Shown here: piece by piece, positions 1-64,000 of the stretch
Layout of the letters: every line of letters begins with the position of its first letter
Position numbering within the stretch: position 1 is the stretch's first letter
From: Enterobacter kobei
GTDB taxonomy: Bacteria; Pseudomonadota; Gammaproteobacteria; Enterobacterales; Enterobacteriaceae
Reading direction: 5' to 3'
DNA: 64,000 bases
Assembly (NCBI RefSeq): GCF_001729765.1
Contig: NZ_CP017181.1
Location: 3,968,001 to 4,032,000, forward strand
Translations under genes and position numbers: made by a program
Notes under the pieces: model-generated
The model's database searches: none
What the model was told of the DNA's origin: nothing
What the model saw: only the letters and a program-made list of their open reading frames with translations

Positions 1-335
1 CGGATCGCCAGATGGCTGCTGCACTGGCTGACATCGCGAAGCTGCTCGATCACCGGCTGGCCTACCTGCGCCACGTCCAGCGAGGCGATGTACTCAAAGC
101 CCAGGCGCAGCACGTTCATGCCCAGCGAGAAGGTATTGGTGCGCGCATTGCGCTCCAGAAAACCCATATACTCCAGCGTCTGCACCACGCGGTAGGCAGT
201 GGCCTTCGGCATATCCACCAGCCGGTGTAGCTCGGCAAAGGTCAGCTCGCGATGCTGCTCGCCGAAGGCCAACAGCAGCTGCAAACCGCGTTCAAGCCCC
301 GGCACCAGATACTTCACTTCCTGATCGTTTGCCAT
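1..335 (-). CDS. IclR-family transcriptional regulator (C-terminal part outside window)
   Basis: This is the N-terminal ~110 residues of an IclR-type regulator; the rest lies beyond the window edge. The visible part starts MANDQEVKYLVPGLERGLQL and holds a winged helix-turn-helix (FAELHRLVDMPKATAYRVVQ), followed by the start of the ligand-binding domain. ATG at 335 is preferred over ATG at 344, because the AAGG of the ribosome site lies about 10 bases before 335 but only one base before 344. It follows the SDR gene by 12 bases and looks like the last gene of the Rieske operon. It is therefore the natural candidate to bind the palindromes between 2778 and 3108 and to control its own operon and the divergent transporter. 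That regulatory link is inferred. Confidence 0.85.
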   Translation of the reverse strand, partial: MANDQEVKYLVPGLERGLQLLLAFGEQHRELTFAELHRLVDMPKATAYRVVQTLEYMGFLERNARTNTFSLGMNVLRLGFEYIASLDVAQVGQPVIEQLRDVSQCSSHLAI

Positions 336-347
336 AATCGCCATACC

Positions 348-1097
348 TTAGTTAAAGACAAAACCGCCGTTGACCGGGATCAGCTGCCCGGTGATAAACC
401 GCGACAGATCGCTTAAGAGCCAGACCACGCTGCCGGTGACATCCTCCGGCTGCTGCGCGCCCGTTAACGCGCGGCCATTTTCGTAGAGCTGATGGCGTTC
501 GGCGGGCACATATTCGGTGGCCTCGACGCGGGTCAGCCCCGGCGCGATAGCGTTGATTCGAATGCGTTTTTCCCCCAGCTCGCGCGCCATTGAGCGGGTC
601 ATCGCAATCACCGCCCCCTTACTGGCCACGTAGGCCATCAGGCGCGGCGCGCCCCACAGCGCGGTATCGGACGCCACGTTCACAATCCCTGCCCCTTCGC
701 GCAGCAGCGGCACGGCGGCACGCGTCACCAGCCAGGTGCCCTTGACGTTCACGCTCATCACCCGATCCCAGAGATCCGGATCGTAATCCAGCATGTTTTT
801 ACCGCCCACGCCGGTCGCCATTGCCGCGTTGTTCACCAGACCGTCAATCTGCCCCAGTTTGCCAATGGCGCTGAATACCTGCTCGATGGACTGCGGATCG
901 GCCAGATCGATAACGTGCGATTCGGTTACATACCCTTGCTCGCTCAGACGGTGGGCGCTTTCGGCCAGCTCGCCTTTGAGGATGTCGCACATCACCACGC
1001 AGGCACCTTGCGCAGCGCAGGCGCTGGCAAAGTGGTAACCCAGCCCGCGCGCGGCGCCGGTCACGACGATGCGCTTCCCGCTCAGCAGTCTGTTCAT
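348..1097 (-). CDS. Short-chain dehydrogenase/reductase (SDR)
   Basis: A 249-residue classical SDR. The nucleotide-binding glycine motif TGAARGLG is at residues 13-20, the NNAA motif at 89-92, the catalytic Ser at about 143, and the Tyr-x3-Lys pair at 156 and 160. It should oxidise or reduce a hydroxyl/keto group with NAD(P). Its start overlaps the stop of the upstream oxygenase alpha subunit by ATGA, so the two are translationally coupled. A cis-diol or alcohol produced by the oxygenase is a plausible substrate. The real substrate cannot be read from the sequence. Confidence 0.9.
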   Translation of the reverse strand: MNRLLSGKRIVVTGAARGLGYHFASACAAQGACVVMCDILKGELAESAHRLSEQGYVTESHVIDLADPQSIEQVFSAIGKLGQIDGLVNNAAMATGVGGKNMLDYDPDLWDRVMSVNVKGTWLVTRAAVPLLREGAGIVNVASDTALWGAPRLMAYVASKGAVIAMTRSMARELGEKRIRINAIAPGLTRVEATEYVPAERHQLYENGRALTGAQQPEDVTGSVVWLLSDLSRFITGQLIPVNGGFVFN

Positions 1098-2119
1098 CAG
1101 GCGGCTCCCTGCTGCGCTTCGCGCATCGCCAGCTGTTCTTTCGCGGCCTTTTGCATCATGCGGCGCAGGCGCGAGAGCCCGACGTCGTGCTGGTAGAGGT
1201 ATTCATGGTCACGGGCATTTGGCGCCAGGCTTTCCAGCACCACGCGGTCCTGCTCCAGCACTTCCCAGTGCAGTTTTTCCAGACGATTGCGGTACATAAA
1301 GCGCCACATATCGCGCTGCCAGCCCTGCACGCGGCGGATGCGCCAGAAGAAGACGCGGCAGTTGTCGTTATCTTCCGGCACCACCATGCCGACGATAAAG
1401 AAGTGGCCGCCCGGTCCGAAACGCTTCTTATACGGAATGGAGAGACGCATCCAGCAGGTGCCGCTGTTGCCCAATTCCACCCAGTCGAAATTGACGCCGC
1501 TCTGCCCCTTTTTCTCGAAGATGAAGCCGGTTTTGGTCGGCTGAAGCACCATGTCGGCCTTGCGATCCCCTTCTGCCATCGAATGTGACGACGAATGCAG
1601 ATAGGTGCCGTGCATCGGGTCCATGACGTTTTCCAGCGCGTACTGGTAATTGCATTTCCACGCGGCGGTGCAGAGGAAGTTGCTGAAACTGTCCGTGTCG
1701 GCGAGCTCATCCGGGAAAGTCAGCTCGTCCGGCTGCTGGTCAGCAGTGACGCCGAACCACAGGAAAATGGCGCCGTGCGCCTCCTGCACGTTATAGCTGC
1801 GCACGCACTGCTGGCCGACCAGCGGGCATTTGTCCACGGCGGGCACATCTTTCACTTCGCCATTGCCCGCCACTTCCACGCCGTGGTACCAGCAGGCAAT
1901 ACGGTCCCCAAGGTTCCAGCCCATCGACAGGCGTGCGCCGCGGTGCGGACAGCGGTCTTCCAGCGCCTGCACCTGGCCGTCTTTATTGCGCCAGACCACA
2001 ATCTGCTCGCCCAGGCGGGTAATCCCCACCGGCGCGGACTGCACTTCCCAGCTCGCCAGTACCGGATACCAGAGGCCGCGCAGACCTTTATCCAGATAGT
2101 TTTGTACGGTAGTCGTCAT
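1097..2119 (-). CDS. Rieske non-heme iron oxygenase, alpha subunit
   Basis: A 340-residue terminal oxygenase. The Rieske [2Fe-2S] ligands are Cys57, His59, Cys76 and His79 (CPH...CWYH). The mononuclear iron site begins at NVMDPMHGTYLH, with Asp167, His170 and His175 as candidate ligands. No beta subunit is encoded nearby, so it belongs with the alpha-only oxygenases (vanillate demethylase and phthalate dioxygenase type). It would take electrons from the Rieske ferredoxin encoded at 2435-2758. No FAD/ferredoxin reductase gene is visible, so electrons must come from a protein encoded elsewhere. The substrate is unknown; this family attacks aromatic rings, methyl ethers and quaternary amines. 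Confidence 0.88.
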   Translation of the reverse strand: MTTTVQNYLDKGLRGLWYPVLASWEVQSAPVGITRLGEQIVVWRNKDGQVQALEDRCPHRGARLSMGWNLGDRIACWYHGVEVAGNGEVKDVPAVDKCPLVGQQCVRSYNVQEAHGAIFLWFGVTADQQPDELTFPDELADTDSFSNFLCTAAWKCNYQYALENVMDPMHGTYLHSSSHSMAEGDRKADMVLQPTKTGFIFEKKGQSGVNFDWVELGNSGTCWMRLSIPYKKRFGPGGHFFIVGMVVPEDNDNCRVFFWRIRRVQGWQRDMWRFMYRNRLEKLHWEVLEQDRVVLESLAPNARDHEYLYQHDVGLSRLRRMMQKAAKEQLAMREAQQGAA

Positions 2120-2129
2120 CGCGTTGTCC

Positions 2130-2438
2130 TCAGTAGCCGTTAACCTGTAAGAATGCCTGGAAGCTGGCGTCGCTCCAGGGCTCGCCCTGCTGGTCGTGCA
2201 TGCGCACCGCGTTCAGCCCGTTCACCAGCTCCGGCAAGGTTTCAACGCCCTGCTCGAAGAGATCTTCCAGCGTCGCGATCAGGTTCATCTCCCAGTTTTC
2301 CGGCTCACGGCTGCGGGTTTGCCAGATCAGGTTCTGGTAATCGCCTGGCTTATGAATGGCACCGTTACCGCCTTCTGCAGGCGGAGTAAACTGGCGGCTT
2401 TCCGGCAGCGCCGGGTTGTAGTTCAGGGTGTCGCTCAT
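2130..2438 (-). CDS. Small conserved protein of the Rieske operon, function unknown
   Basis: A 102-residue protein without signal peptide or membrane segment. The first ~45 residues are polar and proline-rich (MSDTLNYNPALPESRQFTPP). The second half looks helical (NLIATLEDLFEQGVETLPEL). Its start overlaps the ferredoxin stop by four bases and its stop is 10 bases from the oxygenase start, so it is a full operon member placed between the two electron-transfer proteins. I recall proteins of this kind being named recombinase-like helix-turn-helix proteins in genome annotation, but I see no recombinase catalytic residues. A role as accessory or assembly subunit of the oxygenase is only inferred from position. 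Confidence 0.75.
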   Translation of the reverse strand: MSDTLNYNPALPESRQFTPPAEGGNGAIHKPGDYQNLIWQTRSREPENWEMNLIATLEDLFEQGVETLPELVNGLNAVRMHDQQGEPWSDASFQAFLQVNGY

Positions 2439-2758
2439 GCCACGCTCTCCTCGACGAAGGTAATCTGGATTTGGTTTTCAAAGACCCGAACCGGGTAGCG
2501 GTTAAGGTTGCGACCACCGGGGCCATGCAGGCACTGGCCGGTTTTGACGTCGAACACCGCCTCGTGTAGCGGGCATTCCACCTTGCCATCTTCGACGAAG
2601 CCCTGGCTCAGCAGGGCATATGCGTGCGGGCATACGTCTTCCAGCGCGTAATATTCACCGTCAATCAAATAAACGCCGATCTCTTTACCGTCGACGTTGC
2701 CGCTAAAAGGGAAATCTTCCTGTACTTGTTCTGCGTCACATACGCCTATCCAGCTCAT
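2435..2758 (-). CDS. Rieske [2Fe-2S] ferredoxin
   Basis: A 107-residue Rieske-type ferredoxin, which passes single electrons to the terminal oxygenase. The cluster ligands are Cys43, His45 (CPH), Cys62 and His65 (CPLH). The frame is open further upstream to 2818, but the start at 2758 has a strong GGAGG ribosome site and gives the usual NdoA/BphF-like length. The upstream extension would run through the palindrome at 2778-2793. This is the first gene of a five-gene minus-strand operon (ferredoxin, small protein, oxygenase, SDR, IclR). Confidence 0.9.
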   Translation of the reverse strand: MSWIGVCDAEQVQEDFPFSGNVDGKEIGVYLIDGEYYALEDVCPHAYALLSQGFVEDGKVECPLHEAVFDVKTGQCLHGPGGRNLNRYPVRVFENQIQITFVEESVA

Positions 2759-2777
2759 CACGATCCTCCAGGCTTTT

Positions 2778-2793
2778 GTTTCATATATGAAAC
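2778..2793. promoter_or_regulatory. Palindromic operator GTTTCATATATGAAAC
   Basis: A perfect 16-base palindrome 20 bases upstream of the ferredoxin start. The same half-sites recur at 3046-3061 and 3093-3108. Spaced GTTTCA/TGAAAC inverted repeats fit IclR-family operators in general. Binding by the IclR protein at the window start is an inference. Confidence 0.6.
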
Positions 2794-3045
2794 TCTGTTT
2801 CTTATTTAATACGGTCAATATAAAAGCGATGAATGTTTCGTCAAGCGCGAATGTGACGAATTTGTTAACCAGGAGGTAATTAATTAACTAAGTGTGCAAA
2901 GGATCACGAAAAAATGCAGCGATATGAAATTTTCATTATTGCCGCGTGAAAGAATACGATTTTTCGATAGTCTAAAATTTCAAAAAACAGATATTGACTT
3001 CTTTTCTTTTTGCTCATTAAAAATAAAAAGGTGGCACGTCATCGT

Positions 3046-3061
3046 GTTTCACCTGTGAAAC
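3046..3061. promoter_or_regulatory. Palindromic operator GTTTCACCTGTGAAAC
   Basis: Second copy of the operator, imperfect only in the central bases. It lies just downstream of the candidate promoter for the MFS gene, a position suited to repression. Confidence 0.55.
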
Positions 3062-3092
3062 TTATTTTTACTTTATTCTTAATAAACAATGA

Positions 3093-3108
3093 GTTTCACA
3101 GGTGAACC
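3093..3108. promoter_or_regulatory. Palindromic operator GTTTCACAGGTGAACC
   Basis: Third copy, with one arm degenerate. Its centre is 47 bases from the second copy. A GTG inside it could open the MFS frame, but the ATG at 3174 is the better start. Confidence 0.5.
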
Positions 3109-3173
3109 ATTTTACACCCGTGACAATCACTCTGATAAAAAATATTCACACGCGCAGACATAAGGCAGGCATC

Positions 3174-4385
3174 ATGACGGCAAGATGGCAAGGTACAATT
3201 GCACTCTTATTACTCATAATTATTTCCTACATCGACCGTGTGAATATCTCGGTAATGATTTTACACCCGGAATTTGCCACACATTTTCAGTTAAATGAAA
3301 ACAGAATGTTACAAGGAATGCTCATGACCTGCTTTCTGCTGGGTTATGGTTTTTCGGCTTTATTATTAACGCCAGTTATTGAAAGCAAACTTCATTATCG
3401 GCAGGGATTATTAAGCAGCATTGCGATTTGGGCCGCGGTCTGTGCGATTTCGCCCTTGCTCGGCTCGCTGATGGGGATGCTCATTGCGCGCGTGATTCTG
3501 GGGATTGCGGAGGGGCCGCTCTTTTCATTAAAAACGCGCTTTATCAGCGAGCGCTTTGACGCAGAAGAGATCGGCAAACCCAACGCGGTGACCGCGCTGG
3601 GCGTCTCGCTCGGGCTGGCGGTGGGCTTTCCACTGATCACCTGGCTGATGGCGCATCTGGGCTGGGCGGGATCGTTCTACGCGTTGGCCGTCATGAATCT
3701 TGTGCTGGGTGGCGGGTTAATCTGGCGCTTTCTGCCTGCGCCCCAGAGCCGGGGGAAGATGAAAAAGCCGGGATGGGTGCAGACCTTCACCCTTGCCTGG
3801 CAAACGCCGCTGCTGGGCTGGATCCTGTTGGTTGAAATCGCCACGCTGAGCTATCTCTGGGGGAGCAGCGCCTGGCTGCCCGCATGGCTGCGCGATGAAC
3901 ATCACTTCTCACTGCATGCTACGGGCCTGCTTGCAGCCATTCCCTTCCTGCTGAGCCTGGGATCGAAATTTTTGGGCGGCGTGCTGCTCGACAAAATGCG
4001 CCCGGAACAGGCACCGCTGCTGTTTGTGGTGGGAGGCGCGTTAACGGCGCTGTCCGTGGTCGCGCTGATGCTCAGCCATCAGCCTGTCTGGCTGGGGATG
4101 TTTATGTTGTCCGCCAATGCGTTCTGGGGACTTCAGGGAGCTGCGATCCCTGCGGTGATCCAACATCATGCCGCGCGGGAAGCGGTGGGTAGCGCGTATG
4201 GGATCATTAATGGCATAGGGAATATCTGTGCGGCGTTTATTCCGCTGCTGATGGGGGTGGTGATGAAATCGGTCGGGTCGGTCAGCTCTGGCTTTTCGGT
4301 CCTGGTCGTGTCGCAGGCGATCACCCTTCTGGCCGGAGGAATGTTGCTGCTGCGCATGCGTCGCGCAGCAGCAATCAGCGCCTAA
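3174..4385 (+). CDS. MFS transporter, anion:cation symporter type
   Basis: A 403-residue inner-membrane carrier with about 12 hydrophobic segments. The first covers residues ~6-25, with the charged DRVN after it (SYIDRVNISV), a feature of the anion:cation symporter branch of the MFS. The start at 3174 follows an AAGGCAGG ribosome site. An upstream GTG at 3102 would put the start inside an operator. It is divergent from the Rieske operon and shares its operators, so it probably imports the oxygenase substrate, likely an organic anion. It ends three bases from the convergent speB stop, with no room for a dedicated terminator. Confidence 0.85.
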   Translation: MTARWQGTIALLLLIIISYIDRVNISVMILHPEFATHFQLNENRMLQGMLMTCFLLGYGFSALLLTPVIESKLHYRQGLLSSIAIWAAVCAISPLLGSLMGMLIARVILGIAEGPLFSLKTRFISERFDAEEIGKPNAVTALGVSLGLAVGFPLITWLMAHLGWAGSFYALAVMNLVLGGGLIWRFLPAPQSRGKMKKPGWVQTFTLAWQTPLLGWILLVEIATLSYLWGSSAWLPAWLRDEHHFSLHATGLLAAIPFLLSLGSKFLGGVLLDKMRPEQAPLLFVVGGALTALSVVALMLSHQPVWLGMFMLSANAFWGLQGAAIPAVIQHHAAREAVGSAYGIINGIGNICAAFIPLLMGVVMKSVGSVSSGFSVLVVSQAITLLAGGMLLLRMRRAAAISA

Positions 4386-4388
4386 GGC

Positions 4389-5309
4389 TTATTCGCCTTT
4401 TTTCGCCGCCTGAATGTAGAGCATTTCCAGTGCCAGGGTCGCTGCCGCCAGGGCCGTGATTTCGGACTGGTCATAGGCTGGCGCCACTTCCACCACGTCC
4501 ATCCCGACGATGTTCAGATCCTTCAGGCCGCGCACCAGCTTGATGGCGCGGTCGGACGTCAGGCCACCGATCACCGGCGTACCGGTGCCTGGCGCAAAGG
4601 CAGGATCCAGGCAGTCGATGTCGAAGGTCAGGTAGACTGGCATATCGCCGACAATCTGCTTCACCTGCGCGATGATGTCGTCCACGCCGCGATCGTTCAC
4701 CTGGCAGGCATCCAGCACGGTGAAGCCGTTGTCTTTGTCGAACTCAGTACGAATACCGATCTGCACGGAGTGGTTCGGATCGATCAGGCCTTCGTTCGGT
4801 GCAGTGTAGAACATAGTTCCGTGGTCAAACTCGCAGCCGTTCGCGTAGGTGTCGGTATGCGCATCAAAATGGACCAGCGCCATTTTGCCAAAGTGTTTCG
4901 CGTGGGCGCGCAGCAGTGGCAGAGTCACAAAGTGGTCGCCACCGAAGGAGAGCATACGCTTACCGGCAGCCAACAGTTTCTCGGCGTGGGCCTGCAGCTT
5001 TTCGCTCATCTCACGCGCGTCGCCGAAGGCATACACGAGGTCACCGCAGTCAACCACGTTCAGGCGCTCGCGCATGTCGAAGTTCCACGGGAAGCGGTTA
5101 TGCTCCCAGGCCAGGTTGGTGGAAACCTGACGGATCGCCGCCGGGCCATGACGTCCACCGGCACGACCCGAGGTTGCCATATCGAACGGCACACCGGTGA
5201 TCACCCAGTCAGCATCGCTGTCGTAGGGCTGGAAGTTCATCGGAAGGCGTAAAAAACCAAACGCGTTAGATACCAGAGAGTTGTCGTACTGATGACCTAA
5301 AGTGCTCAT
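4389..5309 (-). CDS. speB: Agmatinase
   Basis: A 306-residue enzyme almost identical to E. coli SpeB. It hydrolyses agmatine to putrescine and urea in the cytoplasm. The six manganese ligands of the ureohydrolase family are all present: His126 (GGDH), Asp149, His151, Asp153 (DAHTD), Asp230 and Asp232 (DID). The start at 5309 has an AGGTCAGGA ribosome site; an upstream in-frame codon at 5336 is not needed. In E. coli speB follows speA closely and both can be transcribed together. Here 16 kb of adhesin genes and a terminator-like hairpin separate them, so speB must use its own promoter. Confidence 0.98.
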
Positions 5310-5348
5310 GTCCTGACCTCTTAAAAGTCGTTGCATTAGATACAGATG

Positions 5349-5390
5349 AAAAAAAATCCCCTCCGCGTCGTTAAACCCGACGAGGAAGGG
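5349..5390 (-). terminator. Terminator-like hairpin upstream of speB
   Basis: Read on the minus strand, a 13-bp imperfect stem (CGACGAGGAAGGG against CCCCTCCGCGTCG, 7-base loop) is followed by eight T. It lies 40 bases before the speB start, so it would end or attenuate transcription arriving from upstream. Confidence 0.65.
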
Positions 5391-5721
5391 ATTGATGTCC
5401 TTACTGCTTTTGCCTAATGCTAGCCTCTGGAACGTGAAGATTCAAGCTCACTTTTCAAAACATAAATCAATTGTGTTGCCAGACTTTTACGGCTCCTAAT
5501 TATTCACCATACCGATAAAATTCATTTTTAGAATTGATATTATCTTAACCCCCCCATTTCTTCGCATTATTTGCGTTTAAAAGTTTGAAGCAAAACTTAA
5601 TTCATAAATTTAATAAATATACCATTTTAAAACTAGGAATATATTTAGGCTGGGACGATAGCGGTGGAGGAGATGACCTCTATACAATAGCCCCCCCCAA
5701 TGAAATGATATGGATATTTTT
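5391..5721. promoter_or_regulatory. Promoter region between speB and the fimbrial operon, with two poly-C tracts
   Basis: The gap is AT-rich and holds no convincing gene. It must carry the minus-strand speB promoter and the plus-strand fimbrial promoter. Runs of seven C (5549-5555) and eight C (5691-5698) stand out. TATACAAT at 5681-5688 resembles a -10 box immediately before the second run, but no good -35 is seen at the right distance. Confidence 0.5.
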
Positions 5722-6288
5722 ATGAATAAGTTATCTAAGCTGGCAATCCTGGCCGTTCTTTCAACCATCGGTACCGCCGCGGCAGCAGAAGATGGCACGA
5801 TTACTTTTGAAGGTACTATTAGCGACGCAACCTGTACTATTACCGGCGGTGACGCACAGGGCGAATCTGAAAGCCCAGACTTTACCGTTCATTTACCTTC
5901 TATTAGTACAACCGCGCTTGCAACGGATGGACAGCGTGCGGGCGATACCCCATTCCACATTACGTTAAGCGGCGCAAACTGCACCAATGGCAAAGTTGCC
6001 AGCGTATTCTTCGAACTGGCGCAAAGCACCAATATCGATGCCACCACCGGTAACCTGAAAAATACCGTGGCTAAAGCGTCAGGCGGAGCGGAGAAAGTTC
6101 AGGTTGGTTTACTGGATTCTTCAAAAGCAAAACTGAACCTGAATACTGCAAACGATAGCGCTAAAACTGTTACGGTTGCCGGTAATACGGCTCGCTTTGA
6201 TTACTGGGCACAATATGTGGCGACGGGTGGTGCATCTACTGCCGGTCAAGTCTCAACCGACGTTGTGTACTCCATTAAATATCAGTAA
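5722..6288 (+). CDS. Fimbrial major subunit (type 1 pilin family)
   Basis: A 188-residue secreted pilin. It has a Sec signal peptide (MNKLSKLAILAVLSTIGTAA, cleaved after AAA/AEDG), the cysteine pair typical of chaperone-usher pilins (DATC near residue 41, GANC about 45 residues later), and a C-terminal penultimate-Tyr beta-strand (YSIKYQ) for chaperone binding. GGAT seven bases upstream favours ATG 5722 over 5710. It is the first gene of the island operon and is followed by the chaperone after 54 bases containing a small GC-rich stem-loop. This is usual between a highly expressed subunit and the rest. Confidence 0.9.
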   Translation: MNKLSKLAILAVLSTIGTAAAAEDGTITFEGTISDATCTITGGDAQGESESPDFTVHLPSISTTALATDGQRAGDTPFHITLSGANCTNGKVASVFFELAQSTNIDATTGNLKNTVAKASGGAEKVQVGLLDSSKAKLNLNTANDSAKTVTVAGNTARFDYWAQYVATGGASTAGQVSTDVVYSIKYQ

Positions 6289-6342
6289 TCGCGCGCACCG
6301 CGGGTTTATCCGCTAAAAGTATCACCTAAAGGATTAGGCCAG

Positions 6343-7080
6343 ATGTTAAAAAAACTTGTTATATCTTCTGTATTCATGATGACGCTGGCCTTTTCCTTTG
6401 CGGCCAGTGCAACGATTCAAATTATGACGACCCGCGTGGCATTCAACGCCGGGGAGAAAGAACAAACGATTCGTATTAATAACGTCAGCAAAGCGCCTGA
6501 ACTGGTTCAGGTGTGGCTTTCCAGCACCGATAAGAGTGACGGCATCGCCAAAGAAGATTTGCCTTTCTTTATCACCCCACCGGCGGCCAGAATTAACGGC
6601 CAAAAGGGGAAAGTTTTCCGCATATTCCAGACGGAAGGCGCCGCCGCGAAATATCCAAAAGATCGTGAAACGGTTCTGTGGCTCAATGTCCTGGATATTC
6701 CGCCTGAAATGGCGGAAGACGTAGATAAAAATCAGCTAAAGATGGCGTTCAGAACGCTGATTAAATTTTTCTATCGCCCGGTTGGTCTGAAAGGTAATCC
6801 GATGAAAGCGGCGGATGAATTAACCTGGCAATTGAAAAAAGCAGCCAACGGTTATGACGTCGTTGGAACAAATAATTCGCCTTTCCATGTAAGCATGACA
6901 AATGTCTGGCTCAGAGATGCTCAGGGTAAAGATGTCATGATTGATGGCGAGATGATCGCGCCATATAGCACGCTGGTATATCACTTCCCGCAGGTTAACG
7001 CCGTGCAGGGGAAAGGGACATTCCAATACAATTATATTACCGATCTGGGTGCCTATATTAAGCGCACGTATAACTTCTGA
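6343..7080 (+). CDS. Periplasmic fimbrial chaperone (PapD family)
   Basis: A 245-residue chaperone with a signal peptide ending at SFAASA. The two immunoglobulin-like domains of the family follow. The first contains the proline-rich F1-G1 region (ETVLWLNVLDIPP), with the basic residues that anchor the subunit C-terminus. It holds pilin subunits in the periplasm and delivers them to the usher. It lies directly upstream of the usher gene (29 bases). Confidence 0.92.
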   Translation: MLKKLVISSVFMMTLAFSFAASATIQIMTTRVAFNAGEKEQTIRINNVSKAPELVQVWLSSTDKSDGIAKEDLPFFITPPAARINGQKGKVFRIFQTEGAAAKYPKDRETVLWLNVLDIPPEMAEDVDKNQLKMAFRTLIKFFYRPVGLKGNPMKAADELTWQLKKAANGYDVVGTNNSPFHVSMTNVWLRDAQGKDVMIDGEMIAPYSTLVYHFPQVNAVQGKGTFQYNYITDLGAYIKRTYNF

Positions 7081-7109
7081 TTAGTAATCATATTGACCAG
7101 GACGGTGAT

Positions 7110-9683
7110 ATGTCGATGTTTTACAAGAAAACTAACATTCTGCGGGTGATTAGTGGCTTTGTCATTTCGGTGACCATTGCGCCACTCGCAGTATATGCCA
7201 GTGATACCAGTAAGCCGATGACATTTTCTCGTGGGTTTATGAAGTATTACGATAGCGGAATCGATCTGACACAATTTGACGGCGTTGAAAAAATACTGCC
7301 GGGGAAATATACGCTTGAGGTTTACAGCAACCTCAAGCCGGTTAATACCTGGACCGTTACCTTTGTGGCTGCAAATAATGAGCAGGGATTCAACGCCTGC
7401 ATGACGCCCGAAATGGTCGTCCGCTTTGACGTCGACACATCAAAACTTCCCCCCGACTGGTAGCAGAATACCTGCATTATTCTCCCTGAGCTGATTAAAG
7501 GCGCGACGGTTAATTATAATGCGGTAGAAGAACAGCTGGATGTCACGATTCCTCAGGCAATGCTGCTGAATACGCCTGCGGGTTACGTAAGCCCGGAGTT
7601 ATGGGATAACGGCGTACCGGCGCTGATGTCCTCCTATACCCTTAGCGCCACCAGTTCACGTTATCGCCCCGCTCAGGACAACGCGACCTATCTCTACAGC
7701 AATTTGCACAACACCCTCGCACTGGGGGCATGGCGTTTTACGACCTACGACAGCCTGAGCTCCGGCAGCGACACGGAAAATACCGGCGTACAGCATATCC
7801 AGGCCTATGCAGAGCGGGCCATTGCGCCGCTGCAATCGCAGATAGTGCTGGGCGATCTGAACACCACCGGTGATTTTTTTGACACTACCGCCCTGCGTGG
7901 CGTTCGTCTCGCCACGGACGATCGCATGCTTCCCGACTCGGTACGCAACTATGCCCCGGTGGTGCGCGGCATCGCCAACAGCAACGCCACGGTGACCATC
8001 AAGCAGGCTGGCAACACCCTGTATGAAAAAGTGGTGCCGCCTGGGGAGTTCGCCATCAGCGATCTCTATGCGACCGGCTATAACGGCGATCTTGAGGTCA
8101 CCGTAAAAGAGACAAACGGCAAAGAGTCCTACTTCGTGGTCCCCTACTCCAGCGTGCCGCAGCTGCTGCGCGAAGGTTACTCCCGCTACTCTGTGGCTGC
8201 GGGTGAAATCCGCGATACCTGGCTGAAAGAGGATCCGAAAGCGGTTGAGGGCACGTTTCAGTACGGCTTATTCAATAACTTTACCGGCTACGTTGGCGGA
8301 CAGAGCGCGTTCGAAGGTGATTATGCGGCGCTGATGACCGGTTTTGCGATTAACACCCGTCTGGGCGCATTAGGCGTAGACGTGACGCGCTCTTTCACCC
8401 GCTTCGAGGGGCAGCCGGACACCGCAGGCTGCGGCACGTTCTGCAATATGAGCCTGCGCATTAGCCTGGCGAAGACCCTCCCGACAACCGGGACGAACTT
8501 CAGCCTGATTGGCTATCGCTACTCCAGCGCGAATTTCTACTCCCTGAGCGACGCGGTCAGCCTGAAGCGCTCGATTGAAGCCGATGAAGAAGACTTTCTC
8601 CCGGAACGCTATCGCGAGCGACTGGAAGCCAACATCAACCAGACGCTTCCCGCCGGTTGGGGAAGCTTCTACGTCAGCGGGTTTGTGGGCAACGTCTGGA
8701 ATAACGAGCAGGGCCGGAATGAAAAGTCGAACTTCGTGCTGGGCTACAACAACCAGTTTGGCATCACGACCTGGGGGATCTCCCTTGGCCGCACCAATAA
8801 CGACGATGGCGACCACGAAGATACGCTCTACCTGAACGTGAGCATGCCGCTTGGCCACCACTACGAGAAGCAGGCTCGCCTGGGGGCCAACTTTAGCTAT
8901 AACAGCGAAGAAGCCAACTTCCGTACCTCGCTGAACGGCTCCGCCGGGGAACGCTCACAGTTTGGCTTTGGCGGCTATTTCAGCCAGTCCAACACACCGG
9001 AAACTAACTTCGGCATGAACCTCTCCTACACGGGCGAGAGCGCCTCGGGCGGGATGACCTACAGCCAGTCCCGGGACTCCTTTATGGGAGGGGTCAACCT
9101 GAACGGCGGCGTGGTGGTGCATGAAGGCGGCATCAACTTTGTGCCGACCCTCGCAGACACCATTGGCATCGTGGAAGCAAAAGGCGCAGAAGGCTCCCGC
9201 ATCTACCCGGATTCCCAGGCCGTCATCAAAGACAACGGCTACGGCATTGTCGGGTATCTGGTGCCTTACAAGTACAACGAGGTGTACGCCGACCCGAAAG
9301 GCACCGCGTATACCGTCGAGGTCGACGACACCCGCCGAACCATCGTGCCAACCTCCGGCGCGGCAGTGCTGATCAAAATGGACACCCAGGCCAATCGCCA
9401 GAGCTTTGTGCGCTTTATGCAGCCTTCCGGCGAAGTGATCCCATTTGGTGCGTCGGTACTGGACGAATCGCACAACGCGATCGGCATGGTCGGTCAAAAC
9501 GGCGTGGCGATGGTGGCGCTTAAGGAAGGCCAAAACGTCTTTACCCTCCAGTGGAAGAAAAATAAAAAGCCCGCGCAGTGCGGTGCGCGTTATGTGAAGC
9601 AAGGCACTGAGGACCGACCAACCAAGGAAGAAGCGTTTAAGGCTATTGAAATTACCTGCATCAATAACGGGGCAACACCATGA
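7110..9683 (+). pseudogene. Fimbrial usher, interrupted by an in-frame TAG at 7461-7463
   Basis: The frame from 7110 to 9683 has 858 codons, the normal usher length, and is interrupted once, by TAG after ...KLPPDW. The same frame continues immediately with QNTCIILPELIKGATVNYN and the standard IPQAMLLNTPAGYVSPELWD segment, so nothing is shifted or lost. The signal peptide (ending VYA) and most of the periplasmic N-terminal domain precede the stop. The partner cysteine of that domain, the plug domain, the 24-strand barrel and the C-terminal domains follow it. A restart at ATG 7560 would lack a signal peptide. Without amber suppression or readthrough, no usher reaches the outer membrane and the fimbria should not be assembled. 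A sequencing error cannot be excluded. Confidence 0.88.
7461..7463 (+). other. In-frame amber codon inside usher
   Basis: TAG follows TGG and precedes CAG in the usher frame; a single base change from TGG or CAG would explain it. A run of six C ends seven bases upstream. Confidence 0.9.
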
Positions 9684-10675
9684 AACGGATTTTTACGGCT
9701 GCGCTGATTCTTTTATCCACGGCGTTTATCTCTTTAACGTGCAACAACGCCTATGCGGCGTTGTGCACCCTCACGTCCCCGTTGGCGACGCTGAATATCA
9801 TGGACGACATCACGCTTAACGTCATAAAGCAGCGTGAAGTCGGCAAGGTTTTATGGAGCAAAACCTATCAGGTGCCGGACGTCAGCTACACCTGCGACGC
9901 GTCCACCCAATCTTCATGGCATTCAAGCTATTCGCGAAGCTATATCCGGTCGCAGATTGATCATGTCTATAACACCGAAATCCCGGGGATAGGCATTCGC
10001 ATGCGATGGCCCACGCAGACCGAATCTTCATGGCTGCCGGGTAACTCGGGTTCGCCGACCACGTGCTCCACCGGTTGTGGAGTGAAAAACAGTACGGTTC
10101 TGGTGGAAATGGTCCAGACCGGCTCGATGCCTGAAGGGGAATACTTTATTCCAGCGGGTAAGGTGGCGGAGGCACTGGTGATCCCGTCCGCCGATGAAAG
10201 CGAAAAACTGCCGATTATGGCCATCAACTTTGGTGTTGCCATTAAGGTGGTTACCGCCTCGTGCTCCATTTACCCCTCGGCAACAAACGTCGATTTAGGC
10301 ACCTATAACATCGCCGATTTTCAAAACGACGATACTTTTCAGGGTGTTAAAAAAGACTTCAGCATCACCGTGGGCTGCCCTTCTACGGAACAAATTGGCA
10401 TCACTTTCAACTCCTTAATTAACACCCCTTTAGGCGCGTTGACCGGTGTGATCGGCGTTGAAAGCGGCGATGGCTATGCAAGCAATTTCAGTATTCGCCT
10501 TTTTGAGAAGAACTCAACCGCGATCACGCTGGGTAAGGAGAAGGTCTATACCGCCTCCACGCTCACCAAAAACTATCAGGCACAAATCTATGTTGGCGGC
10601 GGGGTCGATCGTAAGACGGCCCTCACCCCCGGCAAAGTTGTCGGCGCCGTTCAATACACCGTTGTCATTAAATAA
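9680..10675 (+). CDS. Fimbrial tip adhesin / minor subunit
   Basis: A 331-residue secreted protein whose start overlaps the usher stop by ATGA. The signal peptide ends at NNAYA. The first ~180 mature residues are an unrecognised cysteine-containing domain, with TCDAS and the pair TTCSTGCGV. The last ~130 residues look like a pilin domain (TASCSIYPSATNVDLGTYNI to GAVQYTVVIK). This receptor-binding plus pilin layout is that of FimH/PapG-type tip adhesins. The ligand cannot be deduced. It depends on the interrupted usher for export. Confidence 0.82.
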   Translation: MKRIFTAALILLSTAFISLTCNNAYAALCTLTSPLATLNIMDDITLNVIKQREVGKVLWSKTYQVPDVSYTCDASTQSSWHSSYSRSYIRSQIDHVYNTEIPGIGIRMRWPTQTESSWLPGNSGSPTTCSTGCGVKNSTVLVEMVQTGSMPEGEYFIPAGKVAEALVIPSADESEKLPIMAINFGVAIKVVTASCSIYPSATNVDLGTYNIADFQNDDTFQGVKKDFSITVGCPSTEQIGITFNSLINTPLGALTGVIGVESGDGYASNFSIRLFEKNSTAITLGKEKVYTASTLTKNYQAQIYVGGGVDRKTALTPGKVVGAVQYTVVIK

Positions 10676-10692
10676 CGCTCAGGGAGAGAGTG

Positions 10693-12426
10693 ATGCGTTG
10701 TCATTTTAAAATCAAAAACGTCCTGTTTTTACTGCCTTTATTACAGGTGGCCCATGCCGCCATACTGCCCTCAGTTCAGAACAAGCAGGAACTTGACCGC
10801 CTGGAGCGGCAGAGTAACCAGTATCTGATTGAAGAGGCGAAAAGAACGGAAGCGTTGCTGCAACAGCAGCGCGCAATTCGCGGCGAAGACGCGGAGACCG
10901 GCCTGCCGGCAAATTCATCGTGGAAGTTCAACGTAACCCGGATCGAGATCCTCGACGATCATCTGTTCGACGGATCGCCGCAGCGCGAGGAGATCGTCCA
11001 GCGCTATCTGGGTAAGGATCTTGGTAAATCTGACATTTTCACCTTAGTGAAAGAGTTAACGGATTTTTATATTTCCCGTGGCTATGCCACCACTCTTATC
11101 AGTATCGACCCCGGCAACATCAAGAGCGGTACGCTTAAGCTTCGCGTGCTGTGGGGAAAGATTAACGATTTTAAGGTGAACGGCCAGACACCGGGCCTGC
11201 GTGATAGCACGCGTCTTTTTACCGCCTACCCGTTTGCCAAAGACAAGATCCTCAATATGCAGGATGTCGACCAGATGGTTGAGAACCTGATGCGGGTCTC
11301 GGAGAGGGATAATATTAGCGTTGAACCCTCAATCATTAATGGCTATTCCGATCTTAACCTGATTCATCAGCCCTCATTTCCGATTGACGCGGCGGCGGGG
11401 TTAAATAACTCCGGGAGCAAATCAGAAGGCTGGCAGCAATATTACGGCAGCCTGACGGCAAAAAATATTGCCGGATTAAACGACATTTTTAATGCGTATT
11501 ACTCGTGGAACGATCTGAAAAATAATAATGATAAACAGGACTCCTGGTCATTTAGCTACAGCGTGCCGCTGGGCTATTGGGGGTTTGATACCAGCTATTA
11601 CAAATCCGAATACGAAAAAGGCATCGACGGCGGCTTCGGCATTTACGATTCCGATGGCACGTCAGAGCGTGCATCCCTGCGTATCAGCCGCATGCTGATG
11701 CGTGGCGCAACGGGCAAAACCAGCGCCTGGATGAAAGTCGAACGCCGGGATAACTACAACGGCATCGAAAACGCGCGCATTGACGTTAGCTCAAAAACCT
11801 ACACCTCGCTGGCGTCGGGCCTGACCTACGTTGGCGCCATGGGCGGTGGCTGGTTCTATGGCGATCTGAGCGTCACCGCGGCGGTGCCGTGGTTTGGTTC
11901 AGCCCGCGACGGCGATAAAGACCTTGAGGGTTTCGACGTCGATTATCTGAAATACAACGGCATTGCCTCCTGGACGCGCCCGCTCGCTAAGTTTGGCCGA
12001 CTCGGCATGACCTACGAGCTGAACAGCGGTTTTCAGTACACGCCGGATGTGCTGGTGAGTGATGCCAAAGTGACTATCGGCGATGAATACACCGTTCGTG
12101 GTTTCAAAGACGATAACGTGATGAGCGACAGCGGCGCGTGGATTGCCAATAGCCTGCAGTTTCCTTTCGATATTGGACTGGCCGGTATTTACCAGCTGAC
12201 TCCCTATATTGGCTACGACGCTGGCTTCACAAAAGATAATTGCCCGAAAGGCGTCAATGTCTGCGACAGCCAATTCATGATGGGCGCATCAGTGGGCGTT
12301 AAAGCCACTGGCAGCCATTTCTCTTCCTACGTTATGGCAGGGTGGCCCGTTAAAAAACCAGACTCAATGGAAGAAGAAACCGTCGATAACACGGTGGTTT
12401 ATTACAAAACGGAAATTAACTTCTAA
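10693..12426 (+). CDS. Two-partner secretion outer-membrane transporter (TpsB, FhaC/ShlB family)
   Basis: A 577-residue Omp85-superfamily protein. The signal peptide ends at VAHA. An N-terminal helix with a linker (KQELDRLERQSNQYLIEEAK) leads into POTRA domains (SRGYATTLISIDPG, LKLRVLWGKI). A 16-strand barrel follows, with the conserved lid motif VRGF at residues 468-471 (EYTVRGFKDD), and it ends in an aromatic residue (EINF). It exports the TpsA protein encoded 14 bases downstream. ATG 10693 follows AGGGAGAG, so the GTG at 10690 is not needed. Only 17 bases separate it from the fimbrial adhesin gene, so fimbria and TPS genes appear to be one transcription unit. Confidence 0.93.
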   Translation: MRCHFKIKNVLFLLPLLQVAHAAILPSVQNKQELDRLERQSNQYLIEEAKRTEALLQQQRAIRGEDAETGLPANSSWKFNVTRIEILDDHLFDGSPQREEIVQRYLGKDLGKSDIFTLVKELTDFYISRGYATTLISIDPGNIKSGTLKLRVLWGKINDFKVNGQTPGLRDSTRLFTAYPFAKDKILNMQDVDQMVENLMRVSERDNISVEPSIINGYSDLNLIHQPSFPIDAAAGLNNSGSKSEGWQQYYGSLTAKNIAGLNDIFNAYYSWNDLKNNNDKQDSWSFSYSVPLGYWGFDTSYYKSEYEKGIDGGFGIYDSDGTSERASLRISRMLMRGATGKTSAWMKVERRDNYNGIENARIDVSSKTYTSLASGLTYVGAMGGGWFYGDLSVTAAVPWFGSARDGDKDLEGFDVDYLKYNGIASWTRPLAKFGRLGMTYELNSGFQYTPDVLVSDAKVTIGDEYTVRGFKDDNVMSDSGAWIANSLQFPFDIGLAGIYQLTPYIGYDAGFTKDNCPKGVNVCDSQFMMGASVGVKATGSHFSSYVMAGWPVKKPDSMEEETVDNTVVYYKTEINF

Positions 12427-12440
12427 CAAAGGGAAGAATA

Positions 12441-15400
12441 ATGAAAAACAAAAACACACGCAGCGGAAAAATAACCACGCGCAATTTGCATAAGCGGCTC
12501 TGCCCATTATATCTGTCTTTGGCCGGCATTTTCTCGGCCCCGGTCGATGCGGCAACCACGCCTGATAATCGTCAGTCGAAAGGCCCTACCATGGGCCAGG
12601 CGGCCAACGGCACGCCCGTGGTGAATATTGCCGATCCTAATGCGAAAGGCATCTCCATGAATAAATTCAACGAATTTAACGTTGAAAAACAGGGGATGAT
12701 CTTTAACAACAGCATGCAGGACGGCGTAACGAAAATTGGCGGCTATGCGGTAAAAAACGCCCAACTGCAGCACGAAGCCAGCGCCATTATCAGCGAAGTA
12801 ACGGGTGCGAAAGCGTCCTACATTAACGGCACGATGGAAGTTTTCGGTAAAAAGGCCGACATCATCATTGCCAACGAAAACGGCATTAGCGTGAACGGCG
12901 CAACCACCATCAATGCCAACAGCCTGACCCTCAGCACCGGTAAAGTGCAGGCAAATAACGACGGTTCCTATAAGCTGGCGGTCGAAAAAGGGGCGGTATC
13001 CGTCACCGGTCAGGGCATTAATACCGACGGGCTGGGCTACTTTGACATCGTTAGCCGCAGCGCGCAGCTGGAAGGCGAAATTGCCGGTAAAGCAGACATC
13101 AAAGTGCTGGCGGGCCAGAACGACTACGACCTTGCGACCCGTAGCCACACCGTGCGTAACAAAGGCGACGGACGGGGTCCGGCCGTGGCTATCGACGGTA
13201 GCGCGCTTGGCTCCATGTACGGCGGAAAGATCCAGCTAATCAGCACCGAATCCGGGGCGGGCGTCCGTCATGCCGGCGGCATTATCGCCAGCAGCGATCT
13301 CGAGATCAGTGCGGATGGCGACATTACGCTCGCCAGCCTGTCGAGCGAGAAAAATATGTCGCTCTCCGGCAAGAATATCACCCTGAACAAATCCACTTCC
13401 GGCGTTCAGGCAAAAAACGACATTATCATGAACGCCCTGGCGGGCATCACGCTGAATAACGACGTGATCGCCTCAACCGGCAAAATCCGCATTGATGCCA
13501 GCTCGCTGGTGCAAAATGCCGCCTCGCTGGTAACCAACAGCACCACCACCACCGTTCCGGCGATTCAGATTAACGTCGCGGGCCAGTATACCCTGAACGG
13601 CAAACTGCAGGCGCTGGACGCCAACGGCAAGGTCATTGCAGACGGCGTCGTGACGCTGAAAAACGGCGATTTCGTTGTGAAGGTCAACGGCGTTGAAGTG
13701 CCGTTTGCCTCGCTGATCTCGGATACCCAGGTGATCAGCCACAGCGGTGACGTACAGATTACCGCAGGCAGCATGAATAACGGCGGCGGCAGCGTCCTGG
13801 CGAAAAAAGGCACCCTGCAGTTCACCCTGAAAGAGGCCTTTGTGAACAGCGGCTCCGTCAGCGCCACGGGGGACCTGACGATTGCGTCCGGCTCACTGAA
13901 GAACGACGGCGTGCTGTACGCATCCAATAACCAGACGCTCCGCGTCGGCAACCTGGACAACAACGGCCGCATCTTCGCGGAAAAACGGCTGGTGATGAAC
14001 GCCAGCGCGCTGAACAACCGTGGAAACATCGGTGCGACCACTGACGCACTGCAGGTCACCACGACCGGCAATTTGACCAACAGCGGCACCCTCGTGGGTG
14101 ATGCGGCAGCCGTCAGCCTGAACGTCGGCGGCGACGTCGACAACAGCGGTAACATCATCAGCAACGAAAAAGATGTCTCCCTGACTGCCAGCGGTAAATC
14201 CATCAAGAACCAGGGCAAAATCGAGGGGAAAAACGTTACCCTGACAGCGTCCAACGCCGACGCGACGCTTGAAAACAGCGGTACGCTGAACGCCAGACAA
14301 AAAGCGCAGGTGAAAGCGGCGAAGCTGAATAACAACGGCGGAACCCTGAGCGCAGCGGGCGATGTTGCGCTGAACGTCAGTAAGCAATTAAATAACACCC
14401 ACGGCGGCGAGATCCTGGCGGGAGAAAACCTTACGCTGGACGGCGCGCAGACGACTGCACTGACCAACGACAATAGCCGGATCCAGGGGAAAAACGTCAC
14501 CCTGACCAACATGTCCACTCTCACCAACACGGGCGACGCCGTTCTGCTCGCGAGTGGGGCGATGGATCTGTCCGGCACAACAACGCTGACCAACTCGGCC
14601 TCCGGCATTCAGGCAACGTCCATCCTGCTGGACCACATCGGCACGCTGAATAACATCAGCGATGCTACCCTCTACAGCAGCGGCAATCTCACTCTGTCCA
14701 ACATCGGTACCCTCACCAACGATGCGTCTCAGCTGGTTGCAGACGGTGCGCTGGCGATGCTGAACATCACAAACGTATCCAACACCAACAGCGCCGCGAT
14801 CGTCGGTAGCGGCAGCGTAACAATCAGCAATGTGGATACGCTCCACAACAGCAACAGTGCGGTGATCCAGTCTGAGCATGCCCTCAGCATGAACAACGTG
14901 GGTACGCTGAACAACAGCACTGACGCGGCGCTCCTCGCCTCGGGCAACATGACCCTGGACGGTGTGAATACGCTGAACAATGCCTCGGTGATCCTCAGCG
15001 ATGGCAGCATTACGATGCAGAACGGCGACACGCTGCACAATAACGGCGTCGTGCAGGCGGGCACCGATCTGATTATCCGCAATATCCGAAGCCTGATGAA
15101 CGACGGGAGCGACCATGTGCTCATGGCCCTGCGGAACCTGACGATCGAGGATGTGGATTCCCTGACCAACTCCAGCCAGGCGGTGATCACGGCCAGCATG
15201 AACACGGTGCTGAACGCCGTTGGCGTACTGACTAACCTCTCCGGTGGGGTGATTCAGGCCGTTGATGGGGCGTTAACCGTCGCGGCAAATTCGCTCCTCA
15301 ACAGCGGCAGTGAAAATGGTTCGAATTCGACTCTGGTGGCGGGCGGCGATGTGATCGTGACGTCAGAGAATGTGACCAACGAGAGTGGCGCGGCCATTGT

Positions 15401-18400
15401 CTCGACGGATAACAACCTGACGCTGAACGTGAAGAACACCCTTAACAACAGCGATGAAGCCGTGCTCGCAGGGGCAAAAACGACCTCGCTGAATGTTCAG
15501 ACAGGCAACATCAAAAACACCACTGAAGCAGTCATTGCGGGCACAAATATTGCAGTTGCGACCAAAAACCTGCAAAACGATGCCAACGCCTCCATCACCG
15601 CCGACCGGGATCTGCAGCTGACTCTCGCCAGCCTGAACAACACGGCCGGTATTCTTGAGGCCGGACGCGATCTCACGCTTAGCGTTGACAACAGCCTGAC
15701 CCTCGACGCCAATAACCAGAATATCTACGCCGGACGCGCGATGGCGATCGCCACGCACGGCGACTTTACCAATAGCACCCAGATGGAAGCGATTGGCGAT
15801 TTGACCGTGAATGCAGACGGTAATTTCACCAACGCCGTCTCTATCGTGACCGGAGGCGATCTCAACGTCACCGCGGGCAATATCACCAACAATGCCGGTA
15901 GCCTGCTGTGGACGATGGGCGATATGAGTCTGGAAGCCCGTAACGGTACTTTCTTCAACGGCGTGTCGGGTAACGTGCTCAGCATGGGCGATATGTCGAT
16001 TATCGCGAAGGAGATCCATAACCAGGCCGGGATCATTCGCGCAGAGAAGGACGTGAATTTAGACGCGGAATCCATCAGAAACGAAAGTAGCTATACCGGC
16101 GACGAAATCTCCATGACGGGTTATCAGAACGCCAGTGCGGTATATAGCACCGTTGAGCATCTCGCGACGAAATCTAACACCATGATTAACTTCTCAATGC
16201 CGGTTGTGACCTCGGGATTGAGACTGGATCATCAGGCCGAGATCAGCGCGGGCGGCAACATTAATATTAACCAGCGCAATATCTACGACAGAAAACAGAT
16301 TACAAACAAAGGTGGTCTGATTCAGGCGGCGAAAGATATTACGGTTACCGGTGATATCTACAACTCACCGGAATACGGTGAAATGTCCATTTATGATTAT
16401 CTGCAGCTGCCGTTAGAGATGCAGGGCGGGCTCACCTATCAGTGGCATTTAGGCGCCTATCATACGTCAACGTGGAACTTTGATACTCTTTACCAGTTCC
16501 TCGACTTCGAGTTTGGCAATGGCGCAGCGGCCGGTAAGACAGGCAGTGATGACCCTGAAAAAGCGCTCTGGTACAACGCCGTCGTGATGACCGGCAACGA
16601 GTCCACGCTTTTCAACAAAATGATGTCCGACATCTTCGGTGAAACCTGGCAAACCACCGACTACGGTACAATGTGCGGTATCTGGGCGAGCGTAACAGCC
16701 TCCAATAATGAGGCATTAAAAAACAATAAAACCTACTTCGTTCCTTCTGAAAAAGGCGAGATCACCGCGGGCGGTAACTTTACGCATAACGGCGGCACGC
16801 TGGATAACGGTATTGCGGACGCTGGGGTGATTAACAGCCACAGCGACGTAAGCGATATCGACGTGGGTGAATACACCGTGGATACGGTCATTGCCGGTTA
16901 CGATGTCCAGGTAAATACCAAGAAAATTGACGAGCTGGCGATGGGCATTAGCCCGATGCCAACCATCAAGGATATGGTCTCCATTCCGGGCATGTTTGAA
17001 GTCTCAACCGACTTTAAGAAAACCGCCGAAGCGGAAAAAAATGGCACGGCTTATCCGGGGCCAGCCAACAATATCGTTCCGATCTTTGAAACGCGTCCGT
17101 CAATGATCGATCAGAGCGCTTACACAGGATCGGATTACTTCTTCGATCAGGTGGGCTATGACCCGCAGAAGCCGGTTAACGTTATTGGTGATAACTACTT
17201 CACCTCAGAATTGATCCGCCGTGAGATCAACAGCTCGGTGGGCAGTTTCTTTTCGATCCGTGATGGTCTGGAAGGCGACGCGCTGGTGCAGGCCCTGATG
17301 GATAATGCAGGCTTGGCAGCACAGGACAGCGAGCTGGGGCTGGTTGTTGGTCAATCCCTGACCGAGGAGCAGCGCAACGGACTGGACGCCGATATCGTCT
17401 GGTTCGTCAATCAGACGGTGAACGGCGTGGACGTGATGGTCCCGGTCGTGTACCTGTGCCCTGAAACGCTTCGTCAGATGGAGAGCGGAGACGTTAACGG
17501 CGGCACCGCGACCGTTCATGCCGGTGGCGATATGAACGTCGACGCGAACAGCATCAATAACGCCAACGGTACAATCTCATCCAAAGGCGACATGACGCTG
17601 GTCTCTGATGGGGATATCAACAACGTTAGCAACGGCATGAGCGCGGGTATCTCTGCGGGCGGCGACATCAATATGTCCAGCACCAGCGGCAATATCAATA
17701 ACAACGGCGCGGCGATTAACGCTGAGGGCGACGTGAACATGTCCGCAGCTCAGGGTGACATCACCATGACGGCCAGCGTAGGGCGCGATGAGAGCGGCAA
17801 GCAGGTGATCCACGCCTTTGAGGACGGCGTTACCGCAGGCGGCAGCATTAACATGGAGGCTAAATCAATCACCTCCAACGCGTCGGATATTACGGCGGGT
17901 CAGGATGTAAGCATGAAGGCCACCGACGGCGACGTCACCTTCAATGACCTGCATGAAATTGACGCCACGCGTATCATTGATAACGACGTCAGAAGCGCGC
18001 TCAACTACACGATGTCTGATACCTCAACCACCACGGGCAAAGCCATTGGCGCGAATGTTTCCGCTGGCGGCAACATGAGTATCGAGGCCAAAAACGACGT
18101 GGTGATGGAAGGGGGGACCTACAACGCCCAGACCGGCAGCATCACCGCTGAAAATGACGTGACGATCAAAACGTCCCAGGACGTTGCTCACGAAGAACAG
18201 CACAGCTCGTCACGCGAGTTTGTCATCAGCGCGGGCGTCAGCGGCGGCGGCCTGTCGGTTAACACCAGCTACGGCACCATGGACGGCGGCAGCACCGAAA
18301 CGACCTCCGGCGACTATGTCAGCGCAGGATCAGAATCCGACACCTCCGCTATCGGCAAGAAGCCTGGCCGTGCGCCGGTGAATGATACGGCTGGCTTCAC

Positions 18401-21400
18401 GTTTGGCATGAGCACCTCCAGTGACTCGTCCGTCACCGACAGCAAAAAGAACACCAATGCCGCAATCAACTTTGGCCAGTCCGGGATGATTGAAGCCGGT
18501 AAGACCGCTGACATTGGTGGGGCGGATCTCAGCGCGGGCAATGCCCTGACCATCAACGCCGAGGACGTCGCGACCACGAAATATGAAGATGAGATGAAAA
18601 ACACCTCATCCCATAAAGCGACGTCGTTTGGTATCACGGGTGAAGCCCACAGCACCCTTGTAGATACCTTTGATAAAGCCGGTAACCTGATTGAAAAAGG
18701 CACCGAAGGCCAGTCTGCCAACGCCGGAACAACGGCTGCGGAAGTGCTGGGCGAGGCCTCTAACCTGCTGCTCAACGATCTGGCTGGCGGTTCCGTTACC
18801 ATTGGCGGCAGTTCGTCTAAATCGCACTCGACCTCCACCTCCACGGCGGAAAACATTAACCACATCAGCGCCAATAACGTTTCGATCAACACCAAAAAAG
18901 ACACCACGTTGAACGGAACAGACATTAGCGGCCAGAACGTTGAAATTAACGCAGGCGGCGATGTGAACATGAATGCGGCGAAATCCACATCCAGCTACAG
19001 CAACACCACCGAGGAGCACTCGGCGGGCATCTCGGCTGGGGTGGGCGTGGATCTCTCCGGCGTGAGCGGCGGCGCGTCTGTCGACTACAGCGGCAGCAAA
19101 GAGACCGGAACAGGCAACAGCACCAGCTACACCAACAGCACCATTACGGCAGGCGACGTCAAAATTAAGTCCGGCGGCGACATGACCATGAGCGGTGCCA
19201 ACATTGACGCCAATACCGCGGACGTGGATGTTGCAGGGGATATGACCGTGAACTCCCTTCAGGATACGGTTCACACGGACAACGAGCGTGCCAACTGGGG
19301 TGCATCCGTCGGTGTAGCCGTGTCGACGAAAGGCGTGATGCCTACCGGGGCCGTTAACGGCGGCGGCGGCTCAGAGGCTTATGACTCGGCAACCACCGCG
19401 AAGCAGTCCGGCATTCACACCACGGGGGACGTGCAGGTGAAAACCGGCGGCGACCTCAACATGGCGGGGGCCAATATCGTCTCTGATAATGGCACCGGTA
19501 ACGTCAACGTTGCGGGCAATATCAACGCCAAAGACCTGCAAGATACCGTTGAGCAGGACGGCCTGTACGGCGGTGGCGGCGTAGGTATCGGTGGTTTGCC
19601 GGGTAAAAAAGGCGGCATTCCATCGGCTAACATCTACGTGGATACGGTCGATGAGATCCACCGTAACGAAACGCAGAAATCCACCATTTCCGTGGGGGGC
19701 ACCACCAGCAAAGGTACGACTGGCGAGATCAACACCAACAAGGATGAGATGTCCGTTGTCACCCGTGACGAAAAAGAAGCGGGTAACAATATCTCCTATA
19801 CCCTTGCGGATCCTGGTATCGGTAAGAAGAAAAAAGGCAGTTACGACGTCGATACGCCGAGCGACCACCGCAATGGCGGCGGCTCGTCGAAGCATTCAGG
19901 CGATGGCACGAAGAAGAAAGAGGATACGCCAGCGAAACCTGCGCACAGCGAAGCGGTGCCTGCCGTTACGCCGTCGAAAGCGGACAATCTTAAGCCTGCG
20001 CCAAAACCGGCTGACAGCACGACGAAGACGGATACCACCCCGTCTGGAACCGCGCACAGCGAAGCGGTGCCTGCCGTTAAGCCGTCGAAAGCGGACGATC
20101 TGAAGCCTGCGCCGAAACCGGCTGACAGCACGACGAAGACGGATACCACCCCGTCTGAAACCGCTCACAGCGAAGCGGTGCCTGCCGTTACGCCGTCGAA
20201 AGCGGATGACCTGAAGCCTGCACCGAAACCGGCTGACAGCACGACGAAGACGGATACCACCCCGTCTGAAACCGCGCACAGCGAAGCGGTGCCTGCCGTT
20301 ACGCCGTCGAAAGCGGATGACCTGAAGCCTGCACCGAAACCGGCTGACAGCACGACGAAGACGGATACCACCCCGTCTGAAACCGCGCACAGCGAAGCGG
20401 TGCCTGCCGTTACGCCGTCGAAAGCGGACGATCTGAAGCCTGCGCCGAAACCGGCTGACAGCACAACGCCGAAGAAAAAATGGGACGTTCCAAATACGAA
20501 TTACCCAACGCTTTCTCCGGGTTCTGCAACCGGTAAAACCGGCAAAGATATGCCGAAAACGCCAGAGCACAGAAAGTGGAACGGCGACATGACCAACGGC
20601 GTGGCGCCGTCGAGCAACCCGAAAGGCACCGACGTCAAGCTCTCGCCAGGTTCGTCCACCGGTCAGACCGGCATGGACATGCCGAAAACGCCTGAGCACA
20701 AGCAGTGGAACGGCGACATGACCAACGGTGTCACGCCGTCGAGCAACCCGAAAGGCACCGACGTCAAGCTCTCGCCGGGTTCGTCCACCGGTCAGACCGG
20801 CATGGACATGCCGAAAACGCCTGAGCACAAGCAGTGGAACGGCGACATGACCAACGGCGTGGCGCCGTCGAGCAACCCGAAAGGCACCGACGTCAAGCTT
20901 TCGCCGGGTTCTTCCACCGGTCAGACCGGCATGGACATGCCGAAAACGCCTGAGCACAAGCAGTGGAACGGCGACATGACCAACGGCGTGGCGCCGTCGA
21001 GCAACCCGAAAGGCACCGACGTGAAGCTCTCGCCGGGTTCGTCCACCGGTCAGACCGGCATGGACATGCCGAAAACGCCTGAGCACAAGCAGTGGAACGG
21101 CGATATGACCAACGGCGTGGCGCCGTCGAGCAATCCGAAAGGCACTGACGTCAAGCTCTCGCCAGGTTCGTCCACCGGTCAGACCGGCATGGACATGCCG
21201 AAAACGCCTGAGCACAAGCAGTGGAACGGCGATATGACCAACGGCGTGGCGCCGTCGAGCAATCCGAAAGGCACTGACGTCAAGCTCTCGCCAGGTTCGT
21301 CCACCGGTCAGACCGGCATGGACATGCCGAAAACGCCTGAGCACAAGCAGTGGAACGGCGATATGAGCGCAACAGCACAGCCGAAGCAGTGGCTGCCGCT

Positions 21401-21470
21401 AATGGCGGAAACGCCAATTAATATCTATGCGAAGGTGACCATTACGTTCCAGGACGAACAGCTGAGTTAA
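12441..21470 (+). CDS. Giant filamentous-hemagglutinin-like exoprotein (TpsA)
   Basis: A 3009-residue secreted adhesin. A long signal sequence ends near residue 38 (APVDA). The TPS secretion domain follows (KGISMNKFNEFNVEKQG near residue 70, ANENGISVNG around 144). Then comes a very long stretch of short beta-helix repeats of the type L-NN-G-I/L-A-GN-L, expected to form a fibre. Hemagglutinin-repeat-like segments cover about residues 1690-2450. The C-terminus is hydrophilic and repetitive: five 37-residue Pro/Lys/Thr-rich units (2501-2676) and seven 43-residue SPGSSTGQTG units (2692-2975), then a short unique tail. I see no VENN motif, toxin domain or downstream immunity gene, so an adhesin fits better than a contact-dependent inhibition protein. 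It follows TpsB by 14 bases. Confidence 0.92.
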   Translation: MKNKNTRSGKITTRNLHKRLCPLYLSLAGIFSAPVDAATTPDNRQSKGPTMGQAANGTPVVNIADPNAKGISMNKFNEFNVEKQGMIFNNSMQDGVTKIGGYAVKNAQLQHEASAIISEVTGAKASYINGTMEVFGKKADIIIANENGISVNGATTINANSLTLSTGKVQANNDGSYKLAVEKGAVSVTGQGINTDGLGYFDIVSRSAQLEGEIAGKADIKVLAGQNDYDLATRSHTVRNKGDGRGPAVAIDGSALGSMYGGKIQLISTESGAGVRHAGGIIASSDLEISADGDITLASLSSEKNMSLSGKNITLNKSTSGVQAKNDIIMNALAGITLNNDVIASTGKIRIDASSLVQNAASLVTNSTTTTVPAIQINVAGQYTLNGKLQALDANGKVIADGVVTLKNGDFVVKVNGVEVPFASLISDTQVISHSGDVQITAGSMNNGGGSVLAKKGTLQFTLKEAFVNSGSVSATGDLTIASGSLKNDGVLYASNNQTLRVGNLDNNGRIFAEKRLVMNASALNNRGNIGATTDALQVTTTGNLTNSGTLVGDAAAVSLNVGGDVDNSGNIISNEKDVSLTASGKSIKNQGKIEGKNVTLTASNADATLENSGTLNARQKAQVKAAKLNNNGGTLSAAGDVALNVSKQLNNTHGGEILAGENLTLDGAQTTALTNDNSRIQGKNVTLTNMSTLTNTGDAVLLASGAMDLSGTTTLTNSASGIQATSILLDHIGTLNNISDATLYSSGNLTLSNIGTLTNDASQLVADGALAMLNITNVSNTNSAAIVGSGSVTISNVDTLHNSNSAVIQSEHALSMNNVGTLNNSTDAALLASGNMTLDGVNTLNNASVILSDGSITMQNGDTLHNNGVVQAGTDLIIRNIRSLMNDGSDHVLMALRNLTIEDVDSLTNSSQAVITASMNTVLNAVGVLTNLSGGVIQAVDGALTVAANSLLNSGSENGSNSTLVAGGDVIVTSENVTNESGAAIVSTDNNLTLNVKNTLNNSDEAVLAGAKTTSLNVQTGNIKNTTEAVIAGTNIAVATKNLQNDANASITADRDLQLTLASLNNTAGILEAGRDLTLSVDNSLTLDANNQNIYAGRAMAIATHGDFTNSTQMEAIGDLTVNADGNFTNAVSIVTGGDLNVTAGNITNNAGSLLWTMGDMSLEARNGTFFNGVSGNVLSMGDMSIIAKEIHNQAGIIRAEKDVNLDAESIRNESSYTGDEISMTGYQNASAVYSTVEHLATKSNTMINFSMPVVTSGLRLDHQAEISAGGNININQRNIYDRKQITNKGGLIQAAKDITVTGDIYNSPEYGEMSIYDYLQLPLEMQGGLTYQWHLGAYHTSTWNFDTLYQFLDFEFGNGAAAGKTGSDDPEKALWYNAVVMTGNESTLFNKMMSDIFGETWQTTDYGTMCGIWASVTASNNEALKNNKTYFVPSEKGEITAGGNFTHNGGTLDNGIADAGVINSHSDVSDIDVGEYTVDTVIAGYDVQVNTKKIDELAMGISPMPTIKDMVSIPGMFEVSTDFKKTAEAEKNGTAYPGPANNIVPIFETRPSMIDQSAYTGSDYFFDQVGYDPQKPVNVIGDNYFTSELIRREINSSVGSFFSIRDGLEGDALVQALMDNAGLAAQDSELGLVVGQSLTEEQRNGLDADIVWFVNQTVNGVDVMVPVVYLCPETLRQMESGDVNGGTATVHAGGDMNVDANSINNANGTISSKGDMTLVSDGDINNVSNGMSAGISAGGDINMSSTSGNINNNGAAINAEGDVNMSAAQGDITMTASVGRDESGKQVIHAFEDGVTAGGSINMEAKSITSNASDITAGQDVSMKATDGDVTFNDLHEIDATRIIDNDVRSALNYTMSDTSTTTGKAIGANVSAGGNMSIEAKNDVVMEGGTYNAQTGSITAENDVTIKTSQDVAHEEQHSSSREFVISAGVSGGGLSVNTSYGTMDGGSTETTSGDYVSAGSESDTSAIGKKPGRAPVNDTAGFTFGMSTSSDSSVTDSKKNTNAAINFGQSGMIEAGKTADIGGADLSAGNALTINAEDVATTKYEDEMKNTSSHKATSFGITGEAHSTLVDTFDKAGNLIEKGTEGQSANAGTTAAEVLGEASNLLLNDLAGGSVTIGGSSSKSHSTSTSTAENINHISANNVSINTKKDTTLNGTDISGQNVEINAGGDVNMNAAKSTSSYSNTTEEHSAGISAGVGVDLSGVSGGASVDYSGSKETGTGNSTSYTNSTITAGDVKIKSGGDMTMSGANIDANTADVDVAGDMTVNSLQDTVHTDNERANWGASVGVAVSTKGVMPTGAVNGGGGSEAYDSATTAKQSGIHTTGDVQVKTGGDLNMAGANIVSDNGTGNVNVAGNINAKDLQDTVEQDGLYGGGGVGIGGLPGKKGGIPSANIYVDTVDEIHRNETQKSTISVGGTTSKGTTGEINTNKDEMSVVTRDEKEAGNNISYTLADPGIGKKKKGSYDVDTPSDHRNGGGSSKHSGDGTKKKEDTPAKPAHSEAVPAVTPSKADNLKPAPKPADSTTKTDTTPSGTAHSEAVPAVKPSKADDLKPAPKPADSTTKTDTTPSETAHSEAVPAVTPSKADDLKPAPKPADSTTKTDTTPSETAHSEAVPAVTPSKADDLKPAPKPADSTTKTDTTPSETAHSEAVPAVTPSKADDLKPAPKPADSTTPKKKWDVPNTNYPTLSPGSATGKTGKDMPKTPEHRKWNGDMTNGVAPSSNPKGTDVKLSPGSSTGQTGMDMPKTPEHKQWNGDMTNGVTPSSNPKGTDVKLSPGSSTGQTGMDMPKTPEHKQWNGDMTNGVAPSSNPKGTDVKLSPGSSTGQTGMDMPKTPEHKQWNGDMTNGVAPSSNPKGTDVKLSPGSSTGQTGMDMPKTPEHKQWNGDMTNGVAPSSNPKGTDVKLSPGSSTGQTGMDMPKTPEHKQWNGDMTNGVAPSSNPKGTDVKLSPGSSTGQTGMDMPKTPEHKQWNGDMSATAQPKQWLPLMAETPINIYAKVTITFQDEQLS
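19941..20469 (+). repeat. Five tandem 111-bp repeats in tpsA
   Basis: Units begin at 19941, 20052, 20163, 20274 and 20385; the last is partial (about 84 bases). Each encodes 37 residues starting AHSEAVPAVTPSKADDLKPA. Copies differ by only a few bases, which indicates recent duplication and easy copy-number change without frameshift. Confidence 0.95.
20514..21365 (+). repeat. Seven tandem 129-bp repeats in tpsA
   Basis: Units begin at 20514, 20643, 20772, 20901, 21030, 21159 and 21288; the seventh is partial. Each encodes 43 residues starting SPGSSTGQTGMDMPKTPEHK. The first unit is the most divergent (SATGKTGKD). The last two share the same synonymous changes, which points to stepwise expansion from the 3' side. 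Confidence 0.95.
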
Positions 21471-21479
21471 CCCCCCTCT

Positions 21480-21504
21480 CCCCGTCGTTCACCGGCGGGG
21501 TTTT
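21480..21504 (+). terminator. Rho-independent terminator after tpsA
   Basis: Stem CCCCGTCG/CGGCGGGG with loop TTCAC, then TTTT, nine bases after the tpsA stop. Confidence 0.8.
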
Positions 21505-21515
21505 CATGTAGCCAT

Positions 21516-21547
21516 AAAAAAGGGTCTGACCACGGTCAGACCCTTTT
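21516..21547. terminator. Bidirectional terminator between tpsA and speA
   Basis: A perfect 10-bp stem GGGTCTGACC/GGTCAGACCC, flanked by A6 on one side and T4 on the other. It can serve speA on the minus strand and act as a second stop for tpsA. Confidence 0.85.
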
Positions 21548-21568
21548 CATATTTAACTGGCGGAATAA

Positions 21569-23545
21569 TTATTCGTCTTCGAGATAAGTATACCCGTACA
21601 GCCCCGCCTCAAACTCTTCCAGGAACTGCTGCTGCAATGCATCGTCGAGACCGGTGTTTTTCACCTGGTCGCGGAACTGGGTCAGCAGCGTTTTCGGATC
21701 GAGCTGAACGTATTCCAGCATGTCTGCCACGGTATCCCCCTCGTCAGACAGCTCAACTTCCACGCTGCCGTCAGGGAAGACAAACACGTCAACCGCTTCG
21801 GTATCACCGAACAGGTTGTGCATGTTGCCGAGGATCTCCTGGTACGCCCCAACCATAAAGAAGCCCAGCATCGGCGGGTTCTCCGGGTCGTACTCCGGCA
21901 TTGGCATGGTGGTGGCGATACCGTCGCCGTCAACGTAGTGGTCGATAGCACCGTCGGAGTCACAGGTGATGTCCAGCAGCACCGCGCGACGTTCCGGGGC
22001 GTGGTTCAGCCCTTCCAGCGGCAGAACCGGGAACAGCTGGTCGATACCCCATGCATCCGGCATCGACTGGAACAGCGAGAAGTTGACGTAAATCTTATCC
22101 GCCATACGTTCCTGCAGCTCGTCGATAATCGGACGGTGCGCGCGGTTGCTCGGGTCGAGCTGCTTCTGCACTTCATGGCACATGTTCAGATAAAGCTGCT
22201 CCGCCCACGCACGCTCCTGCAGGCTGAAGGTGCCTGACGAGTAGCCGACGTGAATATCGTGCAGATCCATCTGGCTGTCGTGCAGCCATTCGCGCAGGGA
22301 GCGACGCGTGCCCGGCTCGTGCATCTCCTGCCAGGTTTCCCACATGCTTTGCAGGGAACGCGGTGCATCATCCTGCGGCGGCGTCGCTTCGGAAATTTCG
22401 CTACGCTCAACGCCGATGATATTAGAGACCAGCACCGTATGGTGCGCGGTCACCGCGCGACCGGATTCGGTGATCACCGTCGGGTGCGGCAGGCCGTGCT
22501 CTTCACAGGCATCACCGATCGCCCAGATGATGTTATTGGCGTATTCATTCAGACCGTAGTTCACCGAGCAGTCAGACTGCGAGCGGGTCCCTTCGTAGTC
22601 CACGCCCAGGCCACCGCCCACGTCGAAGCACTGAATATTCACGCCAAGCTTGTGCAGCTCAACGTAAAAACGGGCTGATTCACGCACGCCGGTGGCGATA
22701 TCGCGAATATTGGCCATCTGCGAACCGAGGTGGAAGTGCAGGAGCTGAATGCTGTCCAGACGACCGCGCTCGCGCAGAATCTCCACCAGTTGCAGTACCT
22801 GGTTCGCCGCGAGGCCGAATTTGGATTTTTCACCGCCGGAGGACTGCCATTTACCGGAACCCTGAGACGCCAGACGCGCACGCACGCCGAGGCGTGGCAC
22901 CACGTTAAGACGTTCAGCCTCTTCCAGCACGATCGCGATTTCAGTCATCTTCTCGATAACCAGATAGACCTTGTGGCCCATCTTCTCGCCAATCAGCGCC
23001 AGACGAATGTACTCACGGTCTTTGTAGCCGTTACAGACAATGACCGAACGGGTCATGCCCGCATGCGCCAGAACCGCCATCAGCTCCGCTTTGGAGCCGG
23101 CTTCGAGGCCCAGCGGCTCGCCGGAGTGGATAAGGGACTCAATCACGCGGCGGTGCTGGTTCACCTTAATCGGGTAAACCAGGAAGTAGTCGCCTTTATA
23201 GCCGTAGGATTCACGCGCGCGCTTGAAGGCGGCGTTAATAGAACGCAGGCGATGTTGCAGGATCTGCGGGAAGCAGAACAGTGCAGGCAAACGCTGGCCC
23301 TGTGCTTCACGGGCTTTCACCAGTTTGGCGAGGTCCACGCGCGCTTCAGGGACGTCCGGATCCGGGCAAACGCTGATGTGGCCCAGTTCGTTGACGTCGT
23401 AGTAGTTATTGCCCCACCAGGCAATATTGTATGTGCGCAGCATCTTGCTGGCTTCCTGGGAGCTCATCGCAACCTCCTGCATAGAACGTAGTACACCCTG
23501 TTCGCCCGCTGACGAAGGCGAAAAAGAAGACATGTCGTCAGACAT
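21569..23545 (-). CDS. speA: Biosynthetic arginine decarboxylase
   Basis: A 658-residue PLP enzyme, near-identical to E. coli SpeA, which makes agmatine from arginine for putrescine synthesis. The PLP lysine is in [13 protein letters not shown] (about residue 127), with the glycine-rich phosphate loop [12 protein letters not shown] downstream. The start MSDDMSS at 23545 has GAGG six bases upstream and matches the E. coli length; an in-frame ATG at 23557 is the alternative. Its product is the substrate of SpeB, whose gene is now 16 kb away. yqgB lies immediately upstream. Confidence 0.98.
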
Positions 23546-23553
23546 AGCGAACC

Positions 23554-23685
23554 TCAACTCTTTGTATTAAGTGTAAAACAGTTGACTACTATCGCAGCGT
23601 TATACGGCGATAACAACCCATAAACGGCTCCGTTTCCCAGCAGAGTATGCTGAAATCCAGACCGTGCGACCGGTTTCTTATTCAT
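23554..23685 (-). CDS. yqgB: Small acid-stress protein YqgB
   Basis: A 43-residue ORF ending eight bases before the speA start. Its C-terminal half ([19 protein letters not shown]) is nearly the same as E. coli YqgB, which sits in the same place before speA. The start [10 protein letters not shown] at 23685 gives the E. coli length; the open frame extends to 23760 but without similarity that I recognise. Its position suggests translation within the speA leader. Confidence 0.8.
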
Positions 23686-24204
23686 ATCATTGTAAAACAC
23701 GTATCCGAACTCTGTATGACAAGGTTCGGCGAAACCACGAGAAAACTCTTGTATTAACAAGAGCGCCCTTGTTCAGTTTTCACACAGCCTGACCGGCCCT
23801 GGAATCCTGAGAAGCGCCGAGATGGGTATAACATCGGCAGGTTTGCAGACTAGAAATGCGGGTTGCGGGAATCAAATGCGCGCCAGAACGGCTGCGCTGA
23901 ATTAGCGGAAAACGATGGTTCATTATCTCGTATCACCTCCACGGCCGCCTCTGCTGAAACGGACCCCAAGCCAAAGCTAAAAGTTCACTGCTTAACCCGG
24001 CTGGAAGTGGCGACTCGATGAGTTCATCGAGCGCTTATTTTGTATGAGCCGCGCGCCGCGTTTTATACCGAGAAGGGGGCTAAAAAGCAAAACAAAAATG
24101 CGTGGGTTGCCAGCGCCGTCAGGAAAAATTTCCAGCAGACATTTCAACGCCGTGAGAGATGAATCAAAAAAAACTGGAAATCGGGCGAAGAAGTGACCTA
24201 AAAT
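23686..24204. other. Non-coding gap between yqgB and the metK operator
   Basis: It must contain the minus-strand speA/yqgB promoter and lies upstream of the metK promoter. E. coli has the doubtful small genes yqgC and yqgD in this gap; I see no reading frame here that I can match to either with confidence. Confidence 0.5.
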
Positions 24205-24236
24205 AGCCATCCAGATGTTAATCCATCTATACTGAT
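24205..24236 (+). promoter_or_regulatory. MetJ operator (four tandem met boxes) of metK
   Basis: Adjacent octamers AGCCATCC, AGATGTTA, ATCCATCT and ATACTGAT resemble the met box consensus AGACGTCT. They lie 113 bases before metK, as in E. coli, where MetJ with S-adenosylmethionine represses the gene. Confidence 0.75.
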
Positions 24237-24348
24237 TAACACTCATACTGCCAGTGTCAAAAACCTGCAGGCCTTGGTAGAATGATCTCCTTTGGCTATT
24301 CCACACAGCAGCTTGAGCTAACCAAATTCCTCTTAGGTGAAATAAAAC

Positions 24349-25503
24349 ATGGCAAAACACCTGTTTACGTCCGAGTCCGTATCAGAAGGACATCCTGATA
24401 AAATTGCTGACCAAATCTCCGATGCGGTGCTGGATGCGATCCTGGCGCAGGATCCTAAAGCGCGCGTCGCGTGCGAAACCTACGTCAAAACTGGCATGGT
24501 TCTGGTTGGCGGTGAGATCACCACCAGCGCATGGGTTGATATCGAAGAGATCACCCGTAACACGGTGCGTGAAATCGGTTATGTGCATTCTGATATGGGC
24601 TTTGATGCCAACTCTTGCGCGGTGCTGAGCGCCATTGGCAAACAGTCTCCAGACATCAACCAGGGCGTTGACCGTGCCGATCCACTGGAACAGGGCGCGG
24701 GCGACCAGGGCCTGATGTTTGGCTACGCGACCAACGAAACCGACGTGCTGATGCCAGCCCCGGTCACCTACGCGCACCGTCTGGTACAGCGTCAGGCTGA
24801 AGTACGCAAAAACGGCACCCTGCCGTGGCTGCGCCCGGATGCAAAAAGCCAGGTCACCTTCCAGTACGATGACGGCAAAATCGTTGGCATCGATGCAGTG
24901 GTACTGTCTACCCAGCATTCCGAAGAGATTGACCAGAAATCCCTGCAAGAAGCCGTGATGGAAGAGATCATCAAGCCGGTTCTGCCGACCGAATGGCTGA
25001 GCTCTGCGACCAAATTCTTCATCAACCCAACCGGACGCTTTGTTATCGGCGGCCCAATGGGTGACTGCGGTCTGACCGGACGTAAAATCATCGTTGATAC
25101 CTACGGCGGCATGGCACGTCACGGCGGCGGTGCGTTCTCTGGTAAAGATCCGTCTAAAGTTGACCGCTCTGCGGCATACGCGGCACGTTATGTTGCGAAA
25201 AACATCGTTGCTGCCGGCCTGGCAGACCGCTGTGAGATTCAGGTTTCTTACGCCATCGGCGTGGCTGAGCCAACCTCCATCATGGTTGAAACCTTCGGTA
25301 CCGAGAAAGTGCCTTCAGAACAGCTGACCCTGCTGGTACGCGAGTTCTTCGACCTGCGTCCATACGGACTGATTCAGATGCTGGATCTGCTGCACCCAAT
25401 CTACAAAGAAACCGCGGCATACGGTCACTTTGGTCGTGAACATTTCCCATGGGAAAAAACCGACAAAGCCGCCCTGCTGCGTGAAGCTGCCGGTCTGAAA
25501 TAA
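24349..25503 (+). CDS. metK: S-adenosylmethionine synthetase
   Basis: A 384-residue cytoplasmic enzyme that makes S-adenosylmethionine from methionine and ATP. The family motifs [16 protein letters not shown] (from residue 14), [15 protein letters not shown] and [19 protein letters not shown] are intact, as is the expected length. AGGTGAAAT upstream is the ribosome site. Its product also feeds polyamine synthesis through SpeD. It is followed by a strong terminator and is probably transcribed alone. Confidence 0.99.
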
Positions 25504-25521
25504 TCGACTGACAAGAGCGTT

Positions 25522-25553
25522 AAAAAAGCCAGCCTTTGTGCTGGCTTTTTTTG
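25522..25553 (+). terminator. Rho-independent terminator of metK
   Basis: AAAAAAGCCAGC, a short loop, then GCTGGCTTTTTTT, starting 19 bases after the metK stop. Confidence 0.93.
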
Positions 25554-25555
25554 TG

Positions 25556-25635
25556 TCGGGTGGCGGCTGCGCCTTACCCGACCTACGGGGTATGGAGCTT
25601 TTGTAGGCCGGGTAAGGCGCAGCCGCCACCCGGCA
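25556..25635. repeat. REP pair (BIME)
   Basis: Two REP units in inverted orientation (GGGTGGCGGCTGCGCCTTAC and its complement near 25608-25630) form a long cruciform between metK and galP. Related pairs lie at 39611 and 42288. Confidence 0.9.
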
Positions 25636-25821
25636 ATGTTTGGAACCGCTTACACGCCAGTCCATGTGCCTCGCTTTCGGAATAATCTCTTTGCGTGATG
25701 GCATTTCTTGTGCTGTTACATTTCCTTTCAGTTAAGTCTGAAATGTATTCTTTCGCGATGCATATCACCTCATTTACCTCTATATTTTCAAAGCTTTAAT
25801 AATTTTTACGGTTACACACCA

Positions 25822-25837
25822 GTGTAACCGATTACAC
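25822..25837 (+). promoter_or_regulatory. GalR/GalS operator GTGTAACCGATTACAC
   Basis: An exact fit to the gal operator pattern GTGKAANCGNTTMCAC, 85 bases before galP. An overlapping palindrome GGTTACAC..GTGTAACC (25810-25829) shares its left half. Confidence 0.85.
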
Positions 25838-25840
25838 CAA

Positions 25841-25856
25841 TGTGATTAATCTCACA
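25841..25856 (+). promoter_or_regulatory. CRP site TGTGATTAATCTCACA
   Basis: Perfect TGTGA-N6-TCACA, three bases after the gal operator. It predicts catabolite activation of galP, with repression by GalR/GalS overlapping it. Confidence 0.85.
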
Positions 25857-25921
25857 TATTTTTACGGGTCACTCACCTACCCTTAACATCAATAAAACTG
25901 ATAACCCAACTGGAGGGCATA

Positions 25922-27319
25922 ATGCCTGACAATAAAAAACAGGGGCGTACGTCCAACAAGGCGATGACATTCTTCGTCTGCTTCCTCGCCGCCCTGGCAG
26001 GTTTACTTTTTGGCCTGGATATCGGCGTGATTGCTGGCGCCCTTCCCTTCATCGCAGACGAATTCCAGATTAACGCGCATACCCAGGAATGGGTGGTCAG
26101 CTCGATGATGTTTGGCGCAGCGGTTGGTGCTGTCGGCAGCGGCTGGCTCTCCTTCAAGCTCGGACGTAAAAAGAGCCTAATGATTGGTGCCATTCTCTTC
26201 GTCGCCGGTTCACTCTTCTCTGCTGCCGCCCCTAACGTTGAAGTGCTTATTCTTTCCCGCGTACTGCTGGGGCTGGCCGTCGGCGTCGCGTCCTACACCG
26301 CCCCGCTCTATCTCTCTGAAATTGCGCCAGAGAAAATTCGCGGCAGTATGATTTCGATGTACCAGCTGATGATTACCATCGGTATTCTCGGGGCTTATCT
26401 TTCCGATACCGCGTTCAGCTACAGCGGCGCATGGCGCTGGATGCTTGGCGTGATCATCATCCCGGCCATTTTGCTGCTGATTGGCGTCTTCTTCCTGCCG
26501 GACAGCCCACGCTGGTTTGCCGCAAAGCGCCGCTTCCACGATGCCGAACGGGTGCTGCTGCGCCTGCGCGACACCAGTGCGGAGGCGAAAAACGAGCTGG
26601 AAGAGATCCGCGAAAGCCTGAAGGTGAAGCAGTCTGGCTGGGCGCTGTTTAAAGAGAACAGCAACTTCCGTCGCGCAGTATTCCTCGGCGTGCTGCTGCA
26701 GGTGATGCAACAGTTCACCGGGATGAACGTCATCATGTATTACGCGCCAAAAATCTTTGAGCTGGCGGGTTATACCAACACCACCGAGCAGATGTGGGGC
26801 ACCGTCATCGTCGGCCTGACCAACGTGCTGGCGACCTTTATCGCGATCGGCCTGGTGGACCGCTGGGGACGTAAACCTACCCTGACGCTGGGCTTCCTGG
26901 TCATGGCGATCGGTATGGGCGTGCTGGGCACCATGATGCACGTCGGCATCCACTCCCCAACCGCACAGTATTTTGCGGTAGGCATGCTGCTGATGTTTAT
27001 CGTCGGGTTCGCGATGAGCGCCGGTCCGCTGATTTGGGTACTGTGTTCTGAGATCCAGCCGCTGAAAGGGCGTGATTTTGGTATCACCTGCTCAACTGCA
27101 ACCAACTGGATTGCCAACATGATCGTCGGCGCGACGTTCCTGACCATGCTCAATACCCTGGGCAATGCCAACACCTTCTGGGTCTACGCCGGTCTGAACA
27201 TCTTCTTTATTGTGTTGACCATCTGGCTGGTTCCAGAAACCAAACATGTTTCACTGGAACATATTGAACGTAACCTGATGAAAGGTCGTCCACTGCGCGA
27301 AATCGGCGCACACGACTAA
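25922..27319 (+). CDS. galP: Galactose:proton symporter
   Basis: A 465-residue, 12-TM sugar porter near-identical to E. coli GalP. It imports galactose (and glucose) with a proton across the inner membrane. Sugar-porter motifs are present: GRKKS between TM2 and TM3, PDSPRW after TM6, DRWGRKP between TM8 and TM9, and VPETK at the end of TM12. The ribosome site is CTGGAGGGCATA. The upstream gal and CRP sites give the expected control. Confidence 0.98.
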
Positions 27320-27328
27320 TCCTCTTGC

Positions 27329-27351
27329 GGGAGGCGCCTCTTGCGCCTCCC
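27329..27351. terminator. Hairpin between galP and sprT, possible weak terminator
   Basis: A 9-bp perfect stem GGGAGGCGC/GCGCCTCCC with a 5-base loop, 10 bases after galP. There is no T-run after it, so it may only stabilise the galP mRNA end. Confidence 0.4.
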
Positions 27352-27377
27352 CGCTTCGCGCTTTATGCTCTGCCCCT

Positions 27378-27875
27378 ATGAAAGCTCCCCGTCTCCCCAT
27401 CGCCCTTCAGCAAGCCGTTATGCGCAGCCTGCGGGAAAAACTCGCCCAGGCGAACCTGAAGCTCGGTCGGAATTACCCTGAACCGAAGCTCGTCTATCAG
27501 CAGCGTGGCACCGCGGCGGGTACTGCCTGGCTGGAATCGTATGAGATCCGCCTGAACCCGGTGTTGATGATGGAAAACCAGCAGGCGTTTATTGAGGAAG
27601 TGGTGCCGCATGAGCTGGCTCACCTCCTGGTGTGGAAACATTTTGGTCGCGTCGCGCCGCACGGAAAAGAGTGGAAGTGGATGATGGAGGCAGTACTGGG
27701 CGTTCCGGCGCGCAGAACTCATCAGTTCGAGCTGGAATCTGTACGTCGCAATACGTTCCCCTACCGCTGCCAGTGTCAGCAGCATCAGCTTACCGTCCGC
27801 CGCCATAATCGCGTGGTCCGCGGCGAGGCGACCTACCGCTGCGTCAAATGCGGCGAACCGCTTATTGCGGAGTAA
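27378..27875 (+). CDS. sprT: SprT-family metalloprotease-like protein
   Basis: A 165-residue protein matching E. coli SprT (YggI). It carries the zinc-protease motif HELAH in [16 protein letters not shown] around residue 77 and a C-terminal zinc ribbon (YRCQC...YRCVKCGE). The family is related to eukaryotic Spartan, which clears DNA-protein crosslinks; the bacterial role is not established. It lies between galP and endA as in E. coli. Confidence 0.95.
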
Positions 27876-27969
27876 TCATTTGAACATTCAGGAACTTTCC
27901 TGATCTGACTGATTGCATACAGGAAAAACATTCGTTACGTTGCGGGCTCGTTTTGACACGGAGTGTAAG

Positions 27970-28677
27970 ATGTCCCGTAATTTTTCTCTCGCGGTCGCCT
28001 TTCTGACGACAGCGTTCTCAGGCCATGCTCTGGCCGATGGTATCAACAGTTTTTCCCAGGCCAAGGCAGCAGGCGTGAAGGTGAACGCCGATGTGCCGGG
28101 CGATTTCTACTGCGGCTGTAAAATTAACTGGCATGGTAAAAAAGGGGTCGTGGACCTGGAGTCCTGCGGCTATAAGGTGCGTAAAAACGAAAACCGCGCC
28201 AGCCGCATCGAATGGGAACATGTCGTTCCGGCATGGCAGTTTGGCCACCAGCGCCAGTGCTGGCAGGATGGCGGTCGTAAAAACTGTTCTAAAGATCCTG
28301 TCTACCGCCAGATGGAAAGCGATATGCATAACCTGCAGCCCGCCGTGGGTGAAGTGAACGGTGACCGCGGCAACTTTATGTACAGCCAGTGGAACGGTGG
28401 CGAAGGCCAATATGGCCAGTGCGGCATGAAGGTGGATTTTAAAGAAAAAGTCGCCGAGCCGCCTGCCCGCGCGCGCGGCAGCATCGCCCGCACCTACTTC
28501 TACATGCGTGACCGCTACGACCTCAACCTCTCCCGTCAACAGACGCAGTTGTTCAATGCGTGGGATAAGCAATATCCGGTGACGGAGTGGGAATGTCAGC
28601 GCGACGAACGCATCGCCAGAGTCCAGGGGAATCATAACCCGTACGTCCAGCGGGCTTGCCAGGCGCAAAAGAGCTAA
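27970..28677 (+). CDS. endA: DNA-specific endonuclease I
   Basis: A 235-residue periplasmic nuclease with a signal peptide ending at GHALA. The beta-beta-alpha-metal nuclease core is visible ([13 protein letters not shown], then [19 protein letters not shown]). Many cysteines form disulfides, as in E. coli EndA. It cuts double-stranded DNA entering the periplasm. The start at 27970 follows GGAG with good spacing; the upstream extension of the frame to 27913 lacks one. Confidence 0.97.
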
Positions 28678-28728
28678 CCTACACTACGGCAATTCGCTTA
28701 TCTCGCATGACATATGGAATTTCTGACT

Positions 28729-29460
28729 ATGCGCATTCCTCGCATTTACCACCCTGAACTGATTACCGCAGGTCGCGAAATCGCCCTGTCTGACGACGCG
28801 GCCAACCACGTTGGCCGCGTGCTGCGCATGGGGGCTGGCCAGGCAATACAGCTTTTCGACGGCTCTAATCAGATTTTCGAGGCGGAAATCACCCGGGCGG
28901 ATAAAAAAAGCGTACATGTGAATGTGTTGCGCGGTGAAGTGGACGATCGTGAATCGCCGCTGCACATCCACCTGGGCCAGGTGATGTCGCGCGGGGAAAA
29001 GATGGAATTCACCATTCAAAAATCCATTGAGCTGGGTGTAAGCCTCATTACGCCACTTTTTTCCGAGCGCTGTGGCGTTAAACTGGATGCGGAACGTCTG
29101 AACAAAAAGATCCAGCAGTGGCAGAAAATTGCCATTGCGGCGTGTGAACAGAGCGGCCGCAACCGCATACCGGAGATCCGCCCGGCAATGGACCTGGAGG
29201 ACTGGTGTGCCGAAGAGGAGAGCGGGCTGAAGCTCAATCTTCATCCGCGCGCCAGCGCCAGCATTAATACGCTGCCGCTGCCCGTTGAACGTGTACGCCT
29301 GCTGATTGGCCCCGAAGGCGGCCTGTCGGCGGAAGAAATTGCGATGACGGCGCGTTACCAGTTTACTGATATTCTGTTGGGACCTCGCGTTCTGCGCACT
29401 GAGACAACGGCACTCACGGCCATTACCGCGCTACAGGTACGGTTTGGCGATCTGGGTTGA
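28729..29460 (+). CDS. rsmE: 16S rRNA m3U1498 methyltransferase
   Basis: A 243-residue SPOUT-type methyltransferase matching E. coli RsmE in length and sequence. The C-terminal SAM-binding knot is visible ([15 protein letters not shown], then [16 protein letters not shown]). It methylates N3 of U1498 in the 30S subunit. MRIPRIYH at 28729 is the start by homology; ATG 28714 adds five residues. gshB follows after 19 bases. Confidence 0.97.
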
Positions 29461-29479
29461 AGTATAAACGGAGAAGAAC

Positions 29480-30427
29480 ATGATTAAGCTCGGCATCGTG
29501 ATGGACCCCATCGCAAACATTAACATCAAGAAAGATTCCAGCTTCGCTATGTTGCTGGAAGCGCAGCGTCGCGGCTATGAGCTCCACTATATGGAGATGA
29601 ACGATCTTTACCTGATCAACGGTGAAGCCCGCGCGCGTACCCGCATCGTTAACGTCGAGCAGAACTACGACAAATGGTACGAGTTTGGCACCGAGCAGGA
29701 TATTGCCCTGGCCGATCTCAACGTTATTCTGATGCGTAAAGATCCGCCGTTCGACACCGAATACATCTACTCCACCTATATCCTTGAGCGTGCCGAAGAG
29801 AAAGGGACGCTGATCGTCAATAAGCCGCAGAGCCTGCGCGACTGCAACGAGAAGCTTTATACCGCCTGGTTCTCAGACCTGACGCCTGAAACGCTGGTGA
29901 CCCGCAGCAAAGCTCAGTTGAAGGAGTTCTGGCAAAAACACGGCGATATCATCATGAAGCCGCTGGACGGCATGGGCGGCGCGTCTATTTTCCGCGTGAA
30001 GGAAGGCGACCCGAACATTGGCGTGATTGCCGAAACCCTGACCGAACTGGGTACCCGCTACTGCATGGCCCAGAACTATCTGCCCGCCATTAAAGATGGC
30101 GACAAACGCGTTCTGGTCGTGGATGGCGAACCCGTACCTTACTGCCTGGCACGTATCCCACAAGGTGGCGAAACGCGCGGTAACCTGGCGGCCGGTGGAC
30201 GCGGTGAGCCGCGCCCGTTGACAGAAAGCGACTGGGAAATTGCCCGCCGCGTTGGCCCAACGCTTAAAGCCAAAGGCCTGATCTTTGTTGGCCTGGACAT
30301 CATTGGCGATCGCCTGACGGAAGTGAACGTCACCAGCCCAACCTGCATTCGCGAAATCGAAGCGGAGTTCCCGATCTCGATCACCGGAATGCTGATGGAC
30401 GCTATCGAAAAACGTTTACAGAAATAA
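29480..30427 (+). CDS. gshB: Glutathione synthetase
   Basis: A 315-residue ATP-grasp enzyme that joins gamma-glutamylcysteine and glycine to make glutathione. It shows the ATP-grasp features [14 protein letters not shown] and the end motif [14 protein letters not shown] of E. coli GshB. The ribosome site is GGAGAAGA. It is co-directional with rsmE and followed by a terminator. Confidence 0.98.
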
Positions 30428-30432
30428 TCTGT

Positions 30433-30476
30433 GACAGCGCCCGGCTTTATCCCCATACTGGGCGCTGTCGCTTTTT
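30433..30476 (+). terminator. Rho-independent terminator of gshB
   Basis: Stem GACAGCGCCC/GGGCGCTGTC with a 17-base loop, then a T-rich tail. Confidence 0.85.
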
Positions 30477-30501
30477 AAACCAGGAAACAGTACCTCTGAC
30501 A

Positions 30502-31062
30502 ATGAATTTACAGCATCACTTTCTTATTGCCATGCCTGCTCTCCAGGATCCGATTTTTCGCCGCGCCGTGGTTTATATTTGTGAATACAATGAAGACGGC
30601 GCGATGGGCATTATCATCAATAAGCCGCTGGAAAACCTGCAGGTTGAAGGGATTCTGGACAAGCTGAAAATCCCGGCTGAAGCGCGACTGCCGGAGATCC
30701 GGCTTGATAAACCGGTGATGCTGGGTGGACCACTTGCAGAAGATCGCGGCTTTATCCTGCATACCCCGCCGGTATTCTCTTCCAGTATCCGCATCTCCGA
30801 TAACACCGTGATCACCACCTCGCGCGACGTGCTCGAAACGCTGGGTACCGCAGAACAGCCTTCCGCAGTGCTGGTGGCGCTGGGGTACTCGTCGTGGGAG
30901 AAAGGCCAGCTTGAGCAGGAAATCCTCGATAACGCCTGGCTTACCGCACCAGCGGACATGAATATTCTGTTTAAAACCCCGATAGCCGATCGCTGGCGCG
31001 ATGCGGCAAAACTGATTGGCATTGATATTCTGACCATGCCTGGTGTCGCGGGGCACGCCTGA
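30502..31062 (+). CDS. yqgE: UPF0301/AlgH family protein YqgE
   Basis: A 186-residue protein matching E. coli YqgE. The conserved start [20 protein letters not shown] and the [13 protein letters not shown] segment define the family. The molecular function is not established; the Pseudomonas member AlgH was linked to alginate regulation. Its stop overlaps the start of yqgF (TGATG), so the two are translated together. Confidence 0.95.
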
Positions 31063-31478
31063 TGAGCGGAACACTTTTGGCCTTTGATTTTGGTACCAAA
31101 AGCATTGGCGTCGCTGTGGGTCAGCGCATCACCGGTACCGCGCGTCCGCTCACGGCCCTGAAGGCCAACGACGGCACGCCTGACTGGAATCTTATCGAAC
31201 GTCTGCTGAAAGAGTGGCAACCGGATGATGTTATCGTTGGGCTGCCGCTGAATATGGACGGCACCGAACAACCCCTTACCGCCCGCGCGCGTAAGTTCGC
31301 CAATAAAATCCATGGCCGCTTTGGCGTCTCCGTGAAGCTTCACGACGAGCGTCTTAGCACCGTCGAAGCGCGTGCTGGCCTGTTTGAGCATGGTGGCTTC
31401 CGGGCGCTCAACAAAGGCAGCGTAGACTCCGCCTCTGCCGTCATCATCCTCGAAAGCTATTTCGAACAGGGCTATTAA
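31062..31478 (+). CDS. yqgF: RuvX/YqgF RNase H-fold nuclease
   Basis: A 138-residue protein with the RNase H-like acidic site: Asp9 in [15 protein letters not shown], Glu in HDERLST, and Asp in [12 protein letters not shown] near the end. The family was first proposed as a Holliday-junction resolvase, and work in E. coli points to 5' maturation of pre-16S rRNA. It is coupled to yqgE. Confidence 0.95.
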
Positions 31479-31488
31479 TCTCAGGGGC

Positions 31489-32469
31489 CTATAGCCGCCC
31501 CTGCGCCCGTCTCTCCGCCACGCTCTGATCAAAGTTCTGCATTCCCGCCTGCTGGCCTGTTTGAATGATACCGGGCAGTTGCCACGTTTTTCCTTCACGA
31601 ATCAGATTTGCCGCCGCCGGGGTATTCACCAGCAGTTCATACAGCGCGACACGCCCACCCTGCAGGTCGGGAAGCAGCCTCTGTGCCAGCACCGCACGCA
31701 GGCTACCGGCCAGCTGGTTACGTACCGGGTCTTTCTCCTGCGCCGGGAAGGTGTCCACCAGCCGCTCAATGGCCTGCGAGGCACCCCGCGTATGCAGTGT
31801 CGCCAGCACCAGATGCCCGGTCTCCGCCGCCGTCAACGCGAGACGGATCGTCTCTGCATCACGCAGCTCCCCCAGCAAAATCACATCTGGATCCTCGCGT
31901 AACGCTCCGCGCAGCGCCTCGACAAAAGACGGGCAGTGCTGACCTATTTCCCGCTGCTGAATCAGGCAGCGTTCGCTCCGGTACAGATACTCCACCGGAT
32001 CTTCAAGCGTGAGGATATGCCCGTCAGTATGGTGGTTGAGAAAATCGACCATCGCCGCCAGAGTGGTGGATTTGCCGCTGCCGGTCGCCCCCGTCACCAG
32101 AATCAACCCGTTGTCACTGGATAACAGTTCCGGAATGGCACGCGGCACGCCCAGCGAAGAGAGTGGCGAACAGGTGCGTGGCAGCAACCGCAGGGCGATG
32201 GACACCCCGTTAATCTGCTTAAACGCACTCCCGCGCAGACGCTGGCCTTCTGCCACCGTCACGGCAAAATCGACCTGACCGTGAGCCCACCAGCTTCCCT
32301 GCTGCTCATCATTGAGCCACGCTTTTAATAACGCCCCGACATCTGGCGGCGGAAACGGCGCGGGTTCAAGGCGTCCTGACCGGCGCCAGCGGGGTGGCGA
32401 ATCACTGCACAGGTGTAGATCGGAGACGTTATGATTTACACTAAGGGCCACCATTTCTTCCACATCCAT
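31489..32469 (-). CDS. yggR: PilT-like ATPase YggR
   Basis: A 326-residue secretion/retraction ATPase homologue. Walker A is GATGSGKSTT (about residues 126-135), with the Asp box TLEDPVEYLY, Walker B VILLGELRDAET and the His box TGHLVLATLHT. No other pilus genes are nearby, as in E. coli, so whether it acts on a pilus is unknown. It is convergent with yqgF and divergent from yggS, with 17 bases between. Confidence 0.93.
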   Translation of the reverse strand: MDVEEMVALSVNHNVSDLHLCSDSPPRWRRSGRLEPAPFPPPDVGALLKAWLNDEQQGSWWAHGQVDFAVTVAEGQRLRGSAFKQINGVSIALRLLPRTCSPLSSLGVPRAIPELLSSDNGLILVTGATGSGKSTTLAAMVDFLNHHTDGHILTLEDPVEYLYRSERCLIQQREIGQHCPSFVEALRGALREDPDVILLGELRDAETIRLALTAAETGHLVLATLHTRGASQAIERLVDTFPAQEKDPVRNQLAGSLRAVLAQRLLPDLQGGRVALYELLVNTPAAANLIREGKTWQLPGIIQTGQQAGMQNFDQSVAERRAQGRL

Positions 32470-32486
32470 AGACTACTCCTCGGAAA

Positions 32487-33188
32487 ATGAACGACATTGC
32501 GCATAACCTGGCACAGGTCCGGGACAAAATCTCAGCTGCCGCAACGCGTTGCGGCCGTGCTTCAGAAGAAATTACGCTCCTTGCAGTCAGCAAAACCAAG
32601 CCTGCGAGCGCCATCGCAGAAGCGATTGATGCAGGCCAGCGCGCATTTGGTGAGAACTACGTGCAGGAAGGCGTGGATAAAATTCGCGACTTCCGGGAAA
32701 AGGGGAATACGGATCTTCAGTGGCACTTTATTGGTCCACTGCAGTCGAACAAAAGCCGTCTGGTGGCAGAGCACTTCGACTGGTGCCATACGATTGACCG
32801 TCTGCGCATTGCCACACGCCTGAACGAACAACGCCCGGCAGAGATGCCAGCGCTTAACGTGCTGATACAAATCAACATCAGCGACGAAAATAGCAAGTCC
32901 GGCATTGCGCTAAGCGAGCTGGATGCGCTGGCCGCAGACGTGGCCGCCCTGCCACGCTTAACCCTGCGTGGGCTGATGGCTATTCCGGCGCCAGAGTCAA
33001 GTTATGAAAGGCAGTTTGCCGTGGCACAGCAAATGGCTGTAGCATTTGAGGCGCTTAAAGCGCGCTACAACACGGTAGACACGCTTTCTCTGGGCATGTC
33101 GGATGATATGGAAGCCGCCATCGCGGCAGGCAGCACTATGGTGCGCATCGGTACCGCCATTTTCGGTGCGCGCGACTACTCCAAATAA
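32487..33188 (+). CDS. yggS: PLP homeostasis protein (YggS/PLPBP family)
   Basis: A 233-residue protein with the fold-III PLP barrel. The PLP lysine is in LLAVSKTKP (about residue 36), and the phosphate contacts are near GLSMGMSDDMEAAI-like SLGMSDDMEAAI. It binds pyridoxal phosphate and affects vitamin B6 and amino-acid balance, with no known catalytic activity. It is the first gene of the yggSTU-rdgB-hemW run. Confidence 0.95.
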   Translation: MNDIAHNLAQVRDKISAAATRCGRASEEITLLAVSKTKPASAIAEAIDAGQRAFGENYVQEGVDKIRDFREKGNTDLQWHFIGPLQSNKSRLVAEHFDWCHTIDRLRIATRLNEQRPAEMPALNVLIQINISDENSKSGIALSELDALAADVAALPRLTLRGLMAIPAPESSYERQFAVAQQMAVAFEALKARYNTVDTLSLGMSDDMEAAIAAGSTMVRIGTAIFGARDYSK

Positions 33189-33209
33189 TAAGGAAACTTG
33201 AGGAACGCC

Positions 33210-33776
33210 ATGAAGACGTTGACTTTCCTGCTCTCAACGGTCATTGAGCTGTATACGATGGCGCTTTTGCTGCGCGTCTGGATGCAGTGGGCCCGTTGTG
33301 ATTTTTACAATCCGTTCTCCCAGTTTGTCGTGAAAATCACGCAACCTATTGTCGGGCCCCTGCGCCGTATTATCCCGGCCATGGGTCCCATCGACAGCGC
33401 TTCGCTGCTGGTAGCGTTTATTCTTAGCGTTATCAAAGCCATCGTGCTGTTTATGGTCATCACCTTCCAGCCGATTATCTGGATTGCCGCCGTGCTGATT
33501 CTGATCAAAACCGTCGGTCTGCTGATTTTCTGGGTGCTGCTGGTGATGGCCATCATGAGCTGGGTGAGCCAGGGGCGTAGCCCGGTAGAGTATGCCCTGA
33601 TTCAGCTGGCCGAGCCGCTGCTGCGTCCGATCCGTAACTTACTTCCCTCTATGGGCGGCATCGACTTCTCCCCGATGATTCTGGTTCTGCTGCTCTATGT
33701 GATCAACATGGGGATCGCTGAACTGCTGCAGTCTACGGGCGACATGCTGTTGCCGGGGCTGTGGATGGCGCTATGA
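33210..33776 (+). CDS. yggT: YggT-family inner membrane protein
   Basis: A 188-residue integral membrane protein built of two similar YggT units. The paired motifs [15 protein letters not shown] and [16 protein letters not shown] show the duplication. ATG 33210 follows GAGGAACGCC and matches E. coli; the TTG at 33198 is not needed. The role in E. coli is linked to osmotic or ion balance, without firm biochemistry. Confidence 0.94.
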
Positions 33777-34069
33777 GTGCCGTAAGCACCTGCGCTGACG
33801 GGCTGGTTTTGCGGCTGTATATTCAGCCGAAAGCCAGCCGTGACAGTATTGTTGGACTGCATGGCGACGAGTTAAAAGTCGCCATCACCGCCCCGCCGGT
33901 TGACGGTCAGGCAAACGCGCATCTGACCAAATATCTGGCAAAACAGTTTCGCGTGGCCAAAAGCCAGGTCATCATTGAAAAAGGCGAACTGGGGCGGCAT
34001 AAACAGGTAAAAATCCTCAACCCGCAATCCATCCCGACGGAAGTCGCGGCTTTGACAGAACAGGACTAA
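33773..34069 (+). CDS. yggU: DUF167 family protein YggU
   Basis: A 98-residue small cytoplasmic protein. The motif [20 protein letters not shown] and [11 protein letters not shown] are typical of DUF167. Its ATG overlaps the yggT stop (ATGA), and rdgB starts three bases after its stop. Function unknown. Confidence 0.92.
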
Positions 34070-34072
34070 ACC

Positions 34073-34666
34073 ATGCAGAAAGTTGTTCTCGCGACCGGCA
34101 ACGCCGGTAAAGTGCGCGAGTTGGCCTCGCTATTAAATGATTTTGGGCTGGATGTGGTCGCTCAGACCGATCTTGGCGTAGATTCTGCCGAAGAGACGGG
34201 GCTGACGTTTATTGAAAATGCGATCCTGAAAGCACGCCATGCCGCGCAGATTACCGGTTTGCCCGCCATTGCCGATGACTCCGGTCTGGCTGTCGATTTT
34301 CTTGGCGGCGCGCCGGGGATTTACTCTGCTCGTTATTCCGGTGTTGATGCAACCGACCAGCAGAATCTGGAAAAGCTGCTTGTTGCCCTGAAAGACGTAC
34401 CGCATGAACAGCGGACCGCACAGTTCCACTGCGTGCTGGTCTATCTGCGTCACGCAGAGGACCCGACGCCGATCGTCTGCCACGGTAGCTGGCCGGGCGT
34501 GATTACCCGTGAAGCTGCGGGCAACGGCGGTTTTGGCTACGACCCGATTTTCTTTGTCCCGTCCGAGGGCAAAACCGCAGCGGAACTGACCCGCGAAGAG
34601 AAAAGCGCGATTTCCCACCGTGGGCGCGCACTGAAACTGTTACTGGAAGCACTGCGTAATGGCTAA
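34073..34666 (+). CDS. rdgB: dITP/XTP pyrophosphatase
   Basis: A 197-residue Ham1-family enzyme that hydrolyses dITP, ITP and XTP so that damaged purines are not built into DNA or RNA. The N-terminal [13 protein letters not shown], the acidic site [22 protein letters not shown] and the substrate-specificity loop [10 protein letters not shown] are intact. It overlaps hemW by eight bases. Confidence 0.97.
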
Positions 34667-35801
34667 TTTGCCACCTCTGAGTCTTTATATTCACATCCCG
34701 TGGTGCGTGCAGAAATGCCCGTACTGCGATTTCAACTCGCACGCGCTGAAAGGTGAAGTGCCGCACGATGACTACGTTGCGCATCTGCTGGCTGACCTGG
34801 ACGCCGATGTACCTTACGCACAGGGACGTGAAGTTAAGACCATTTTCATTGGTGGCGGTACGCCGAGCCTGCTGTCAGGCCCGGCGATGCAGACGCTGCT
34901 GGACGGCGTGCGTGCGCGCCTGAACCTGGCCGCGGATGCTGAAATTACGATGGAAGCCAACCCCGGTACCGTTGAGGCCGATCGTTTTGTCGAGTATCAG
35001 CGTGCAGGCGTGAACCGTATTTCCATCGGCGTGCAGAGCTTTAGCGAGCCAAAACTGAAGCGCCTGGGGCGCATTCACGGCCCTGAGGAAGCAAAGCGTG
35101 CGGCAAACCTGGCGACAGGACTGGGTCTGCGCAGCTTTAACCTCGATTTGATGCACGGCCTGCCGGACCAGTCGCTCGACGAAGCGCTGGACGATCTGCG
35201 CCAGGCGATTGAACTTAACCCGCCGCATCTGTCCTGGTATCAGCTCACCATTGAACCCAACACGCTGTTTGGTTCCCGTCCTCCGGTTCTGCCGGATGAC
35301 GACGCGCTGTGGGATATTTTCGAGCAGGGCCACCAGTTGTTAACCGCTGCGGGGTATCAGCAGTACGAGACGTCTGCGTATGCGAAACCGGGGTATCAGT
35401 GTCAGCACAACCTGAACTACTGGCGTTTTGGCGACTACCTGGGAATTGGCTGCGGCGCGCACGGTAAGGTGACTTTCCCGGACGGTCGTATTCTGCGTAC
35501 CGCCAAAACCCGCCACCCGCGAGGGTATATGGAAGGCCGTTATCTCGAGCGCCAGCACGACGTTGAGGCGGCGGATAAACCGTTTGAGTTCTTTATGAAC
35601 CGCTTCCGCCTGCTGGAAGCCGCGCCGCGCGCGGAATTTGCGCGTTACACCGGTCTGCCGGAGTCAGTGATTCGTCCTCAGATTGACGAGGCGCTGGCGC
35701 AGGGGTATCTGACTGAGTGTGAAGATTACTGGCAGATCACCGAGCACGGCAAACTGTTCTTAAATTCCCTTCTTGAGCTGTTCCTCGCCGACGATTCCTG
35801 A
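34659..35801 (+). CDS. hemW: Radical SAM heme chaperone HemW
   Basis: A 380-residue protein with the [10 protein letters not shown] cluster motif near residue 18 and the SAM-binding GGGTPS, followed by the HemW C-terminal domain. Formerly called oxygen-independent coproporphyrinogen oxidase-like YggW; the family is now known to bind and transfer heme to membrane enzymes. In E. coli yggM and ansB come next; both are absent here. Confidence 0.96.
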
Positions 35802-35864
35802 AGGCTAATTCAGGTTTTTGCATCCCGTTCTGCCGGCTGAAGGAAAAGCTGGCAGAGTGTGGGG

Positions 35865-36203
35865 ATGGAAAACTCAAAACAACTTCGCAAACAAATGACG
35901 CCCGAAGAATTTCGCCTCTGGTATTTGCTCAGAGGTCGTCGGTTCTTTGGCTATAAGTTTCGCCGCCAGATGCCGATTGGGCCGTATGTTGCAGATTTTG
36001 CCTGTTTTAAGGTGAAATTGATTATTGAGCTCGACGGAGGGCAACATCAAAGCAAAGAGAAATACGATTCACGTCGTACAGAGTTTTTGCATACAAATGG
36101 CTGGGAAGTCGTGCGATTCTGGAACAATGAATTTACTTCTCAGGAAGAGGAAGTGCTGACGGTTATTCTTCAAAAATTGCAGAGCCTGATGCCCTCACCC
36201 TAA
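35865..36203 (+). CDS. DUF559 family protein (Vsr/very-short-patch-like endonuclease fold)
   Basis: A 112-residue protein. The family motif set is clear: N-terminal LRKQMTPEEFRLWYLLRGRR, GYKFRRQMPIGPYVADFACF, the acidic pair IIELDGGQHQ, and WEVVRFWNNEF. The Asp/Glu/Gln residues fit a PD-(D/E)XK-like nuclease. ATG 35865 is assumed; GTG 35859 is two codons upstream. It replaces yggM-ansB in the E. coli order and is followed by a dyad repeat, so it is likely an acquired gene. The biological role is unknown. Confidence 0.85.
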   Translation: MENSKQLRKQMTPEEFRLWYLLRGRRFFGYKFRRQMPIGPYVADFACFKVKLIIELDGGQHQSKEKYDSRRTEFLHTNGWEVVRFWNNEFTSQEEEVLTVILQKLQSLMPSP

Positions 36204-36268
36204 CCCTCTCCCACAGGGAGAGGGAACGTTTACACCCTCTCCCCTGGGGAGAGGGCCGGGGTGAGGGG
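36192..36268. repeat. Compound dyad repeat (CCTAACCCTCTCCC family)
   Basis: Two hairpins: CCCTCTCCC..GGGAGAGGG, then CCCTCTCCCC..GGGGAGAGGG. The outermost arms CCCTCACCC and GGGGTGAGGG also pair. The same unit occurs at 40809 and 52336, each time at a gene end. It may work as a bidirectional transcription end between the DUF559 gene and yggN. Confidence 0.8.
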
Positions 36269-36284
36269 CCCAGCGCGCAGAGGA

Positions 36285-37001
36285 TTACTTCAACGTCCCC
36301 ACCAGCGCCTTCCGGCTATCTTCCAGCGACACCACGCGTTTACACACGTCTTTGCCGAACTGCTGGAAATCATCTTCCTGGTTCTTCCACTCGTTCTGAA
36401 TTGAGGTCTGCAAGCCACCCAGACTGCCCAGCACGCCCTGCAGCGGGTTACCGCCGCCCTTCAGGACCGCTTTAGCCCCCATCTCGTTGATGCTGTCCTG
36501 CAGAATGCCGCCCATCGCCTGGTTCACCAGCTGCTGTCCGTCAGCACGGACCTGATCAATCGCCTTGTAGTGGAACGTCAGGCCATCAGAGCGCGTCTCG
36601 ATAATCCGGTTCATCTGCTCTTTGAGCTGCTTATCGAGCTTCGTCAGGCGGGAGCGCATATTGCTACTCTCCCCCACCTCTTTGGTAATGATCTTATCCA
36701 GTGCAACACGGCTTTTTTCGACGCGCGTCAGGGCTCCTTCATTAATCCATGGCAGCGCGGTACGCAAATCGGCCTGATAGTCTTTCGCCTGCTCACGCTG
36801 TGCGGCTGTCAGATTGTACTCTTTGCCGTTAAAGGTGACGTTCCCTTGCGGCGTAATCACCAGATTGCCGTTCTCGCCTTTGACCTGCACGGTTTGCGGG
36901 CTTAACACCACGTCATCACGCGGGGTGACGCTACATTTATACTCCGCATGGGCGGTGAATCCGGTTGCCATCAAAGCAACAGCCAGCAACGTTTTGCGCA
37001 T
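36285..37001 (-). CDS. yggN: DUF2884 family protein YggN
   Basis: A 238-residue periplasmic protein with a signal peptide (MRKTLLAVALMATGFTAHA). It matches E. coli YggN along the full length, including YKCSVTPRDDVVLSPQTVQ and DGLTFHYKAIDQVRA. Function unknown. The start at 37001 follows GGGAG; the frame extends to 37070 without support. yggL and trmB are upstream on the same strand. Confidence 0.93.
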   Translation of the reverse strand: MRKTLLAVALMATGFTAHAEYKCSVTPRDDVVLSPQTVQVKGENGNLVITPQGNVTFNGKEYNLTAAQREQAKDYQADLRTALPWINEGALTRVEKSRVALDKIITKEVGESSNMRSRLTKLDKQLKEQMNRIIETRSDGLTFHYKAIDQVRADGQQLVNQAMGGILQDSINEMGAKAVLKGGGNPLQGVLGSLGGLQTSIQNEWKNQEDDFQQFGKDVCKRVVSLEDSRKALVGTLK

Positions 37002-37057
37002 CTTAAACACTCCCTCAGACAAAATGGGCCAGCTAATGCTGGCCCTTGACTGCTTTA

Positions 37058-37384
37058 TTAGTCCCACCAAACGTCGAAAAGTTCGCTGACGCGGACATCT
37101 TCCAGCTTGTGGTCTTCAAGCCATTTACGAACCAGCGCCTGATGTTCTTCGGTGCATTTACCCACTTCCTGGGTGCAGATCAGACCTTCCCACGCCAGGT
37201 AACCGCTACCGTCGAAGGCCAGCTTGTTGGGCTCAATCACGTCGTTGATGAAGGCATCCACGTCCTGATCGATCTGTTCTATACTGGTGCCTTCCGGGAA
37301 ACGCCACGCAACGGAGAAACCCACTTCCTGGAATTCTTCGATATGCATTTTTTTACGCAGACGACGGCTACGATTCTTTGCCAT
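37058..37384 (-). CDS. yggL: YggL, 50S ribosome-associated protein (DUF469)
   Basis: A 108-residue basic-start protein ([20 protein letters not shown]) matching E. coli YggL, which copurifies with the large ribosomal subunit. Its start codon overlaps the trmB stop by one base, so translation is coupled. Confidence 0.94.
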   Translation of the reverse strand: MAKNRSRRLRKKMHIEEFQEVGFSVAWRFPEGTSIEQIDQDVDAFINDVIEPNKLAFDGSGYLAWEGLICTQEVGKCTEEHQALVRKWLEDHKLEDVRVSELFDVWWD

Positions 37385-38103
37385 TATTTCACCCTCTCGA
37401 ACATTAAGTCCCATACACCGTGACCAAGACGATGGCCACGCTGTTCAAATTTCGTTACCGGACGTGAATCCGGACGCGGAACATAGTCGTTGCTTTCAGA
37501 CTGGTTTTTATACCCGTCCAGAGACGACATCACTTCCAGCATATGTTCCGCATAAGGTTCCCAGTCGGTCGCCATATGGAAGACGCCGCCCAGTTTCAGC
37601 TTGCTTTTCACCAGCTCGGCAAACGGTGCCTGAACGATACGGCGTTTATTATGACGTGCTTTGTGCCACGGGTCAGGGAAAAAGAGCTGAACCATGGTTA
37701 AAGAATTGTCAGGAATCATTTTGTGCAGCACTTCCACCGCGTCATGACACATGACGCGCAGGTTCTCTACACCCTCTTCATGGGCAGTTGCGAGACACGC
37801 GCCGACGCCCGGGGAGTGCACTTCAATACCGAGGAAGTTCTGCTCCGGGCGAGCTTGCGCCATGGTCACCAGAGAGGTGCCCATACCAAAACCAATCTCC
37901 AGCGTGACTGGCGCTTCGCGGCCAAACAGCCCGGCAAAGTCCAGCGGCTGCTCGCTGAACTCAACGCCCATCACCGGCCAGTAGTTGTCCAGCGCATGTT
38001 GCTGCCCTTTTGTCAGGCGGCCCTGACGACGGACAAAGCTGCGAATACGGCGCAGCGGGCGACCGTTTTCATCAAATTCCGGTGAAATGACGTCGTTTTT
38101 CAT
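37384..38103 (-). CDS. trmB: tRNA (guanine-N7)-methyltransferase
   Basis: A 239-residue SAM enzyme that methylates G46 in tRNA. The SAM site EIGFGMG, the [14 protein letters not shown] motif and the C-terminal [10 protein letters not shown] match E. coli TrmB. The start at 38103 gives the E. coli length. It is divergent from mutY. Confidence 0.96.
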
Positions 38104-38247
38104 AAAAGAGTTGTCTGCTTGTGAGAATGTTCGGGAAACGGGCATTATCCAAAGTTAAGGCGTCTATGCAAGCATGGGAAAGATCCGGTTTACAGCAGAT
38201 TGACGCTGTGCTGCAATCTGCGTCCCTGATTATGTGAATCGATGACC

Positions 38248-39300
38248 ATGCAAGCCTCTCAATTTTCAGCCCAGGTGCTGGACTGGTACGACAAATACGG
38301 GCGTAAAACCCTGCCCTGGCAAATTGAAAAAACGCCTTACAAAGTATGGCTCTCCGAAGTGATGTTGCAACAAACGCAGGTCGCCACGGTGATCCCATAC
38401 TTTGAGCGTTTTATGGCACGCTTCCCGACGGTAACAGACCTGGCGAATGCCCCGCTGGACGAGGTATTGCACCTGTGGACAGGCCTGGGCTATTACGCCC
38501 GCGCGCGTAATCTGCACAAGGCCGCGCAGCAGGTCGCCACGCGCCACAACGGTAAATTCCCGGAAACCTTCGATGAAGTGGCAGATTTACCCGGCGTCGG
38601 GCGTTCAACGGCGGGAGCCATTCTCTCTCTCTCTTTGGGTAAGCATTTCCCGATCCTCGACGGCAACGTGAAGCGCGTGCTGGCACGTTGCTATGCCGTG
38701 GACGGCTGGCCCGGTAAAAAAGAGGTTGAGAAACGTCTGTGGGAGATCAGTGAAGCGGTTACCCCGGCCAACGGCGTCGAACGTTTTAACCAGGCGATGA
38801 TGGATCTGGGTGCGATGGTTTGCACGCGCTCAAAACCCAAGTGCGAACTCTGCCCGCTCAATACTCTCTGCGTGGCCTACGCTAACCATTCGTGGTCGCA
38901 ATACCCGGGGAAAAAACCGAAGCAGACGCTACCGGAGCGCACCGGTTACATGCTGCTGATGCAGCACGGCGACGAGGTGTTCCTGGCCCAGCGTCCACCG
39001 AGCGGCCTGTGGGGCGGTCTATATTGCTTCCCGCAGTTTGAAGGTGAAGATTTGCTGCGTGAATGGCTTAAACAGCGCGGTATTGCTGCCGATAACCTGA
39101 CACAGCTGACCGCGTTTCGCCATACCTTCAGCCATTTCCACCTGGATATTGTGCCGATGTGGCTTCCCGTGTCCTCATTTGCCTCGTGCATGGATGAAGG
39201 CACCGCTCTCTGGTATAACTTAGCGCAACCGCCATCAGTCGGGCTGGCGGCTCCCGTGGAGCGCCTGTTACAGCAATTACGTGCCGGTGCAATGGTTTAG
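38248..39300 (+). CDS. mutY: Adenine DNA glycosylase
   Basis: A 350-residue base-excision enzyme that removes A paired with 8-oxoguanine. The helix-hairpin-helix [14 protein letters not shown] with its downstream catalytic Asp (LDGNVKRV), the [4Fe-4S] cysteines [17 protein letters not shown], and the NUDIX-like C-terminal domain ([16 protein letters not shown]) are all present. MQASQFSA is the E. coli start; ATG 38242 adds two residues. yggX and mltC follow as in E. coli. Confidence 0.97.
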
Positions 39301-39326
39301 CATCGACAAGAAAAAGAGGAATGAGT

Positions 39327-39599
39327 ATGGCCAGAACGATTTTTTGTACTTTCCTGCAGCGTGACGCTGAAGGCCAGGATTTCCAGCTTTATCCGGGTGA
39401 TCTGGGTAAACGCATTTATAACGAGATCTCCAAAGAAGCCTGGGGACAGTGGCAGAAAAAGCAGACCATGCTGATTAACGAGAAAAAGCTCAGCATGATG
39501 AACCCGGAACACCGCAAGCTGCTGGAACAGGAGATGGTGAACTTCCTGTTTGAAGGCAAAGACGTGCATATCGAAGGCTATACGCCTCCAGAAAAATAA
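39327..39599 (+). CDS. yggX: Fe(II)-trafficking protein YggX
   Basis: A 90-residue protein with the conserved start [15 protein letters not shown] and the family's single Cys at about residue 6-7. It protects iron-sulfur clusters from oxidative damage. AAGAGGA lies seven bases before ATG 39327 and is too close to ATG 39321. It lies 26 bases after mutY, whose cluster it may help maintain. Confidence 0.95.
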
Positions 39600-39610
39600 T
39601 ATTGAGCGGC

Positions 39611-39690
39611 TGTTGCCGGGTGGCGCTGCGCTTACCCGGCCTACAAAACCGTAGGCCCGTGCAAGCGAAGCGCCGCCGGGCAATAGCAAC
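39611..39690. repeat. REP pair
   Basis: Inverted REP units (GCCGGGTGGCGCTGCGCTTA and GCGAAGCGCCGCCGGGCAAT) between yggX and mltC. Confidence 0.85.
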
Positions 39691-39696
39691 GACTAA

Positions 39697-40800
<1,104 letters not shown>

Positions 40801-40808
40801 AAAACTCC

Positions 40809-40844
40809 CCCTCACCCTAACCCTCTCCCCAAAAGGGAGAGGGG
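40809..40844. repeat. Dyad repeat (CCTAACCCTCTCCC family)
   Basis: CCCTCTCCCC, four A, then GGGAGAGGGG, preceded by the shared CCCTCACCCTAA arm; nine bases after the mltC stop. Probable transcript end. Confidence 0.75.
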
Positions 40845-40865
40845 ACTTGAACACCCATACGAAAA

Positions 40866-40881
40866 TGTTATTTGCATCACA
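40866..40881 (+). promoter_or_regulatory. CRP site upstream of nupG
   Basis: TGTTATTTGCATCACA fits TGTGA-N6-TCACA with one mismatch. A weaker half-site TGTGG-ATTGCA lies at 40900. E. coli nupG is CRP-dependent and CytR-repressed, which fits a tandem-site layout. Confidence 0.6.
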
Positions 40882-41025
40882 ATCCAAACTGCAAATTAAT
40901 GTGGATTGCATTTTTTTGCGGGAGGTAACAAAACATATCGTTGCCAACTGATAGAATTGCATCAAATAACAACCCTGAATGTTCCAAAAACAACATATCT
41001 CCCGCTCACTTGTGAGGAAAGTAAC

Positions 41026-42282
41026 ATGAACCTTAAGCTGCAGCTTAAAATATTGTCGTTTCTGCAGTTCTGCCTGTGGGGTAGCTGGCTGACTACACTC
41101 GGCTCCTATATGTTTGTGACGCTCAAGTTCGATGGTGCGTCAATCGGTGCCGTCTACAGCTCGCTGGGTATCGCGGCGGTCTTCATGCCAACACTGCTCG
41201 GTATCGTGGCGGATAAATGGTTAAGTGCGAAATGGCTGTACATGCTTTGCCATCTGGTGGGCGCGGGGACGCTGTTTATGGCGGCCGAAGTGACCACGCC
41301 GGGGGCAATGTTTATGGTGATCCTGCTTAACTCGCTGGCCTATATGCCAACGCTTGGGCTGATCAACACCATCTCTTACTACCGCCTGAAATCTGCCGGG
41401 ATGGATATCGTGACCGATTTCCCACCAATCCGTATCTGGGGCACCATCGGCTTTATCATGGCAATGTGGGGCGTGAGCTTCGCAGGCTTTGAACTGAGCC
41501 ATATGCAGCTCTACATCGGTGCCGCGCTCTCCGTGCTGCTGGCGATCTTCACCCTGACGCTGCCAACCATTCCGGTTTCAAACCAGCAGAAAAACCAGAG
41601 CTGGAGCACCATGCTCGGTCTGGACGCGTTCGCGCTGTTTAAAAACAAACGGATGGCGATCTTCTTTATCTTCTCCATGCTGTTGGGCGCAGAGCTGCAG
41701 ATCACCAACATGTTCGGCAACACCTTCCTGCACAGCTTCGATAACAATCCGCTGTTTGCCGGAAGCTTTATCGTTGAGCATGCGTCGGTGATGATGTCCA
41801 TCTCTCAGATCTCTGAGACGCTGTTCATCCTGACCATCCCGTTCTTCCTGAGCCGCTACGGCATCAAGAACGTCATGCTGATCAGTATCGCGGCATGGAT
41901 GTTGCGCTTTGGTCTGTTCGCCTACGGCGACCCGAGCGCATTCGGCACCGTACTGCTGGTGCTGTCGATGATTGTTTACGGCTGTGCCTTCGACTTCTTC
42001 AACATTTCCGGTTCCGTATTCGTGGAAAAAGAAGTGAAGCCTGAAATCCGCGCCAGCGCACAGGGCATGTTCCTGATGATGACCAACGGCTTCGGCTGTA
42101 TTCTGGGCGGCGTGGTGAGCGGTAAAGTGGTAGAGATGTACACCACCAACGGCATCACCAACTGGCAGCCGGTGTGGCTGATCTTCGCCGCATACTCGCT
42201 GGTGCTGTTCTTCGCGTTCATCGCGCTGTTCAAGTACAAGCACGTGCGTGTGCCGAACGGTGCGCAGCCGATCGCGCATTGA
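41026..42282 (+). CDS. nupG: Nucleoside:proton symporter NupG
   Basis: A 418-residue, 12-TM nucleoside permease near-identical to E. coli NupG. It imports purine and pyrimidine nucleosides with protons. The family segments PTLGLINTISYYRL and DFPPIRIWGTIGFI are conserved. The start at 41026 has GTGAGGAAA before it; the frame is open to 40906 but that part overlaps the promoter region. In E. coli speC is next; here a citrate cluster intervenes. Confidence 0.97.
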   Translation: MNLKLQLKILSFLQFCLWGSWLTTLGSYMFVTLKFDGASIGAVYSSLGIAAVFMPTLLGIVADKWLSAKWLYMLCHLVGAGTLFMAAEVTTPGAMFMVILLNSLAYMPTLGLINTISYYRLKSAGMDIVTDFPPIRIWGTIGFIMAMWGVSFAGFELSHMQLYIGAALSVLLAIFTLTLPTIPVSNQQKNQSWSTMLGLDAFALFKNKRMAIFFIFSMLLGAELQITNMFGNTFLHSFDNNPLFAGSFIVEHASVMMSISQISETLFILTIPFFLSRYGIKNVMLISIAAWMLRFGLFAYGDPSAFGTVLLVLSMIVYGCAFDFFNISGSVFVEKEVKPEIRASAQGMFLMMTNGFGCILGGVVSGKVVEMYTTNGITNWQPVWLIFAAYSLVLFFAFIALFKYKHVRVPNGAQPIAH

Positions 42283-42287
42283 TTGTT

Positions 42288-42362
42288 GTGCCCGGTGGCG
42301 CTAACGCTTACCGGGCCTACAAAACCAAACCGTAGGCCGGGTAAGGCGAAGCCGCCACCCGG
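42288..42362. repeat. REP pair
   Basis: Inverted REP units (GCCCGGTGGCGCTAACGCTT and GTAAGGCGAAGCCGCCACCC) between the convergent ends of nupG and citG. Confidence 0.85.
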
Positions 42363-43166
42363 CTATTTTATTCCAGACAGCACCCACCCCACCGACAGCA
42401 AATCCGCGCTGCCGCCCGGACTCAGATTGCGTTCTATCAATGCGATATCCATTTTAAGCAACGCTTCGCGGTCCCAGCCGTTAGCCAGCAATTCCCGCGC
42501 GTAGTCCTGAACGTAGCGCAGCCCTTCCATGCCACCGCGCGACACCAGATTGCTGTCCTGATTGACTGACATCAGGCGTAACAGCAGGCTGTGAAGCGAC
42601 CGTCCGTTCCACTGTGCCAACGCCTTACGCACCGTGGCAAAGCCGCTTTCCGCCTCACCGCGCGCGCCGGTTAAGCCGTGCTGCTGAAACTGCCGCTCGC
42701 CCGCCGTCGCCTGCCCGCTGCGCGCGGCCAACTCTCGCGACACCAGCCCGCGGCAGATGTTACCCACCTCACAACAGAGGCTGTCCGCAGAAAGATTGTT
42801 CACACGTCCGGCGGCGAAGCACAGTAAACCCAGGGCAAAAATCCCGCCTTTGTGCGTATTCACGCCGTTCGTCGCGGCGTACATCGCCTGCTCGCAGGCC
42901 ATCCCCATTGGGCGGATAATCCGTAGCTGTGCGTCAGCGGGCTTATCCGCATGCGCGTTACCAAGTTCAGCAAAGCGCGCAAACCACGGCGTAATCGCCG
43001 CAATGCTGCGGGCAAACAGCGCGTGGTCCATATCGCGGTGGGAACCGTTATTGAGCTTGTCCACCAGCCCCGGTTTGGGCGTCAGCTCCAGCTCCTGCCA
43101 CAGTGCCGCTTCGGCAAGCGCGGGCACGTCCGCAATGCGGGGTTTAGTCGCGAGCAAACCAGTCAT
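42363..43166 (-). CDS. citG: Triphosphoribosyl-dephospho-CoA synthase
   Basis: A 267-residue enzyme that makes the precursor of the citrate lyase prosthetic group from dephospho-CoA and ATP. It shows the CitG/MdcB pattern ELTPKPGLVDKLNNGSHRDM and VNTHKGGIFALGLLCFAAG, and SVNQDSNLVSRGGMEGL. It overlaps citX by 23 bases in another frame; ATG 43166 has GGAG upstream, while the frame's first codon is a TTG. Last gene of the cit operon. Confidence 0.93.
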   Translation of the reverse strand: MTGLLATKPRIADVPALAEAALWQELELTPKPGLVDKLNNGSHRDMDHALFARSIAAITPWFARFAELGNAHADKPADAQLRIIRPMGMACEQAMYAATNGVNTHKGGIFALGLLCFAAGRVNNLSADSLCCEVGNICRGLVSRELAARSGQATAGERQFQQHGLTGARGEAESGFATVRKALAQWNGRSLHSLLLRLMSVNQDSNLVSRGGMEGLRYVQDYARELLANGWDREALLKMDIALIERNLSPGGSADLLSVGWVLSGIK

Positions 43167-43683
43167 CAATCATCTTCTCCACCCGGGAAACCACCTGCTC
43201 AACGGGATGGTTCCGCGAGCGGGAACAGGCATGCGCAGGTTCGTCGCAGATCAGGCAGCGTCTGAGATTTGCCCCCAGCGACTGACGCCCGACGTGGCCA
43301 TGCTGAGGGCAGATAACATCCAGATCCCACAGCCTGCCGAGCGGGTGCGTCTGCTCCAGATCCGCGCAGTGCGCTTTAATTTCCGCTGCCGGATGAGCCA
43401 CGCACCACAGGGCCTCGGGCCCGGTCGGAAGCCACAGCACCTGACGGTCCAGCACCTGCCAGCGGTTCTCCCATAGCAGCTGGTCGCACGTCTGGAGCGC
43501 TACGCCCATGGTGTTGCGATAGCGCAGGCTGTCTTTAATTTCCCCTGGCGTGACCAGCGTGAGGGAAATCACCGGTTGTTGATAGTGCTCAAGCATGTCA
43601 GCCTGACGCGCTGCGCGGCGCTCTTTCGCCGCCAGCAGTTCGTCCAGGCTGACACCCGTCCGCACGGGTGTCGCTACTGTCAT
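43144..43683 (-). CDS. citX: Holo-citrate lyase synthase (apo-ACP phosphoribosyl-dephospho-CoA transferase)
   Basis: A 179-residue transferase that attaches the prosthetic group to CitD. The family signature GRLWDLDVICPQHG is near residue 120, and it ends with the conserved cysteine stretch RRCLICDEPAHAC. ATG 43683 follows AGGAG and lies just after the citF stop. In some bacteria citX and citG are fused; here they are separate but overlap. Confidence 0.94.
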   Translation of the reverse strand: MTVATPVRTGVSLDELLAAKERRAARQADMLEHYQQPVISLTLVTPGEIKDSLRYRNTMGVALQTCDQLLWENRWQVLDRQVLWLPTGPEALWCVAHPAAEIKAHCADLEQTHPLGRLWDLDVICPQHGHVGRQSLGANLRRCLICDEPAHACSRSRNHPVEQVVSRVEKMIDDWFARD

Positions 43684-43685
43684 AA

Positions 43686-45203
43686 TCACTCCTTCACCTG
43701 TCGCACGGTGTCGATCACGCTGCCGTCGCGGTAGCGGATCACCCCGACGATTTTGTCGGTAAACTCAATCGGCTTTGGTACGCCCGTCAGCGATATCGCC
43801 CGTTCATAGAGCGCGTTGATATCCACAATCTTCAGCCCGGCAGCCATCAGCCGCTCACGTACCTCCGGGCGCGCCGGGTTAACCGCAATGCCGTGATCGG
43901 TGACCAGCACGTCGATGCTCTCACCCGGCGTGAGGCGCGTGGTAACGCGCTTCACGACCGTCGGAATGCGGCTGCGCAGCAGCGGCGCAACGACGATGGT
44001 GAGGTTCGCCGCAGCGGCCACGTCGCAGTGTCCGCCGGACGCGCCGCGCATCACGCCGTCGGAGCCGGTGATGACGTTGACGTTGAAATCAACGTCGATT
44101 TCGAGGGCGCTGAGGATCACCACGTCGAGCTGGTCGCAGCTTGCCGCCTTGCTGCCGGGGTTGGCGTAAACATTGGTGGAGATCTCCACGTGGTTCGGGT
44201 TGCGCGCCAGAGACGCCGCCGCCTGGCCGTCAAAGCACTGGGTGTCGAGCAGCTTTTCGATGAGCCCCTTCTCGTGCAAATCCACCAGGCTGCCGGTGAT
44301 GCCGCCAAGCGCGAAGCGCGCCTTCACGCCGCTGCGCTCCATTTTCTCTTCCATAAAACGCGTGCAGGCGGTCGCCGCCGCGCCGGAGCCGGTCTGCATT
44401 GAGAAGCCCGGGTAAAAGTAGCCGGAATGTTCAATCACGTCCGCCGCATAGCGGGCGATCATCAGCTCGCGCGGGTTGCTGGTGACGCGCGCCGCGCCAA
44501 CGCTGATTTTCGCCGGGTCACCGACGCTCTCAACCTGCACGATGTAGTCCACCTGGTCCTGCACCAGGCTGGCGGGCATATTGGGGAACGGCACCAGTTC
44601 TTCGGTCAGCAGCACCACCTTGCGGGCAAAGTGCGCATCCACCATGGCGTAGCCCAGCGAGCCGCAGCAGGATTTACCGTGGGTGCCGTTGGCGTTGCCA
44701 AACTCATCGCTGCACGGCACGCCGAGAAACGCCACGTCGATATTCAGCTCGCCGTCCTGCAAGAGCTTCACGCGCCCGCCGTGGGAGTGAATTTGCACCG
44801 GCTCGTCCATCAGCCCGTGGGAGATTGCATCCGCCAGCCTGCCGCGCATTCCGGAGGTGTAAATGCGGGTGATGACGCCGCTTTCAATATGCTCGATCAG
44901 CGCGTCATTGCAGGTCATCAGCGAGCTGGAGGCCAGCGTCAGGTTTTTGAAACCCATTCGCGCCAGCAGCGCCACGACGGTGTTGATCACCCGGTCGCCT
45001 TCGCGAAACGCGTGGTGGAAAGAGATGGTCATCCCGTCCTGCAGGCCGCAGCGCTTCACCGCCTCTTCAACGGAGGCGCAGAGTTTGCGGCTGTGCTTCG
45101 CGTCAGCATCCGCCAGCCACGGCGTCGCGCTGTGGGCGGTATCAAACGGTTTTAAGCCCCGCAGATGGGGGAAATTCATATGGAGAAGTTCAGTCTGGTT
45201 CAT
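43686..45203 (-). CDS. citF: Citrate lyase alpha subunit (citrate CoA-transferase)
   Basis: A 505-residue subunit that exchanges the acetyl group of acetyl-ACP for citrate to form citryl-ACP. The CitF family landmarks GMTISFHHAFREGD, FLGVPCSDEFGNANG and ITGSDGVMRGASGGH are present. The open frame runs to 45347, but MNQTELLHMNF at 45203 has an AAGGA ribosome site and the normal CitF length. It follows citE by 10 bases. Confidence 0.95.
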   Translation of the reverse strand: MNQTELLHMNFPHLRGLKPFDTAHSATPWLADADAKHSRKLCASVEEAVKRCGLQDGMTISFHHAFREGDRVINTVVALLARMGFKNLTLASSSLMTCNDALIEHIESGVITRIYTSGMRGRLADAISHGLMDEPVQIHSHGGRVKLLQDGELNIDVAFLGVPCSDEFGNANGTHGKSCCGSLGYAMVDAHFARKVVLLTEELVPFPNMPASLVQDQVDYIVQVESVGDPAKISVGAARVTSNPRELMIARYAADVIEHSGYFYPGFSMQTGSGAAATACTRFMEEKMERSGVKARFALGGITGSLVDLHEKGLIEKLLDTQCFDGQAAASLARNPNHVEISTNVYANPGSKAASCDQLDVVILSALEIDVDFNVNVITGSDGVMRGASGGHCDVAAAANLTIVVAPLLRSRIPTVVKRVTTRLTPGESIDVLVTDHGIAVNPARPEVRERLMAAGLKIVDINALYERAISLTGVPKPIEFTDKIVGVIRYRDGSVIDTVRQVKE

Positions 45204-45213
45204 TCTGTCATCC

Positions 45214-46089
45214 TTACCGACGCACGCCGGAGGCCGCCGCGCGCTCCAGCACCACCTGCGCGTGGTTAATAATCGGTGCATCCACCATTTTGCCGTTGAG
45301 CGACACCACGCCCAGGCCGTTACGCTCGCCCTCTTCTGCCGCCTCAATCACTCGCTTCGCGTGTTCCACCTCTTCCTGCGTCGGGGCGTAAGCGTTATGC
45401 AGCAGGTCAATCTGGCGCGGGTTAATCAGCGATTTGCCGTTAAAGCCCATCTTGCGGATCAGATCGACCTCGCGCAGGAACCCGGCCTCGTCGTTAACGT
45501 CTGACCACACCACGTCGAAGGCGTCGATGCCCGCCGCGCGGGCGGCGTGCAATACGGCGCAGCGGGCGTAGAACAGCTCGGTGCCGTCGCCGCGCTCGGT
45601 CTGCATATCCATCACATAATCAAAGGCGGCCAGCGCGATGCCGATGAGGCGCGGGGAGCTGCGGGCAATCGCCACGGCATTTATCACGCCAATGGCCGAT
45701 TCAATCGCCGCCATGACGCGGGTAGAGCCGACCTCGCGGCCGCACTCGCGTTCAATACGCGCCAGGTGACCCTCCAGCTCGTAGATATCGTCCGGGGTAT
45801 CGGTTTTCGGCAGGCGAATCACGTCCACGCCCGCCCGCACGGCGGCTTCCAGATCCAGCAGGCCAAACGGCGTGCTCAGCGGGTTAATGCGCACCACGGT
45901 TTCGATATCCTGATACATCGGGTGCTGTAGCGCGTGGAACACCAGCATGCGCGCGGTGTCTTTCTCGCGCAGGGCAACGGCGTCTTCCAGGTCAAACATG
46001 ATGGAATCAGGCCGATAGATAAAGGCGGTGGAAAGCATGGCGGCGTTGGCGCCCGGCAGGAACAGCATACTGCGGCGGAGTTTGCTCAT
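45214..46089 (-). CDS. citE: Citrate lyase beta subunit (citryl-ACP lyase)
   Basis: A 291-residue HpcH/HpaI-type lyase. It cleaves citryl-ACP to oxaloacetate and acetyl-ACP. The start [18 protein letters not shown], the acidic metal region [16 protein letters not shown] and the Glu in AAIESAIGV are as expected. Its ATG overlaps the citD stop by four bases. Confidence 0.96.
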
Positions 46090-46379
46090 TTCAGCGCCCC
46101 CCAGTTGATGGTTTGATCATCGGCGGCACGCATCAGCGCGCTTTGCAGGCGGGCGCGAATAACACAGTCCAGCGCCCCTTTATCTTCAATAATGATGAGT
46201 CCCTGGTGCACGTTCATGGCGCGCAATGTGTCGTTGACCACCTGGCGAATCTGCTCGCCAAACTGCTTAATCACTTCACTGTGGATGACTATCTCCAGCT
46301 CGCCGTGAGCGGGAGCGATTTTCACCATCAGGTCGCTGGACTCCTGCGTGCCGGCCCGCGCCTCCCTTACAATATTCAT
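46086..46379 (-). CDS. citD: Citrate lyase acyl carrier protein (gamma subunit)
   Basis: A 97-residue carrier protein. Ser14 in [13 protein letters not shown] is the expected attachment point of the phosphoribosyl-dephospho-CoA arm. The start [10 protein letters not shown] at 46379 follows AGGA; the frame is open far upstream through citC, which is a shadow. It lies between citC and citE. Confidence 0.95.
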
Positions 46380-46395
46380 GATAAATTCCTGGTAG

Positions 46396-47418
46396 TTATG
46401 CGACTTCGGCACTCGCACGGTAATGCGTTTCGAGATGCGCGAAGGTGGAGTCCGGGACAATCTCCCGGATCCGGGAAAACTGCTGTGTCTTGAGTAAATG
46501 GCGCACTTCGGACGCGGAAATGGCGTTGCCGGTGGCCTTGATGCGCGGCATTTCCACCACCTCAATATGCGAGGCCAGCAGGTCGTGCAGCGTCTGGTTG
46601 TACTGCCGGGTGATATCGCAAAAGGGCTCCGAGCCGATGAAGCGGTGGGTGATGCCCAGCGCCGGGGCAATAAAGTCCCGGAAAATCAGCACGTCGATTT
46701 CACTCCACGCCTGCTGCACTTTGCCGGTCTCCTTCAGGAAGTAGGCCGGGAAAGTGGCGCGGGAGATGATGTACTGCGAGCCTTCATGCACCACCACGTT
46801 CGGCAGATGCGCCACGCCCGCCCGCACCATCTCAATGCGCGCGCTAAACGGGAAGAACGACGCATCTTCACGCACTACGAAGAGATGCAGCGCATCGCAC
46901 TGCTGCGCCGCCTGCTCCACCAGATGGCGATGGCCGAGGGTGAAGGGATTGGCGTTCATCACTATCGCGCCAATGTTCTCCCCGCTTTTGCGCTTCGCGC
47001 GCAGGGAACGGCAGTAGCGTTCGATCCCCTGCGGGGTGTTCTCCATCAGCACCGCGTTGTTTCCGCTCTGGGCAATCGGCCAGAAGCCACTGCGGGCAAA
47101 GCGCTCCCGGTTGCACGGACGGGTGCAGAGGAAGAGGTGAAAATGGCCGCGCTCCAGCGCCGCATTTTCCACCTCAGCCAGCAGCCGCGCGCTGAGGTTC
47201 TCGCCGCGAAGCTGCTCGTTGACCGCCACGCATTTGATGACGTTGGCGGCAAGCCCTGCGCAACCCACCAGCTGCGAGCCGGACCAGGCTTCGACAAACA
47301 GTGTGATGTCGTTGTCCAGGCCCAGGCCGCTGTCTGCCAGCAGGTAGCGGATCTGGCTTAAGCGTTCCGGATGCTTCGCCACCAGAGTGTGGCGAAAATC
47401 GATGGGTTGACTGTTCAT
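46396..47418 (-). CDS. citC: [Citrate (pro-3S)-lyase] ligase
   Basis: A 340-residue enzyme that acetylates the prosthetic group of citrate lyase with acetate and ATP, switching the lyase on. An N-terminal GNAT-like domain (KCVAVNEQLRGENLSARLL) is followed by a nucleotidyltransferase domain with the (T/H)xGH motif in NANPFTLGHRHLV and a late TGNAISASEVRHLL. First of the citCDEFXG core. Confidence 0.95.
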   Translation of the reverse strand: MNSQPIDFRHTLVAKHPERLSQIRYLLADSGLGLDNDITLFVEAWSGSQLVGCAGLAANVIKCVAVNEQLRGENLSARLLAEVENAALERGHFHLFLCTRPCNRERFARSGFWPIAQSGNNAVLMENTPQGIERYCRSLRAKRKSGENIGAIVMNANPFTLGHRHLVEQAAQQCDALHLFVVREDASFFPFSARIEMVRAGVAHLPNVVVHEGSQYIISRATFPAYFLKETGKVQQAWSEIDVLIFRDFIAPALGITHRFIGSEPFCDITRQYNQTLHDLLASHIEVVEMPRIKATGNAISASEVRHLLKTQQFSRIREIVPDSTFAHLETHYRASAEVA

Positions 47419-47428
47419 GCCGTTTTAC

Positions 47429-48292
47429 TCAGTGTGCTGCCGCAAGCCCGACGGCGGGCGCTTCCACGATCACGTTGCTCAGATGACCGATATGCTCGAT
47501 CTCCACCTCAATGCGATCGCCCTCTTTCATAAACAGCGGCGGGTTACGCTTTTTCCCCACCCCGCCCGGGGATCCGGTGATGATCACATCGCCCGGGCTG
47601 AGGCGGGTGAAGGTGCTGATGTACTCGATCAGCTCCGCAACCTTGTGGATCATGCTGCTGGTGTTGTCTTCCTGCACCATGCGGCCGTTCAGCCAGGTGC
47701 GGATTGCCAGCTGGTGCGGATCCGGGATCTCATCCGCCGTCGCCATCCAGGGGCCAAACGCGCCGGTCTGACGCCAGTTTTTTCCGGCTGTAAACCAGGT
47801 GTGCTGCCAGTCACGGGCGGAGCCGTCCATGTAGCAGCTGTAGCCCGCCACGTGGCGCAGCGCGTCGTCGCGGCTGATGTTCTCCCCACCTTTGCCGATG
47901 ATCACCGCCAGCTCGCCTTCGTAGTCGAATTCACTGGAGTGGCGCGGCTTCAGCACCGGTTCGTTATGGCCGGTCTGTGAATCCGGGAAGCGGACAAACA
48001 GCGTCGGGGCCGGGTTATGCTGGTCAAACTCCTTGCGCTTGTCGGCGTAGTTCATGCCCACGCAGAGAATTTTTTCCGGCTGCTCAATCACCGGTAAGAA
48101 GGTGATAGCGCTCATCGGCACGTCCACCGCGTCGTTCAGGTAGCGGGTGGCCTGCGCCAGCCCGTTGCCCTGCAGCAGCGCCTTGAGGTCGCTGTAGCGG
48201 TCGCCGAGACGGCGGCCTAAATCAATCACGCCGTCGGCCTGGACGATGCCGTAGCTGCGTTTTCCCTGGTATAAAAAGCTTGCGAGTTTCAT
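47429..48292 (-). CDS. Fumarylacetoacetate hydrolase family protein (possible oxaloacetate decarboxylase/tautomerase)
   Basis: A 287-residue FAH-fold protein. A short N-terminal domain is followed by the catalytic domain with the metal ligands in SEFDYEGELAVIIGK and the conserved GRMVQEDNTSSMIH, LSPGDVIITGSPGGVG segments. FAH-family members include acylpyruvases, oxaloacetate decarboxylases and tautomerases. It sits between the citrate carrier and citC, with gaps of 17 and 10 bases, so it should act in the same pathway. Citrate lyase releases oxaloacetate, and no sodium-pumping oadGAB genes are visible; disposal of oxaloacetate is the simplest proposal. Confidence 0.85.
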   Translation of the reverse strand: MKLASFLYQGKRSYGIVQADGVIDLGRRLGDRYSDLKALLQGNGLAQATRYLNDAVDVPMSAITFLPVIEQPEKILCVGMNYADKRKEFDQHNPAPTLFVRFPDSQTGHNEPVLKPRHSSEFDYEGELAVIIGKGGENISRDDALRHVAGYSCYMDGSARDWQHTWFTAGKNWRQTGAFGPWMATADEIPDPHQLAIRTWLNGRMVQEDNTSSMIHKVAELIEYISTFTRLSPGDVIITGSPGGVGKKRNPPLFMKEGDRIEVEIEHIGHLSNVIVEAPAVGLAAAH

Positions 48293-48309
48293 TGTTCTTT
48301 CCTGAAAAC

Positions 48310-49671
48310 TTAAACGAGGAAGTTGCCCAGAATCAGCAGAGAGATAGAGACGTTAATCGCTCCGCCGATACGGGTAGCAATCTGGGCGAACGGCATCAGG
48401 CTCATGCGGTTGCCTGCGGTCAGGATCGCCACGTCGCCGGTACCGCCCTGCCCGCTCTGGCAGCAGGAGACGATGGCGACATCAATCGGATGCATACCGA
48501 TCTTTTTGCCGACGAAGAAGCCGGTCGCCACCAGCGCAGAAACGGTGCTGACAATCACCAGCAGGTTGCTGACGGTGAACGCCGCCACTAGTTCGTGCCA
48601 CGGGGTGATAGCCACGCCGACGGCGAAGAGGATGGGGTAGGTCACGGAAGTCTGGAAGAATTTGTAGACGACCTGCGAACCTTCCAGCAGGCGCGGAGAG
48701 GCGCCGTTGCAGAGCTTCACCAGCACCGCCATAAACAGCATGCCGACCGGGGCTGGCAGGCCAATGAGCTTGTGGCCGAGCATGCCCAGCATGTAGAGCA
48801 GCACCGCCAGCAGGGCGCCAGAGGCGATTGTGGTCACGTCCGCTTTACCAGAGAACGCAGGCTGAGAGACGGTGGTATCGGCATTGGCGCGGTTAGGCAT
48901 CAGCTGGCCTTCACCGGTCAGGTGCGGGTAGCGCTTACCAAGCTGGTTCAGGCAACCGGAGATAATGATCGCAGTCAGACCGCCGAGCATCACCATCGGC
49001 AGCACGCGACCGAGCGCTACGCCCTGGTCCATGTGCAGCAGGGTGGCATAACCGATGGAAAGCGGAATTGCGCCTTCCCCGACGCCGCCCGCCATAATGG
49101 GCAGAATGATAAAGAAGAAGATCTGGAACGGCTCCAGACCCAGCGCGAGACCAACGCCCATCCCCACCAGCATGCCGACAATTTCACCGCACAGCATCGG
49201 GAAGAAGATGCGCAGGAAGCCCTGAATCAGCACCGTGCGGTTCATGCTCATGATGCTGCCGACGATAATGCAGCAGATGTAGAGATAGAGAATATTGGTG
49301 GATTTATAGAACTTCGTGGTGGACTCGACCACCACATCCGGCAGCAGGCCGTAATAGACCAGCGCGGAAGGGATAAAGGTGGCGCAAATCGCCGCCGCAC
49401 CGAGCTTGCCGACAATCGGCAGGCGCTTGCCAAACTCACCGCAGGCAAAGCCGAAGAAGGCCAGGGTCGCTACCATCACCACGATGTCGCTCGGCAGCTT
49501 TCCGCCCAGACAATCAATCGCAATCAGTGCGCCCGCCAGAACAAACAGCGGCAGAGGGATAATCCCGATTTTCCAGGTATCCATAATATGCCACCAACGC
49601 TCTTTGAGCGAGGGTCGCTGAATTTCAATCGGGTCGTGGGTAACAGAGAAAGAATCGTCAGTTGTGCTCAT
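48310..49671 (-). CDS. 2-hydroxycarboxylate transporter, citrate carrier (CitS/CitW family)
   Basis: A 453-residue inner-membrane protein of the 2-HCT family. The two re-entrant-loop signatures are visible: GGVGEGAIPLSIGY in the first half and QSGQGGTGDVAILTAGNR in the second. A hydrophilic N-terminus (~35 residues) precedes the first membrane span. It should import citrate, with sodium or in exchange for acetate; the exact mode cannot be read. It is the first gene of the operon and is preceded by a 347-base divergent promoter region. Confidence 0.93.
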   Translation of the reverse strand: MSTTDDSFSVTHDPIEIQRPSLKERWWHIMDTWKIGIIPLPLFVLAGALIAIDCLGGKLPSDIVVMVATLAFFGFACGEFGKRLPIVGKLGAAAICATFIPSALVYYGLLPDVVVESTTKFYKSTNILYLYICCIIVGSIMSMNRTVLIQGFLRIFFPMLCGEIVGMLVGMGVGLALGLEPFQIFFFIILPIMAGGVGEGAIPLSIGYATLLHMDQGVALGRVLPMVMLGGLTAIIISGCLNQLGKRYPHLTGEGQLMPNRANADTTVSQPAFSGKADVTTIASGALLAVLLYMLGMLGHKLIGLPAPVGMLFMAVLVKLCNGASPRLLEGSQVVYKFFQTSVTYPILFAVGVAITPWHELVAAFTVSNLLVIVSTVSALVATGFFVGKKIGMHPIDVAIVSCCQSGQGGTGDVAILTAGNRMSLMPFAQIATRIGGAINVSISLLILGNFLV

Positions 49672-50018
49672 AATAAGCCCCTTGGTTATTTTGTGCGTTC
49701 AGCTTAGAGTCACAAAGGCTTACTTTATGTGAGGGATGACATATTAAAAGCGAAGTTTTAATGGCCACTATGGTTTTAATGGTTTCTTTTATTTAATGTG
49801 ATTTATGCCTTATTTATTATCGTGGTTTTTATGGTTTCTTTTCTGAATTGAACAAACAAATAACATTTATTCATATAGCCTGAACGAGGTAAGCCCTCAG
49901 GATAAATCTTTTACAGCACCCGCTGTGCAAGGGATCACAAGTTTTCGGCAAAGCGCAGGCAGCCACAGAAAAAAAGATGATATATTGGCGATCTTTGTCG
50001 CTACCTTGCGTGATAGTT
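49672..50018. promoter_or_regulatory. Divergent cit promoter region with TTTTWATGG boxes
   Basis: An AT-rich region between the citrate carrier and the sensor kinase. GTTTTAATGG occurs at 49755 and 49773 and GTTTTTATGG at 49825. A 20-base near-identical direct repeat (one mismatch) lies at 49771-49790 and 49823-49842. These are candidate sites for the CitB-type regulator. A CRP-like site is listed separately. Confidence 0.5.
49924..49939 (+). promoter_or_regulatory. CRP site TGTGCAAGGGATCACA
   Basis: One mismatch from TGTGA-N6-TCACA, 80 bases before the kinase start. Catabolite control of citrate fermentation genes is known in Klebsiella. Confidence 0.6.
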
Positions 50019-51644
50019 ATGAAAGTCTCTTTCCAGATTAAGTTGTTTATTTCGCTGGTTGCCTTTTTCTCAGTGCTTTTTGCGTTACTGGGCGGATATT
50101 ATTATGCCGATGTCGGTAAGCAGCTTTATCAGGAAATGAGTGCGCGCGCAAAAATACAGGCGGAGGAGATTGCGCTTATTCCGTCATTACGCAATGAAGT
50201 TGAACAAAAAGATATCACCGCGATCCATGATTTTATGCAGAAAATGGCTGCCCATAGCGATGCCAGCTTTATTGTCATTGGAGATAACACGGGAAAGCAC
50301 CTTTTTCATTCCGTCTTTGCCGACAGAGTGGGCACGACGCTGGTTGGCGGCGACAATGAGGCCGTCCTGCAGGGGAAAAGCACGACAACCATCCGTAAAG
50401 GCGGACTGGGTATTTCGCTGCGCAGTAAAGCCCCTATTTTCAACGATGCCGGGCAGGTGGTTGGCATTGTTTCCGTGGGCTATCTCACCAGCTACCTGGA
50501 TACCATTACCGTCAGTAAAGTGGTCAATATCCTGATTGCCGCCGTGCTGCTGCTTTTGGCCCTCTTTATCTTCTCCTGGTTCTTTACCCGCAGTATAAAG
50601 AAGCAGATCTTCTCCCTCGAACCGCGAGAAATCGGCCTGCTGGTACGTCAGCAAAAGGCGATGATGGAATCTATCTACGAAGGGGTGATTGCCATTGATA
50701 ACGAGCGGCGCATAGAAGTGATCAACCAGGCGGCGCGCAAACTGCTGGGGCTGAGCCAGCCGGCGCGTGAACTGCGCGGGCAGTTGATAAGCCAGGTGAT
50801 CGACCCGGTCCCGTTCTTCGACACGCAGACGATGCTGGCTAAAGATACCCACGATGAGATTTGCCGTTTTAACGATCTCACGGTGATTGCCAGCCGGGTT
50901 CACATCATGCTTGAGGGCTCGCTGCAGGGCTGGGTGATCACCTTCCGCGATCGCAACGAAATCGACTCTCTGAGCGCCCAGCTCAGCCAGGTAAAGCGCT
51001 ATGTCGATAACCTGCGCATTATGCGTCACGAGCAGTTAAACCGGATGACCACCCTCTCCGGCCTGCTGCATATGGGCCGCTATGAGGAGGCGATTGGCTA
51101 TATTCAGGCGCAGTCGGAACATGCCCAGGAGCTGCTGGACTTTATCTCGTCGCGCTTCAGTTCTCCCACCCTGTGCGGCCTGCTGCTCGGGAAAGCCGCC
51201 CGAGCGCGGGAAAAAGGTGTCGAGCTGAGTTTCGACCCGGCCTGTCGGCTGGATAAGCCGTTCCTGCCGCTTGGGGAGCAAGAGTTGATTTCGATTATTG
51301 GTAACCTGCTGGATAACGCCATCGAAGCAACACAGCGCTCGCCGCTTCCCCATGCGCCAGTGGAAGTGCTGATAAAACTCAGCGAGCAGGAGCTGATTAT
51401 TGAAGTCGCCGACCAGGGCGTAGGCATTAAACCGGAGATCCGTGAGCGGATCTTTGAACGCGGCATCACCACCAAAACACGCGGCGATCATGGGATTGGT
51501 CTGTATCTGATCGAAAGCTACGTTATGCAGGCTGGCGGCGCGATAGAAGTTGCCGATAATACCCCACGCGGCGCCATTTTCTCACTGTTTATCCCGGCCT
51601 CGGGAACCGTCCGGCAACTGGAAGACACCGACTATGCAACATGA
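50019..51644 (+). CDS. Citrate-sensing histidine kinase (CitA/DpiB type)
   Basis: A 541-residue membrane kinase. TM1 is at residues ~8-28, then a periplasmic PAS domain with basic residues fitting citrate binding (GISLRSKAPIF), TM2 near 165-190, a cytoplasmic PAS domain, the phospho-His in RIMRHEQLNRMTTLSGLLH, N box NLLDNAIEA and G boxes DQGVGIKPEI/GDHGIGLYL. It senses citrate and controls the divergent cit operon through the regulator encoded next. ATG 50019 gives a normal short N-terminus; ATG 49977 is possible. Neither has a strong ribosome site. Confidence 0.92.
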   Translation: MKVSFQIKLFISLVAFFSVLFALLGGYYYADVGKQLYQEMSARAKIQAEEIALIPSLRNEVEQKDITAIHDFMQKMAAHSDASFIVIGDNTGKHLFHSVFADRVGTTLVGGDNEAVLQGKSTTTIRKGGLGISLRSKAPIFNDAGQVVGIVSVGYLTSYLDTITVSKVVNILIAAVLLLLALFIFSWFFTRSIKKQIFSLEPREIGLLVRQQKAMMESIYEGVIAIDNERRIEVINQAARKLLGLSQPARELRGQLISQVIDPVPFFDTQTMLAKDTHDEICRFNDLTVIASRVHIMLEGSLQGWVITFRDRNEIDSLSAQLSQVKRYVDNLRIMRHEQLNRMTTLSGLLHMGRYEEAIGYIQAQSEHAQELLDFISSRFSSPTLCGLLLGKAARAREKGVELSFDPACRLDKPFLPLGEQELISIIGNLLDNAIEATQRSPLPHAPVEVLIKLSEQELIIEVADQGVGIKPEIRERIFERGITTKTRGDHGIGLYLIESYVMQAGGAIEVADNTPRGAIFSLFIPASGTVRQLEDTDYAT

Positions 51645-52326
51645 ACTTATCGACGTACTGATTGTTGAAGACGAGAACGAACTGGCACAGCTGCACGCGG
51701 AGCTCATCAGCAAACACCCGCGTCTGAGACTGGTGGGGATTGCCTCGTCACTGGCCGACGCGCAGGTTCAGCTTGAGCGTAAACAGCCTCAGCTGATGCT
51801 GCTGGATAACTATCTGCCGGACGGCAAAGGCATCACCCTTATCAGTAACCCGATGCTGACCCGCGCCAACTGCTCGGTGATTTTCATCACCGCCGCCAGC
51901 GATATGGACACCTGCAGCCAGGCCATCCGCAACGGCGCTTTTGACTATATCCTTAAGCCGGTTTCCTGGAAGCGCCTCAGCCAGTCGCTGGAGCGCTTTG
52001 TGCAATTTGCCGAACAGCAGCGCGTCTGGAAGATTGTCGATCAGCAAAACGTCGATTCACTGTATCAACTCCAGGCGAAGAACTACCGCCAGGACAACGG
52101 CAGCAAAGGGATTGAGGAGAATACGCTGGCCCGGGTGCAGGCGCTGTTCAACGACAAGGCGACGCACTGCTTTACCGTGGATGAGGTGGTGAGCGAAACG
52201 GGGTTGAGTAAAACCACTACCCGGCGCTATCTGGAGCACTGCGTGGAGGCGGGGTTTCTGAGCGTAGAGATGCTGTACGGGAAGATTGGGCATCCAAGGA
52301 GGATGTACAAGCGTAGTGCGGTTTGA
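51634..52326 (+). CDS. Response regulator (CitB/DpiA type)
   Basis: A 230-residue regulator overlapping the kinase gene by 11 bases. The receiver domain has phospho-acceptor Asp58 (MLLDNYLPDGKG) and Lys108 (YILKP). The C-terminal helix-turn-helix (TVDEVVSETGLSKTTTRRYLE) is of the CitB type. It is expected to bind the AT-rich region between the kinase and the citrate carrier. Confidence 0.94.
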   Translation: MQHELIDVLIVEDENELAQLHAELISKHPRLRLVGIASSLADAQVQLERKQPQLMLLDNYLPDGKGITLISNPMLTRANCSVIFITAASDMDTCSQAIRNGAFDYILKPVSWKRLSQSLERFVQFAEQQRVWKIVDQQNVDSLYQLQAKNYRQDNGSKGIEENTLARVQALFNDKATHCFTVDEVVSETGLSKTTTRRYLEHCVEAGFLSVEMLYGKIGHPRRMYKRSAV

Positions 52327-52335
52327 TGAAACGTT

Positions 52336-52368
52336 CCCTCTCCCTGTGGGAGAGGGTTAGGGTGAGGG
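52336..52368. repeat. Dyad repeat (CCTAACCCTCTCCC family, reverse orientation)
   Basis: CCCTCTCCC TGT GGGAGAGGG with the GTTAGGGTGAGGG arm after it, between the convergent stops of the response regulator and speC. Likely shared transcript end. Confidence 0.75.
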
Positions 52369-52380
52369 CAGCAGCCCGCA

Positions 52381-54516
52381 CTACCTCAACACATACCCAT
52401 ACAGCCGTTTAATCCCGTCCGCATCCTTCTCGCTGTATACCCCCTGCAGCTCCGGCGAGAAGCCCGGCAGCAGGTTGATGCCCTCTTCCAGCGCCAGGAA
52501 GTAACGCTGTACCGCCCCGCCCCAGACCTCACCCGGCACCACGCACAGCACGCCAGGCGGATAGGGCAGCGCCCCTTCGGCAGCAATGCGCCCTGCGGCA
52601 TCCCGTATGCGAACCAGCTCCACCTCTCCGCGAATATAGGCCCGGTTTGCATCCTGCGGGTTCATTACCACCTCAGGCAAGCTCTCCTTGCGGAACATCG
52701 CCTTCTGCAGATCTTTTACGTCAAAGCTGACATAAAGATCGTGCATCTCCTGACACAACTGGCGGAGGGTGTAATCCCGGTAGCGCACCGGGTATTTCTG
52801 GTAGATGGTCGGCAGTACGTCCGCCAGCGGCGTATCGTCTTCAATATGCTGCTCGAACTGTCCCAGCATTGCCACCAGCTGCGCCAGCTTCTCGCTGCTT
52901 TCAGCTGGCGTCAGCAGGAACAGGATTGAGTTGAGATCGCATTTCTCCGGCACGATGCCGTTTTCGCGCAGGTAGTGCGCAAGAATGGTCGCCGGAATAC
53001 CGAACCCGGTATATTCCCCGGTTTCGGCATCAATACCCGGCGTGGTCAGCAGCAGCTTGCACGGGTCGACAAAGTACTGCTCGCGGGCATAACCCGCAAA
53101 CCCGTGCCATTTCGCCCCCGGCTCGAAGCTGAAGAAGCGGCGCTCGCTGGCAATGGCGTGCGTCGGATGATCCTGCCACGGCCGCCCCGCCACCACCGGC
53201 GGGATAAACGGCTTAATCATATGGCAGTTGGCAATGATCGCCTTGCGCGCCTCAATGCCCAGCTCAACACACTCCGCCCACAGCCTGCGCCCACTCTCGC
53301 CTTCATGAATTTTGGCATTCACATCCAGCGCTGCAAACAGCGGATAAAACGGACTGGTGGAGGCGTGCAGCATAAACGCATTGTTCAGCCGCTTATGGGG
53401 GCAGAACCGCGCCTGGCCACGAATGTGGTTATCCTTTTTATGGATCTGCGACGTTTGCGAGAACCCGGCCTGCTGCTTATGCACCGACTGGGTCACAAAA
53501 ATGCCAGGATCGTTCTCGTTCAGCTCCAGCAACAGCGGAGACGTTTCCGCCATCATCGGAATAAATTGCTCGTAGCCCACCCAGGCAGAGTCAAACAGGA
53601 TGTAATCACACAGATGGCCGATCTTGTCGATCACCTGACGGGCGTTGTAGATCGTGCCGTCATAGGTGCCAAGCTGGATGATCGCCAGGCGGAACGGACG
53701 CGCCTCGTCGGCTTTCTCCGGCGCAGCCTCGCGGATAAGATCGCGCAGGTACGCGTCATCAAAACAGTGCTCGTCAATCCCGCCAATAAAGCCAAATGGA
53801 TTACGCGCAGCCTCAAGATACACCGGCGTGGCCCCAGCCTGAATCAGCGCCCCGTGGTGGTTGGATTTATGGTTGTTGCGGTCGAACAGCACCAGATCGC
53901 CACGCGTCAGCAGCGCGTTGGTCACCACCTTGTTGGCCGCCGACGTGCCGTTCAGCACAAAGTAGGTTTTATCCGCATTGAACACTTTCGCCGCGAACTT
54001 TTGCGCATGCTTGGCGGACCCTTCATGGATCAGTAAATCCCCGAGTTTTACGTCAGCATTGCACATGTCGGCACGAAACACGTTCTCACCGAAGAAATCA
54101 AAAAACTGTCGTCCCGCCGGATGCTTTTTGAAAAACGCCCCGTGCTGGTGACCAGGACAGGCGAAGGTGCTGTTACCCATCTCCACGTACTGGCTCAGGG
54201 TGTCGAAAAACGGCGGCAGCAGATTCTCTTCGTAACGGCTGGCAGCAGTCTCCAGTTCCAGAAACTCCTGCGCTTTCCCCGAGATGACCGCGGTAGCACC
54301 GTCAGGCACGTCCGTTTGCTCCTGCGAGAAAATAAACACCGGTAGCTGAAAGCCCGTGCGTTTCAGCAACGCGAGAATACCGCTGCGACTTTCAGCAGTT
54401 GTCATGACGACTGCCGCCACATCGGTAAAATCCGTGTTATCCAGCGTCACCTTTTCACGGTGGGTTGAGACAGTGGAGAGCAGCTCGCGGCTGACGGCAA
54501 TTTTCATGGTTTTCAT
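52381..54516 (-). CDS. speC: Ornithine decarboxylase, constitutive
   Basis: A 711-residue PLP decarboxylase, the same length as E. coli SpeC and closely matching it. It converts ornithine to putrescine. It has an N-terminal receiver-like wing domain (residues ~1-105), then the aspartate-aminotransferase fold with the PLP lysine in TQSVHKQQAGFSQT near residue 355. Together with speA and speB it gives both putrescine routes in one window. speC-yqgA-tRNA-Phe is the E. coli order, but nupG is displaced 10 kb by the citrate cluster. Confidence 0.97.
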   Translation of the reverse strand: MKTMKIAVSRELLSTVSTHREKVTLDNTDFTDVAAVVMTTAESRSGILALLKRTGFQLPVFIFSQEQTDVPDGATAVISGKAQEFLELETAASRYEENLLPPFFDTLSQYVEMGNSTFACPGHQHGAFFKKHPAGRQFFDFFGENVFRADMCNADVKLGDLLIHEGSAKHAQKFAAKVFNADKTYFVLNGTSAANKVVTNALLTRGDLVLFDRNNHKSNHHGALIQAGATPVYLEAARNPFGFIGGIDEHCFDDAYLRDLIREAAPEKADEARPFRLAIIQLGTYDGTIYNARQVIDKIGHLCDYILFDSAWVGYEQFIPMMAETSPLLLELNENDPGIFVTQSVHKQQAGFSQTSQIHKKDNHIRGQARFCPHKRLNNAFMLHASTSPFYPLFAALDVNAKIHEGESGRRLWAECVELGIEARKAIIANCHMIKPFIPPVVAGRPWQDHPTHAIASERRFFSFEPGAKWHGFAGYAREQYFVDPCKLLLTTPGIDAETGEYTGFGIPATILAHYLRENGIVPEKCDLNSILFLLTPAESSEKLAQLVAMLGQFEQHIEDDTPLADVLPTIYQKYPVRYRDYTLRQLCQEMHDLYVSFDVKDLQKAMFRKESLPEVVMNPQDANRAYIRGEVELVRIRDAAGRIAAEGALPYPPGVLCVVPGEVWGGAVQRYFLALEEGINLLPGFSPELQGVYSEKDADGIKRLYGYVLR

Positions 54517-54698
54517 AGGCGCTAGTTACCCTCACCGAACGGTGAGACAGGGAGGAGAAAATTCGCGCAATAATGTCACCTTTTATTTTGAGGTGCAAGA
54601 AGGAATCAATATGCACAAAACCTTCCAAAGCTAAGCGTAATGCCCGCTTTGCGTGTCATAATCATGCAATACCAATGATTAAGTAACAGGAGTTAGCG

Positions 54699-55412
54699 GT
54701 GGTAATTGGACCCTTTATCAACGCCGGCGCAGTGCTGCTGGGCGGCATACTTGGCGGCGTGTTAAGCCAGCGGCTACCGGAGCGTATTCGTACCTCCATG
54801 CCGTCTATTTTTGGCCTGGCCTCGCTGGGCATCGGCATCCTTTTAGTCATCAAATGCGCCAACCTGCCCGTCATGGTGCTGGCAACGCTGCTCGGCGCAC
54901 TGATTGGCGAATTTTGCTATCTGGAAAAAGGCATCAATAACGCGGTAGGCAAAGCCAAAAACCTGATTGCCCGACCCGGTAAGGCGAAAAACGGTTCGCA
55001 CGAGTCGTTTATTCAGAACTACGTTGCGATCATTATTCTGTTTTGTGCCAGCGGCACCGGGATATTCGGTTCGATGCAGGAAGGGATGACGGGCGATCCG
55101 AGCATATTAATTGCGAAAGCGTTTCTCGATTTCTTCACCGCCACCATTTTTGCCACCACGCTCGGTATCGCCGTCGCGGCAATTTGCGTTCCGATGCTGC
55201 TGATTCAGCTGGCTCTCGCCACCTGCGCCGCGCTGATACTCCCGCTCACCACGCCGGCGATGATGGCAGACTTTACCGCCGTCGGCGGCCTGCTGTTGCT
55301 GGCGACCGGGTTACGCATCTGCGGGATTAAGATGTTTGCCGTGGTGAATATGCTGCCCGCGCTGCTGATCGCCATGCCGCTCTCAGCGCTCTGGACGCGC
55401 TTTTTCGCTTAA
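54699..55412 (+). CDS. yqgA: DUF554 inner membrane protein YqgA
   Basis: A 237-residue protein with about seven hydrophobic segments, matching E. coli YqgA. It starts with GTG after AGGAG (MVIGPFINAGAVLLGG). The repeated glycine-rich helices and NYVAIIILFCASGTGIFGSM are typical of DUF554. Function unknown. Confidence 0.94.
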   Translation: MVIGPFINAGAVLLGGILGGVLSQRLPERIRTSMPSIFGLASLGIGILLVIKCANLPVMVLATLLGALIGEFCYLEKGINNAVGKAKNLIARPGKAKNGSHESFIQNYVAIIILFCASGTGIFGSMQEGMTGDPSILIAKAFLDFFTATIFATTLGIAVAAICVPMLLIQLALATCAALILPLTTPAMMADFTAVGGLLLLATGLRICGIKMFAVVNMLPALLIAMPLSALWTRFFA

Positions 55413-55507
55413 GAGTGCGGCGAAATGGCGAGAGATTGCGCAGTCCGTAACGAAAACAACATTTTTCGTTGACGGCAGGAAGCAGATCAGGTTTAATGCG
55501 CCCCGTT

Positions 55508-55583
55508 GCCCGGATAGCTCAGTCGGTAGAGCAGGGGATTGAAAATCCCCGTGTCCTTGGTTCGATTCCGAGTCCGGGCACCA
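55508..55583 (+). tRNA. pheV: tRNA-Phe (GAA)
   Basis: A 76-base cloverleaf with acceptor arm GCCCGGA/TCCGGGC, anticodon GAA at 55541-55543, T-arm GGTTCGATTCC and encoded CCA at 55581-55583. Its place after speC-yqgA is that of E. coli pheV, a well-known integration site for islands. Confidence 0.98.
55535..55568 (+). other. attL-like half of a duplicated tRNA-Phe core
   Basis: This 34-base stretch (anticodon arm to T-loop) is repeated exactly at 56556-56589. tRNA-integrated elements regenerate the gene on one side and leave such a copy on the other. Confidence 0.8.
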
Positions 55584-55591
55584 CTATTTAG

Positions 55592-55617
55592 AAAACCCAG
55601 CCTATGGCTGGGTTTTT
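55592..55617 (+). terminator. Terminator after tRNA-Phe
   Basis: AAAACCCAGC, loop CTATG, then GCTGGGTTTTT, eight bases after the tRNA. Confidence 0.92.
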
Positions 55618-55723
55618 GCTTTATGGCTACGGCCGATTTCTGTGCGCTGATAAGCGTGGCTTTAATGCAGGCACGCTTACGCTAATAGCCCGATAAGCTA
55701 ATACAGGCGGTGGCTCTTTTTTA

Positions 55724-56116
55724 TTACTTAATTTTGCCGGATAAATTGCTGACCTGATTTGAAAGGTTGTCGTTGCTCCGCTTCATGTCATCAAGGCTTC
55801 TTTGCAAACGCTCGATCTTACTCTCCTGCTCAGAATTCTTTCTCTCAAGCTGTAAAACCTTCTGAGTTAGCTCATCGACTTTGCGGTTGTCGGACTTCAT
55901 CTTCCTCAGGCTATCCTGCATCTCCCGTAGGTCCGACTCCCTGAAATCAGAAGGCTCGATTTCATCTGCATCAGAAATTACCGGGATATATCCTCCATTA
56001 GCGCTGCTGGGTTTGATACTAACCTGAACTTTATTTAGCCCCGCAGAGTGCGCGTAACCTATTGAAGAAAAATAAAAAAAAGAAACAACACACAGACCAG
56101 ACAGATATTTATTCAT
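55724..56116 (-). CDS. Small secreted coiled-coil protein, unknown function
   Basis: A 130-residue protein with a signal peptide (MNKYLSGLCVVSFFYFSSIG, cleaved after HSA). A short N-terminal domain (LNKVQVSIKPSSANGGYIPV) is followed by ~75 charged residues with heptad character (LTQKVLQLERKNSEQESKIE). The start at 56116 follows AAGGA at good distance. The reading frame is open without a stop to 56383, adding 89 residues that I do not recognise and that would hide the signal peptide. It lies inside the duplicated tRNA-Phe segment, so it is probably cargo of the remnant element. Confidence 0.6.
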   Translation of the reverse strand: MNKYLSGLCVVSFFYFSSIGYAHSAGLNKVQVSIKPSSANGGYIPVISDADEIEPSDFRESDLREMQDSLRKMKSDNRKVDELTQKVLQLERKNSEQESKIERLQRSLDDMKRSNDNLSNQVSNLSGKIK

Positions 56117-56372
56117 TTCTAACGTCCTTTTAAATTTTTCAATCACTTCCAGGAGTCTCCTTCTGGTATCACCCGCTGAGGATAAAACACATGGCTTAGC
56201 CTCTGGCAGTTCATAAACGGGGTTAAAGAGCAGAAGATACTGTTCGTTTTTCATTATAATACGCGTTTCCTCTCCCCCAAAATCCAACCGCCACCCGCTC
56301 ATTTTCTGCCACCTTATATCCGCCGGTATCGAGATAAACGCGTTACCACGCACCTTATCAAAGGTATCTCCC

Positions 56373-56555
56373 ATGCCCATCAAAGATATAATCCTGCTTA
56401 GCCCCTGCCTGTCAGGGCACCTTGTCCGCTACAACGGTACCGATAAATCCTGTTCCTCAGATCTGCTGCAACACTGGCGCGAAGAAGGCCGTCTGGTCAC
56501 CCACTGCCCGGAACTGGCGGCATGGCTGGCGTTGAAAACTGCGCAGAGTCAGGGC
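56373..56555 (+). pseudogene. Truncated DUF523 (TudS-type) gene
   Basis: The first ~55 residues match the start of DUF523 proteins: ILLSPCLSGHLVRYNGTDKS, then LLQHWREEGRLVTHCPELAA. The family normally continues for another 100 residues or so, but here the frame runs into the tRNA-Phe copy at 56556 and stops at 56612. It looks like the end of a gene lost by deletion at the attachment site. Some DUF523 proteins are iron-sulfur thiouracil desulfidases. Confidence 0.6.
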
Positions 56556-56589
56556 GGGATTGAAAATCCCCGTGTCCTTGGTTCGATTC
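56556..56589 (+). other. attR-like copy of the tRNA-Phe 3' half
   Basis: Exact 34-base match to 55535-55568. Similarity then decays (GAGTTCGGGAACCACT against GAGTCCGGGCACCACT), as expected for an unselected copy. A terminator follows at about the same distance as after the true tRNA. Confidence 0.85.
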
Positions 56590-56614
56590 TGAGTTCGGGA
56601 ACCACTGTTTAAAG

Positions 56615-56638
56615 AACCCGCCCAAAAGGCGGGTTTTT
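56615..56638 (+). terminator. Terminator after the tRNA copy
   Basis: AACCCGCC, loop CAAAA, then GGCGGGTTTTT. Confidence 0.85.
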
Positions 56639-56658
56639 GCTTTTGGTCTCTTTTCAAT

Positions 56659-57237
56659 CTAGGGATCGTTCCCAATCACATCCAGCAGTTTATTTTTAAA
56701 GATAAACAAACACGCCTCATTGAAGTTCTCCGCCCCCAGCCGTTCCGAAAGCGCCGTTCGTTTGCGGTAGAGGCTTTTCACCGACGTATTCAGCTCATCG
56801 GCAACGGCTTCCATCGACATCCCTGCCCTCAGCAACCGCAGCATGATCGCCTCGTGCGTGCTAAGCCGTAAGTTAAGCAGCCATTTGGTTGTCAGACGCC
56901 TGCCCTTCATATTGAGCACCAGATTAAACAGCGACGCCATATCCGGCGCGGTGAGCGACGTGTTCATAAACAACTTCATACTGAGTAGATTCTCTTCGCG
57001 ATGTCGCATATCCATCATAACGCAGCAGATCGTTTTCCTTGTTCTGGCCGGATGGCGTATCAGGTAATCATATAAACGGAGCGGAGAACGACTATCAATC
57101 AATACAGAGTATTCGTCGGCACCATTATCAAATATGTTTCTGTCAATCGAGTCGAGCAGGATAATATCTGGAAAAAAAAGCCTCATGCCCCTGACAAGAT
57201 AGCGATCCTGAGTCACTAACACTATTGAAGTTGCCAC
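56659..57237 (-). CDS. LuxR-type transcriptional regulator
   Basis: A 192-residue regulator with GTG start after AAGGG. The N-terminal ~120 residues resemble a degenerate receiver (SIVLVTQDRYLVRGMRLFF) without a clear acidic triad. The C-terminal LuxR helix-turn-helix is clear (LSTHEAIMLRLLRAGMSMEA, then LNTSVKSLYRKRTALSERLG). It is divergent from pgaABCD across an AT-rich gap, so control of that operon is a reasonable guess. It resembles RcsB/FimW/MatA-like orphan regulators in design. Confidence 0.82.
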   Translation of the reverse strand: MATSIVLVTQDRYLVRGMRLFFPDIILLDSIDRNIFDNGADEYSVLIDSRSPLRLYDYLIRHPARTRKTICCVMMDMRHREENLLSMKLFMNTSLTAPDMASLFNLVLNMKGRRLTTKWLLNLRLSTHEAIMLRLLRAGMSMEAVADELNTSVKSLYRKRTALSERLGAENFNEACLFIFKNKLLDVIGNDP

Positions 57238-57816
57238 TAACCATCCCTTTTAGATTAAAGCAAGAACGCTCCTTCCGAGAGAAGGCCGCCTTCGTTTTAT
57301 AGCGCTGTTATATTAACGACAAATGTATTCTGGCTTTGAACATCCCTCAATACACACATTGATGAGTAAGACTTCCTGTAGACCATCATTCAATGTCTGA
57401 CATTAATTATAAATAAAAAACAATCTCAGAAAAGACACTTCGCTAAACATTAAGAATTTTTGTCATGAAACTTCCCAAACATGCACAAGAAAGTACTTTA
57501 ATTGATGCTTCCAGGCCTCATTAAAAATATAAACAAATTTGTCACAATAAAAATAAAATACTTAAATATCATAATGTTATAAATACAAAACCCCTTCAAT
57601 ATAATCATAAAAAACCGCTCACTACAGAATTATCTCAAAACCACCCACCCTCTATTCACCATATTTATCCGGCAACATATCAGGTGTACATTACCGTTTA
57701 CCCAATCCACCGAGATAAGGATCCATAATTACCTTTAAGTAAGTACCCCATAACGTTACTGCATTCAGATTTAATGTTCTCATTTATCGCCTTTAACGCA
57801 CAGTTAAAAGGCAGCC
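57238..57816. promoter_or_regulatory. AT-rich divergent region before pgaA
   Basis: The 579-base gap is markedly AT-rich compared with the flanking genes and holds no gene I can support. It probably contains the promoters of the LuxR-type gene and of pgaABCD, and such AT-rich DNA is a typical H-NS target. E. coli pgaA has a long leader bound by CsrA; I did not find a convincing cluster of CsrA sites here. Confidence 0.45.
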
Positions 57817-60297
57817 GTGTTATGCAATGGATTCATGATAAACAAATGGCAAATAGATATGGAAAGATCGCTTCGCTTCAATACGTTATTCTTTTATCGC
57901 ACCCCAGGATTATTGTTACTGTTATTACTCTTTCCTGTTCTGGTTCAGGCAACGGAATCCGTTTATGAACAACAGATTCAACAGGCGCGTAACGGTAATT
58001 ACACGCCATTTCTTGATTATCTGCAGCATTATCAGCAACAGCACGCCCTGACGCCTGAACAGGTCGCAGACTGGTTACAGGTGGCATCCTGGGCAGGTCA
58101 TGATGATGAGGTGATTGAGGTCTGGCAGCGTTATGGCATTTATATGCCGCTGCCCGCTCGCGGCGTTGCTGCCGTTGCCCAGGCCAGGAGAAATCAAAAA
58201 GCGTGGCAGCCAGCCTTATCGCTCTGGAAAGAGGCGTGCAGCCTTGCGCCGAATAACGATGATTATCGTATCGGCTATATCAAAACCCTGGCCGATGCCC
58301 GCATGGATGCACTCGCGCTGCAGGAAGCCCGGCAGCTGGTCACCCAAAACCCCACTCAGGCGCATCTTCAGACGCTCTCGTATGTCTGGTTACGCCAGGG
58401 AAAAAGCTGGGATCGGCTTCTGGCGGACACGCGCGCACTGGCTACCGCGCCAGAGAATAATGTCCTGCTCAGCGAGCTTGTCGACGCCCTGACGGATAAC
58501 CGCGTGAATACCCCCGCGCTCATACTTTCACAGCGGGTGCCGCTGTCCCCGGCGGAGCGTCGCCGTCTTGAGCGTAACGCCGCCGCCGAAAGGGTTCGCC
58601 TTGCCGATGTGCCAGGCAGAACAGAAAAGGAGCGCCTGCAGCTTGCGCAATCTGCGCTGAATCGTTACGACGTTCTGCTTTCTCGCTGGAAAAGCGAGCC
58701 GCAGGCGGCGGAAGATGTCATCCTTGCGCGTATAGACCGGCTCGGCGCGCTGTACGCCCATGCTGATTATCCGCAGGTCATCAGCGAGTATCAGGATCTT
58801 ACGGCAGCGCAGCACCCGGTGCCGGACTGGGCAATCGGCTGGGTTATCTCCGCGTATCTGCAGGAGAAAAACGCCGATGCCGCCTTCTCGCTTCTGCAAC
58901 GCTATCCGCAATACGCCGCCGATCCGCAGGACGAAGAGCACGCACTTTTCTACGCCTGGCTGGATACCGGGCAGTATCGGGCCGCCCGCCAGTATGTAGA
59001 GCGCCAGACCCGTAACGTCCCCTGGACCCGCTACGATTTCGGTTCCCCTACCCCTCAGCCGAACGATCGATGGCTCACCGGGCAGTCTCTCCGTTTTAAC
59101 TATCTGCTGGCGACCTACGCCCTGCCTGAAGCCGAAAAGCTGTCTCAGCGTCTGGCGACAACGGCGCCGGGCAACCAGGGATTGCAGATTGACTACGCCA
59201 CTTTGCTACAGGCGCGGGGCCTGCCGCGTGCGGCCGAGCAGAAGCTGAAAATGGCGGAGGCACTGGAGCCATCAAATCTGGAGCTTGAGCAACAGCAGGC
59301 TTACGTCGCCATGGATCTACAGGAGTGGCAAGAGATGGATTTACTGGTCGACGACGTGCTTGCTCGCGCGCCGGTCGATCGCAGTGCCCGTCGTCTGGAC
59401 AGGCTCAGAACGGTTCATCATATGTCCGAGCTGCGCCTCAATGCGAGCAAGGGTTTGCACTCCGATAACCCCGTCAGCGGTACGCACGACCTGAACTGGG
59501 ACGCCACGCTCTATGGCCCGCCAGTTGCGGATAACTGGCGGCTGTTTGCCGGCACCCGCTATGCAGAGGGTAATTTCGATGAAGGCAAAGGCACCAGCCG
59601 CCACCTCCTGGGCGGCGTGGAATGGCGGCCTCGTGACCTCCAGCTCGAAGCCGAGCTCTCCAGCAACCGCTATCACGGCGCGAACAAGCCGGGGGCTCGC
59701 CTTTCCACAACTTACTTTCTCACCGATAACTGGCAGCTCAGCGGCAGCCTTGAACGCGTATCTCGCACCACGCCCTTACGGGCATTACGCAACGGGATTA
59801 GCGCCAACCGGGGGGAAGGCGGCGTGCGCTGGTATCAAAACGAGCGACGTGAGTATCAGTTTAGCGCCGCCGTCAGCCGCTTCTCAGACCACAACCACCG
59901 TCAGGAATACACCCTTACGGGTAAGGAGCGTCTCTGGCAAACCCCGTCCCTGACGCTGGATCTCGAACCGGGGATCGCCGCCAGTAAAAACAGCCTGCGG
60001 GACACGCTCTATTACAACCCGGCGCGGGATCTGTCCGTAACGGCCGCTCTGTCCGTCGATCATGAGATGTATCGCCATTACGACACCCTCTGGAGCCAGC
60101 AGTTCGTGGCAGGCGGCGGCAGCTACTGGCAGAAAAACCAGTCCGCCGGGGCCATCACCCTGCTGGGCTACGGACAACGCATCCAGTGGAACAACGTCAT
60201 CGATACCGGCGTGATGCTGAACTGGGATAAACGCCCTTACGACGGCAAGCGCGAGAGCAATCTCTCCGTCACGTTTGATGCGACTTTACGCTTTTAA
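57817..60297 (+). CDS. pgaA: Poly-beta-1,6-GlcNAc outer membrane porin PgaA
   Basis: An 826-residue exporter of the PNAG biofilm polysaccharide. A hydrophobic signal (LLLLLLLFPVLVQA) ends near residue 45. TPR repeats cover residues ~50-510, with the family segment APGNQGLQIDYATLLQARGL. A 16-strand beta-barrel runs from about 520 to the final TLRF, including LGYGQRIQWNNVIDTG and WDKRPYDGKRE. The GTG at 57817 has AAAGG upstream; ATG 57835 or 57859 are alternatives that shorten the long N-terminus. First gene of pgaABCD. Confidence 0.94.
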   Translation: MLCNGFMINKWQIDMERSLRFNTLFFYRTPGLLLLLLLFPVLVQATESVYEQQIQQARNGNYTPFLDYLQHYQQQHALTPEQVADWLQVASWAGHDDEVIEVWQRYGIYMPLPARGVAAVAQARRNQKAWQPALSLWKEACSLAPNNDDYRIGYIKTLADARMDALALQEARQLVTQNPTQAHLQTLSYVWLRQGKSWDRLLADTRALATAPENNVLLSELVDALTDNRVNTPALILSQRVPLSPAERRRLERNAAAERVRLADVPGRTEKERLQLAQSALNRYDVLLSRWKSEPQAAEDVILARIDRLGALYAHADYPQVISEYQDLTAAQHPVPDWAIGWVISAYLQEKNADAAFSLLQRYPQYAADPQDEEHALFYAWLDTGQYRAARQYVERQTRNVPWTRYDFGSPTPQPNDRWLTGQSLRFNYLLATYALPEAEKLSQRLATTAPGNQGLQIDYATLLQARGLPRAAEQKLKMAEALEPSNLELEQQQAYVAMDLQEWQEMDLLVDDVLARAPVDRSARRLDRLRTVHHMSELRLNASKGLHSDNPVSGTHDLNWDATLYGPPVADNWRLFAGTRYAEGNFDEGKGTSRHLLGGVEWRPRDLQLEAELSSNRYHGANKPGARLSTTYFLTDNWQLSGSLERVSRTTPLRALRNGISANRGEGGVRWYQNERREYQFSAAVSRFSDHNHRQEYTLTGKERLWQTPSLTLDLEPGIAASKNSLRDTLYYNPARDLSVTAALSVDHEMYRHYDTLWSQQFVAGGGSYWQKNQSAGAITLLGYGQRIQWNNVIDTGVMLNWDKRPYDGKRESNLSVTFDATLRF

Positions 60298-60305
60298 GGA
60301 TGAAT

Positions 60306-62255
60306 ATGCTGAACATACGTTTTTCCGTGAGTGTGATACTCATCGGCTGGTTCTGCCTCAGCGCGAGCATTTGCGCCCAGGCACTCCCGTTTATTGCCCC
60401 CAAAGAGAGACCCCAGCTGGAGGCGAGCAAGCCCTGGCCAACGAATCGATTTCTGGTACTGGCCTACCACGACGTCGAAGATGATGCCGCCGATCAGCGC
60501 TACCTCTCCGTTCGCACCAGCGCGTTAAACGAGCAAATAAGCTGGCTTTTGCATAACGGCTATCACGCCATCAGCGTGCAGGACATTCTGGACGCCCATG
60601 ACGGAAAAAAAACGCTGCCGCCGAAAGCCGTTTTGCTCAGTTTTGACGACGGCTACAGCAGCTTTTATACCCGCGTCTGGCCACTGCTTCAGGCCTGGAA
60701 CGTCCCTGCCCTGTGGGCACCGGTAGGCAGTTGGGTGGACACGCCAGCAAATCAAAAGGTCAATTTTGGTGGTCTGATGACGCCCCGCGATCGCTTCGCA
60801 ACGTGGGACATGGTGCGCGAGCTCAGCCAGTCTCCGCTGATTGAGATCGGCTCACATACCTGGGCCTCCCATTACGGTATCGTGGCTAACCCTCAGGGAA
60901 GCCGCGAGCCTGCCATCGCCAATCGCTTTTACGATAAGGCGACGGGCCGCTATGAAACCGATCGGCAGTTCAGCCAGCGGATCGGCGACGACGTGCATAA
61001 AGTGACCGAGAAAATCACGCAGGTGACGGGCAAAGCACCGCGCGCCTGGGTCTGGCCTTACGGTGCCGCCAACGGTACGTCGCTCGCCATCGCCAGACAA
61101 CAGGGTTACCAGCTGGCCTTTACGCTGGAAGACGGTCTGGGGGACGTAAATGACCCTGGCAACATTCCCCGTCTGCTGATCGGCGGTAATCCTTCGCTAA
61201 AAACCTTTGCCAGTTCGGTCAGCCAGATCCAGGAACACGATCCCGTTCGCGTCATGCACGTCGACCTCGACTACGTTTACGATCCCGATCCGGCCCAGCA
61301 AACCCAAAATATCAACAGGCTGATCCAGCGAGTTTACGACATGAAAATCAGCCATGTTTTCCTGCAGGCGTTTGCCGACCCGCAGGGCGATGGCCGGATC
61401 AACGCGCTCTATTTTCCCAACCGTCGGCTTCCGGTCCGCGCCGATCTGTTCAATTTTGTCTCCTGGCAGCTCCAGACCCGTGCGGGGGTGAAAGTCTTCG
61501 CGTGGATGCCGGTGCTCTCGTTCGATCTCGATCCCTCCCTGCCGCGCGTGCAGCGTCGGGATCGTCAAACGGGCCAGCTGCACGAGGCCACTGAACCTTA
61601 TATCCGGCTCTCCCCGTGGAACCCGCAGGTTCGCCAGCAGGTGACGGACATCTATGAAGATCTGGCCCGCTATAGCACCTTCAATGGGATTTTGTTCCAT
61701 GACGATGCGGTGCTGACGGACGTTGACGATGCCGGACAAGACGCCGCTCAGGACACAACGCGTCAGAAAAGCCGTCTGCTGATGGGCTTTACCCGTGCGC
61801 TGGGCCAGGCGGTGAAGCACATCCGGGGACCGCAGATCAAAACCGCACGCAATATGTTCGTCTTACCCATCCTTGAGCCTGAAAGCGAAGCCTGGTTTGC
61901 ACAGAATTTTGATGATTTTCTGGCGGCCTATGACTGGACGGTGCCGATGGCCATGCCGCTGATGGAGTCCGTTCCGGCGAACGAAAGCGACGCCTGGCTG
62001 ACGCGTCTGGTTAACGTGGTCGCCGCTCGTCCCGGCGCGCTCGATAAAACCATTTTCGAACTGCAGGCCAGAGACTGGGAGCAAAAACCGCAGCGTGCCG
62101 TTTCCGATAAACAGCTTGTCCAGTGGATGCGCGTTCTCCAGCTGAACGGCGTCAAAAACTACGGCTACTACCCCGACGATTTCATCAACAACCAGCCTGA
62201 TATCTCCCGCATCAGGCCTGAATTTTCTTCCTACTGGTACCCTGACAATGACTGA
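60306..62255 (+). CDS. pgaB: PNAG N-deacetylase PgaB
   Basis: A 649-residue periplasmic enzyme. The polysaccharide deacetylase domain (residues ~45-300) has the Asp pair in [11 protein letters not shown] and the His-x4-His metal motif in SHTWASHYG. The C-terminal glycoside-hydrolase-like domain starts near 315 ([13 protein letters not shown]). Partial deacetylation lets the polymer pass PgaA. ATG 60306 has AAGGA six bases upstream. E. coli PgaB is a lipoprotein, but here the signal ([10 protein letters not shown]) lacks a normal lipobox. The loop after [16 protein letters not shown] is about 20 residues shorter than I recall for E. coli PgaB. Confidence 0.94.
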
Positions 62256-63579
62256 TCGCATCATCGCTTTTTCTATTTTGTGTCTGGTATTCGGGTTGCC
62301 TTTAGGCGTGGCCGCCCTCTTTACCGGCGAACTGATTCTGGATTTTGTGTTCTTCTGGCCGCTGTTCATGTCCGTGCTCTGGGTCACCGGCGGACTCTAT
62401 TTCTGGTTTCAGCTTGAACGCCACTGGTCGTGGGATAAAGAGACCCCGCCACCCTCGCTCGCTGGCGAGCCGCTTATTTCCATTCTGATCCCCTGTTTCA
62501 ATGAGGAAAGGAACGCCAGAGAGACCATCAGCGCCGCGCTGGATCAGCGGTATAAGAATATAGAGGTTATCGCCATTAACGATGGCTCTTCTGATAACAC
62601 GGCGGACGTGCTGCAGCAGCTGGCGCAGGAGCAGCCGCGCCTGCGGGTAATTAACCTCGCGGAGAACCAGGGAAAAGCCGTCGCGCTAAAAGCGGGTGCC
62701 GCGGCAGCCCGGGGCGATCTGCTGGTCTGCATTGATGGCGACGCCCTGCTCGACCGCGACACTGCGGTTTATCTGGTAGCCCCGCTGATTCAGTATCCTC
62801 ACGTCGGCGCGGTCACCGGCAATCCGCGCATTCGCACGCGATCCTCGCTGATTGGGCGCATTCAGGTGGGCGAGTTCTCGTCCATTATTGGCCTTATCAA
62901 ACGCACGCAGCGGATCTATGGCCGGGTCTTTACCGTGTCCGGCGTCATCGCCGCCTTTCGCCGCCAGGCGCTGGCGGACGTCGGGTACTGGAGCCCGGAT
63001 ATGATCACGGAAGACATCGACATAAGCTGGAAGCTTCAGCTGCGCCACTGGGATATCTTTTTCGAGCCGCGGGCGCTGTGCTGGATCCTGATGCCGGAGA
63101 CGCTCAAAGGCCTGTGGAAACAGCGCCTGCGCTGGGCTCAGGGCGGCGCGGAGGTGTTTCTGGTCAACCTTCGCAAGGTTGTGCGCTGGGAGCATCATCG
63201 CATGTGGCCCCTGTTTCTGGAGTACGCGCTGTCCACGCTGTGGGCGTTCGCTTACGCGATGACGGTACTGCTGTTCATTATCAGCCAGGTCGCGCCGATT
63301 CCCGCCAGGCTGACCGTTGAGACCCTGTTCCCAACCGCGTTCACCGGTCTGCTGTTGGGCGTCATGTGCCTGCTGCAGTTCCTGGTCAGTTTGTTCATCG
63401 AGCGGCGATACGAGCGGAAGGTGGCAAGCTCGCTTTTCTGGGTGATTTGGTTCCCGATGGTGTACTGGATGATTGGCCTGTTCACTACCCTCGTCGCGTT
63501 TCCGAAAGTCATGCTTAAACGTCAGCGTGCCCGCGCGCGCTGGATCAGTCCGGACCGGGGAAAAGGAAGCATTCAATGA
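62248..63579 (+). CDS. pgaC: PNAG synthase glycosyltransferase PgaC
   Basis: A 443-residue family-2 glycosyltransferase of the inner membrane. Two N-terminal membrane spans (residues ~5-55) precede the catalytic domain with [15 protein letters not shown] (DxD-like), [10 protein letters not shown] and the processive QRLRWAQGG motif; further spans follow from about 310. It polymerises UDP-GlcNAc and works together with PgaD. It overlaps pgaB by eight bases. Confidence 0.97.
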
Positions 63580-64000
63580 ACGAAAATACCTTAATTTTGA
63601 CTGAACATCGGCTGTTACCACGTCTTTTCGATGCCGCGTTAACTCTGGTGGCGTGGGGAGGATTTCTGTTTTTCCTGTATGCCAGGCTGTGGATGCAGTT
63701 AACCGAAGAGAGTGAACACCGGTGGAGCGTCATTATTGCCTCCTTTAATACGGTGTTGATCTATTTGCTGTTCGCCGCGCTTAACGGATGGCTGCTGATT
63801 TTGTGGTATCAGTACAACCGCCGCCGCACGCATGTAAGACGGCGTCAGCCGGGCTATTTTCACCAGGAGGAGCTGGCCCGCAGCTTTAATGTCTCACCAC
63901 AGATCATCTCCGAGATGAGCCAGTACAACCTGCTGACGGTCTATCACGATCGGATTGGCCGTATTATTGATCTAAAGATCAGTCAGCAGGACGAGGAAGA
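63576..64000 (+). CDS. pgaD: PNAG synthase accessory protein PgaD (3' end outside window)
   Basis: The visible ~141 codons encode a small membrane protein with two hydrophobic segments (residues ~20-40 and ~55-77), followed by a basic cytoplasmic tail. ATG overlaps the pgaC stop (ATGA). In E. coli PgaD binds PgaC in a c-di-GMP-dependent way to activate synthesis. Sequence similarity is weak, so the name rests on position and topology. The visible length already reaches that of E. coli PgaD, so the end should be close. Confidence 0.85.

What the first reader, a model, noticed from the sequence alone, without database searches (positions are those of the whole stretch)
7461..7463. In-frame amber codon splits an otherwise intact fimbrial usher
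The frames 7110-7463 and 7560-9683 are the same reading frame. Between them only TAG interrupts, and the residues after it continue the usher N-terminal domain up to the IPQA and SPELWD landmarks. Loss of the usher should block the fimbria while the rest of the operon stays open. Since all other genes in the operon look undamaged, the change is either recent, corrected by suppression/readthrough, or a sequencing error.
Basis: seen in the sequence. Interest (0 to 1): 0.72.

Follow-up and report, generated by a model that had tools for sequence, protein, structure and literature searches.

The report
Strain-specific nonsense mutation in fimbrial usher
One bacterial genome carries a single premature stop codon in the gene for the outer-membrane pore that assembles a surface fibre, while the relatives examined carry the same gene unbroken; this looks like an ordinary recent loss-of-function mutation (or a sequencing error), not a special decoding event.

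Summary
In detail: TAG at 7461-7463 is the only break in an otherwise open fimbrial usher frame (7110-9683), and it splits the PapC_N domain. In 6 of 6 homologous loci with the same gene order, from 97% down to about 43% identity, both halves lie in one open frame. In the 24 best of 758 database proteins, 24 of 24 have an amino acid at the aligned column. The nearest, P0007, differs from the window's two pieces by 2 of 856 residues, so an intact allele very probably exists in the same or a sister lineage. The stop is thus private to this genome at the resolution available. The other operon genes are open. Substitutions show no significant relaxation. None of 88 predicted tRNA genes has a CUA anticodon. 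Of 41 relative ORFs with a counterpart in the window, 3 were flagged and only the usher is truly interrupted, so the assembly is not generally poor. Best reading: a recent strain-level nonsense mutation that stops this fimbria. A sequencing error is the main rival. Amber bypass, as claimed for CS3 pili, is possible but unsupported.

The parts
5710..6288 (+). FimA-like pilin gene, intact
   Evidence: Pfam FimA and Fimbrial over cut-off; coordinates from the first ATG
6343..7080 (+). PapD-like periplasmic chaperone gene, intact
   Evidence: PapD_N and PapD_C
7110..7460 (+). usher gene, first piece: 117 codons, N-terminus and first half of PapC_N
   Evidence: PapC_N model 2-79 of 146; duplex with 16S tail -6.8 kcal/mol at ATG 7110
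7461..7463 (+). in-frame amber (TAG) codon interrupting the usher
   Evidence: sequence; one open frame in 6 of 6 homologous loci; a residue in 24 of 24 best proteins
7464..9683 (+). usher gene, second piece: 739 codons, rest of PapC_N, Usher barrel, PapC_C
   Evidence: Pfam; ATG 7560 is only a weak restart candidate, -2.5 kcal/mol at spacing 1
9680..10675 (+). tip adhesin gene (MrkD-like receptor-binding domain plus Fimbrial domain); its ATG overlaps the usher stop by 4 bases
   Evidence: Pfam MrkDrd and Fimbrial; coordinates
10690..12426 (+). TpsB-type transporter gene (ShlB/FhaC-like)
   Evidence: ShlB, POTRA_2, POTRA_3
12441..21470 (+). TpsA-type large exoprotein gene (FhaB-like), 3009 aa, intact
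   Evidence: TPS domain and Fil_haemagg in the first 1000 residues, the only part scanned; open frame

Best explanation
The TAG is a recent, strain-level nonsense mutation in the usher gene of a chaperone-usher fimbrial operon. Shown: the gene is cut inside its N-terminal domain, the relatives examined are intact, the rest of the operon is open, no CUA tRNA was found, and no significant decay is seen. Inferred: ribosomes stop after 117 residues; restart at ATG 7560 is weak and would give a protein without signal peptide or most of the N-terminal domain, so no working usher reaches the outer membrane and this fimbria is not assembled. The tip gene, whose start overlaps the usher stop, and perhaps the secretion pair behind it may also be expressed less through polarity.
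For: Single stop splitting PapC_N. A residue at the column in 24 of 24 best proteins, no gap, no stop. P0007 identical in 117 of 117 and 737 of 739 residues of the two pieces; P0001, a 141-residue fragment identical over the first 117, also reads across the site. Own-lineage nonsynonymous:synonymous changes in the usher 16:36, not different from pilin, chaperone, tip and TpsB together, 25:62 (Fisher p 0.85), nor from the G008 lineage, 11:40 (p 0.37). dN/dS between own and G008 0.075 for the long piece. None of 88 ARAGORN tRNA genes has a CTA anticodon.
Against: No DNA of a conspecific strain could be seen, so the stop could be shared by a clade within the species. The members of the P0007 cluster (383 sequences) were not seen one by one. 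The long piece alone has a slight excess of nonsynonymous changes on the own lineage (14:30 against 7:38, p 0.085), not significant. A base-calling error would look the same. No expression data.
Confidence: 0.8

Rival explanations
1. The TAG is a base error in the assembly and the usher is intact in the living strain.
For: Single isolated stop in an otherwise constrained gene, 2 of 856 residues from an intact database protein. Four of the six proteins found with the first piece (P0002-P0005) look, by hand reading, like frame-shifted versions of this gene in other assemblies, so its assembled sequences are not always clean.
Against: Genome of 2 contigs, 100% complete. In the region compared with G008, 41 relative ORFs have a counterpart; 3 were flagged, only the usher is a real break, and no split-frame case was seen. 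The site is not itself in a homopolymer; six bases separate it from a C6 run at 7449-7454.
Confidence: 0.14
2. The amber codon is real and is bypassed (near-cognate or suppressor tRNA), giving low or regulated amounts of full-length usher, as claimed for the CS3 pili of enterotoxigenic E. coli.
For: Precedent by title: Jalajakumari et al. 1989, seen only as a reference-list entry. The long piece is constrained. Belinky et al. 2021 (PMC7918605; abstract and passages seen) argue that in-frame stops are often kept with low dN/dS.
Against: The stop is in none of 6 homologous loci, and 24 of 24 best proteins have a residue there. No CTA anticodon among 88 tRNA genes. Constraint measured over a divergence that mostly predates a private stop says nothing about readthrough.
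Confidence: 0.05
3. The two frames are separate genes or a split usher by design, the second translated from ATG 7560.
For: An ATG ORF of 707 codons exists.
Against: 6 of 6 loci examined have one frame. The restart site is weak, -2.5 kcal/mol at spacing 1, against -5.0 to -8.2 for five of the six gene starts of the operon; the pilin start is also weak (0 at 5710, -3.1 at 5722). Later rare-codon starts score up to -4.8 (7821, 7830) but lie further inside. The second product would lack a signal peptide (inference).
Confidence: 0.01

Closest known systems
Fimbrial usher genes broken in single strains or serovars: sefC of Salmonella Gallinarum, named among genes with SNP-introduced stops (PMC4454671, passages); a fimbrial usher of Citrobacter rodentium ICC168 that is intact in EX-33 (PMC3072379, passages)
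   Same: Usher gene broken in one strain or serovar and intact in another
   Different: The C. rodentium case is an IS102 insertion with neighbouring fimbrial genes lost; here one codon, with the rest of the operon open
CS3 pili of enterotoxigenic E. [quoted passage not shown] 1989; title seen in reference lists only; that the codon lies in the usher gene is recalled)
   Same: In-frame amber codon in a fimbrial assembly gene
   Different: There bypass was reported; here the stop is not shared with the relatives examined and no suppressor tRNA was found. A later CS3 paper (PMC6681793, passages) calls cstB an usher gene with nested starts and holds 'amber' only in that citation
Bordetella fhaB/fimABCD/fhaC operon (PMC11019879, passages)
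   Same: Fimbrial genes and a two-partner secretion pair in one operon, with fhaC behind the fimbrial genes
   Different: Here the large exoprotein gene lies last, after TpsB; bears on the operon, not on the stop

Membership tests
FimD/PapC outer-membrane usher | PapC_N, Usher barrel and PapC_C domains | tested here: met
   All three over cut-off, PapC_N split by the stop
FimD/PapC outer-membrane usher | One continuous reading frame | tested here: not met
   TAG at 7461-7463; met in 6 of 6 homologous loci
Nonsense pseudogene (strain-level) | Stop absent from relatives | tested here: met
   0 of 6 loci and 0 of 24 proteins have a stop there
Nonsense pseudogene (strain-level) | Relaxed selection after the stop | tested here: inconclusive
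   16:36 vs 11:40, p 0.37; 14:30 vs 7:38 for the long piece, p 0.085
Amber-bypassed usher (CS3 type) | Host tRNA with a CUA anticodon | tested here: not met
   86 Rfam tRNA matches genome-wide, 150 of 211 candidates scored; 88 ARAGORN genes in the 35 regions holding them, none CTA. Near-cognate reading not testable
Amber-bypassed usher (CS3 type) | Stop conserved among alleles | tested here: not met
   Relatives and nearest proteins only; strains of the same species were not available as DNA
Amber-bypassed usher (CS3 type) | Full-length protein made | not testable with these tools
   needs protein from the native strain

The most novel reading that the evidence does not exclude
The amber codon is a real, low-level expression valve: leaky decoding of UAG by ordinary tRNAs gives a few usher molecules per cell, so that a subset of cells makes the fimbria, a second natural instance of the CS3-type amber bypass, in a chromosomal fimbria linked to a two-partner secretion pair.
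Probability: 0.04. Interest if true: 0.55.

Novelty: new member of a known kind. Interest (0 to 1): 0.15.

Why it matters
If real it is one more strain-level loss of a fimbria by a point nonsense mutation, in an operon that also carries a two-partner secretion system. It marks the strain as probably non-fimbriate for this fibre. It is a caution against reading readthrough into a stop that relatives lack. It would become interesting only if full-length usher were detected in the native strain.

Tried and rejected
Megablast of 5700-12400 against E. coli genomes and plasmids: no match (the tool says records near the window's genome may be left out), so no conspecific DNA there. The genome-contig scan gave 3 loci; the own species did not appear, with the same caveat. 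An odd tRNA with a two-base 'ag' anticodon call (L081 296-369) was considered as a suppressor and rejected: it sits in a cluster similar to phage tRNA clusters, its loop (read by hand) holds no CTA, and Rfam did not list it. The two other relative ORFs flagged as interrupted in the window (51529-52317 and 52384-54642) were rejected as breaks: the window genes at 51550-52326 and 52381-54516 are open, so the stops lie in upstream extensions of the relative's ORFs. The one reverse case (30573-31391, minus strand) is at least partly antisense to an open gene at 30502-31062. Promoter and terminator scan of 5337-12500: 8 promoter-like sites against 7.1 expected, 14 terminator-like against 8.8 (sd 3.2); not informative for an internal promoter. 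Paper searches for a fimbrial usher with amber codon or readthrough brought up, in what I read of them, only the CS3 work by reference. Structure prediction was not run, since it would not separate the explanations. The organism was not identified.

Full report
Observation. The window holds a row of genes on the + strand between an agmatinase-like gene (4389-5336, minus strand) and an arginine-decarboxylase-like gene (21569-23557, minus strand) (these two names are recalled from the sequences, not from a family search). The genes are a FimA-like pilin, a PapD-like chaperone, an outer-membrane usher, a MrkD-like tip protein, and a ShlB/FhaC-like transporter with its large TPS-domain exoprotein. 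That they form one operon is inferred from spacing and strand. The usher frame starts at ATG 7110, meets TAG at 7461-7463 and is then open for 739 codons to the stop at 9683. Before the stop the protein matches PapC_N positions 2-79. After it, it matches PapC_N 87-145, the Usher model (1-547 of 549) and PapC_C.

Relatives. One search covered 99 genomes, the own one included; 52 had a match to the long piece at E <= 1e-100. Most listed places are other ushers at 33-39% identity. Apart from the own copy, four genomes match at 71-97%. In these six distinct loci the pilin, chaperone, both usher pieces, tip and TpsB lie in the same order, and the two usher pieces lie in one open frame in 6 of 6. 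In the protein database the first piece found 6 proteins and the second 758, of which 120 were listed; only the 7998 candidates sharing most words were scored in the second search. I aligned the 24 best (P0007-P0030) to the window's pieces: 24 of 24 have a residue at the stop column, with no gap and no stop. The nearest, P0007 (857 aa, cluster of 383 member sequences, source not shown), is identical in 117 of 117 residues before and 737 of 739 after the stop. I take it as an allele of the same or a very close species (inference). The cluster's members were not seen singly. P0001 (141 aa, from a 1157-base contig) also reads across the site and leaves the usher sequence later.

Age and constraint. 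Between the window and G008 dN/dS is 0.20 for the short piece and 0.075 for the long piece. The chaperone has 0.084, TpsB 0.081, the pilin 0.15 and the tip 0.21. With G043 as outgroup the own lineage has 16 nonsynonymous and 36 synonymous usher changes, against 11 and 40 on the G008 lineage (p 0.37) and 25 and 62 in pilin, chaperone, tip and TpsB together on the own lineage (p 0.85). The long piece alone gives 14:30 against 7:38 (p 0.085). Sites that could not be polarised were left out: 46 for the usher and 74 for the other four genes. There is no significant sign of decay, as expected for a very recent stop or an error.

Decoding. Rfam tRNA matches in the whole genome number 86 (150 of 211 first-look candidates were scored). 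The 35 regions holding them were fetched, and ARAGORN found 88 genes, none with anticodon CTA. One of the 88 is an opposite-strand call overlapping an arginine tRNA (L093) and may be spurious. One has an irregular six-base anticodon loop and lies in a phage-like tRNA cluster; its loop, read by hand, holds no CTA. Selenocysteine tRNA was not searched for, since it concerns TGA. Low-level reading by near-cognate tRNAs cannot be excluded by sequence.

Restart. ATG 7560, the first in-frame ATG, GTG or TTG after the stop, has a duplex of -2.5 kcal/mol at spacing 1, against -6.8 for the usher's own start, -5.4 chaperone, -5.0 tip, -8.2 TpsB and -5.3 TpsA. The pilin start is also weak (0 at 5710, -3.1 at 5722). 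Rare-codon candidates further in reach -4.8 (7821, 7830). A product from 7560 would lack the signal peptide and most of PapC_N, so it should not work (inference).

Assembly control. 58 ORFs of at least 120 codons were called in the matching 79.6 kb of G008. 41 had a counterpart above 70% identity in the window, and 3 contained stops there, with no split-frame case. The alignable part ends near window position 55600. Two of the 3 are upstream extensions of open window genes. The usher is the only real break. In reverse, 39 of 44 window ORFs had a counterpart and 1 was flagged, a frame at least partly antisense to an open gene. So the assembly is not indel-ridden here, but a single wrong base cannot be excluded.

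Literature. Losses of fimbrial ushers in single strains or serovars are documented: sefC, named among genes with SNP-introduced stops in a Gallinarum comparison (PMC4454671, passages); an IS102-truncated usher in C. rodentium ICC168 (PMC3072379, passages). A survey of Salmonella gives a median of 1 disrupted coding sequence annotated as fimbrial per genome (PMC9238391, passages). Amber bypass is reported for CS3 pili (Jalajakumari et al. 1989; only title and citation seen). Stop codons inside constrained genes are argued to be widespread (PMC7918605, abstract and passages), and two interrupted Shigella genes gave full-size bands, readthrough being one suggestion (PMC11327459, passages).

Verdict. 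A private, recent nonsense mutation is most likely (0.80), an assembly error next (0.14), bypass less likely (0.05), a split gene by design least (0.01). The likely effect is loss of this fimbria, with possible polarity on the tip and the two-partner secretion genes. Interest is low.

Noticed in passing
G000:C1:1136931-1138663 (L104): A second usher gene of the same genome is split into two overlapping frames (a TGA is flagged in the first match and the reading continues in another frame). The 15 usher matches fall at 14 places, so two of 14 may be broken.
   Followed up: partly
L081 296-369 (G000:C1:1591695-1591768): tRNA-like gene with a six-base anticodon loop, called '???' by ARAGORN, inside a Met-?-Thr-Gly tRNA cluster similar to phage clusters; the same 86 bases occur at 100% identity in five E. 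coli records.
   Followed up: partly
window 7288-7293, 7449-7454; proteins P0002-P0005: Four of the six database proteins found with the usher's first piece leave the frame at or near homopolymer runs (A6, C6, a G4), by hand reading: either assembly errors or a slippage-prone stretch just before the stop. Only proteins, not their DNA, were seen.
   Followed up: partly
window 5710-21470: Chaperone-usher fimbria and FhaC/FhaB-like two-partner secretion genes in one row; fimbrial and TpsB genes stay together in G008, G043, G052, G007, C. sedlakii and E. psidii. Resembles the Bordetella fha-fim operon, but with the exoprotein gene at the end.
   Followed up: partly
window 19900-21400: C-terminal repeats of the large exoprotein differ from G008: 5 against 0 SEAVPAV and 7 against 5 KTPEH occurrences.
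   Followed up: no
window 7110-7460 against 7464-9683: The usher's first piece diverges faster than the rest, also between intact relatives and the window (91% against 97% to G008; 62% against 86% to G043).
   Followed up: no
P0006 (protein database): A 105-residue usher N-terminal fragment named from Citrobacter rodentium (36 contigs) suggests that a related usher is cut short there too.
   Followed up: no
G000:C2:1-20000 (L116): The second contig is plasmid-like; this stretch matches a Citrobacter portucalensis plasmid (NZ_AP022488.1) over 100% at 99.8%, with a silver/copper sensor gene.
   Followed up: no
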